Below the pieces are notes generated by a model, which saw only the letters and a program-made list of their open reading frames with translations, was not told the origin of the DNA and did not search any database. A stretch of 34,704 nucleotides of DNA from positions 1 through 34,704 of the forward strand of contig JAGOKF010000038.1 in the NCBI GenBank assembly GCA_017994695.1, written 5' to 3'. Made by a program: the position numbers and the translations under genes. Below, one piece after another: positions 1-34,704 of the stretch. The DNA is from Myxococcota bacterium (GTDB taxonomy: Bacteria; Myxococcota_A; UBA9042; DTJE01). Every line of letters begins with the position of its first letter. Positions within the stretch are counted from its first letter, which is position 1.

Positions 1-2
1 TC

Positions 3-1490
3 GTCCCCATCGACCAGGCGGACCCCGCCGACGTCCGGTCGCGGCAGGTGATTGTCGCCGGCGGCCCCGACGTGGTGAAGCGGGCGACCGGAGGCCCCTG
101 GAAGGTGCCCGCCCCCCTCGGGGAACTGGCCCAGGAGCCGGGAGGCGTGCTGATGGAGTTCGCCTCTCCGCTGAATCCGTACCGGCGGCTGCTGGTGGCG
201 ACCGGTCGGGACGACGCGGCCCTGCGGCTGCTGGCGTCCCACCTGCGGACCCCCGCCAGCCTGGCCGCCCTGAAGGGACCCGCCGCGGTCTTCGACAAGG
301 CGCCCTACTTCGAGATCCCCCCGGTCGAACAGGAGGAGGCGGCGTTCCTGGTCCGCCTGAAGGACCTGAAGATGTCGGACCTGCTGGCCCGGGGCAAGTT
401 CTACCACTCGATTTCCTTCACGCTGCCCAATCCCTTCGTCGGCAAGGTGAAGGACGGGGCGTTCCTCCGCCTGAGCATGAGCCACAGCGAGGTCCTGCTT
501 CCTCAGTCCTCGTCGCTGCTGCTGCGGGTCAACGGGGAGCCCGTCCGGAGCCTCCGCCTGAGCCGGGAGACGGCCGCCCGGAACACCTGGGACATCAAGA
601 TCCCCATCGAGTACCTGAACACCCGCTTCCTGACCTTCGAACTGGAGCTCTTCCTGGACATCGGGGACCCCGACTGCTACTACAACCACCCCGAAATGGC
701 GTGGTTCTCGCTCCACAACGACACCCTGCTGTACCTCCCGGTGGACAGCGCCAGCGGCGAGACCCTGGCCAACTACCCCTACATGCTGCTCCGGTGGAAC
801 CGCTTCAACCGGCTGGCGGTGGTGCTGGCCGGGACGCCGACGCCGGGGATCCTGACCGCGGCCTTCAACGTGGTGGCCTACCTGAGCCAGAGCCTCCGGT
901 CGCCGAACTTCGTGGACCTGTTCTTCGGACCGTTCCAGGCCCTCTCGCCGGAACAGCGGGCCCAGTGGAACCTGATCCTGGTCGGGCCGATGGGCCAGTT
1001 GCAGGGGCAGCCGGAGTTGGCGTCCCTGCTTCCGCCCGAGATGGTGAACCGGGAGCCCCAGGGCCGGGAGGACCTCTGGAAGACCGCGGGGTTCCTGTCG
1101 CTGGTTCGACGTCCCGAGGGCCAGCGCGTGCTGGCGGTCACCGGATCGGGCGACCGGGAACTGCTGCGGGCGTCGGCCCACCTCTACCAGACGGGCAAGG
1201 TGGAGTGGGTCCGGGGAACCCTGGCGGCCGTGCTGGACCCCGATGAACTGAAGGTGCTCCTCCCTCCGCCGGAACAGGACGCCGTCCAGCGCTTCGATCC
1301 GGCCAAGGTCCGCTTCGAGGACCGGGAGGGGAGGCTCGTGCCCGTCCTGGAGGTGCCCCAGCCGGCCTCCGTGGCTCCCCGGTACAACATGGCCTACCTG
1401 GTCTTTTTCGTGCTGACCCCGGTCCTCATCCTGCTGATCGTCCTGCGCCTTCGGGCCCTGTCCAAGGAAGGCAAGGAAGACAAGGTCTGA
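3..1490 (+). CDS. BcsB-like cellulose-synthase periplasmic subunit (5' truncated by window edge)
   Basis: The frame is open to the left window edge, so this is the C-terminal part of a larger protein; the internal GTG at 48 is probably not the start. The visible part alternates flavodoxin-like segments (VIVAGG near the start; LAVVLAG around residue 260) with a jelly-roll, carbohydrate-binding-like segment that has the BcsB-type stretch DPDCYYNHPEMAW. It ends in one transmembrane helix (YLVFFVLTPVLILLIVLRL) and a short basic cytoplasmic tail. This is BcsB architecture: in cellulose synthesis BcsB is the inner-membrane-anchored periplasmic partner of BcsA and guides the nascent glucan. Here it lies 30 bp upstream of a PelA-like gene and pelDEFG, so I infer it guides or scaffolds a Pel-like polymer. 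Whether a BcsA lies upstream cannot be seen. The family call is confident; the role is inferred. Confidence 0.8.
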   Translation, partial: VPIDQADPADVRSRQVIVAGGPDVVKRATGGPWKVPAPLGELAQEPGGVLMEFASPLNPYRRLLVATGRDDAALRLLASHLRTPASLAALKGPAAVFDKAPYFEIPPVEQEEAAFLVRLKDLKMSDLLARGKFYHSISFTLPNPFVGKVKDGAFLRLSMSHSEVLLPQSSSLLLRVNGEPVRSLRLSRETAARNTWDIKIPIEYLNTRFLTFELELFLDIGDPDCYYNHPEMAWFSLHNDTLLYLPVDSASGETLANYPYMLLRWNRFNRLAVVLAGTPTPGILTAAFNVVAYLSQSLRSPNFVDLFFGPFQALSPEQRAQWNLILVGPMGQLQGQPELASLLPPEMVNREPQGREDLWKTAGFLSLVRRPEGQRVLAVTGSGDRELLRASAHLYQTGKVEWVRGTLAAVLDPDELKVLLPPPEQDAVQRFDPAKVRFEDREGRLVPVLEVPQPASVAPRYNMAYLVFFVLTPVLILLIVLRLRALSKEGKEDKV

Positions 1491-1520
1491 CCCGGGTCAG
1501 GACCGACGGGAGGAGGGGTC

Positions 1521-4067
1521 GTGACCCGCCGTCCCAGCCACCCTCGTTCCCTGACGCGCGTGCTGCGGGTGCGGGTTCGCCGCCTGCTGTCGTGGCTGGC
1601 CCCCCTGGTCCTGGCGACCGGCCCGGCGGCGGGCGCCCCCCTGCGGGAGGCCCGGACGGGAGCGATGGTCCCGGGGGACCGCGTCCTGCTGATCTACGAC
1701 TCCCGGGAGGGGGTCCGGGAGGATTCCAATCCCCTGTCGGGACCGGTCGCGACGACCCTCCAGCGGATGGGACTGGCCGTGCGCTGGTGGGACTGGGCCC
1801 AGGGTGCCCCCGGGGACCTGTCGGGGGTCCGGGGCGTCCTGACGGGATTCCGGGACGGGCGGATGGCCGACGCCCGGGCCCACATCGCCTTCGCCGCCGG
1901 TCTGCCCGACCGGGGAATCCGGTACGTCATCCTGGGGTCCTTCGGGGCCTTCCAGGAGGATCGGGACGGGAGTTTCCTGCCCGCCGAGGAAGTGAACCGG
2001 GTCTTCCGCCTGCTGGGCGTCCGCTACGACGCCTGGTGGACCGACGATCCGTCCCGCTTCGTGCCCCGGGTGGAGGACCGGCGCCTCGGATCCCCAGACG
2101 CCTTGCGGGCCGAGGACATCCGCCACTTCTTCCAGATCACCCCGATCCGCCCGGAAGTCCACCTCTGGGTGTCGGCCCGACGGACCGATCCGGGGCAGCC
2201 TCTCTCGGCGCCGGTCTTCACCAGCGCGACGGGGGGACTGGCCCTGGCACGGTACCTGTTCGCCGAGGACGCTCCCCCGACCCTCCGGCCCGGCCTGGAC
2301 CTGCGGCCCTTCCTGGAAGAGGCCCTGGCCCTGCAGCCCTTGGAGGCGGACACCCCGCTGGTGATCCACGACCGCGGGTCCGACGACTCCCGGCGGGTCC
2401 TGAAGAGCCTGTCCCAGGCGGCGTCCTACCTGGGCATTTCCCTGGCCACGGTGGACGTCCGGCAGGGGGCCTCCCTGCGGCCCTACGATCTCCGGGGCTT
2501 CCGGTCCGTGGTGCTGGCCCTTCCGGAGGTTCCCTCGCCGCTGGACGGCTACCTGAAGGGGATCCTGGCCCAGTACCTGTCCGAGGGGGGCCGCGTGGTG
2601 GCCCCCCTTCCGCTCCGGAATCCCCGGCTCGCCCCGGTGATCGGCGGTGGCCCCGATGCCCCGCCCGTGACCCTGCGAGTCCGACAGGTGCGCTTCGGTC
2701 CGTCGGCGTTCCCGGGACTGGACGGATTCCAGACGACCTTGGCCGAGGAGAGCGCCTGGAACGTCCTGGCACCGGCCTTGAGAAAGTCCTGCTCGGCCTG
2801 GATTACCGGACGGGCGGCACCGGACAAGGGGAGCGAGGTGCCCCTGGCATGGCGCTGCCGGGAGGGAACCGGGGAGGTCTCGGCCCTCGGGGTCTGGGAA
2901 TTCGCGGACCGGGCCTACCTGGGCATCCTGGCCCAGGCCCTGCTGGACGGACAGGGGCTGTTCGCGATGCCGGTACTGGCCGCACGGCTGGAGTTCGTGG
3001 ACGACTGTCCCCTGCCGATGACCGGCCGGGAACTGCCCTCGTTGGGCCGGTCCGACATCCGGTTCTACCTGGACGACTTCCTGGAAACCCTCCTGGAACT
3101 CACCCGGCGCCACGACCTCCGTCCCACGGCCCTTGCGGTCTTCACCTACGACGATCGCACCGAGAGCCCCTACGGGGAACCTTGGCCCGGTTCGACCCGG
3201 GAGGCGTCCCTGGAAATGGCCCGCCGATGGATCGAAGAGGGGCTCCCCATCGGGATCCACGGCATCACCCACGTCTCGCCGGCGCTGTCGGGGGGCGTGA
3301 ACCGCCCCTTCCCGGGGGAGGCGGCCCTCCGGGAAGCGTTCCGGGCCACCCGGCAGGCCTTCCTGGACCTCTTCGGTCCCGAGAACCGCCCCGCGGTGTA
3401 CGTCCCGCCGAACGACTACATCGACCGGGCGGGCAAGCGGGCCCTGGTCCAGGCGATTCCCGAGGTGCAGGTCCTGGCATCGGTCTTCGCCGGTTCGGAC
3501 GTGGAGACGTCCCAGGACTTCGGCATCGACCCGGAGGAGCCCTCGCTGGCCGCCATTCCCCGCACCTGGGCGGGCATGCGCCTGGAGGGCGAGGCGGCGA
3601 TGGGACTGGTCAACGGGCTGCTGCTGCAGGCCGTCTCCTCCCACTTCCTGCATCCCGACGACGCCCTGGACCCGGAACGATCGGGGGGACTGCCCTGGAA
3701 GGCCCTGAGGACCGCATGGGAGAGCGCCTGCCGGGAACTGACGAACCGCTTCGGCTACCTGCGCCCTGTCACCGTCCTGGAGGCGGCCGGGATGGTCCGC
3801 CTCCAGGCCGCGACCGGCCTGCGACTCGATCACCCCGGACCCGGGATGCTCCGGGTTCGGCGCGCGTCGGGTCATCCGGGCACGCTGCCCCTGCTGGTCC
3901 GGTTGCCGCCGGGTTGCCGCCCCCGCTGGACCGGCGGGCGCCCCCTGGCTTCCCACCCCGCCTCGGGACGGCACCTGGTGGAAATGGAGGCGGCCGCGCT
4001 GACCGCGACCTGTGATCCCCCCGGCCTGGCGGGGGGCCCCGGGACCCTCTCGGAGAAAGGAAGATGA
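1521..4067 (+). CDS. Secreted PelA/DUF2194-like polysaccharide deacetylase
   Basis: This 848-residue exported protein starts at GTG 1521 behind a GGGAGGAGGGG ribosome-binding site. An Arg-rich N-terminus leads into a signal peptide (LLSWLAPLVLATGPAAGA). Two Rossmann/flavodoxin-like segments follow, starting near residue 54 (RVLLIYD) and residue 280 (PLVIHD). The C-terminal half resembles a NodB-type deacetylase: an Asp pair D494-D495 (FVDDCP), the metal-binding HGITH motif (H580, H584) and a VYVPPNDY strand near residue 630. Classical PelA also joins a Rossmann-like region to a deacetylase but carries an N-terminal glycoside hydrolase; none is visible here. I recall DUF2194 proteins accompanying pelDEFG in other phyla. 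Likely role: periplasmic de-N-acetylation of the exported polymer. The stop overlaps pelD by ATGA. The deacetylase call is firm, the PelA equivalence less so. Confidence 0.75.
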   Translation: MTRRPSHPRSLTRVLRVRVRRLLSWLAPLVLATGPAAGAPLREARTGAMVPGDRVLLIYDSREGVREDSNPLSGPVATTLQRMGLAVRWWDWAQGAPGDLSGVRGVLTGFRDGRMADARAHIAFAAGLPDRGIRYVILGSFGAFQEDRDGSFLPAEEVNRVFRLLGVRYDAWWTDDPSRFVPRVEDRRLGSPDALRAEDIRHFFQITPIRPEVHLWVSARRTDPGQPLSAPVFTSATGGLALARYLFAEDAPPTLRPGLDLRPFLEEALALQPLEADTPLVIHDRGSDDSRRVLKSLSQAASYLGISLATVDVRQGASLRPYDLRGFRSVVLALPEVPSPLDGYLKGILAQYLSEGGRVVAPLPLRNPRLAPVIGGGPDAPPVTLRVRQVRFGPSAFPGLDGFQTTLAEESAWNVLAPALRKSCSAWITGRAAPDKGSEVPLAWRCREGTGEVSALGVWEFADRAYLGILAQALLDGQGLFAMPVLAARLEFVDDCPLPMTGRELPSLGRSDIRFYLDDFLETLLELTRRHDLRPTALAVFTYDDRTESPYGEPWPGSTREASLEMARRWIEEGLPIGIHGITHVSPALSGGVNRPFPGEAALREAFRATRQAFLDLFGPENRPAVYVPPNDYIDRAGKRALVQAIPEVQVLASVFAGSDVETSQDFGIDPEEPSLAAIPRTWAGMRLEGEAAMGLVNGLLLQAVSSHFLHPDDALDPERSGGLPWKALRTAWESACRELTNRFGYLRPVTVLEAAGMVRLQAATGLRLDHPGPGMLRVRRASGHPGTLPLLVRLPPGCRPRWTGGRPLASHPASGRHLVEMEAAALTATCDPPGLAGGPGTLSEKGR

Positions 4068-5503
4068 CGGCGGACACCTGGACCCGTTCCCGATACTCCC
4101 GGCAGATCCACAGCCTCACCGAGGCCCTGGTGGGACTGCTGCTGCTGATCGTGCTGAACTACTTCGCCTTTCCCGACGACCCGGGCTACCTGTCGGTGAA
4201 CCCCCATCCCTTCCTGTTCCTGGTGATCCTGGTGGCGTCCCGGTACGGCACCTTCGACGGCTTCGTCACGGGAATCCTCACCGCGGCGGTCTACCTGGGA
4301 TACGTCTTCTGGGGCCGGGACCTGGAAGCCGTGCGCCAGACGTCGGACTTCGCCCTGTTCCTGCCTGCCTACCTCTTCGTGATCCTGGGACTGCTGCTCG
4401 GGGAGATCCGGGAGGCGGCCAACCGGGACGTCATCACGCTGGGTCAGGAGGTCCGGCGCCTCCGGGCCGAACTGGAGGAGGCCCGCCAGCAGTCCCAGGT
4501 CCTTTCGAAGGTCAAGGAGGAACTGCAGCAGCGGGTGCTGGCCTCGGACGACCCCCTGGCCCGGATCTCCGACACCGCCATCCGCCTGGCGACGTCGTCC
4601 CCGGACGACGCCTACCCGGCCATCCTGGACCTGGTGGAACGGTTCGTGATGCCCGAGAAGTACGCCCTCTACCTGGCCGTGGAGACTCCCGGAGGAGTGC
4701 TGGGACAGCCGGCCCCCGAGGCCTTCGAACTGCGCCTGTCCCGGGGATGGGCCCGTCCCGACGAGTTCCCCCACCGGCTGGACGGGACCCACCCGGCGGT
4801 CCAGGCAGCCGTGACGCGCCGCCAGGTGGCCAGCATGACCGCGATGGTCGCCGACGCCGCGACGGACATCGTGGCCTGCGCCCCCGTCGTGGACCCCCAC
4901 CGGGACCAGGTCGTCGCGCTGCTGGTGATCGAGCGGATCCCCTTCCTTCGCCTGAACCAGATGACTCTGAACCACCTCCATACCATCGCGGGATGGGCCG
5001 GCAAGACGATGGGGGATGCCCGGCAACTGGGGGATGCCCAGGAGGCCCGGGTGGACGATCCGGTGTCGGGGACCTTCCACTTCCGGTTTCTGGCCAAGCG
5101 GCTGGCCGAGGAGGCCCAGAGGGTGCGCCGGTACGGCGGGAACTGCGCCTACCTGGTGGTCCACTGCCCCCAGTTCCAGGAACTGAGCGCCGGGGACCAG
5201 CGGATCTTCCTGCGGGAAACGGGCAACCTCCTGAAACGCCTGCTGCGGACGATGGACGTGATCGGCATCCACCGGGCACCGGGATCCTTCGGCTTGATCC
5301 TGCCTTCCACGACGGCACACCAGGCCCTGGTGGTGACCGCCCGGATCAACGAGGCCTTCCGGAAGACCTTCGGCGGGTACGGTTCCCGGTTCGACCGCCT
5401 GTCGATCCGGATGGGGCTGGCCACGACGACCGCCTCGGAGCCGCTGTCGGAGGCCCGGTTGATGGAGTACGCGGAGCGGCTGGACCTGAGGGACGCCCAT
5501 TGA
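4064..5503 (+). CDS. pelD: PelD-like membrane c-di-GMP receptor
   Basis: The protein has 479 residues. The N-terminus holds about four transmembrane helices (residues ~18-115), then a coiled-coil-like helix (~125-160, RLRAELEEARQQ), a GAF-like domain (~165-320) and a degenerate GGDEF-like domain (~330-470). The active-site GGDEF motif is replaced by APGSF, so diguanylate cyclase activity is not expected. The inhibitory-site motif RxxD is kept as R395-T-M-D398. In Pseudomonas aeruginosa, PelD binds c-di-GMP through this site and thereby activates Pel synthesis, so the same post-translational control is likely here. The start overlaps the upstream deacetylase stop (ATGA), which suggests translational coupling; pelE follows after 28 bp. 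The domain order and neighbours make the assignment strong. Confidence 0.9.
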   Translation: MTADTWTRSRYSRQIHSLTEALVGLLLLIVLNYFAFPDDPGYLSVNPHPFLFLVILVASRYGTFDGFVTGILTAAVYLGYVFWGRDLEAVRQTSDFALFLPAYLFVILGLLLGEIREAANRDVITLGQEVRRLRAELEEARQQSQVLSKVKEELQQRVLASDDPLARISDTAIRLATSSPDDAYPAILDLVERFVMPEKYALYLAVETPGGVLGQPAPEAFELRLSRGWARPDEFPHRLDGTHPAVQAAVTRRQVASMTAMVADAATDIVACAPVVDPHRDQVVALLVIERIPFLRLNQMTLNHLHTIAGWAGKTMGDARQLGDAQEARVDDPVSGTFHFRFLAKRLAEEAQRVRRYGGNCAYLVVHCPQFQELSAGDQRIFLRETGNLLKRLLRTMDVIGIHRAPGSFGLILPSTTAHQALVVTARINEAFRKTFGGYGSRFDRLSIRMGLATTTASEPLSEARLMEYAERLDLRDAH

Positions 5504-5531
5504 GGAGGGCACCCGGCGAACGGGAGGGGAG

Positions 5532-6566
5532 ATGGAACGGGCCGCAACGATTCCCGGCCTGATGCTGGCCGCGCTGGAGTCGGTCCTGGAGGCCGAGGCC
5601 CTCGTCCTGCTGCTGCACGATTTCGGCCTGTCCCCCTTCTGGCGGGTGCTGCTCCCCCTGGGGGCCCACCTGCTGGCCCTGGCGCTGCTGGCCGTCGGCC
5701 TGGTGCGCCCCTGGAACTTCCGCGACCCGTCCGATCGGGCCTGGGCCGTCCTCGGGCTGAGCCTGACGCTGCCGTTGCCGCTGTTCGGGTTCCTGGGCTT
5801 CCTGGCGATCTACGCGTCCATGCAGGGACGGAAGGCGGCGGGAGGCGACCTGCTGCGGGATTTCCAGCAGTACATCTCCTACGACCCGGTCTCCCTGCCC
5901 GAGCGGGGCGCCCTGGAGCCCGACCTGTTCCTGAAGACGGAAGTGGACATCGCACCGCTGCGGGAGATCCTGGCCGGCGAGGACGTCCCCTTGAAGCGGG
6001 GTGCCATCCTGTCCCTCTCCCGCCTGCCCCGGGCCGAGGCGGTCGGGCTGCTGAAGCAGGCCCTCACCGACGAGTCGCGGGAGATCCGCTACTACGCCAG
6101 CAACGCCCTGTCGGAGATGGAAAAGGAGTTCAACGACCGGATCTTCCGCCTCACTCGGGAGGTCGAGCGGAACCCGACCCAGGAGGAAAGGCACGTGGAA
6201 CTGGCCAGGACGGTGCTGGAATACACCTCCTCGGGCCTCCTGGACCAGGCCATCATCCCCTACTTCCACGAAATCGCCCAGCGGACCCTCGACCGGGCCG
6301 CGATGAACCCGAGGCACTCGCCGGTGGTGGACACGCTCCTCGGCGAGGTCTACCGCCGCATGGGACGACAGGACAAGGCCCGGGAGGTGCTGGAGGACCT
6401 GGCGAACCGCGAGGGCCGGGACCCGAAGGTCTTCGTGTCCCTGGCGGAGATCGCCTTCGACCTGGGACGCCTGGGCGAGGCCCGGCGTTGGGTCCAGGAG
6501 GGAATCCGGAACTTCCCCGAGGATCCGCGCCTGATCCAACTGCAGGAGGTGCTGGGCAACCCATGA
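5532..6566 (+). CDS. pelE: PelE-like membrane-anchored repeat protein
   Basis: The 344-residue protein begins at ATG 5532 just after a GGGAGGGGAG ribosome-binding site. Two hydrophobic helices (roughly residues 30-56 and 70-96) anchor it in the inner membrane. The rest is helical: first a HEAT-like pair of helices (LKRGAILSLSRLPRAEAVGLL; IRYYASNALSEM), then TPR-like repeats near the C-terminus (LLGEVYRRMGRQDKAREVLEDL; LAEIAFDLGRLGEARRWVQEG). PelE of P. aeruginosa likewise combines two membrane helices with TPRs and forms a membrane complex with PelD, PelF and PelG. The stop overlaps the pelF start by ATGA. Sequence identity within PelE is typically low, so the call rests on architecture and position. 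Confidence 0.82.
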   Translation: MERAATIPGLMLAALESVLEAEALVLLLHDFGLSPFWRVLLPLGAHLLALALLAVGLVRPWNFRDPSDRAWAVLGLSLTLPLPLFGFLGFLAIYASMQGRKAAGGDLLRDFQQYISYDPVSLPERGALEPDLFLKTEVDIAPLREILAGEDVPLKRGAILSLSRLPRAEAVGLLKQALTDESREIRYYASNALSEMEKEFNDRIFRLTREVERNPTQEERHVELARTVLEYTSSGLLDQAIIPYFHEIAQRTLDRAAMNPRHSPVVDTLLGEVYRRMGRQDKAREVLEDLANREGRDPKVFVSLAEIAFDLGRLGEARRWVQEGIRNFPEDPRLIQLQEVLGNP

Positions 6567-8047
6567 AGGCGGACGTCTGCATGATCCTGGAGGGGTCGTA
6601 TCCCTATGTGGTCGGAGGGGTCTCGACCTGGATCCACGACCTCGTGAGCAGCCTCTCGGACGTCTCCTTCCACCTGGTCCACATCGGCGTCGGGATCGAG
6701 AGCCCCCGGAAGATGCGCTACACGCTGCCACCGAACGTGCTGCAGTTCCAGCAGATCCCGCTGATGGAGTCGATCCCCTGGCGGGGCCCCCGGTTCCGCC
6801 GGAAACGGAAGTCCTGGGAGGCCGTCGCGCGGTTCCTGGAGGACCTGACCCGGGACGACACCTCGGGCTTCCGCGATCTCCTCCATGCCCTGGATCCCCG
6901 TTCCCCCGACGCCATCACCCCCTACGACGTCTTCCACGGGAAGCCCTTCTGGAACTTCCTGGTGGAGTGGTACCGGCAGCACTTCCCGGACTTCTCGTTC
7001 CTGGACTATTTCTGGACCTTGCGGTTCATGGCCCTGCCGCTGTTCCGGGTGCTCTACGCGGAAGTCCCCCCGGCGCGCCTCTACCACGCCACCTGCACCG
7101 GCTACGCGGGGCTCCTGGGCGCCATCGCCTCGATCCGGACCGGGGCTCCCCTGGTCCTCACGGAGCACGGCATCTACACCAACGAGCGCATGATCGAGAT
7201 CACCCAGGCCCAGTGGATCTACCGGGAACGGACCTCCTCCCTGGTGCCCACCCGCCAGGTGGGCGCGCTCCAGAACCTGTGGATGCGGAAGTTCGAGATC
7301 CTGTCACGCCTGTCCTATGACCAGGCGACCCGGATCTTCACCCTCTACGAAGGCAACCGCCAGATGCAGATCCAGGGAGGGGCTCCCCCGGACCGTTGCG
7401 AGATCATTCCTAACGGCATCGACCTGGAACGATACGACGCGATGCACCTGGCCCGGCAGGAGAAACTGCGGGGCGCGCCCCGGGTCTGCATGGTCGGCCG
7501 GGTGGCCCCCATCAAGGACGTCAAGACGTTCATCCGGGCCGCCCGGATGGTCCACGAGGAGATGCCGGAGGTCCGCTTCGAGGTCCTCGGGGGAGCCGAC
7601 GAGGACGAGTCCTACCTGGAGGAGTGCCAGCGCCTGGTGAAGGTCCTGTCGCTGAAACCGGTCTTCGACTTTCCCGGCGCCGTGGACATGAAGGAACACT
7701 ATCCCTCGATCTCGGTCCTGGTGCTGACCAGCATCTCCGAGGCCCAGCCATTCGTCCTGCTGGAGGCGATGCGGGTCGGGATCCCGGTGGTGGCCACCAG
7801 CGTCGGGGCATGCGCCGAACTCGTCCTCGGCTCGGGCAGCGACGACGAGGCATTGGGCCCCGCGGGGTTCATCACCAACGTCCGGTCTCCCCGGGAGACC
7901 GCCGACGCGATCCTGGCGCTGCTCCGGGACCCGGAGATGGCCCGTCGGATGGGCGAGACGGGGCGGGAACGCGTGGGCCGCTACTACGTCCGCAGACAGA
8001 TGCTGGAGGGATACCGCGGGGTGTATCGCGGTCTGTGCGGGGGGTGA
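6563..8047 (+). CDS. pelF: PelF-like GT4 glycosyltransferase
   Basis: Start chosen at ATG 6563, which gives MKADVCMILEGSYPYVVGGV, the characteristic PelF N-terminus; upstream in-frame codons lie inside pelE. The 494-residue protein is close to the usual PelF length. It shows the GT-B fold of family GT4: an N-terminal acceptor domain with LVLTEHGIYTNER, the inter-domain NGIDLERYD, then the nucleotide-sugar domain with GRVAPIKDVKTFIRA and the ExxxxxxxE signature (E393 to E401 in EAQPFVLLE). PelF is soluble and in P. aeruginosa uses a UDP-sugar, probably UDP-GalNAc, to polymerise Pel at the membrane complex; substrate here is inferred. It overlaps pelE by 4 bp, and pelG begins 3 bp after its stop. 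Confidence 0.95.
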   Translation: MKADVCMILEGSYPYVVGGVSTWIHDLVSSLSDVSFHLVHIGVGIESPRKMRYTLPPNVLQFQQIPLMESIPWRGPRFRRKRKSWEAVARFLEDLTRDDTSGFRDLLHALDPRSPDAITPYDVFHGKPFWNFLVEWYRQHFPDFSFLDYFWTLRFMALPLFRVLYAEVPPARLYHATCTGYAGLLGAIASIRTGAPLVLTEHGIYTNERMIEITQAQWIYRERTSSLVPTRQVGALQNLWMRKFEILSRLSYDQATRIFTLYEGNRQMQIQGGAPPDRCEIIPNGIDLERYDAMHLARQEKLRGAPRVCMVGRVAPIKDVKTFIRAARMVHEEMPEVRFEVLGGADEDESYLEECQRLVKVLSLKPVFDFPGAVDMKEHYPSISVLVLTSISEAQPFVLLEAMRVGIPVVATSVGACAELVLGSGSDDEALGPAGFITNVRSPRETADAILALLRDPEMARRMGETGRERVGRYYVRRQMLEGYRGVYRGLCGG

Positions 8048-8050
8048 TCG

Positions 8051-9421
8051 ATGGCGGGAATCGGCTTCCGGCTCCGGGAGATGGCCCAGAGGAGGACCTT
8101 CTCCGAATGGCTGAAGCTCTACACCTACGCCGCGCTGGTCTTCTCGGGGCCCTGGATCGTCAGCATCCTGGGACTGGCCGCCCTGTCGATCTTCGCAATG
8201 CCGGCCCTCCAGGACCGCGACATCCAGATCTTCACCGTGGTGGTGGTCTACGTCCACTGCTTCAGCCTGGTCACCACCGGCCTGCTCCAGCTGGTCGTCA
8301 CCCGTTTCGTGTCGGACCGCTTCTACCTGCGGAACCCCGAGGCCGTCGTCCCCGCCTTCGTGGGATCCTTCGCCACCACGGTGCTGTTCCAGACCCTGAC
8401 CGGGGCCGTCGCCCTCTACTTCCTGGAATTCTCCTTCCTGCAGAAGATCGTGACCCTGGGCCTCTACGTGACCATCTCGGCGGTCTGGATGGAGATGCTG
8501 TTCCTGTCCGCCGCGAAGGACTACGCGAACATCGTCGCCGCCTTCGCCATCGGCTACCTGACCTCCTTCCTGCTGGCCCAGGTCCTGTCGCGGTTCTTCG
8601 GCCTCGACGGCCTCTCGGTGGGCTTCCTGATGGGCCAGGTGCTGCTGATGATGCTGCTGATGCACCGGATCTTCGCCGAGTACCGATTCGAGATGTCCTT
8701 TGGTTTCGACTTCCTGGGGCACCTGCGACGCTACCCGGTGCTGGCGGCCATCGGCGTGACCTACAACCTGGGGATCTGGATCGACAAGATCGTCTTCTGG
8801 TACGGCCCCGACGGGGTCCAGATCCACTCGTGGCTCCACACCCATTTCCCCTACGACTCGGCGATGTTCATCGCCTACCTGACCCTGCTGCCGACCCTGG
8901 CGATCTTCCTGCTGCGCATCGAGACCGACTTCTACATCCGGTACAAGTCCTACTACGGGACGATCCTCCAGAAGGCCCCCCTGGGCCTCATCGAGCAGCG
9001 GAAGGACGAGATGGTCAAGGTCCTGCGGGAATCGGCCCGGACCGTGCTGATCTGGCAGGGCGCCGTGACGACGCTGATCTTCCTGGTGATGCCGTTCCTG
9101 GTCTCCCTGATGGGGATCGATCCGGAGCAGGTCCCGGTCTTCCGGGTGGCCACGATGGGGGCCTTCTTCCACGGCGGCCTGCTGGTCCTGCTGATCCTGA
9201 TCCTATACTTCGATTTCCGGGGATCGGCGCTGCTGGTGTCGCTGGTGTTCCTGGGGCTCAACGCCGGGCTGACCCTCCTGACGATCCGCCTGGGCCGGGA
9301 GTTCCAGGGGTTCGGCTACCTGGGGGCCACGATGATCTCGATGCTGCTGGCCCTGGGAGTCTTCCGCAACCGGATGCGCAACCTGGAATACCTGACCTTC
9401 ATGCGCCAGCCCGTCCGTTGA
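8051..9421 (+). CDS. pelG: PelG-like Wzx/MATE-family polysaccharide transporter
   Basis: This is a 456-residue polytopic inner-membrane protein with about twelve hydrophobic helices spread over its whole length. It opens with MAGIGFRLREMAQRRTFSEW, a PelG-like start, followed by YAALVFSGPWIVSILGLAAL. PelG belongs to the MOP (Wzx/MATE) superfamily and is thought to carry the growing Pel chain across the inner membrane with PelD, PelE and PelF. It starts 3 bp after pelF and is the last gene of the locus on this side. The next gene, hrpB, is convergent with only 10 bp between the stop codons, so no pel gene continues downstream. Confidence 0.93.
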   Translation: MAGIGFRLREMAQRRTFSEWLKLYTYAALVFSGPWIVSILGLAALSIFAMPALQDRDIQIFTVVVVYVHCFSLVTTGLLQLVVTRFVSDRFYLRNPEAVVPAFVGSFATTVLFQTLTGAVALYFLEFSFLQKIVTLGLYVTISAVWMEMLFLSAAKDYANIVAAFAIGYLTSFLLAQVLSRFFGLDGLSVGFLMGQVLLMMLLMHRIFAEYRFEMSFGFDFLGHLRRYPVLAAIGVTYNLGIWIDKIVFWYGPDGVQIHSWLHTHFPYDSAMFIAYLTLLPTLAIFLLRIETDFYIRYKSYYGTILQKAPLGLIEQRKDEMVKVLRESARTVLIWQGAVTTLIFLVMPFLVSLMGIDPEQVPVFRVATMGAFFHGGLLVLLILILYFDFRGSALLVSLVFLGLNAGLTLLTIRLGREFQGFGYLGATMISMLLALGVFRNRMRNLEYLTFMRQPVR

Positions 9422-9434
9422 GGGGTTCGCCTCA
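9419..9434. terminator. Small hairpin spanning both stop codons of pelG and hrpB
   Basis: TGAGG (9419-9423) and CCTCA (9430-9434) pair around the loop GGTTCG. The stem contains the pelG stop codon on one strand and the hrpB stop codon on the other. There is no T tract, so it is at best a weak bidirectional terminator or mRNA-end structure. A five-base-pair stem could arise by chance. Confidence 0.3.
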
Positions 9435-11975
9435 TCGGGTCCGGCCCGGTCCCGGAGGGGACGCCCGGAGGGGGTCTTCGGGCCAGGCATGGCGGGGATA
9501 GCGGCGGCGCATCTCCCGGGCCACGACCGGGTAGTGGTCGCGCCAGAACGAGGCCAGGTCCGTGGTCACCTGGACCTCCTGGCCCCCGGGTCCCAGCAGG
9601 TGGAGCCGCAGGGGACCTCCTCCCTCGGGAAGCGTCGGCCCCTGGGACATGCCGAAGAAATCCTGGATCCGGGAAGCGACCGAGGGGGCATCCCCCCGGA
9701 CCCAGCGAATCCTCAGGCGACGGCCCCCGGGGAGCACGACGTGTTCCGGGGCCAGGCGTCGCAGGGCTTCCCGCTGCCGGTCGGTCCAGATCCCGGACCA
9801 TGCGATGCCCCGTTCCCGGACCTCGTCGAGGGAACGGCACCCCCGACAGGCCTCCCGGATCACGGCCTCCATCCATTCACGGTCCAGGACGGGCCATTCC
9901 AGGTCCGGTCGCCGTGCCGCCAAGAAGTCCACCCGGGCCAGGATCCCCTCCAGGTCCTCCCCGGGCCCCACCAGGGACGCAAGACCCCGTTCCATCGCCT
10001 TCCGGGCCAGCAGGTCCTCCGCCTCGGGGGAAGGGTCCCGGTGGGGCCGCTCCTCCAGCAACAGCCTCCCGTGCCAGAGACAGCGGACCGTCTCCACCCG
10101 TTCCCCTTCCGGGACCCAGCGGACCTCCCGGGTCTCCCGGAGGTCGTCCAGCAGCACGTCGATCCAGTCGTCCTCCTGGACCCGGCGGGCCGCGCCGATC
10201 CGGATCCACCCGGACCCTTCGACCACGAGGGCGTCCGGTACCACATAGAACCCCTCCCGGAAGGATCCGTCGTCGGGGGCCCGGGAGGAACCGCCCAGGG
10301 GCCAGACCAGTTCCCACTCCCGGGGCGAGGAGGCTGGTCTCCGCGCCCGGGCCAGCCGGTCGGGAAAGGCCGCCAGCAGGGCCCGGCTCCCGGGGGTCTC
10401 CCGGTCCGCCGGAGCCGACCCGGAGGCTCGCCCCAGACCCGCCCGGGAGGCCAGGTCGGCCAGGTCCCGGCGCAGCACCGACAGGCGGTCCGTCGGGGCT
10501 CCTCCTCCTGCATTCGCCCGATGTTCCGGCCATCGGGCCAGGGCTTCCTCCACCGGGTCCGGGCAGGGCCCACGGGCGCCCGGACGTTTCGTCCGTCCCG
10601 GTTCGAACCCGTCCCGAAGGGCTCCCTCGGCCAGCAGCACGGCCATCCCGCACCCCAGACCCAGGTCCCCCCGGCGGCCCGCCTCGGCCACCAGCACCCC
10701 CAGGCGCGGATGGAGAGGCAACCGGACGACCTGCCGCCCCCGCTCCGTCAGGTCCCCGGACGGATCCAGCAGGCGCAGGCGTCGAAGGAGTTCCTCCGCG
10801 GCATCCCACGCGGCCCGCGGTGGCGGGGTCAGCCAGGGGAGGTCCCCCGGCCCCCGGACCTCGAGGGCCCTCAGCAGCAGCACCGCCTCGGACAGGTCAG
10901 CCCGGACCACTTCCGGCGGGTCCTCCTCGGGCCGGGTCTGGAAGTCCCTCTCGGTGTACAGGCGCCAGCAGGTTCCGGGGCCCGTCCGTCCCGCCCGCCC
11001 CGTTCTCTGGACCAGGGAGTGGCGACACGCAGGGCCCGATTCCAGGCCCGGAAGCCCGGACCACGGATTCCAGGTGGCCCGCCGAACGAGTCCCGAGTCG
11101 ATCACCCCCGAAACCCCCGGGACCGTCAGGGACGATTCGGCGACGTTGGTGGCGAAGATCGCCTTCCTCCGGTCCGCCGGAGCCAGGGCCCGATCCTGGG
11201 CCGCAAGGGACATCTCCCCGTGCAGGGCCTCCAGGCGCAACCCCAGACGTTCCGAGAGGGGTCCCGCGACCTCCATCGCCTCCCGGATTTCCCGGGCCCC
11301 GGGCAGGAAGACCAGGAGGTCGCCCCCGGGGACCTGGGCCGCCCGCCCGACGGCCTCGGCGACCCGGACCGGGAGAGGCCGGGGATCCTCCCGGGAGAGG
11401 TGGCGGACCTCCACCGGGAATGGGCGCCCTCCCGCCTCCACGGTCCTTGCGTCCAGGGCCTCCCGGAGGGCCTCCAGCCGCAGCGTCGCGGACATCACCA
11501 GCAGCCGCAGGTCCTTCCGGGGTCCCTGCTGCAACCGGCGGATCCAGGCCAGGCAGAGGTCTCCCGCGAGGCTGCGCTCGTGGAACTCGTCCAGCACCAC
11601 CACTCCCGTCCCCGCCAGCAGCGGATCCTCGACGATCCTGCGGACCAGCATGCCCTCGGTCAGGTACCACAGGCGGGTCCGGTCCCCCCCGACCCGTTCC
11701 AGCCGGACGTGCCACCCCACGGTGTCCCCGGCCTCCTCCCCGATCCCCTGCGCCGCCCTCCGGGCCGCCCACCGGGCCGCCAGGCGCCGGGGCTCGGTCA
11801 CCCAGACCTGCCGGTCCCCCCAGAGGCCCAGCAGCGCCGGGGGAACGAGGGTCGTCTTGCCGGACCCGGGAGGGGCCGCCAGCACGCAGCAGGGATGATC
11901 CCGCAGGTGTTCCCAGACCTCCCCCAGGACCTCCTCCACCGGCAGCCGTTCCCTGGAACCGGGGCCGTTTCCCAC
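9432..11975 (-). CDS. hrpB: ATP-dependent DExH-box helicase HrpB
   Basis: The 847-residue protein matches the length and motif set of HrpB: Walker A GSGKTT (37-42), DEFH (129-132, the DExH variant usual in HrpB), SAT (162-164) and QRTGRAGR (323-330). A helicase-associated winged-helix region and the long HrpB-specific C-terminal domain follow. HrpB is a cytoplasmic, probably RNA-dependent NTPase whose cellular role is poorly defined. The GTG start at 11975 lies nine bases after AGGAG and precedes the Walker A motif by the expected distance. It is transcribed divergently from the TolC-family gene and converges on pelG, so it looks monocistronic. Confidence 0.93.
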   Translation of the reverse strand: MGNGPGSRERLPVEEVLGEVWEHLRDHPCCVLAAPPGSGKTTLVPPALLGLWGDRQVWVTEPRRLAARWAARRAAQGIGEEAGDTVGWHVRLERVGGDRTRLWYLTEGMLVRRIVEDPLLAGTGVVVLDEFHERSLAGDLCLAWIRRLQQGPRKDLRLLVMSATLRLEALREALDARTVEAGGRPFPVEVRHLSREDPRPLPVRVAEAVGRAAQVPGGDLLVFLPGAREIREAMEVAGPLSERLGLRLEALHGEMSLAAQDRALAPADRRKAIFATNVAESSLTVPGVSGVIDSGLVRRATWNPWSGLPGLESGPACRHSLVQRTGRAGRTGPGTCWRLYTERDFQTRPEEDPPEVVRADLSEAVLLLRALEVRGPGDLPWLTPPPRAAWDAAEELLRRLRLLDPSGDLTERGRQVVRLPLHPRLGVLVAEAGRRGDLGLGCGMAVLLAEGALRDGFEPGRTKRPGARGPCPDPVEEALARWPEHRANAGGGAPTDRLSVLRRDLADLASRAGLGRASGSAPADRETPGSRALLAAFPDRLARARRPASSPREWELVWPLGGSSRAPDDGSFREGFYVVPDALVVEGSGWIRIGAARRVQEDDWIDVLLDDLRETREVRWVPEGERVETVRCLWHGRLLLEERPHRDPSPEAEDLLARKAMERGLASLVGPGEDLEGILARVDFLAARRPDLEWPVLDREWMEAVIREACRGCRSLDEVRERGIAWSGIWTDRQREALRRLAPEHVVLPGGRRLRIRWVRGDAPSVASRIQDFFGMSQGPTLPEGGGPLRLHLLGPGGQEVQVTTDLASFWRDHYPVVAREMRRRYPRHAWPEDPLRASPPGPGRTR

Positions 11976-12017
11976 TTCCGCCGTCTCCTGCCCTGGAGGA
12001 TCCCCCCTCGCGGGACT

Positions 12018-12026
12018 ATGCTAGCA
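12018..12026 (-). promoter_or_regulatory. Possible extended -10 promoter for hrpB
   Basis: On the minus strand TGC-TAGCAT forms an extended -10 element about 40 bases upstream of the hrpB GTG. No convincing -35 box is seen 16-18 bases further upstream, so this is tentative. Confidence 0.3.
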
Positions 12027-12105
12027 GAAGCCCGCAGGCGGGCCGGACGTCCCCCGCGGGACCACCCCTGCCTTCGCGAAGGGGAACGGCCGTGGCGACC
12101 CGGGC

Positions 12106-12133
12106 TTGACAGGAAATCGCGGAACCATAAAAT
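12106..12133 (+). promoter_or_regulatory. Sigma70-type promoter of the TolC-family gene
   Basis: A perfect TTGACA (12106-12111) is followed after 16 bp by TAAAAT (12128-12133), five of six matches to TATAAT, in a locally AT-rich patch within very GC-rich DNA. Transcription should start near 12140, leaving a leader of about 60 bases with a GAGGAGGAG ribosome-binding site at 12189-12197. Confidence 0.8.
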
Positions 12134-12199
12134 GAACGCGGTTCGTTTTTTCTGGACGTCCCGGCCGTCGGCGGGAACGCCGGACATCGAGGAGGAGCA

Positions 12200-13579
12200 A
12201 TGAAACGCTTCCTGGGATCGCTGGTCATCGGGGTTCTCTGCGTGCTGCCGGGGATCGGGCTGGGCCAGGTCCGGGAGGTCACGCTCGAGGAGGCGGTCCG
12301 CAAGGGGCTGGAGCACAGTCCCGAGATCCGGATGGGACGCCAGGACGTCCTGAAGGCCGGGGATGACCGGCTGTCGGCGGGTCTGGCCATCGGCCCCCGG
12401 CTCTCCCTGGACGCGGGCATCCAGTGGTGGGACAAGGCCACCCGGGTGCAGTTCATCGACGCGGGGCAGTTGCAGTTGACCCCCGAGCAGATCGAGGCCA
12501 TCCGGACCTTCCTGGGGGACGGCTTCGTCGGCATGCTGTCGAGCCTGAACGAACCGATGGAGATCCAGAAGCGGGTGACGGGCACCGTGACCCTCCAGGC
12601 GGTCCAGCCCATCACGCCCCTCTGGTCCCTGGCGGAGATCTTCCGACTCCAGGGAGCCAACGCCGAGGCGGCGGAACTGGAGCAGCGGGCCCGGACGCTC
12701 CAGGTGACGTACCGGGTCACCGAGACCTTCTTCCGGCTCCGCCAGGCCCTCCGGATGGTCCAGGTGACGGACAAGGCGGTGGAGCAGGTCGAGGCGCACC
12801 TGAAGACGGCCCGTTCCTTCCAGGAGGCGGGGCTGGTGGGCCGGGACGACGTGCTCCGGGCCGAGACGATGCTGTTCCAGGTCCAGGACAAGCGCAGCCA
12901 GGCCCTGGCCGGGGTGGCGCTGGCCCGGACGGCCCTGGCGATCCAGATGGGGCTGTCCCCCTCGGAGATGCTGGTCCCGGTGGGGGACTTCCCCGATCCG
13001 CCGCCGGAACTGTCGTTGCAGGACCAGGAGGCCATCGAGAAGGCCCTCTCCCAGCGCCCGGAGATCGGGTCGGTGGAGGCCCGGAACCGCATGGCCCGGG
13101 CGGGTTGGAACGCCTCCGTGGGCGCCCTGATCCCCACCATCGCCGGGGTGTTCCGCTACCAGCACTTCGAGGGGAGCAAGTTCCAGCGCGCCGACTCCTG
13201 GTTCGTGGGGGCCCAGTTGACCTGGAATTTCTGGAACCTGGGGCAGGATTTCCTGCGCATGAAGGCCGCCGGGAGGGACGTGGAGAAGGCCCGGGAAGGG
13301 CTCCAGGGGATCCGGGACCAGGTCGTGCTGGACGTCCGGAAGGCCCTGCTGGACCTCCGCACGGCCCGGTCCTCCGTCGAGGCGAACCGGAAGGCCATCG
13401 AGTCCGCCCGGGAGAACCTCCGGGTCGTGACGAAGAAATACGAGGTGTCCACCGCCACCTCGGTGGAGGTGCTGGACGCCCAGAGCACCCTGACCCAGGC
13501 CGAGGCGAACCTGGAGGTCGCCCTGGGCAACTACTACATCGCCTTCGCGAATCTCCAGCGCGCCCTGGGGGGCAACTAG
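12200..13579 (+). CDS. TolC-family outer-membrane efflux protein
   Basis: The 459-residue protein starts with a clear signal peptide (MKRFLGSLVIGVLCVLPGIG, cut near GLGQ). Two tandem outer-membrane-efflux repeats follow, each with long helical stretches (for example VTDKAVEQVEAHLKTARSF and SARENLRVVTKKYEVSTATS) and beta-strand segments between them. The repeat end VEVLDAQSTLTQAEANLEVA is typical of the family. Such proteins trimerise into an outer-membrane barrel with a periplasmic tunnel and export drugs, proteins or polymers together with inner-membrane ABC or RND pumps. No pump or membrane-fusion protein is adjacent, so the substrate is unknown. A strong promoter and ribosome-binding site precede it. 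Confidence 0.88.
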   Translation: MKRFLGSLVIGVLCVLPGIGLGQVREVTLEEAVRKGLEHSPEIRMGRQDVLKAGDDRLSAGLAIGPRLSLDAGIQWWDKATRVQFIDAGQLQLTPEQIEAIRTFLGDGFVGMLSSLNEPMEIQKRVTGTVTLQAVQPITPLWSLAEIFRLQGANAEAAELEQRARTLQVTYRVTETFFRLRQALRMVQVTDKAVEQVEAHLKTARSFQEAGLVGRDDVLRAETMLFQVQDKRSQALAGVALARTALAIQMGLSPSEMLVPVGDFPDPPPELSLQDQEAIEKALSQRPEIGSVEARNRMARAGWNASVGALIPTIAGVFRYQHFEGSKFQRADSWFVGAQLTWNFWNLGQDFLRMKAAGRDVEKAREGLQGIRDQVVLDVRKALLDLRTARSSVEANRKAIESARENLRVVTKKYEVSTATSVEVLDAQSTLTQAEANLEVALGNYYIAFANLQRALGGN

Positions 13580-13583
13580 GCGG

Positions 13584-13680
13584 CGATCCCCGGCTTCCTG
13601 GAACGCAGCCGGCCGGTGTCCTGCCCGGAGAGCGCCACCTCCGGGGAGGGGGTGGCGGTCTCCGGATGCCGATCCCCGGC
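13584..13680. repeat. 11-bp direct repeats flanking a hairpin
   Basis: CGATCCCCGGC occurs at 13584-13594 and again at 13670-13680 in the same orientation, one copy on each side of the 13625-13665 hairpin. It is the only repeated unit noticed in this convergent spacer. It may be a chance result of GC-rich sequence or the remnant of a small duplication or insertion. Confidence 0.45.
13625..13665. terminator. Long hairpin between convergent TolC-family gene and hsp20
   Basis: A 15-base arm CCGGAGAGCGCCACC (13625-13639) pairs with GGTGGCGGTCTCCGG (13651-13665) with one mismatch and an 11-base loop. It sits midway between two convergent stop codons (13579 and 13690), a usual place for a bidirectional transcription stop. 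There is no T tract on either side, so it may act as a non-canonical terminator or protect mRNA 3' ends. Confidence 0.55.
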
Positions 13681-13689
13681 CGTTTCCGG

Positions 13690-14124
13690 TCAGCCGACCT
13701 TGACGGGGATCTGCCGAGGCTTGGTCTCGGCCTTCTTGGGCAGGTGGAGGGTCAGCACGCCGTCCCGGTACTCCGCGGCCACCTTCGAGGAGTCCACGTA
13801 GTGGGGCAGCGTGAAGGCCCGGGAGAACTTGCCGTAGAAGCGTTCCACCCGCAGGTACTGGTCCTTCTTCTCCTCGTTCTCGAGTTTCTTCTCGCCGCTC
13901 AGGGTCAGGACGTTGTCCTCGATCCGCACGTCCACCTGGTCGGGCTTCACGCCGGGCAGCTCCGCCCGGAGCACGACCTCCTCGGCGTTCTCCAGGATGT
14001 CCACCGGAACCCAGCACTGCGTCCCGGCGACCGCCCCCGAGGGCGTGACGTTGCGGAACAGCCGATCGACCTCCTCGTGCAGCCTCTCGAACTCCCGGAA
14101 CGGATCCCAACGCTGAATCGACAT
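13690..14124 (-). CDS. Small heat-shock protein, Hsp20/alpha-crystallin family
   Basis: The start is ATG at 14124 with an excellent AAGGAGGTG ribosome-binding site, giving 144 residues; an in-frame upstream extension is not supported. The N-terminus MSIQRWDPFREFERLHEEVD is typical of class A bacterial Hsp20. The alpha-crystallin domain spans about residues 38-130, including ELPGVKPDQVDVRIEDNVL and the GVLTLHLPK signature (122-130). An IPV motif near the C-terminus matches the I-x-I/V oligomer contact. These are ATP-independent cytoplasmic chaperones that hold unfolding proteins during heat or oxidative stress. It is a single gene divergent from lolA, with a short palindrome upstream. Confidence 0.95.
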   Translation of the reverse strand: MSIQRWDPFREFERLHEEVDRLFRNVTPSGAVAGTQCWVPVDILENAEEVVLRAELPGVKPDQVDVRIEDNVLTLSGEKKLENEEKKDQYLRVERFYGKFSRAFTLPHYVDSSKVAAEYRDGVLTLHLPKKAETKPRQIPVKVG

Positions 14125-14173
14125 GGCACACCTCCTTCTTTGTGTCCCGAATGACTGAATTCTTTTGAGGATC

Positions 14174-14187
14174 CGGGAAGTTTCCCG
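14174..14187. promoter_or_regulatory. 14-bp palindrome upstream of hsp20 (possible operator)
   Basis: CGGGAAGTTTCCCG is an inverted repeat with six-base arms around a two-base centre. It lies 50-63 bases upstream of the hsp20 start and about 113 bases upstream of lolA, a suitable place for a regulator of hsp20. It does not match CIRCE, and no sigma32-like promoter was recognised. The regulator is unknown. Confidence 0.35.
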
Positions 14188-14263
14188 AATCCCTCCGGCG
14201 TGGAAAAACATGCGTTCGCCCCCGCGGTTCGTCAAGGGGCCGGCCTGGGGGGACCGGTCCTCC

Positions 14264-14292
14264 TTGCGGCCGGGGGTCAAAGTCCGTAGACT
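14264..14292 (+). promoter_or_regulatory. Promoter of the lolA-rimO-gph operon
   Basis: TTGCGG (14264-14269) and TAGACT (14287-14292) are separated by 17 bp. The -10 box ends only seven bases before the lolA ATG, so transcription would begin at or next to the start codon. No ribosome-binding site precedes the ATG. Confidence 0.5.
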
Positions 14293-14299
14293 CGGGCCC

Positions 14300-14974
14300 A
14301 TGAAACGGGCCTTCGGCTGCTGGGTCGCGCTGTGGATGATGCCGGGATGGGCGATGGCCCAGGAAGGGGCCGGGGCGAAGCCCGGCGAATCCCCGGAGGC
14401 GGCCGCGCTGATGAGCCGGGTCCAGGCCCGGTACGAGCAGGTGACCGACTTCCAGGCATCATTCCGGCAGGTAGTGACCAGTCGATCCCCCCGGCGCACC
14501 TTCACCCGGAGCGGCACCGTCTGGTTCAAGCGCCCCGGGAAGATGCGCTGGGACTACCAGGTGCCCGACCGGGTCCACTACGTCAGCGACGGCGAGGTCC
14601 TCTGGTCCTACGACGTCGCCGAGGGCACCGCCTGGCGCCTGCCGGTCCGCAACTCGGACCTCTACCACGCCCTGGGATTCCTGACCGGAACCGCCCGCCT
14701 GGTCGAGGTCTTCGAGGGGACGGTGGGGCCTGCGCGCCCCGACGGGCTGGTGCCTCTCCGCCTGGTGCCCCGGCAGGCCACCGACGCCTACCGGGCGGTC
14801 ACGCTCTTCGTGGACCCGCGGACCGGGGACACCCGGGAGACCGAGGTCGAGGACCCCATCGGCAACCTGAGCCGGATCCGCTTCGAGAACCCCTCCTTCG
14901 CCCCCCTCCCCGACTCGGGCTTCGCCTTCCGGCCCCCGAAGGGGGTGACCGTGAAGGACCTGGAAACCCGATGA
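14300..14974 (+). CDS. lolA: Outer-membrane lipoprotein carrier LolA
   Basis: The start is ATG at 14300, which gives a proper signal peptide (MKRAFGCWVALWMMPGWAMA) and a protein of 224 residues; a longer upstream frame lacks such a signal. The body shows the LolA pattern: an amphipathic first helix (MSRVQARYEQVTDFQASFRQ), then strands with GTVWFKRPGKMRWDY and DGEVLWSYD, and near the end DPIGNLSRIRFEN. LolA takes lipoproteins from the inner-membrane LolCDE complex across the periplasm to the outer membrane, which fits the lipoprotein genes seen elsewhere in the window. It overlaps rimO by ATGA. The apparent promoter lies directly against the ATG, so the mRNA may be leaderless. Confidence 0.9.
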   Translation: MKRAFGCWVALWMMPGWAMAQEGAGAKPGESPEAAALMSRVQARYEQVTDFQASFRQVVTSRSPRRTFTRSGTVWFKRPGKMRWDYQVPDRVHYVSDGEVLWSYDVAEGTAWRLPVRNSDLYHALGFLTGTARLVEVFEGTVGPARPDGLVPLRLVPRQATDAYRAVTLFVDPRTGDTRETEVEDPIGNLSRIRFENPSFAPLPDSGFAFRPPKGVTVKDLETR

Positions 14975-16362
14975 AGGCCCGGACGGCAGGACTGGTCCAC
15001 GCGGTCACGCTGGGTTGCCCTCGGAACCGCGTGGACACGGAGGTGATGCTCGGCGACCTGCTGTCCCACGGATACGGGCTGACCACCTCGGTCCGGCAGG
15101 CGGACGTGGTGCTGGTGAACACCTGCGGGTTCCTTCGGGAGGCCCGGGAGGAATCCCTGGAGGTGCTCCGGGAGATGGCCCGGGGGATGCGACCGGGGGC
15201 GCGGCTCGTCGCGGCGGGCTGCATGGCCCAGTCCTTCGCCCGGGAGATCCGCGCGGCGGTGCCCGAGGTGGAGCTGCTGTCGGGAGTCCGGGAACTGCTG
15301 CAGTTGCGGGGGCGGCTCGAGGGCGCCACCCGGTCGGCCCGGACGGTCATGCCCTCCTCGAAGAATCCCCGGCTCGTCACCTCCACGCCGGGCAGCGCCT
15401 ACCTGAAGGTCAGCGAAGGCTGCAACCGGCGGTGCTCCTTCTGCATCATTCCCCGGATCCGCGGCCGGCAGCGCAGCCGCCCGCTGGAGGACCTGGCGGC
15501 CGAGACCCGCGCGCTGGTCGCTTCGGGCATCCGGGAGATCGTGCTGGTCGCCGAGGACCTGTCCGCCTGGGGCCGGGACCTTCCGGGACGCCCCGGGCTG
15601 GCCGACCTGGCCGAGGGGATCGCCCGGGAGATGCCGGGGGACGCCTGGCTGCGCCTGATGTACGTGTATCCGTCCGGGATCGAGGACCGGCTGCTGGAAC
15701 TGCTGGCCGATCACCCGGTGGTGCTTCCCTACCTGGATCTCCCGGTGCAGCACGCCGACGACGGGGTGCTGCGGGCGATGCGACGAGGGACCCGGGCCAG
15801 GGACCTCCGAAGGCTGGTGGAACGCGTGCGGGAGCGGGTCCCCGGCGTGGTCCTCCGGACCACCTTCCTGGTGGGACACCCCGGGGAGGACGGACCGGCT
15901 TTCGATCGCCTCCTGGAGTTCGCCCGGGAGACGGCCTTCGAGATGGCCGGGGCCTTCGCCTGGTCCCCCGAACCGGGCAGCCACGCCGCCGGGCTCCAAG
16001 GCGTCGTGCCCCAGGCCGAACGGATCCGTCGCAAGGAGGTCCTGGAGCAGGTCCTGGCCGAGGCGGCATGGCGGTCCCGTTCCCGTTTCCTCGGCCAGGT
16101 CCACGAGGCCCTCGTCGAGGAGGCGGACGAGGGGATCGCGGCGGGGCGCGCCTGGTTCCAGGCCCCCGAGGTGGACGGCCGGATCCGCATCCGGGGCCGT
16201 CGACTGCCCGAGGGACGACAGGTTCCGGTCCGGATCCGGGCCATCGAGGGAAACGACGTGGAGGGAGAGGCCGAGCCGGGTCGGGCGCGGCCGGGTCCCC
16301 GCCCGGACGGGAAGCCCGGCTCGAGGGATCGCCGCGGTCCCGGGAGACGGAACCCGACATGA
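14971..16362 (+). CDS. rimO: Ribosomal protein S12 methylthiotransferase RimO
   Basis: RimO adds a methylthio group to a conserved aspartate of ribosomal protein S12, using radical SAM chemistry and two iron-sulfur clusters. The 463-residue protein has the N-terminal UPF0004 cysteines C16, C52 and C84, the radical-SAM motif C151-x3-C155-x2-C158 (CNRRCSFC), and a C-terminal TRAM-like region. The motif VTLGCPRNRVDTEVML fits RimO better than MiaB. The last ~30 residues are rich in Pro, Arg and Gly and run past the usual end of the family, probably a disordered tail. The gene overlaps lolA and gph by ATGA at each end, so all three are translationally coupled. Confidence 0.93.
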   Translation: MKARTAGLVHAVTLGCPRNRVDTEVMLGDLLSHGYGLTTSVRQADVVLVNTCGFLREAREESLEVLREMARGMRPGARLVAAGCMAQSFAREIRAAVPEVELLSGVRELLQLRGRLEGATRSARTVMPSSKNPRLVTSTPGSAYLKVSEGCNRRCSFCIIPRIRGRQRSRPLEDLAAETRALVASGIREIVLVAEDLSAWGRDLPGRPGLADLAEGIAREMPGDAWLRLMYVYPSGIEDRLLELLADHPVVLPYLDLPVQHADDGVLRAMRRGTRARDLRRLVERVRERVPGVVLRTTFLVGHPGEDGPAFDRLLEFARETAFEMAGAFAWSPEPGSHAAGLQGVVPQAERIRRKEVLEQVLAEAAWRSRSRFLGQVHEALVEEADEGIAAGRAWFQAPEVDGRIRIRGRRLPEGRQVPVRIRAIEGNDVEGEAEPGRARPGPRPDGKPGSRDRRGPGRRNPT

Positions 16363-17078
16363 TCCTCGGACGTCCCCTTCGCGGCGTGGTGCTGGACCTG
16401 GACGGGACGCTGGTGGACTCCTTCGAGGACCTCCGGGACGCCGTGAACCACGTCCGGGCACTCGAGGCCCTTCCTCCCCTGGGACTGGGGGAGGTGATGG
16501 CCTGCGTGGGCCGGGGCGCCCGCCACCTGGTCCGGGAGACGACCGCTCCGCCCGACCAGGACCGGCTGGAGGCGAATCTCCGGCGTTTCCTGGACCACTA
16601 CCAGGCCCACCTGCTGATTCACACGAGGCCCTATCCGGGGGTGCCCGAGGCCCTCGCCCGCATGCGGTCCGCCGGCATCGGGCTGGCGGTGCTGACGAAC
16701 AAGCCCCTGGAGTCCACCCGGCGGATCCTTCAGGGGCTCGGGCTGGCTCCGCTGTTCCAGGCCGTCCGGGGAGGGGACTCGGGTCCCGCGATGAAGCCCG
16801 ACCCCGAGGCCCTCCTGGACCTGCTGGAAGAGACCGGGTGGAGACCGGCCGAGGTCCTGTTGGTGGGCGACTCGGACGTCGATCTCGAGACGGGATCCCG
16901 GGCGGGGGTCCCGGTGGTCCGCGTCCGGACCGGGCTGTGGAGGACCTCCCGGAGGACCCCGGACCTGGAGGTGGCGACGCTGGCCGAACTGTCGGACCGG
17001 ATCGCGTCCGGGACCGGACCCGTCGGGCCCGGGACCGGAAACGGATCGACGACCGTTCGGGGCCCCCTGCGGGATTGA
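16359..17078 (+). CDS. gph: Phosphoglycolate-phosphatase-like HAD hydrolase
   Basis: The start is ATG at 16359 inside the rimO stop (ATGA overlap), giving 239 residues. HAD motifs are all present: motif I DLDGT (nucleophile D13, acid/base D15), motif II in VLTNKPLE, motif III lysine in MKPDPEALL, and motif IV GDSDVDLETG. The helical cap between motifs I and II is of the Gph/PGP type. The usual role is hydrolysis of 2-phosphoglycolate, a damage product of DNA repair or oxygenase activity, but HAD phosphatases are hard to assign and another phosphate ester is possible. The last ~20 residues (GTGPVGPGTGNGSTTVRGPL) are low complexity. The stop codon lies within the -35 box of the next gene. Confidence 0.82.
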   Translation: MILGRPLRGVVLDLDGTLVDSFEDLRDAVNHVRALEALPPLGLGEVMACVGRGARHLVRETTAPPDQDRLEANLRRFLDHYQAHLLIHTRPYPGVPEALARMRSAGIGLAVLTNKPLESTRRILQGLGLAPLFQAVRGGDSGPAMKPDPEALLDLLEETGWRPAEVLLVGDSDVDLETGSRAGVPVVRVRTGLWRTSRRTPDLEVATLAELSDRIASGTGPVGPGTGNGSTTVRGPLRD

Positions 17079-17104
17079 CAACCCGGAACACTGCAAGGTA
17101 CAAG
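17075..17104 (+). promoter_or_regulatory. Promoter of the TerB-like gene, overlapping the gph stop
   Basis: TTGACA (17075-17080) contains the gph stop codon TGA. After 18 bp follows TACAAG (17099-17104), four of six matches to TATAAT. Transcription should begin near 17111, about 105 bases before the TerB-like start. Confidence 0.6.
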
Positions 17105-17215
17105 AGAGCATTCCCTGACCTGCCGGACGGTCCGCCGCCTCGGAGATGACCAGGGATGAGACTCCCTCTGGAAACGGAGGACGCGGAATCCCCTCTGCAT
17201 GACAAGGAGAACCCG

Positions 17216-17626
17216 ATGGCGATCCACCGACCGAGCCCGATGCAGTTCACGCACTCCCTGGCGTATCTCTACCTGTTCCTGGCTCATCACGGCGACCGGG
17301 AAGGGCTCACCCGCCCCGAACTGGACATGCTCATCTCGAAGGTCCGGGAGTGGAACGACCAGTTCTGTTCCAGCACCCAGGCCTCCCTGGACACGACCCT
17401 CTCGGAGGTCCAGCAGACGGTGGACTACTTCGTCGCGCTGACCCAGGAGGAGGAGATGTCGGAACTGGCCATCCACACCGCGGCGCTGCGGAACTTCCTG
17501 CCCGAGCAGCGGCACAAGATGGCGGTGATGAAGGACATGGTCGCCATCGCCGAGGCCGACGGGCGGGTGACCGACGCCGAGAAGTCCATCATCGCCGCGG
17601 TGTACCAGGGACTGGGCCTTTCCTGA
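17216..17626 (+). CDS. Small TerB-like helical protein
   Basis: The start is ATG at 17216 with AAGGAG at 17204-17209, giving 136 residues; an upstream ATG at 17156 would add 20 residues but has no good ribosome-binding site. The protein is predicted all-helical and cytoplasmic. Its C-terminal half, MVAIAEADGRVTDAEKSIIA, is the acidic helix-loop-helix typical of TerB-like (tellurite-resistance/DUF533-type) domains, where Asp and Glu residues may bind metal. Function in this family is generally unknown; no other ter gene is nearby. It has its own promoter and lies between gph and rplY. Confidence 0.65.
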   Translation: MAIHRPSPMQFTHSLAYLYLFLAHHGDREGLTRPELDMLISKVREWNDQFCSSTQASLDTTLSEVQQTVDYFVALTQEEEMSELAIHTAALRNFLPEQRHKMAVMKDMVAIAEADGRVTDAEKSIIAAVYQGLGLS

Positions 17627-17702
17627 ACCCCCGGATTTCCCCTCCCGGAACACGGTTCCCACCAGGCGCCCAGGCAGGCGAACGGCGGGACGAACGTGGG
17701 CC

Positions 17703-17731
17703 TTGACCCGGAAATCGGAAAAGGGTATAGA
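17703..17731 (+). promoter_or_regulatory. Promoter of the rplY-pth-rpsF translation operon
   Basis: TTGACC (17703-17708) and TATAGA (17726-17731) are spaced by 17 bp, a near-consensus sigma70-type promoter. The predicted start near 17738 leaves a leader of about 130 bases before the rplY ATG. The leader contains GC-rich self-complementary stretches, but no known ribosomal-protein or riboswitch leader was recognised in it. Confidence 0.75.
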
Positions 17732-17867
17732 AACGCGCCTTTCGAGGCCGGCCGAGCCGGACGGGCGGACGAGTCCCCCGTCCCGTCGCCCAGGGGGGGC
17801 GATTCGGTCCGAGCCCGATTCCCGGGTTCCGGGGATCGTAAGGAAAGAGGCGATAGGAGGATTCCCA

Positions 17868-18536
17868 ATGGAGTGTCCCGTCATCACCGCCAAGGCACGC
17901 ACGGTCATCGGCAAGGGCTACGCGCGCAAGATCCGCGCCCTCGGCTACCTTCCGGCAGTCCTCTACGGGGGCGACCGGCCCAATCTTCCCCTGGTGGTGG
18001 ACCCCAAGGCCATTGGGAACATCCTGCGGAGTCCCACGGGACGCAACACCCTGTGCAGGCTCGTGATCCAGGGGGACCAGCCCGAGGAGACGATGGTCGT
18101 GGTCCGGGACTACCTGGTCCACCCGGTCCGCCGGAACCTCATCCATTGCGATTTCCTCCGGGTGACCGAGCAGACGGAACTAGAGGTGAAGGTTCCGATC
18201 CGGACCGTCGGGAAGTCCGTCGGCGAGCGGCTCGGGGCGAAACTGTCGGTCACGATGCACCAGGTCACCATCCGCTGCCCCGTGGACCGCGTTCCCAGCG
18301 AAATCGTCGTGGACGTGTCGGACTTCGCCGTCGGGCACTCGGTCACGATCTCCCAGCTGCCGCTCCCGGAAGGCGCCCGGCCCGTGTTCATCAAGGACAA
18401 CGCGGTGATCACCGTGCGAGTCCCGAAGGCCGAGACGGAGGAGGCCGCCGCCGAGGGCACGACTGCCGCCGAGGGCACCGCCGCGCCGGCCGCCGCAGCC
18501 ACCGCCGAGGCGAAGGAGCCCGAGAAGAAGAAGTGA
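17868..18536 (+). CDS. rplY: 50S ribosomal protein L25, long CTC/TL5 form
   Basis: The start is ATG at 17868 behind AGGAGG (17855-17860), giving 222 residues; upstream in-frame sequence is leader. The N-terminal L25 domain (about 1-90, with KIRALGYLPAVLYGG) binds 5S rRNA. The C-terminal TL5/CTC beta domain (about 95-185) includes DVSDFAVGHSVTISQLPLPE. The protein ends in an Ala/Glu-rich low-complexity tail and EKKK. The long form is usual outside the gamma-proteobacteria. The order rplY-pth-rpsF-rpsR-rplI is common and supports the call. CTC proteins have also been linked to general stress in Bacillus. Confidence 0.95.
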   Translation: MECPVITAKARTVIGKGYARKIRALGYLPAVLYGGDRPNLPLVVDPKAIGNILRSPTGRNTLCRLVIQGDQPEETMVVVRDYLVHPVRRNLIHCDFLRVTEQTELEVKVPIRTVGKSVGERLGAKLSVTMHQVTIRCPVDRVPSEIVVDVSDFAVGHSVTISQLPLPEGARPVFIKDNAVITVRVPKAETEEAAAEGTTAAEGTAAPAAAATAEAKEPEKKK

Positions 18537-18582
18537 TCCGTCCTGGAGCGGGGCCTGCGGTCCCGGCGGCCTGGGGGAGGAC

Positions 18583-19215
18583 GTGAAACTGGTCTGCGGG
18601 CTGGGCAATCCCGGGGAGCGATACGCCCGGACGCGGCACAACGTGGGGTTCCGGGCGGTGGAGTCCTTCGGTGCCCAGTGTTCGGCCTCCTGGACCGAGA
18701 GATGGCAGTCCCGGAATGCCCGGGTGACCGTGGAGGGAGAGGACGTCCTGTTGCTGATGCCGACGACCTTCATGAACCTGTCGGGGCATGCCGTGTCCCA
18801 GGCGGCCAGGTACTTCCGGATCCCGGTCCAGGACCTGCTGGTGATCCATGACGACGCGGACCTGCCCCTGGGCCGGACCCAGTTCAAGGTCGGCGGCGGC
18901 GACAACGGCCACCGCGGGGTCCGGTCCGTGATGGAGCAGGTGGGCACCCGGGAGTTCGCGCGAATCCGGATCGGCGTGGGCCGGCCCGGGGGATCGGCGG
19001 AGGACATGGTCGATCACGTCCTGTCGCCGTTCTCCCAGAACGAGGAGGAAGTCCTCGCATCGTCGCTCCAGGCGACGGTCGAGGGGATCCGAGACTGGGT
19101 CCTCGGGGGGGTCCCGAGAGCCCAGAACCGGATGAACCGGAGGGTTCGTCCGGCCAGGCCTTCTTGCCCGGAGGGGGGTCCCGACGGGCCGCAAGTCCAG
19201 AAGGAGGTGGAATGA
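18583..19215 (+). CDS. pth: Peptidyl-tRNA hydrolase
   Basis: Pth cleaves the ester bond of peptidyl-tRNAs that drop off ribosomes and recycles the tRNA. The GTG start at 18583 follows GGGGGAGG. The 210-residue protein shows the signature GLGNPGERYARTRHNVGF with catalytic H19, the FMNLSG motif, and HDDADLPLG (89-97) carrying the catalytic aspartate region; GGGDNGHRGVRS also fits. It is somewhat longer than the usual ~190 residues because of a basic, Pro-rich C-terminal tail. That tail's codons contain the rpsF ribosome-binding site AAGGAGGTGG, and the stop overlaps the rpsF start by ATGA. Confidence 0.95.
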   Translation: MKLVCGLGNPGERYARTRHNVGFRAVESFGAQCSASWTERWQSRNARVTVEGEDVLLLMPTTFMNLSGHAVSQAARYFRIPVQDLLVIHDDADLPLGRTQFKVGGGDNGHRGVRSVMEQVGTREFARIRIGVGRPGGSAEDMVDHVLSPFSQNEEEVLASSLQATVEGIRDWVLGGVPRAQNRMNRRVRPARPSCPEGGPDGPQVQKEVE

Positions 19216-19739
19216 GCGACGTGCAATGGCTCCGGAAGTACGAGACGGTCATCGTGACCCGCACCGACGCGGGACACGAGGCCCAGAAGAAGCTCTACGA
19301 GAAGATCCAGGAACTGGTACAGAAGCACCAGGGACACCACGTCCGCTTCGAGCTGTGGGGCAAGAGGCGCCTGGCCTACCCCATCCGGAAGAACGTGAAG
19401 GGCATCTACCTGTACCACGTCTTCCTGGCGGACGAATCCTTCGTCCAGGAACTCCAGCGGATGCTCCGCCTGAATGCGGCCGTGCTCCGGTACCTGACGG
19501 TCCTCCTGGAAGAGCGGGTGGACCCGGCCACCTTCGACTTCGAGAAGGAAGGCCAGTTCGACAACCTGCCCAGCGACTCCGACGACTCCGACCGGTCCCG
19601 GGCCACCACGGGCTGGGAGGCCGAGTTCCAGGGCCGCGAGTTCTCCAGTGACGACGAGGAGGACGAGGACGAGGAGGACGAGGAAGGCCCCGAGGGGAAG
19701 GAAGAGGCAGAGGACTCGGAAGGGGACGAGGAGGAGTAG
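19212..19739 (+). CDS. rpsF: 30S ribosomal protein S6 with long acidic tail
   Basis: The core (about residues 1-105) is a normal S6 fold: YETVIVTRTD at the start, and FELWGKRRLAYPIRKNVKGIY, the S18-contact region. With 175 residues it is clearly longer than the usual ~95-135. The extra ~65 residues form a Ser/Asp-rich linker, then an almost purely acidic end (for example SSDDEEDEDEEDEEGPEGKE). S6 binds the central domain of 16S rRNA together with S18, whose gene follows directly. In E. coli, RimK adds glutamates to the S6 C-terminus after translation; here an acidic tail is encoded. Translation is coupled to pth. Confidence 0.95.
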   Translation: MSDVQWLRKYETVIVTRTDAGHEAQKKLYEKIQELVQKHQGHHVRFELWGKRRLAYPIRKNVKGIYLYHVFLADESFVQELQRMLRLNAAVLRYLTVLLEERVDPATFDFEKEGQFDNLPSDSDDSDRSRATTGWEAEFQGREFSSDDEEDEDEEDEEGPEGKEEAEDSEGDEEE

Positions 19740-19742
19740 GCC

Positions 19743-20018
19743 ATGGCGATGCACAGCGCGAAGACCCGCAAGGACACGAAGAAGAAGCGGCGCGGTCCGC
19801 CCCGGCGGAAGGTCTGCCCGTTCTGCGCCGACAAGAATGCCCGGATCGACTACAAGAACCCCGCGGCCCTCAAGCGCCTGGTGACGGAGCGGGGCAAGAT
19901 GGTTCCCCGGCGGATCTCCGGGGTCTGCGCCCGCCATCAGAGGCAGGTGGCCATCGCGATCAAGCGGGCCCGCCACATCGCCCTGATGCCCTACGCGGCG
20001 ACGGGCGCCGTCAGTTGA
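19743..20018 (+). CDS. rpsR: 30S ribosomal protein S18 (zinc-ribbon form)
   Basis: The 91-residue protein has the S18 core, with [20 protein letters not shown] and [30 protein letters not shown] basic N-terminal extension precedes it. CPFC, CARH and the surrounding residues give a set of three Cys plus one His that fits a zinc-binding (C+) paralogue. S18 pairs with S6 on the 30S platform. The gene begins 3 bp after rpsF. No ssb or DUF2232 gene is inserted between rpsF, rpsR and rplI, unlike in many other bacteria. Confidence 0.96.
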
Positions 20019-20034
20019 CGGGGAGGAGACGACG

Positions 20035-20478
20035 ATGAAGGTCATCCTGAGCCAGGATCTGGAGACGTTGGGCCGCGCGGGGGACGTGAAGGAGGTCTCG
20101 GACGGCTACGCCCGGAACTTCCTGTTCCCCCGGGGCATCGCCCTGCCCGCCACCCGGCGATCGATGGAGCAGATCGAGCACCAGAAGCGGCTGGTGGCGG
20201 ACCGGATCGCCGCCGCCCGGAAGGCCGCGATGGGCCTGAAGGAGCGCATCGAGGCCACCCCCTGCAAGGTGGCCCGGGAGGCCGGGGAGGAGGACCGCAT
20301 CTTCGGGTCGGTGACCGCCCGGGACATCGCGGCGGCCCTGGCGGAAGAGGGGATCGAGGTCGATCACCGGAAGATCCAGCTGGAGCAGCCCCTGAAGAAC
20401 CTGGGAGTCTTCACCGTCCCGGTCCGTCTGGAACGGGAGGTCGTCGCGGAAGCGAAGGTCTGGGTGGTGGCGAAGTAG
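20035..20478 (+). CDS. rplI: 50S ribosomal protein L9
   Basis: The 147-residue protein matches the standard L9 length and form. It has an N-terminal rRNA-binding domain with the family signature GDVKEVSDGYARNFLFPRG, a long central helix (residues ~45-75) and a C-terminal domain with IFGSVTARDIAAAL. L9 binds near the base of the L1 stalk of the 50S subunit and helps keep reading frame. The start is ATG at 20035 behind GGGGAGGAG. rsmE follows after 4 bp. Confidence 0.97.
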   Translation: MKVILSQDLETLGRAGDVKEVSDGYARNFLFPRGIALPATRRSMEQIEHQKRLVADRIAAARKAAMGLKERIEATPCKVAREAGEEDRIFGSVTARDIAAALAEEGIEVDHRKIQLEQPLKNLGVFTVPVRLEREVVAEAKVWVVAK

Positions 20479-20482
20479 CGCC

Positions 20483-21283
20483 GTGACCCTTCCCCCGCGA
20501 ATCCTCCTGGATCGTCCGGCACTCTCCGCCGGCCTCTGCGTGACGCCGGATCCGCACCTGCTCCACCGCCTGCTGCGCGTCCTTCGGCTGCGGGACGGAT
20601 CCCCCGTGATCCTCTGCGGTCCCGACGGAACGACCTGGAACGGAGTGCTGGCGCGGTCGGCAGGACAGTGGTTCCTCCGGGCCGATGCCCTCCAGGAGGA
20701 ACGCGGGGCCCCGGGCAGCCCGCCAGGCCCGCCGTTCGTGCTGGTGATGGGGATCCTGAAGGGGGATCGCACCGAGTGGGCGATCCAGAAGGCCACCGAG
20801 ACGGGCGTGCGGGAGGTCCACGTCGCGGTGATGCGCCACAGCGTGCCGCGGCCCGAGGGCCCGGAGGCCCGGCGGAAGGTCGAGCGACTCCGGAGGGTGG
20901 CCCGGGAGGCGGCCCGCCAGTGCGGCCGTCCGGTGGCGCCCGAGGTCCATCTCTGGCCGGACCTCCCGGCGGTGATGCCTGCCCTGGACCGGTGGAAGGA
21001 CCCGGTTCTCCCCAGGAGGATGCTGGACGAGCGCCCCGGGACCCCCCTGCTGGCCGCCAGTCTCCGGAATGCCCCGGGCGCGATTCTGGCCTCGGGCCCC
21101 GAGGGGTCCTTCGATCCCGAGGAACGGCGCCTGCTGCTGGAACACGGATTTTTGCCGGCGGGACTGGGTCCCCGGATCCTCCGGGCCGAGACGGCCGCCA
21201 TGGTGGGCCTGGTGGTGGCCCAGGTGGTTTGCGGCGACCTGGGCGACGCGGTATCGTGCTCCGAACCGGAGGAAACGCCGTGA
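20483..21283 (+). CDS. rsmE: 16S rRNA (uracil-1498-N3)-methyltransferase RsmE
   Basis: RsmE methylates U1498 of 16S rRNA in the assembled 30S decoding region using SAM. The 266-residue protein has an N-terminal PUA-like domain (about 1-75) and a C-terminal SPOUT knot. Family motifs are KGDRTEWAIQKATETGVREV, GPEGSF (205-210) and LGPRILRAETAAM, which forms the knotted SAM site. The GTG start at 20483 follows rplI by 4 bp and lacks a strong ribosome-binding site, so translation may depend on re-initiation after rplI. It overlaps the following RDD gene by GTGA. Confidence 0.93.
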   Translation: MTLPPRILLDRPALSAGLCVTPDPHLLHRLLRVLRLRDGSPVILCGPDGTTWNGVLARSAGQWFLRADALQEERGAPGSPPGPPFVLVMGILKGDRTEWAIQKATETGVREVHVAVMRHSVPRPEGPEARRKVERLRRVAREAARQCGRPVAPEVHLWPDLPAVMPALDRWKDPVLPRRMLDERPGTPLLAASLRNAPGAILASGPEGSFDPEERRLLLEHGFLPAGLGPRILRAETAAMVGLVVAQVVCGDLGDAVSCSEPEETP

Positions 21284-21837
21284 CGGTGGTTCCGGTCCAG
21301 GAGGCCTCGCTGATCCGGCGCGCGCTGGCGGGGTGCCTCGACCTCTGCCTGGCGGCGGTCTTCGGGGGCGCCCTCGCCTGGTCCCTCCCGGGCCTGGCCG
21401 CCGAGCCCTGGCCCCCGCGGTACTGGAACCTCTTCGATTACGGCGTGGATGTCGTGATCCACCATCCCCGCCTCTGGATGGGGCCCCTGGCGGTCTTCCT
21501 GTGCGCGATGCTGGCCTGGGAGACGGCCTGGACCGCCCTGCTGGGCGCGACACCCGTCGCCCGGCTGCTGGGCATGCAGGTCCGGACCCTCTCGGGGCGG
21601 CGACCCGGCCCCCTCCGGTCCCTCTGGCGATCCCTGGCCTGGATGGTCCTGTCGGTCCCCGGCGCCGTGGGACCGGCCTTCGGGCTTCTGGGACGGCGCC
21701 GGAGGATGCTCCATGATATACTCTCGGCCTGCCTGGTCGTGCGGCTCCCGGTCCCGGCGCGGGTCCCGGAGGCCGGGCGGACGGAAGGCGCCGGATCCGG
21801 GGACCTCCCCCGGGATCCCGACGGGAGGACGCGCTGA
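21280..21837 (+). CDS. RDD-family membrane protein
   Basis: The start is GTG at 21280, overlapping the rsmE stop and preceded by GGAGGAAA, giving 185 residues. About three hydrophobic helices are visible: LDLCLAAVFGGALAWSL, LWMGPLAVFLCAMLAWE and LAWMVLSVPGAVGPAF. The first helix carries the Arg and Asp of the RDD motif (RRALAGCLDLC), and the end has RRRRMLHDILSACLVV, matching the conserved family finish. RDD proteins are small integral membrane proteins, a few of them linked to ion transport, but most are of unknown function. It is coupled to rsmE upstream and to a secreted protein downstream (TGATG). Confidence 0.82.
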   Translation: MTVVPVQEASLIRRALAGCLDLCLAAVFGGALAWSLPGLAAEPWPPRYWNLFDYGVDVVIHHPRLWMGPLAVFLCAMLAWETAWTALLGATPVARLLGMQVRTLSGRRPGPLRSLWRSLAWMVLSVPGAVGPAFGLLGRRRRMLHDILSACLVVRLPVPARVPEAGRTEGAGSGDLPRDPDGRTR

Positions 21838-22619
21838 TGCGACGGTCGATCCGCTGGTTGACGTGGACCATCGCCCTGTGCCTCGGGGCCTCCGCCGCCC
21901 TGGCCTCGCCGCCGGCCCCGCCGAGCGTGCCGGGATCCTCCAAGGCGTCGCCGCCCTCCGACACCTTCCTCTACAAGGGGAAACTGCTGGACGAGTCCGG
22001 GAAGCCCGTCAGCGGGATCTTCCCCCTGACCTTCCGGCTGCACCCGAACCTGAAGGCCCGGAACGCCCTGTGGACGGAGACGCTCTGGGTGGCGGTGGAC
22101 CGGGGCGTCTACACCGTCGCCCTGGGGGGAACGAAGCCCCTTCCCCGACGGGATGACCTGGACAAGATGGTGCTGAGCGTGTCGGTGCGGGGAGGACCGG
22201 AACTGCTCCGGGAACCCTTCCTTCCCGTGGAGGCCCGTCCCCCGGTGCTGACGGCAGGCCCCTCGGGAACCGGACACGGCGGCCCCCAGGGGCGTACCGG
22301 TTCCGGGGTGCGCTACGCCGACAACGCGGCCTATGCCGTCGAGGCCGAACATGCGAAGAACGCCGACCGGATCCAGAACCTGACGCTGGAGGACCTCGTC
22401 CGGCGACTGGTGGAGGAGGTCGGGAACGCCCTGGGCCAGGGGGCGGGAGGCAAGGTCCGGATCGGGTCCGCGAAGCGCATGGGCAACCGGATCGGCGGTC
22501 CGGGGGGGACCGGGGAATACAACGAGGGCTGCCCGAAGGGCCACGTGATGACCGGCATCCGGGGAGCATCGGGGAACTTCATCGACTCCATCCAGATCGT
22601 CTGCTCGCCACTGGAGTGA
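21837..22619 (+). CDS. Secreted protein of unknown function
   Basis: The 260-residue protein has a signal peptide (MRRSIRWLTWTIALCLGASA, cut near ALASP). A beta-rich N-terminal domain (about 43-135, FLYKGKLLDESGKPVSGIFP ... LWVAVDRGVYTVALG) resembles the repeat seen in secreted or tail-fibre-like proteins of myxobacteria. A Gly-rich linker and a short helical stretch follow. The end, GCPKGHVMTGIRGASGNFID...QIVC, has two Cys that could form a disulfide and resembles jacalin/VOMI-like surface modules with the pattern GxxGxxID. No enzyme motif is seen. It is translationally coupled to the RDD gene (TGATG), and a hairpin follows its stop. Confidence 0.6.
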   Translation: MRRSIRWLTWTIALCLGASAALASPPAPPSVPGSSKASPPSDTFLYKGKLLDESGKPVSGIFPLTFRLHPNLKARNALWTETLWVAVDRGVYTVALGGTKPLPRRDDLDKMVLSVSVRGGPELLREPFLPVEARPPVLTAGPSGTGHGGPQGRTGSGVRYADNAAYAVEAEHAKNADRIQNLTLEDLVRRLVEEVGNALGQGAGGKVRIGSAKRMGNRIGGPGGTGEYNEGCPKGHVMTGIRGASGNFIDSIQIVCSPLE

Positions 22620-22626
22620 CCATTCC

Positions 22627-22652
22627 GCCGGCCCGGAGGCCGGCCCTTCTTC
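22627..22652 (+). terminator. Hairpin after the translation operon
   Basis: GCCGGCC (22627-22633) pairs perfectly with GGCCGGC (22638-22644) around the loop CGGA and is followed by CCTTCTTC, a weak pyrimidine tract. It lies between the stop of the secreted protein and aspS, so it probably ends or attenuates the operon. Some read-through into aspS is likely, since no clear aspS promoter is visible. Confidence 0.65.
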
Positions 22653-22670
22653 AATCCCGGGAGTGACTTC

Positions 22671-24446
22671 ATGGAAGAGACCTACCGGACACACACCTGC
22701 GGAGACCTGCGGATCGACCACCTGGGCCGACGGGTGACCCTTTCGGGCTGGGCCGCCGGGGTGAGGGACCACGGGGGATGCGTGTTCATCAACCTCCGGG
22801 ACCGCCACGGCGTCACCCAGGTCAAGGTGGACCAGGCGAAGGACGCGGCCCTCTACGGGGTGGCGGCGTCGGTCCGGGCCGAGAGCGTGATCCGGGTGGA
22901 GGGCGTCGTGGTGGACCGGGGCACCAACCGGAATCCCCGCCTGCCCACCGGGGACATCGAGGTGGAGGCCTCCGACCTGGAGGTCCTGAACCCGAGCCAG
23001 CCCCTCCCCTTCCCCGTCGCCGACGAGGTGGACGCCTCGGAGGTGACCCGGCTCACCTGGCGGTACCTGGACCTGCGGCGCCCGCCCCTGATGCGCAACC
23101 TGGTGCTCCGGAGCCGCGTGACGGCGACCGTTCGAAGCTTCCTGGATCGCAACGGATTTCTGGAGGTGGAGACCCCGATCCTCTGCAAGTCCACTCCCGA
23201 GGGTGCCCGGGACTTCCTGGTCCCCTCCCGGGTCCATCCCGGGGAGTTCTACGCCCTGCCCCAGTCCCCCCAGACCTTCAAGCAGATCCTGATGGTGGCC
23301 GGGGTGGACCGCTACTACCAGGTCGCCCGGTGCTTCCGGGACGAGGATCTCCGGGCCGACCGGCAGCCGGAATTCACCCAGGTGGACATGGAGGTGTCCT
23401 TCGCCACGCCGGCCCTGATCCAGGACCTGGTGGAGGGGATGCTGGCCGAGGTCTGGAAGACGGTGTTCGGAACCGAGATTCCCCGGCCGTTCCCCCGGCT
23501 GTCCTACCAGGAGGCCATGGAACGCTACGGGAGCGACAAGCCGGACCTCCGCTTCGACCTGCCGATGACGACGGTCTCGGAGGTGTTCCGGGACAGCGCC
23601 TTCCAGGTCCTTGCCACCGTGGTCCGGGACGGAGGCCTGGTGACGGCGCTCCGGATCCCCGACGGCGATTCCTTCAGCCGGAAGGACCTGGACGGGTTCC
23701 ACCGGACGGCCACCGAGAACGGGGCCAAGGGGATCCTCTGGGCCCGGGTCGGACCCGAGGAGTGGCAGGGCCCCCTGGCGAAGAACCTGTCCGAGGCCGA
23801 GCGCACGGTACTGGCCGCCCGCACCGGGGCCGGGCCGGGGGACCTGCTGCTTCTGGTGGCCGACGAGGCACGGAAGGCCCAGCAGGCCCTGGGGGCCGTG
23901 CGCCTGAAGGTCGGGGACCGCCTGGGTCTCCGGGACCCGGATCGGTGGGCCTTCGCCTGGGTCCAGGACTTCCCGATGTTCGAATGGAATGCCGAGGAGC
24001 AGCGCCCGGTCGCGGTGCACCACCCCTTCACGTCCCCGGTCCCCGAGGACCTTCCCCTGCTGGAAACGGACCCCCTGAAGATGCGGGCCAGGGCCTACGA
24101 CGTGGTGCTGAACGGCATCGAACTGGGGGGAGGCAGCATCCGGATCCACCGCCGGGACGTCCAGGCCCGGGTCTTCCGGGCCCTGGGGTTCGACGAGGAA
24201 TCGGCCCGGCGCCAGTTCGGGTTCCTGATGGATGCCTTCGAGTACGGAGCCCCGCCCCACGGAGGCATCGCCCTGGGACTGGACCGGCTGGTGATGCTGC
24301 TGGCCCGGGCCTCCTCCATCCGGGACGTGATCGCCTTCCCGAAGACCACCAGCGCCGCGGACCTGATGACCCGATCCCCGTCGCCGGTGGACCCGGCCCA
24401 GTTGCGGGAACTGCACCTCCGGATCGAGGGGGACCGGCCCGACTGA
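22671..24446 (+). CDS. aspS: Aspartyl-tRNA synthetase, non-discriminating type
   Basis: The 591-residue protein has the full bacterial AspRS layout: an N-terminal OB-fold anticodon-binding domain (1-105), then a class II catalytic core with QSPQTFKQILMV, motif 2 RCFRDEDLRADRQPEFTQ, a GAD insertion domain (about 300-420) and motif 3 GLDRLVMLLA. In the OB fold the sequence reads RDHGG with H34, where tRNA-Asp-specific enzymes have Leu (RDLGS). In the literature His at this place marks enzymes that also charge tRNA-Asn, the product being amidated by GatCAB. The start is ATG 22671 after GGGAG. It converges on the YfhO-family gene with a 36-bp gap. Confidence 0.95.
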   Translation: MEETYRTHTCGDLRIDHLGRRVTLSGWAAGVRDHGGCVFINLRDRHGVTQVKVDQAKDAALYGVAASVRAESVIRVEGVVVDRGTNRNPRLPTGDIEVEASDLEVLNPSQPLPFPVADEVDASEVTRLTWRYLDLRRPPLMRNLVLRSRVTATVRSFLDRNGFLEVETPILCKSTPEGARDFLVPSRVHPGEFYALPQSPQTFKQILMVAGVDRYYQVARCFRDEDLRADRQPEFTQVDMEVSFATPALIQDLVEGMLAEVWKTVFGTEIPRPFPRLSYQEAMERYGSDKPDLRFDLPMTTVSEVFRDSAFQVLATVVRDGGLVTALRIPDGDSFSRKDLDGFHRTATENGAKGILWARVGPEEWQGPLAKNLSEAERTVLAARTGAGPGDLLLLVADEARKAQQALGAVRLKVGDRLGLRDPDRWAFAWVQDFPMFEWNAEEQRPVAVHHPFTSPVPEDLPLLETDPLKMRARAYDVVLNGIELGGGSIRIHRRDVQARVFRALGFDEESARRQFGFLMDAFEYGAPPHGGIALGLDRLVMLLARASSIRDVIAFPKTTSAADLMTRSPSPVDPAQLRELHLRIEGDRPD

Positions 24447-24482
24447 TCGCCGCCCCCGGTTCCCTCTCCCGGCTTGCCGCTC

Positions 24483-26981
24483 CTATCCGGCCCAGTACTG
24501 GAAGGCGTGGTGCCACGCGCCCCAGAAGCGCACGACCGACAGGATCACCCAGGCCCCCAGCACGGCGAAGGCCCAGGGAAGGATTCGGGGGACCTCCGCA
24601 TCTCCCGGCACGAGCCGAGGCATCTTCCGGGCGAAGGGCCGGGGAGGACGGCCCGCCAGGGAGGACCAGAGGACCTCGAGGGCCAACAGCGCCGCCAGGA
24701 TGGACAGGACGGCCAGGGATCCCGCGACTCCCATCCGGAAGGCCCGGGGCCGGTAGCGGAACTCCACCCGGTGATTCCCGGCAGCGACCGGAACGGCCCG
24801 GAAGAGACGATTGGCCTGGAGGATCGGGGCCGGGATGTCGTCCACCAGGGCCTCCCACCCGGGGTAGTAGGAATCCAGCAGCACGACCAGCCCGTCGGCG
24901 GCCATCCGGACATCGAGGAGGACCTCCTCGTCGCGGTACCGGGCGACCTTCACGGAAGAGGACTCCCCCGGCGGCGGTGCCCCCAGGGGAACCGGGGGAA
25001 GGAACGGCAACAGGGCCCGGCGCCGAAGGGTCCTCGGCTCCCGGGCCACCCACCGGGAAGCCGCCTCCGGGTCCGGGACCACCTCGACCTCGTGGACGGC
25101 GAATGCCCGGGGAAGGGCATCGGGATCCCGCCAGGCCCCGACCCCCTCGGTGCCCGGGAGGCGTCGGGCCCGGGCCGGGGCATCCCCGGGCCGGGGAGTC
25201 ACGACGTAGCGCCCGCCCAGGGGACCCAGGGTCCGCCCGGGGATGTCGGCCATGCGCTTGTACACCGACAGGAAGGCCTCCTGTCGCAGCGGCAGGATCC
25301 CGTCCACCGCCTGGAGGCCGTACAGCATCGGCAGGTTGTAGGCGAGCCCCGCCAGGGGGTCGGGGGGCAGGGAACGGCGGATCCAGCCCACCTGCAGGTA
25401 GGGCGCCGGCGGGGACCGGAAGACGACCCGTTCGAGCCGTTCCTCCCGAGAGCAGTCGGGATTCCCGGGACAGAGGTCCTCCCGGATGGCCCGGGCGGTC
25501 GAGGGCGGGTCCCAGTAGGAGGGGGGGGTGGACGGAACCTGGCGGAGCGCATGGTCCGCCAGGGGAAGCCCCGCGGCCAGGACCAGCAGTCCCCTCTTCC
25601 AGGCCGTCTGCGTCCCGCTTCCCAGGATCCCCGCCGCCGCCGCCAGCGAAAGAACCTGGATGGCCAGATCGCGGACCAGTTCCGCCCGGAGCACGGGGTT
25701 CGATGCGAGCCCCCGGCGATAGGTCGCCCCCAGCACGGCCGCCAGGGCCAGCAGGACCCCAAGCATCGACAGCACGACCACCCGCCGGGACGGGGGTCGC
25801 TCCAGCATCGCCTCGATACCGGCCGCGGCCAGGGCGGCCAGCAGCAGGGTCAGGGGCCCGTTCAGGCGATCAGGGAACCGGAAGGCCCGCAGGACGGGCA
25901 ACTGGAACAGTTCCGGCACTCCGAACATCAGGGGCCCGAGTGCCACCAGGAACACCACCGCGGCCGAGAGCGCCAGGGCGGCGACCAGTCGCCGCTGCCG
26001 GGAGGCCCAGGCCATCATGGCCGCCCAGACGGCCACCAGCCCGACGTGGAGGTCGATGCCCGCCCGCCACATCCCTCCGGGATGCAGCCAGTTGGTGGCC
26101 TCTCCGGGCGTTCCGAAGGCCGATGGCACCGCCAGCACCGCCAGGGCCTGGGGAGTCAGGTGCTGGCTCATCTGGCCCGCGACGGCCCCCGCATTCCGGA
26201 CGCTCCCCGATGCCAGTTCGAGGGTCGGGAGCACCTGCACGAGGCAGAGTCCTCCGGCGAGGGGCATGGCCAGCAGGACACCGAGCAGGGACCTGGGCTC
26301 CCCGAGGACCTCGCCGTCGCCGGTGCCCAGGGCACGGACCAGGGCGTAGAACCCGACGACCCCGAAGGAATTCACGGTGGTCTGGGGATGGCCGCAGAGG
26401 GCCAGCAGGGCCAGCAGCGTCGCCAGGATCGCCACGTCCCGGAAACGTCCCTCCCGGGACACCCGCTCGGCCGCCCAGAGGCACCAGGGAAGCCAGGCCA
26501 GTGCCTGGACGAGGTTCAGGTGCATGTGGTGCAGGGCCAGGTGACCCGAGAGACCGAAGACGATCCCCCCCGCCAGGGCCGGCAACGGCCCGAGGAAGCC
26601 CGACAGCCAGAACCAGGCGCCCAGGCTGCCGATGCCGAGGTGCAGGGCATAGGAGGCCCCCACCGCCCACCACGCGGGCAGAAACGGGAACAGCGCCCAG
26701 TTCAGCGGGTAGAGAGGCCCGGCCTGGCCCTCGGCGAAGAGGGGAAACCCGAGGTAGAGGTCGGGACACCAGAGCGGGAATTCCCCCCGGGCCCAGGCCC
26801 GCCCGAAGAAGTCCCGGATCGGGACGTGCAGTTCGGTGACGTCATTGAACCAGAGGGTGCGCCGGCCCAGCACCAGGGGCAAATGGACCGCGATGGGCAG
26901 CACCAGGGCCAGCATTCCGTAGGCCCCCCGGCGTCCCCGTCCCGGGTCGCGGAAGGCGTCGGATCCGGCAGGGCGGAACAT
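24483..26981 (-). CDS. YfhO-family polytopic membrane protein
   Basis: The 832-residue protein has a GT-C-like layout: a dozen or more hydrophobic helices in the first ~500 residues, a large extracytoplasmic C-terminal domain, then closing hydrophobic helices. The first loop has NDVTELHVPIRDFFGRAWAR, the acidic loop typical of GT-C enzymes. The C-terminal part has the YfhO signature SYYPGWEALVDD followed by an FRAVPVAAGNHRVEFRYRP stretch. Bacillus YfhO is implicated in glycosylating lipoteichoic acid, and GT-C proteins use lipid-linked sugars; the substrate here is unknown. It begins 3 bp after the glycosidase-like lipoprotein gene, so the two form an operon. Confidence 0.85.
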   Translation of the reverse strand: MFRPAGSDAFRDPGRGRRGAYGMLALVLPIAVHLPLVLGRRTLWFNDVTELHVPIRDFFGRAWARGEFPLWCPDLYLGFPLFAEGQAGPLYPLNWALFPFLPAWWAVGASYALHLGIGSLGAWFWLSGFLGPLPALAGGIVFGLSGHLALHHMHLNLVQALAWLPWCLWAAERVSREGRFRDVAILATLLALLALCGHPQTTVNSFGVVGFYALVRALGTGDGEVLGEPRSLLGVLLAMPLAGGLCLVQVLPTLELASGSVRNAGAVAGQMSQHLTPQALAVLAVPSAFGTPGEATNWLHPGGMWRAGIDLHVGLVAVWAAMMAWASRQRRLVAALALSAAVVFLVALGPLMFGVPELFQLPVLRAFRFPDRLNGPLTLLLAALAAAGIEAMLERPPSRRVVVLSMLGVLLALAAVLGATYRRGLASNPVLRAELVRDLAIQVLSLAAAAGILGSGTQTAWKRGLLVLAAGLPLADHALRQVPSTPPSYWDPPSTARAIREDLCPGNPDCSREERLERVVFRSPPAPYLQVGWIRRSLPPDPLAGLAYNLPMLYGLQAVDGILPLRQEAFLSVYKRMADIPGRTLGPLGGRYVVTPRPGDAPARARRLPGTEGVGAWRDPDALPRAFAVHEVEVVPDPEAASRWVAREPRTLRRRALLPFLPPVPLGAPPPGESSSVKVARYRDEEVLLDVRMAADGLVVLLDSYYPGWEALVDDIPAPILQANRLFRAVPVAAGNHRVEFRYRPRAFRMGVAGSLAVLSILAALLALEVLWSSLAGRPPRPFARKMPRLVPGDAEVPRILPWAFAVLGAWVILSVVRFWGAWHHAFQYWAG

Positions 26982-26984
26982 CGA

Positions 26985-29672
26985 TCACGGTCCCGTCTGG
27001 CGGAGAACCAGCCGGGCATCCGGCCCCGAGGGAACGAACGTCCAGGCCTGGTGCTCCAGGGACCCGCACACCCGCCGGGTCGCGCCGGTGGCCTCGCCGC
27101 CCCCGGTGACCTGGGCCTGCACCCCCGATCCGGTGGCGGCCAGGACGTGCACCGACACGGCCCGACCGGCCACCGCCCGGCGGAAGCGGACCTCCAGGGT
27201 CCCCTCCGCGGGGTCCCGCACCGCGTCCTCGACCTCGGCCACTCCCCCCAGCAGGTGGCGGTCGGTGGCCAGGAACCACGGGGCCTGGTCCGGGGATTCC
27301 GGGGCCGGGCGCGCCACCAGCAGGGTCCCGGTCCGGGGGGAGAGGGTCACCTCCAGGGGCCGGGTCCACAGCGGTTCCTCCCCGTCGCATGTCCATTCCC
27401 CGGCGACGGTGTCCAGCACGGCGGTGCCGGCCGATCCCTCCCCGGCGGACGGCACCGGGAATCGCAGCAGGCGGGGACTTTCCGCCAGGGATTCCTCGGT
27501 CCAGGGATCGGCGTTGTTCCCCCAGTGGAAGGCCCCGAGGATCCGGTAGGCGCCCCCGGGGCCCGGGAAGGCCGCCTCCCAGGTCTCCGGCCAGCGCCGG
27601 TCCCAGAGGTCCAGGGGTTTCGGGAGCACGGCCACCGCCGGCAGCATCCGCCGGAACAGATCGAGGGGATCCTCGTGATCCGAAAGCCACGTGAAGGGTT
27701 CCCCCAGTTTCAGGAATCCCCCGAACAGGGAGGCCCACAGGGCGAACGTCCTGGCCTCGTCCGCGGTCAACGGGTCCCGGAAGAACACCAGGTCCGGGTG
27801 GGCCACGAAGGCGGTGTTTCCCATCCAGTACCGGTGGGAGGCGGTCAGCACGGTCGGCTTGATCCCCTGGTCGAACCAGGACTGGGGATCGTTCCACCGG
27901 GGCTGGTTGTCCAGCGTCAGCCGCACCCCCTCGGCGATGCCCGCCGGGGCCAGGGTCCCGGCGACGATCATCAGCATGCCCTCGGGGCCGATGGCCTCGC
28001 GAATCGCCCGGAGGGCCTGCCGGTAATGTCCCAGGCCGCTCCGGCTCCCCGCCTGGCCGTAGGTCTCCCCGAAGACCGCGTAGACGCTGAAGTCCACCTT
28101 GAACAGGCGGTAGCCCCAGTCCCCTGCGAGCCGGCGGAAGATGTCCCGCAGGTACTGCTGCACCTCGGGGAGCGATGGATCCAGGATCCGGTCCTGCCCT
28201 TCGCCGCCCAGCGCGGCCGTTCCCAGGTCGCTCAGGGGAAGCACCCAGTCGGGATGCTGCTGCAGCAGGGGGGCATCGGCCCGGACGCGGAAGGGCGCGG
28301 TCCAGATCCCGGGGATCAGGCCCGCCTCCCGGATGCGTCCCGCCAGCCATTTCATCCCGTCCTCGCTGCCGTGGCGGGGGAACCGGGACTCGTCCGTCGT
28401 CCAGGAACCGTCGGTCTTCGCCCACCCGTCATCCACCAGGAAGTGGGAGAGCCCGTAGGGGACCAGGTCCCGCCGGGCCGCCTCCAGGTTGGCAAGGAGG
28501 AAGGCCTCGTCGATGTTCGAACCCTGTCCGCCGGACCCCGATCCGCCGCCCCAGGAGTTCCAGGAGGACGGGGGATCGGGGAGGCTCCCGACACCGTTGT
28601 AGAGGGCGATGCCGCGACCGAGCCGCAGCAGTCCCTCGTGGGCGTCGGTGGTGAAGTCCAGCCAGGCCACGTCCGACGAGAGCACCCGGGTGGCCTCCAG
28701 GGCGGTCGGCGGCAGGAACGCGCTGCGCAACTCGAAGCGGGACAGGCCGTCCTCGCCCCCCACCTGGACGGCCGCCCCGGGAACGTGGTCCGTGGTGACC
28801 AGCCCCATCGCCCGGTCCTGGGTCACGAATCCGGCCACCAGGCACGAGGAGGCAGGGGTGCAGAGAGCGCCGGTCCAGTTCGAGGCGAGCCCCGGGCCCG
28901 TGGCTCCTCCCGGATCGCTGCCGACCACCCGGAGGTCCGACAGGAAGTCGAACAGGATCTCCCGGCCGTTGTCCATCACCAGGGCGTCGCGGGTCCCCCG
29001 GCCCAGCATCAGCGTGGCCCCGTCCTCGTACCGGGCCACCACCGGGCGGATCTCCCGCACGAGGACCCCCTCCCGGAAGGGCATCACCACGATGGAACGC
29101 ATCGTCACCGCGGGATGATCCCGGTGCAGGGCGATGTAGGTGGCGATTCCCCCGAGGGAGTTGGCCGGGGAGGCGTCGAACCGCAGCACCACCGCTTCGC
29201 CCAGTTCGTCGGGAGCGGTGATGGCCTGCCACTGGATCCGGGGACCGGGGGACGCCGAGGAGATCGTCGCCTCGTCCCCCCGGACCGTCAGCAGCGCCTC
29301 GGAGTGCGCCCCGACCAGGCCGTCCTCGCCGGGGACCCTTCCCAGGTCGAAGGTCCCCCGGGCGAGGTCGTACACCAGCGTGATCCGGCCGTCGGTCACG
29401 GTGACCCGGCCATCGACCTCCCGGGGCTCCAGCAGACCGGCGGGCACGTCCTGGACCAGCAAGTCCTCCACGGGAGGCAGTTCCTGGGGCTGCCACGCGT
29501 CGGTCGCGGATCCCGGATCCTCGATGGCATCGGGAGCGTTGTCCGATCCCGTGTCGGAGTCCGGCACGTCGGTCGTCCCCGGATCCCGGCCGGGATCCTG
29601 GGTGCCCCCGGAGGATCCGCCCCCGCAGGCCAGGCAGGAAACCAGGGTCCCGATCAGCATCGTCCGGCGCAT
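26985..29672 (-). CDS. GH36-like glycosidase lipoprotein (alpha-galactosidase type)
   Basis: Start chosen at ATG 29672 behind GGGAGGGG, giving 895 residues; upstream in-frame sequence is non-coding. The N-terminus MRRTMLIGTLVSCLAC has a lipobox (LVSC, Cys13), then a Gly/Ser- and Asp/Pro-rich linker to about residue 55. A beta-sandwich domain precedes a TIM-barrel region with VDDGWAK, GRIREAGLIPGIWTAPF and FKVDF, where D527 matches the GH36/GH27 nucleophile; D588 (RLTLDNQP) is a candidate acid/base. A C-terminal beta domain closes the protein. It probably acts on alpha-galactosides or related glycans at the cell surface; the exact sugar is uncertain. It is co-transcribed with the YfhO-family gene. 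Confidence 0.82.
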   Translation of the reverse strand: MRRTMLIGTLVSCLACGGGSSGGTQDPGRDPGTTDVPDSDTGSDNAPDAIEDPGSATDAWQPQELPPVEDLLVQDVPAGLLEPREVDGRVTVTDGRITLVYDLARGTFDLGRVPGEDGLVGAHSEALLTVRGDEATISSASPGPRIQWQAITAPDELGEAVVLRFDASPANSLGGIATYIALHRDHPAVTMRSIVVMPFREGVLVREIRPVVARYEDGATLMLGRGTRDALVMDNGREILFDFLSDLRVVGSDPGGATGPGLASNWTGALCTPASSCLVAGFVTQDRAMGLVTTDHVPGAAVQVGGEDGLSRFELRSAFLPPTALEATRVLSSDVAWLDFTTDAHEGLLRLGRGIALYNGVGSLPDPPSSWNSWGGGSGSGGQGSNIDEAFLLANLEAARRDLVPYGLSHFLVDDGWAKTDGSWTTDESRFPRHGSEDGMKWLAGRIREAGLIPGIWTAPFRVRADAPLLQQHPDWVLPLSDLGTAALGGEGQDRILDPSLPEVQQYLRDIFRRLAGDWGYRLFKVDFSVYAVFGETYGQAGSRSGLGHYRQALRAIREAIGPEGMLMIVAGTLAPAGIAEGVRLTLDNQPRWNDPQSWFDQGIKPTVLTASHRYWMGNTAFVAHPDLVFFRDPLTADEARTFALWASLFGGFLKLGEPFTWLSDHEDPLDLFRRMLPAVAVLPKPLDLWDRRWPETWEAAFPGPGGAYRILGAFHWGNNADPWTEESLAESPRLLRFPVPSAGEGSAGTAVLDTVAGEWTCDGEEPLWTRPLEVTLSPRTGTLLVARPAPESPDQAPWFLATDRHLLGGVAEVEDAVRDPAEGTLEVRFRRAVAGRAVSVHVLAATGSGVQAQVTGGGEATGATRRVCGSLEHQAWTFVPSGPDARLVLRQTGP

Positions 29673-29701
29673 GTCTTTCCCCTCCCGAGGCGGCCGGCGG
29701 G

Positions 29702-29710
29702 AGTGTAGCA
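29702..29710 (-). promoter_or_regulatory. Possible extended -10 promoter of the glycosidase-YfhO operon
   Basis: TGC-TACACT on the minus strand is an extended -10 element (four of six matches to TATAAT) about 30 bases upstream of the glycosidase start. No recognisable -35 is present. Confidence 0.35.
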
Positions 29711-29758
29711 TCGACCGGGCCCGGCCGGGAGGGGAGCCGTGTACCTCCCGGCCAGAAA

Positions 29759-29787
29759 TTGACAGGGAGGGACACGGGTTGTAGCCT
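29759..29787 (+). promoter_or_regulatory. Promoter of the NTF2-like lipoprotein gene
   Basis: A perfect TTGACA (29759-29764) is followed after 17 bp by TAGCCT (29782-29787), a weak -10. The same GTTGTA context around the -10 occurs in the gcvT promoter. Transcription would start about 20 bases before the ATG at 29812, just ahead of the AAGGAGG ribosome-binding site. Confidence 0.5.
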
Positions 29788-29811
29788 TCGGGCCGGTTCA
29801 AGGAGGATCCG

Positions 29812-30282
29812 ATGAGGCGATCGTTCCTGTGGCTGCTGCTGGCGGTGACGGCCTGCTCCCCGAAATACCTGCCCAACACCGAGGTGGAGGACACCCCGGC
29901 CAACCGGGCCATCGCCGACGTGGTGGAACGCTACCGGGTGGCCGTGGAGCAGCGGGACGTCGATGCCCTCCGGGCCCTGGTCTCCCGGCGGTATTTCAGC
30001 AACGCGGGGACGACCGCCGAGCCCTCGGACGACTACGGCTACGCCCAGCTCGAGGAGCGGGTCCTGCCGCTGCTCCGGGAGAACATCAAGTCCGTCCAGT
30101 TCGTGATCTACCTGCGGCGGATCTCGTTCCCCAGCGAGACCACGGCCCAGGCGGACTTCGAGTACTACTACAAGTTCTTCTACGTCGAGGGCGGCAAGGA
30201 CCGCTGGCAGGCGCGCAACGACTTCGCCCGACTGGAGTTCGCGAAGGAGGACGGGGTCTGGCGGATCGTCGCGGGCCTGTGA
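29812..30282 (+). CDS. Small lipoprotein with NTF2/SnoaL-like fold
   Basis: The 156-residue protein has a lipoprotein signal (MRRSFLWLLLAVTAC; lipobox VTAC, Cys15). The mature part looks like an NTF2/SnoaL-like alpha+beta cone: an N-terminal helix pair (NRAIADVVERYRVAVEQRDV, then ALRALVSRRYF) is followed by strands ending in ARLEFAKEDGVWRIVAGL, the usual last strand of this fold. Such domains may bind small ligands or act as dimer scaffolds; no catalytic site can be named. It is divergent from the glycosidase-YfhO operon and convergent with the Cys-rich lipoprotein gene. ATG 29812 has AAGGAGGAT upstream. Confidence 0.7.
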   Translation: MRRSFLWLLLAVTACSPKYLPNTEVEDTPANRAIADVVERYRVAVEQRDVDALRALVSRRYFSNAGTTAEPSDDYGYAQLEERVLPLLRENIKSVQFVIYLRRISFPSETTAQADFEYYYKFFYVEGGKDRWQARNDFARLEFAKEDGVWRIVAGL

Positions 30283-30309
30283 ACGGCGGGCCGGGCGGGG
30301 TTCAGGCCC
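30273..30309. terminator. Inverted repeat between convergent lipoprotein genes
   Basis: GGGCCTGTGAAC (30273-30284) pairs with GTTCAGGCCC (30300-30309) if TG is bulged. The loop is GGCGGGCCGGGCGGG. It spans the stop codons of both convergent genes. It could terminate in both directions but lacks a T tract. Confidence 0.4.
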
Positions 30310-30856
30310 CCGGGACGTACTCCTTCGGCACGCACAGTTTCCAGGTGCAGAACCGGGGTTCGTCGGGCCGCTCCACGCAGGATCCCCCCGAGGCCCCGCA
30401 GTCCCCGTCCACCTCGCACAGGACCCCGGAGGCGGCGCAGCGCCGCGCGGTCTCGCACCGCGACCACGGCGCCTGTCCCGCGCAGTCCTGGTCCTGCGCG
30501 CAGGGGACCTTCAGGCTGGAGACGGGCCGGCACAGGGCATCCCCGGCACAGGCCGTCCCGTGGCAGGGCATCGTGCAGAAGGGCGTCGCCCCGCTGGATG
30601 CCGGGGCCGTCTCGCCGGCCTTCCGGGCCTCGTAGAGCATGCAGGGGCCCTCGACGCACTGGGGATGGTCCCGGACCAGGCAGGTGTCGAAGCAGAAGAA
30701 CTCCGCCTCGCTGCAAGCATCGGTCCCCTGGGTGAGTCCGGTGCGACAGTCGGCCTTCATCTTGTCGGTCATCGCGCAGGTCTCGAAGGGGTCCCGGGAA
30801 CTGCACCCCATCGCCCACCAGATACCCAGAACTGCCGCCAGACGGCTGCAACGCAC
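30302..30856 (-). CDS. Cys-rich lipoprotein of unknown function
   Basis: The start is GTG at 30856, which follows AGGGAGG with good spacing; a TTG seven codons upstream is less likely. The 184-residue protein has a lipoprotein signal (RLAAVLGIWWAMGC; Cys18). The mature part holds 20 further cysteines, an even number that fits ten disulfides, arranged in irregular repeats such as CAQDQDC and CEVDGDC with acidic spacers. Such Cys-rich surface lipoproteins are common in Myxococcota and relatives; their functions are mostly unknown. Its promoter overlaps the end of gcvPA. Confidence 0.6.
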   Translation of the reverse strand: MRCSRLAAVLGIWWAMGCSSRDPFETCAMTDKMKADCRTGLTQGTDACSEAEFFCFDTCLVRDHPQCVEGPCMLYEARKAGETAPASSGATPFCTMPCHGTACAGDALCRPVSSLKVPCAQDQDCAGQAPWSRCETARRCAASGVLCEVDGDCGASGGSCVERPDEPRFCTWKLCVPKEYVPGA

Positions 30857-30885
30857 GGCCACCTCCCTGGGAACCAACCGTGGCG

Positions 30886-30914
30886 ATTGTCATGGAAGCG
30901 GCGAGGAAGGTCAA
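30886..30914 (-). promoter_or_regulatory. Promoter of the Cys-rich lipoprotein gene, overlapping the gcvPA stop
   Basis: On the minus strand TTGACC (plus-strand 30909-30914) contains the gcvPA stop codon TGA. After 17 bp follows GACAAT (30886-30891), four of six matches to the -10 consensus. The start would fall about 25 bases before the GTG. Confidence 0.55.
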
Positions 30915-32269
30915 GGGAGCTGTTCCCGGGACGCGAGAACCTCCCGGAACAGGACCTCCAGCCGATCGATGTCCCCGTCGCCGCGCCGTTCGGTGACGGT
31001 CACCAGCAGGCAGTCGGCGAGGTCCTGGTGGAAGCGCCCCAGGGCCAGTCCGGGGACCAGTCCCCGTTTCGTCCCCTCCTCGACCAGGGCCGCCGCCCTC
31101 CCGGGAACCCGCAGCACGAACTCGTTGAAGATCGGGCCGTCGAAGGCCGCTTCCACGCCGGGAATGGCCGCCAGGCGCCGTTCCACGACGACGGCCCGGT
31201 GGTGGTTGTACCGCGCCAGGCGGCGGAATCCTTCGCGCCCCAGCAGCGACAGGTGGATGGCGACCCGGAGGGCGCAGAGGCCCTCGTTGGTGCAGATGTT
31301 GGAAGAGGCCCGCTCTCGGCGGATGTGCTGTTCCCGGGCCGCCAGGGTCAGCGTGAAGCACCGGTTGCCCCGGGCATCCCGGGTCATCCCGATCAGCCGG
31401 CCGGGCATCCCCTTCACGAAGGGCTGCTTCACCGCGAAGAACCCCACGTAGGGCCCGCCGAAGGACAGGGGGATCCCCAGAGACTGGCCCTCCCCGGCCG
31501 CCAGGTCGGCCCCCTGGACCCCGGGGGCCTCCACCAGCCCGAAGGCGAGGGCCTCGGTGAAGGTGGCCACCAGCAGCGCCCCGGCCTCGTGGACCAGGTG
31601 GGCCACCGGGGCCAGGTCCTCGATCACCCCGAAGAAGTTCGGGGACTGCAGCACCACGCCGCCGACCTCCGGCCCCAGGGCGGCCTGGAGGGCCGCCAGG
31701 TCCGTCGATCCGCGGGCGTCCCAGGGGATCTCCTGGATGGCCTCCGGTCCCAGGTAGGTCTTCAGGACGTCCCGGTACTGGGGATGCACGGCCCGGGAGA
31801 CCAGCACCCTCCGGCGGCGGGTGTGCCGCTGGCACATCAGGGCGGCCTCGGCGCAGGCCGTGGCGCCCTCGTACATCGAGGCGTTCGCCACGTCCATGCC
31901 CAGGAGCCCGGCCACCATCGTCTGGTACTCGAACTGGGCCTGGAGCGTCCCCTGGGAGACCTCGGCCTGGTAGGGGGTGTAGGAGGTCAGGAACTCCCCC
32001 CGGGAGACCAGGTGGTCCACCGCGGCCGGGATGTAGTGATCGTAGGCCCCGGCCCCCAGGAAGGAGACCACGGCGCCCATGGGGTTCCGGTCGGCCAGTC
32101 CCCGGACCCGTTCCTCCACCTCGGCCTCGGAGAGTCCGGCCGGGAGGTCCAGGCCCCGGAGGATGCGCGCCACCTCCGGGACCTCCTGGAAGAGGTCATC
32201 GATCGAGGAGACCCCGATCACCCGGAGCATTTCGGCGATTTCCGGATCGGTGTGGGGAGTGAAGTCCAT
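30911..32269 (-). CDS. gcvPA: Glycine decarboxylase P-protein subunit 1
   Basis: This is the N-terminal half-subunit of the two-subunit glycine dehydrogenase (decarboxylating), at 452 residues the normal length. The start MDFTPHTDPEIAEMLRVIGV and the stretches NPMGAVVSFLGAGAYDHYIP and FLTSYTPYQAEVSQGTLQAQ are signatures of the family. The P-protein decarboxylates glycine and passes the aminomethyl group to the lipoyl arm of GcvH. In two-subunit enzymes the lysine that holds PLP is in subunit 2 (GcvPB), so GcvPA needs that partner. Its gene, normally next, is not here: the following gene is a lipoprotein. It lies 37 bp after gcvH. Confidence 0.95.
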   Translation of the reverse strand: MDFTPHTDPEIAEMLRVIGVSSIDDLFQEVPEVARILRGLDLPAGLSEAEVEERVRGLADRNPMGAVVSFLGAGAYDHYIPAAVDHLVSRGEFLTSYTPYQAEVSQGTLQAQFEYQTMVAGLLGMDVANASMYEGATACAEAALMCQRHTRRRRVLVSRAVHPQYRDVLKTYLGPEAIQEIPWDARGSTDLAALQAALGPEVGGVVLQSPNFFGVIEDLAPVAHLVHEAGALLVATFTEALAFGLVEAPGVQGADLAAGEGQSLGIPLSFGGPYVGFFAVKQPFVKGMPGRLIGMTRDARGNRCFTLTLAAREQHIRRERASSNICTNEGLCALRVAIHLSLLGREGFRRLARYNHHRAVVVERRLAAIPGVEAAFDGPIFNEFVLRVPGRAAALVEEGTKRGLVPGLALGRFHQDLADCLLVTVTERRGDGDIDRLEVLFREVLASREQLP

Positions 32270-32306
32270 GTCGCCTCCCTGGGAAACGAAGACCCGCGGG
32301 GCGGCC

Positions 32307-32708
32307 TCAGGCCTCCTCGTCCTCCAGTCTTCCCAGCAGTTCCTCGTAGTCGTCGGCGGTCATCAGCTCGTCGATCTGCTCCTGGTCCTCGACCTCGATG
32401 CGGACCAGCCACCCTTCCTCGTAGGGGTCCGACATCAGCACGTTCAGGTCGTCGTTGAGGATCTCGTTGACCTCGATCACGACGCCGCTGACCGGCGCGA
32501 AGACCTCCGAGGAGGCCTTCTGGCTGTCCACCAGCCCGATGGCCTCGCCCTTCTCCACCTCGTCCCCCACCCGGGGAAGATCGACGGAGACGATATCCCC
32601 GAGCTTCTCCACCGCCCACTCGGTGATCCCGATGGTGACGACGTTCTCCTCCTCGGTCTTCAGCCACTCGTGACTCTCGGTGAACCGGTAATCCTTCGGA
32701 ACGGACAT
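32307..32708 (-). CDS. gcvH: Glycine cleavage system H protein
   Basis: The 133-residue protein starts at ATG 32708 behind AAGGAGGTT. It has the H-protein pattern: RFTESHEWLKTEEENVVTIG, then GITEWAVEKLGDIVSVDLP, and the lipoyl-lysine loop LVDSQKASSEVFAP, where K64 carries the lipoyl group. GcvH shuttles the aminomethyl intermediate between the P-, T- and L-proteins. The acidic tail (YEELLGRLEDEEA) is typical. It lies between gcvT and gcvPA in one operon. Confidence 0.97.
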   Translation of the reverse strand: MSVPKDYRFTESHEWLKTEEENVVTIGITEWAVEKLGDIVSVDLPRVGDEVEKGEAIGLVDSQKASSEVFAPVSGVVIEVNEILNDDLNVLMSDPYEEGWLVRIEVEDQEQIDELMTADDYEELLGRLEDEEA

Positions 32709-32773
32709 CGCGAACCTCCTTGGTTCCATCCCAATTCCCGACCGGACGTCCGGGACGTCCCCCGGACCGTGCG

Positions 32774-33874
32774 TCAGTGCTTCTCCAGCAGGGCCGCCTG
32801 TACCCGTGCCGGAAACTCCCGAATTCCCTTCGCGTCGATGAGGATCGGACTCCCCGGCGCGTCGTGGGGCTTCGCCACGTACCCCATGCCCACCGGCACC
32901 CCGAGGGTGGGCGAGAGGGTCCCGGAGGTCACGTGGCCCACCTCCGCCCCGTCGGCCCGGATCGCGTACCCGTGCCGGGGGATGCCCTTCCCCTCCACCA
33001 CGAAAGAGACCAGCAGCCGCTTCAACCCCTCCTCCTTCTGCCGCAGGAGGGCGTCCCGGCCGATGAAGTCCCCCTTCTGGAACTTCACGGTCCAGGCCAG
33101 ATTCGCCTCGAGGGGGGTCGTCGTCTCGTCGATGTCGTTGCCGTAGAGGCAGTATTTCATCTCCAGGCGCAGGCTGTCCCGGGCCCCGAGGCCGATGGGC
33201 GCCACATCCAGGTCCCTGCCCCGATCCAGCAACTCCCGCCACAGTTCCGGGGCGACCTCGTGGGGCATGTACACCTCGCCGCCCCGCTCCCCGGTGTAGC
33301 CGGTGGTCGCCAGCAGCACCTCGGCCCCCCGGTAGGTCGTCTTCACGAAGGTGAAGGGCTTCATCTGGGCCACGCCGACCCCGAAGACCCGATCCAGCAG
33401 TTCCGGGGCCCTGGGCCCCTGGACCGCGATCTGGGAATAGTCGTCCGACAGGTCCAGCACCTCGCAGTCCCCCCGGGCCTGCTCCAGGAACCAGCGAACG
33501 TCCTTCTCCCGGTTGGAGGCGTTCACGCAGACGAACCACTCCGTCTCGGAGACCTTGTAGAAGATCATGTCGTCCACGATCCCCCCGTGAGGCAGGCAGA
33601 CCGGGGTGTACACCGCCTTGCCGGGAGCCACGGAACCGACGTCGTTGGTGGCCAGGCGCTGGACGACCTCCCGGGCCCGGGGCCCCCGGAAGACGACCTC
33701 GCCCATGTGGCTCACGTCGAACAGGCCCACGGCCTGCCGGACCCTCTGGTGCTCCCGGGCGATGCCCTCGAACTGCACGGGCATCCAGAACCCGGCGAAG
33801 GGGACCATCTTCCCCCCCAGGCGGAGGTGTTCCTCGTACAGCGCGGTCTTGCGCAGATCCTCGTGGTGGCTCAT
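32774..33874 (-). CDS. gcvT: Glycine cleavage system T protein (aminomethyltransferase)
   Basis: The start is ATG at 33874 after GGAGGAG, giving 366 residues; a TTG eight codons upstream is not supported. GcvT moves the aminomethyl carbon from lipoyl-GcvH to tetrahydrofolate, releasing ammonia and forming 5,10-methylene-THF. Family motifs include GGKMVPFAGFWMPVQFEGI, VGLFDVSHMGEV, GGIVDDMIFYKV (folate-site aspartate) and TGYTGERGGEVY. The C-terminal barrel has GHVTSGTLSPTLGVPVGMGY. It heads a gcvT-gcvH-gcvPA operon with its own promoter. folD lies just upstream on the same strand and uses the methylene-THF product. Confidence 0.97.
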   Translation of the reverse strand: MSHHEDLRKTALYEEHLRLGGKMVPFAGFWMPVQFEGIAREHQRVRQAVGLFDVSHMGEVVFRGPRAREVVQRLATNDVGSVAPGKAVYTPVCLPHGGIVDDMIFYKVSETEWFVCVNASNREKDVRWFLEQARGDCEVLDLSDDYSQIAVQGPRAPELLDRVFGVGVAQMKPFTFVKTTYRGAEVLLATTGYTGERGGEVYMPHEVAPELWRELLDRGRDLDVAPIGLGARDSLRLEMKYCLYGNDIDETTTPLEANLAWTVKFQKGDFIGRDALLRQKEEGLKRLLVSFVVEGKGIPRHGYAIRADGAEVGHVTSGTLSPTLGVPVGMGYVAKPHDAPGSPILIDAKGIREFPARVQAALLEKH

Positions 33875-33921
33875 GGCGGGCTCCTCCCTCGGACGCAATC
33901 CACGGTGCCGAACCCGGGCAG

Positions 33922-33950
33922 GGCATACAACGGAGCCCCGGGGGAGTCAA
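33922..33950 (-). promoter_or_regulatory. Promoter of the gcvT-gcvH-gcvPA operon
   Basis: On the minus strand TTGACT (plus 33945-33950) and TATGCC (plus 33922-33927) are 17 bp apart. The start would be near 33915, about 40 bases before the gcvT ATG. This short leader is too small for a glycine riboswitch. Confidence 0.55.
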
Positions 33951-34047
33951 GCACAAAAAGGAGGGCGCGGAACCCGTGACGGGAACCGGGAGAGTCGCCC
34001 GGCGGCTGGGCCGGAGGCCTGTCCCGCGATCGGACCGGGAGGAGGGA

Positions 34048-34704
34048 TCAGAACGGCGGGGGCAGTCCCCGGCGGGCGCAGGCGGCGATCAGCGTGTTCC
34101 GGAGCAGGAAGGCGATCGTCATCGGGCCCACTCCGCCGGGCACCGGCGTGATCCAGGAGGCCTGCCGGGAGGCCCCCTCGAAGTCCACGTCCCCGCAGAG
34201 GCGTCCCTCCTCGTCCCGGTTCATGCCCACGTCGATCACCACCGTCCCTTCCTGGATCCACTCGCCCCGGACCATCCGGGCCTTGCCGATGGCGGCCACC
34301 AGCACGTCGGCCTCGGACACCCGGGCAGGCAGGTCCCGGGTCCGGGAATGGCAGATCGTGACCGTGGCATGGGCCGCCAGCAGCAGCAGGGCCATGGGCT
34401 TGCCGACGATGAGGCTCCGCCCCAGCACCACGGCCCGCTTCCCCGCCAGCGAGATGCCCGTTTCCCGGATCAGGCGCATGCACCCCGCGGGCGTGCAGGC
34501 CACCAGCCCCTCCCGGCCCGAGACGAGGCGTCCGAGGTTGACCGGGTGGAAGCCGTCCACGTCCCGGGCGGGATCCTGGGCGTCGATCACCCGGTCCGCC
34601 GAGATGTGCGGCGGCAGGGGCAGTTGCACCAGCACGCCGTCCACCTCGGGGTCCCCGTTCAGGCGGTTCAGCAGCGCCAGCACCTCCGCCTCGGTGGTCG
34701 TGGC
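34048..34704 (-). CDS. folD: Bifunctional methylene-THF dehydrogenase/cyclohydrolase FolD (N-terminus beyond window)
   Basis: The frame is open to the right window edge, so the N-terminal ~75 residues are missing, including the catalytic lysine region. The visible 218 residues show [35 protein letters not shown], the nucleotide-binding [15 protein letters not shown], and the C-terminal [17 protein letters not shown], all FolD signatures. FolD converts 5,10-methylene-THF through methenyl-THF to 10-formyl-THF in the cytoplasm, with NADP. The adjacent glycine-cleavage genes make 5,10-methylene-THF, so the two form a one-carbon cluster, although gcvT has its own promoter 97 bp downstream of the folD stop. 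Confidence 0.97.

Follow-up and report, generated by a model that had tools for sequence, protein, structure and literature searches.

The DNA analysed here, referred to as the window (34,704 nucleotides; contig JAGOKF010000038.1 of a Myxococcota bacterium), opens with a set of genes for a Pel-type exopolysaccharide, and the first of these genes codes for a cellulose-type BcsB subunit. The question raised by this locus is whether BcsB belongs to the Pel system and, if so, what it does among proteins that polymerize, export and deacetylate a chain made by a soluble glycosyltransferase. A reading of the sequence alone had proposed a hybrid of Pel and BcsB functions encoded in one tight operon. 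Profile searches and ORF coordinates bore this out: six genes in the order bcsB–pelADA(DUF2194)–pelD–pelE–pelF–pelG, all on the + strand, form one tight run at positions 3–9421 (Table 1), joined by 4-base overlaps or separated by intervals of 3–30 bases, with no interval in the operon of the window exceeding 30 bases.

Table 1. Positions in the window, strand and supporting evidence for the six genes of the BcsB-Pel run.
Feature	Position	Strand	Evidence
bcsB, C-terminal 495 codons (second half of FD1, CBD2, FD2, C-terminal TM helix)	3..1490	+	PF03170, E 6.8e-23
pelADA (DUF2194), predicted periplasmic de-N-acetylase with signal peptide	1521..4067 (start may be 1560)	+	PF09960, E 1.4e-53
pelD, predicted c-di-GMP receptor with degenerate GGDEF	4064..5503	+	PF00990 weak, 21.6 bits; RxxD (RTMD) I-site kept
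pelE, membrane/HEAT/TPR protein	5532..6566	+	TPR_19, E 2.1e-8; HEAT; position; similarity to other PelE
pelF, GT4 glycosyltransferase	about 6563..8047	+	DUF3492, E 8.6e-84; orthologue passes NCBIfam PelF equivalog
pelG, inner-membrane Pel exporter	8051..9421	+	PF16933, E 2.5e-132, full length 1-452

Gene arrangement and flanking regions

The bcsB gene is truncated at position 3 because the first base of the window is also the start of its contig (G000:C76). The missing 5′ part, comprising the N-terminal 294 codons, was localized to a 5-kb contig (C113; L003, minus strand, ending at L003:1). The ends of the two contigs overlap by 200 bp at 96% identity, with the first 126 bp identical and the remainder diverging as at assembly breaks. 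This fragment was the sole further BcsB match in the genome of the window, for which all genome-wide statements rest on profile searches. On a 436-kb contig of a same-genus genome (L025) the run is unbroken, and the gene order is Ser/Thr kinase-PEGA, PEGA-TPR, OM362, OM398, bcsB, pelADA, pelD, pelE, pelF and pelG. The sequence-only reading had proposed extending the sequence to the left in search of bcsA, pelB or another export gene, and a complete bcsA-bcsB operon there would have refuted it; neither bcsA nor a second synthase was found 5′ of bcsB on C113 or in L025, and a profile search of the genome of the window returned no TIGR03030 match at E ≤ 0.001 that would indicate a BcsA.

The region 5′ of bcsB (L003 981–5020, minus strand; L025 1–5323) codes for the Ser/Thr kinase with PEGA, the PEGA-TPR protein, and OM362 and OM398, two uncharacterized proteins that are probably localized to the outer membrane. 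Genus g2 of the same family also has an OM398 gene 5′ of bcsB (L022, L023 and L039); no Pfam family match was obtained for this protein. In three relatives, a sigma-70-like site, TTTACC-17-TATAAT (10/12 matches), was observed approximately 110–140 bp 5′ of bcsB, which suggests that the transcript probably begins with bcsB and that the kinase, PEGA and OM genes probably constitute a separate transcription unit. Screening of the bcsB leader for a riboswitch yielded no Rfam match at the gathering score, apart from one chance-level match to a CRISPR repeat.

On the other side of the run, the + frame at 9489–12203 was rejected as spurious, the real gene at this position being that of an HrpB-type helicase on the minus strand. 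Beyond this opposite-strand gene, at 12200–13579 (+) and approximately 2.8 kb 3′ of pelG, lies a gene for a TolC/OEP-family outer-membrane protein that is kept in G036. Two large adjoining genes occupy 24483–29672 (−) after the Pel region, and the product of the second is Asp-rich, resembles a lipoprotein and weakly matches melibiase.

Architecture and inheritance of BcsB

The part of BcsB encoded in the window scored 81 bits against the PF03170 cut-off of 21, and a contiguous orthologue of 723 amino acids is available from the same genus (L025:5443–7614). The predicted structure, obtained from five sequences with moderate confidence (mean pLDDT 63), displayed a CBD-FD-CBD-FD-TM arrangement, that is, two repeats of a β-domain and an α/β-domain followed by a C-terminal helix at residues 691–721. 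A Foldseek comparison with E. coli BcsB (6yg8) covered the whole periplasmic part (E 4.1e-27), and VIA-align gave a Z of 17.9 over 482 residues with an rmsd of 13.0, which we read as uncertain placement of the domains relative to one another. According to the model, the full architecture of the BcsB family thus appears to be present. The Pel-type BcsB proteins share the motifs LC[DE]DVH and F[LM]DIG[DE]P[DE]C, and neither motif was seen when six other BcsB proteins were checked. As judged from the sequences, the stretch preceding the TM helix of the Pel-type proteins, where a cellulose BcsB would have its BcsA-facing interface segment, is Pro-rich or of low complexity, unlike that of the BcsA-linked homologues. 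The one Pel-type BcsB tested against the NCBIfam cellulose-BcsB model scored 85 bits, far below the cut-off of 750. Two further proteins of this family were noted. A second, partial Pel-type BcsB is encoded in G026 on a 3.4-kb contig (L053, G026:C16) and is 70% identical to the L025 protein, reflecting either a strain mixture or a paralogue as far as the sequence indicates, and a divergent BcsB-family protein is encoded in L054 at 7832–10138 (G180:C138), where no glycosyltransferase was recognized among the neighbours scanned.

To what extent BcsB is linked to the pel genes was assessed in 52 genomes of the class (Myxococcota), 17 of them PelG-positive and 35 PelG-negative, and all genomes that combine BcsB with Pel are metagenome-assembled. 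Pel-type BcsB occurred in 11 of the 52, every one PelG-positive, and in 0/35 of the PelG-negative genomes (Fisher p 2e-7); within the family of the window, eight genomes contain both BcsB and PelG and five contain neither (p 8e-4). Since the genomes are related, both p-values overstate independence, and the trees provide the better argument. A lack of recurrent linkage in relatives, which the sequence-only reading had named as a refutation, was not observed: all 11 Pel-positive members of two families carry BcsB; the Pel-positive members of a third family are without it. In 8 of the 11 genomes bcsB and pelG share one contig, and in the remaining three, among them the genome of the window, bcsB is cut by, or close to, a contig end. 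Most of the loci L035–L043 duplicate contigs of G036, G026, G060, G192, G119, G195, G162 and G194 and were counted once.

In the BcsB tree, the Pel-linked proteins form one clade (100/100), apart from the BcsA/GT2-linked BcsB proteins of the phylum, and in a tree of concatenated PelF and PelG the same genomes also form one clade, with an inner order that matches the BcsB tree. BcsB genes from the phylum's other families mostly adjoin BcsA. Among the 19 records with PelG in a plasmid collection, none has a Pel-type BcsB; the collection contains two weak BcsB matches, and the one inspected is not linked to Pel. Because of the co-occurrence with PelG, the agreement of the trees and the promoter-like site ahead of bcsB, we conclude that BcsB is an inherited part of the Pel system in this group and not a stray neighbour. 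A bystander role for BcsB, as the leftover of an earlier cellulose operon beside the pel genes, would be in keeping with the frequency of BcsB genes in the phylum (27/189 genomes). This is nevertheless very improbable in view of the perfect co-occurrence with PelG, the congruent trees with their single clade, and the tight operon; besides, the part of BcsB encoded in the window is 95% identical to its same-genus homologue, as against 83% for PelADA, and no BcsA remnant was found.

Deacetylase, PelB homologue and the proposed path of the polymer

The product of the second gene had been described from the sequence alone as a PelA/DUF2194-like deacetylase, and this assignment can now be sharpened to the PelADA type: a profile of 14 homologues matched PelADA of B. 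cereus (9ZAU) with an E of 4.1e-97. The catalytic residues named for PelADA are the base and metal Asp pair, HxxxH, the MT3 Pro, a base-coordinating Arg and a catalytic His with the Asp that follows it (PMC13254593). Their counterparts D481-D482, H567/H571, P617, R668 and H698-D701 are invariant in the alignment, so that the motifs DD, HxxxH, P, R and HPDD are kept in all 14 DUF2194 homologues; as far as sequence can tell, the protein is a PelADA-type deacetylase with a complete active site. The closest fold to its model (pLDDT 83) was that of Agd3 (6nwz; E 4.3e-14), a deacetylase of an α-1,4-GalNAc-containing polymer.

By inspection, PelADA of the BcsB-bearing group carries an additional domain at its N-terminus and begins with a signal-peptide-like stretch that has an AxA site, with no clear anchor, whereas the B. 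cereus enzyme is a single-pass membrane protein that has been modelled on PelG (PMC13254593). These features, and the position of bcsB directly 5′ of pelADA in the family of the window, would suit a role for BcsB mainly as membrane anchor and allosteric partner of a soluble PelADA, without itself conducting the chain to PelB. We consider this unlikely, since in a sister family bcsB adjoins pelB and pelADA is found at another locus; the tie of BcsB is therefore not specifically to pelADA.

A DUF2194 search over the 189-genome sample of the phylum revealed a second copy in 6/6 Pel-positive genomes of the family of the window and in none of its four Pel-negative genomes. In the sister family the single copy lies apart from the pel operon. 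In the genome of the window this second locus (L044 5578–9488, G000:C149) codes for a second PelADA and for a TPR-barrel protein. The protein adjoining the second PelADA has TPR repeats followed by a predicted β-barrel and a terminal Phe in L044, G036, G026, G060 and G065, and it is homologous over both parts (E 6e-24) to a 692-amino acid TPR-barrel protein of the sister family, encoded between bcsB and pelD, directly 3′ of bcsB. In a search with its TPR part, PelB 9h80 was one of many TPR proteins hit (E 5.3e-20), and we read the protein as PelB on the strength of its architecture and context. A divergent LolA-like gene flanks the L044 locus, and in the sister family the pel locus, too, has a LolA-like gene at its side.

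These observations bear on the earlier suggestion that BcsB replaces PelB in outer-membrane export. The operon of the window contains no PelB gene, which speaks for the idea. Since a TPR-barrel PelB homologue is present, with the second PelADA in the same genome and beside bcsB in the sister family, BcsB is not a stand-in for PelB; its predicted fold is moreover periplasmic, with one TM helix and no barrel, and we regard such a replacement as highly improbable. With regard to PelA, matches to the Azonexus protein were found near pelFG in most Myxococcota Pel loci without BcsB and in none of the BcsB-bearing pel loci. GH114 is encoded by a separate gene, in the sister family beside PelADA, as if PelA had been split. 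For PelC, whose export function the earlier suggestion had likewise named as one that BcsB may replace, a single query had no match anywhere, and the same query also missed the classical-type loci of the phylum. At L050 5451–11557 (G119:C6), genes for an MMPL-family transporter, PelADA and GH114 (endo-α-1,4-polygalactosaminidase family) lie in a row.

The GGDEF match of PelD fell just under the cut-off (21.6 against 23.8 bits), and an RxxD followed by a degenerate GGDEF position was observed in 8/8 PelD homologues aligned. As the RxxD site is kept, PelD, rather than a PilZ synthase, would be expected to mediate control by c-di-GMP. PelF and PelG adjoin in the window; the PelF region comprises DUF3492 plus GT4, the same-genus orthologue reached 477 bits where the NCBIfam PelF model requires 100, and PelG scored 442 bits against a cut-off of 29. 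Both proteins are only about 27–44% identical to their counterparts in classical loci, and the authors of a survey of Gram-positive Pel loci caution that operons which have diverged may produce different polymers (PMC7112194). The product may accordingly be something other than Pel itself. On this reading, the polymer would contain another amino sugar or linkage, with BcsB recruited for the shape of the product and the pel genes serving as a chassis only. We find this doubtful, because the catalytic residues of PelADA are all invariant, its best fold match is to Agd3 with the substrate given above, and the PelF orthologue passes the equivalog cut-off.

The explanation that we favour, and hold to be somewhat probable, is a c-di-GMP-regulated, Pel-type exopolysaccharide machine in which BcsB has become an inherited subunit and would act as a membrane-anchored, carbohydrate-binding scaffold in the periplasm, taking the polymer over from PelG and delivering it to PelADA and PelB. 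Given what PelDEFG, PelADA and BcsB are known to do, it is the most economical model, and it retains, as the preferred reading, the earlier proposal that BcsB may guide the nascent chain to the deacetylase. PelF would polymerize, presumably from UDP-GalNAc, on a membrane complex of PelD, PelE and PelG, and PelG would export the chain. BcsB, anchored by its C-terminal TM helix, would dock beside this complex, and with its two CBD and two flavodoxin-like FD domains it would bind the emerging polymer and guide it in the periplasm. The chain would then be presented to PelADA for partial deacetylation and finally handed to the TPR-barrel PelB homologue encoded at the second locus. BcsB would thereby take on the scaffold and anchor role that falls to PelA in classical pelABCDEFG loci or, in Gram-positive ones, to the N-terminal TM helix of PelADA.

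How Pel passes from PelG to the deacetylase and PelB in Gram-negative bacteria has been stated to be unclear (PMC13254593), and a lineage with BcsB fixed in this gap offers a direct handle on the hand-over. Since BcsB structures have been solved and the roles of the protein are known, docking, polymer binding and hand-over become testable. The locus suggests that a part which guides the growing chain can be exchanged among polymer-making systems that are otherwise unrelated. A wider proposal, which we put forward tentatively, is that BcsB may be a general periplasmic module for chain guidance, exchangeable between unrelated synthases (the GT2 BcsA type; GT4 PelF with the MOP-type PelG), and that it may here form a crown at the inner membrane above PelDEFG, like the one of E. 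coli cellulose secretion, linking PelG to PelADA and PelB. The locus also shows that BcsB can occur independently of BcsA and of cellulose, which matters for annotation, as BcsB-pel loci could be misread as cellulose operons.

Comparison with known systems

No description of BcsB in a Pel locus was found in the searchable literature, outside which lie most subscription papers and all preprints; two papers in it name BcsB, PelF and PelG together, with no mention of a linkage in the passages concerned. The locus shares with classical pelABCDEFG of Pseudomonas aeruginosa the order of the genes for PelD (with RxxD), PelE, PelF and PelG, and the genomes that combine BcsB with Pel likewise encode a TPR-barrel PelB homologue. 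It differs in the addition of BcsB, in the placement of PelB at a second locus in the family of the window, and in having no bifunctional PelA nearby, the deacetylase and GH114 being separate genes (side by side in the sister family). With Gram-positive pelDEADAFG of Bacillus cereus and the DUF2194 Pel loci of Fusobacteriota it has in common a PelADA homologue of the DUF2194 family that keeps the same catalytic residues and is encoded next to pelD, pelE, pelF and pelG. It differs in that it belongs to a lineage that bears an outer membrane and has a PelADA with a putative signal peptide, BcsB, PelB and a second copy of PelADA.

The BcsA-BcsB-BcsC cellulose synthase shares the BcsB fold, with its two CBD-FD repeats and C-terminal TM helix, and a TPR-barrel exporter. 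No BcsA or other GT2/PilZ synthase is encoded near the genes described here, and the synthase consists instead of the soluble GT4 enzyme PelF with the exporter PelG.

BcsB-family proteins outside cellulose synthesis occur in the stalk (sfz/xag) clusters of iron oxidizers and in ydaJKLMN of B. subtilis, where they are paired with a GT2 and not with PelF/PelG. B. subtilis, used as a control, matched PF03170, and we take YdaN to be the BcsB-family member and YdaM its GT2. The ydaJKLMN system has a c-di-GMP receptor with a degenerate GGDEF and makes an exopolysaccharide with Gal/GalNAc residues (PMC13274460). The statement of the sequence-only reading that BcsB normally receives glucan from BcsA holds with a qualifier, given that BcsB-like proteins are known beside other GT2 enzymes, as in the stalk/xag clusters (PMC4643136, PMC8250860). 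What is new at the present locus is the partner of BcsB, a soluble GT4 together with a MOP-type exporter.
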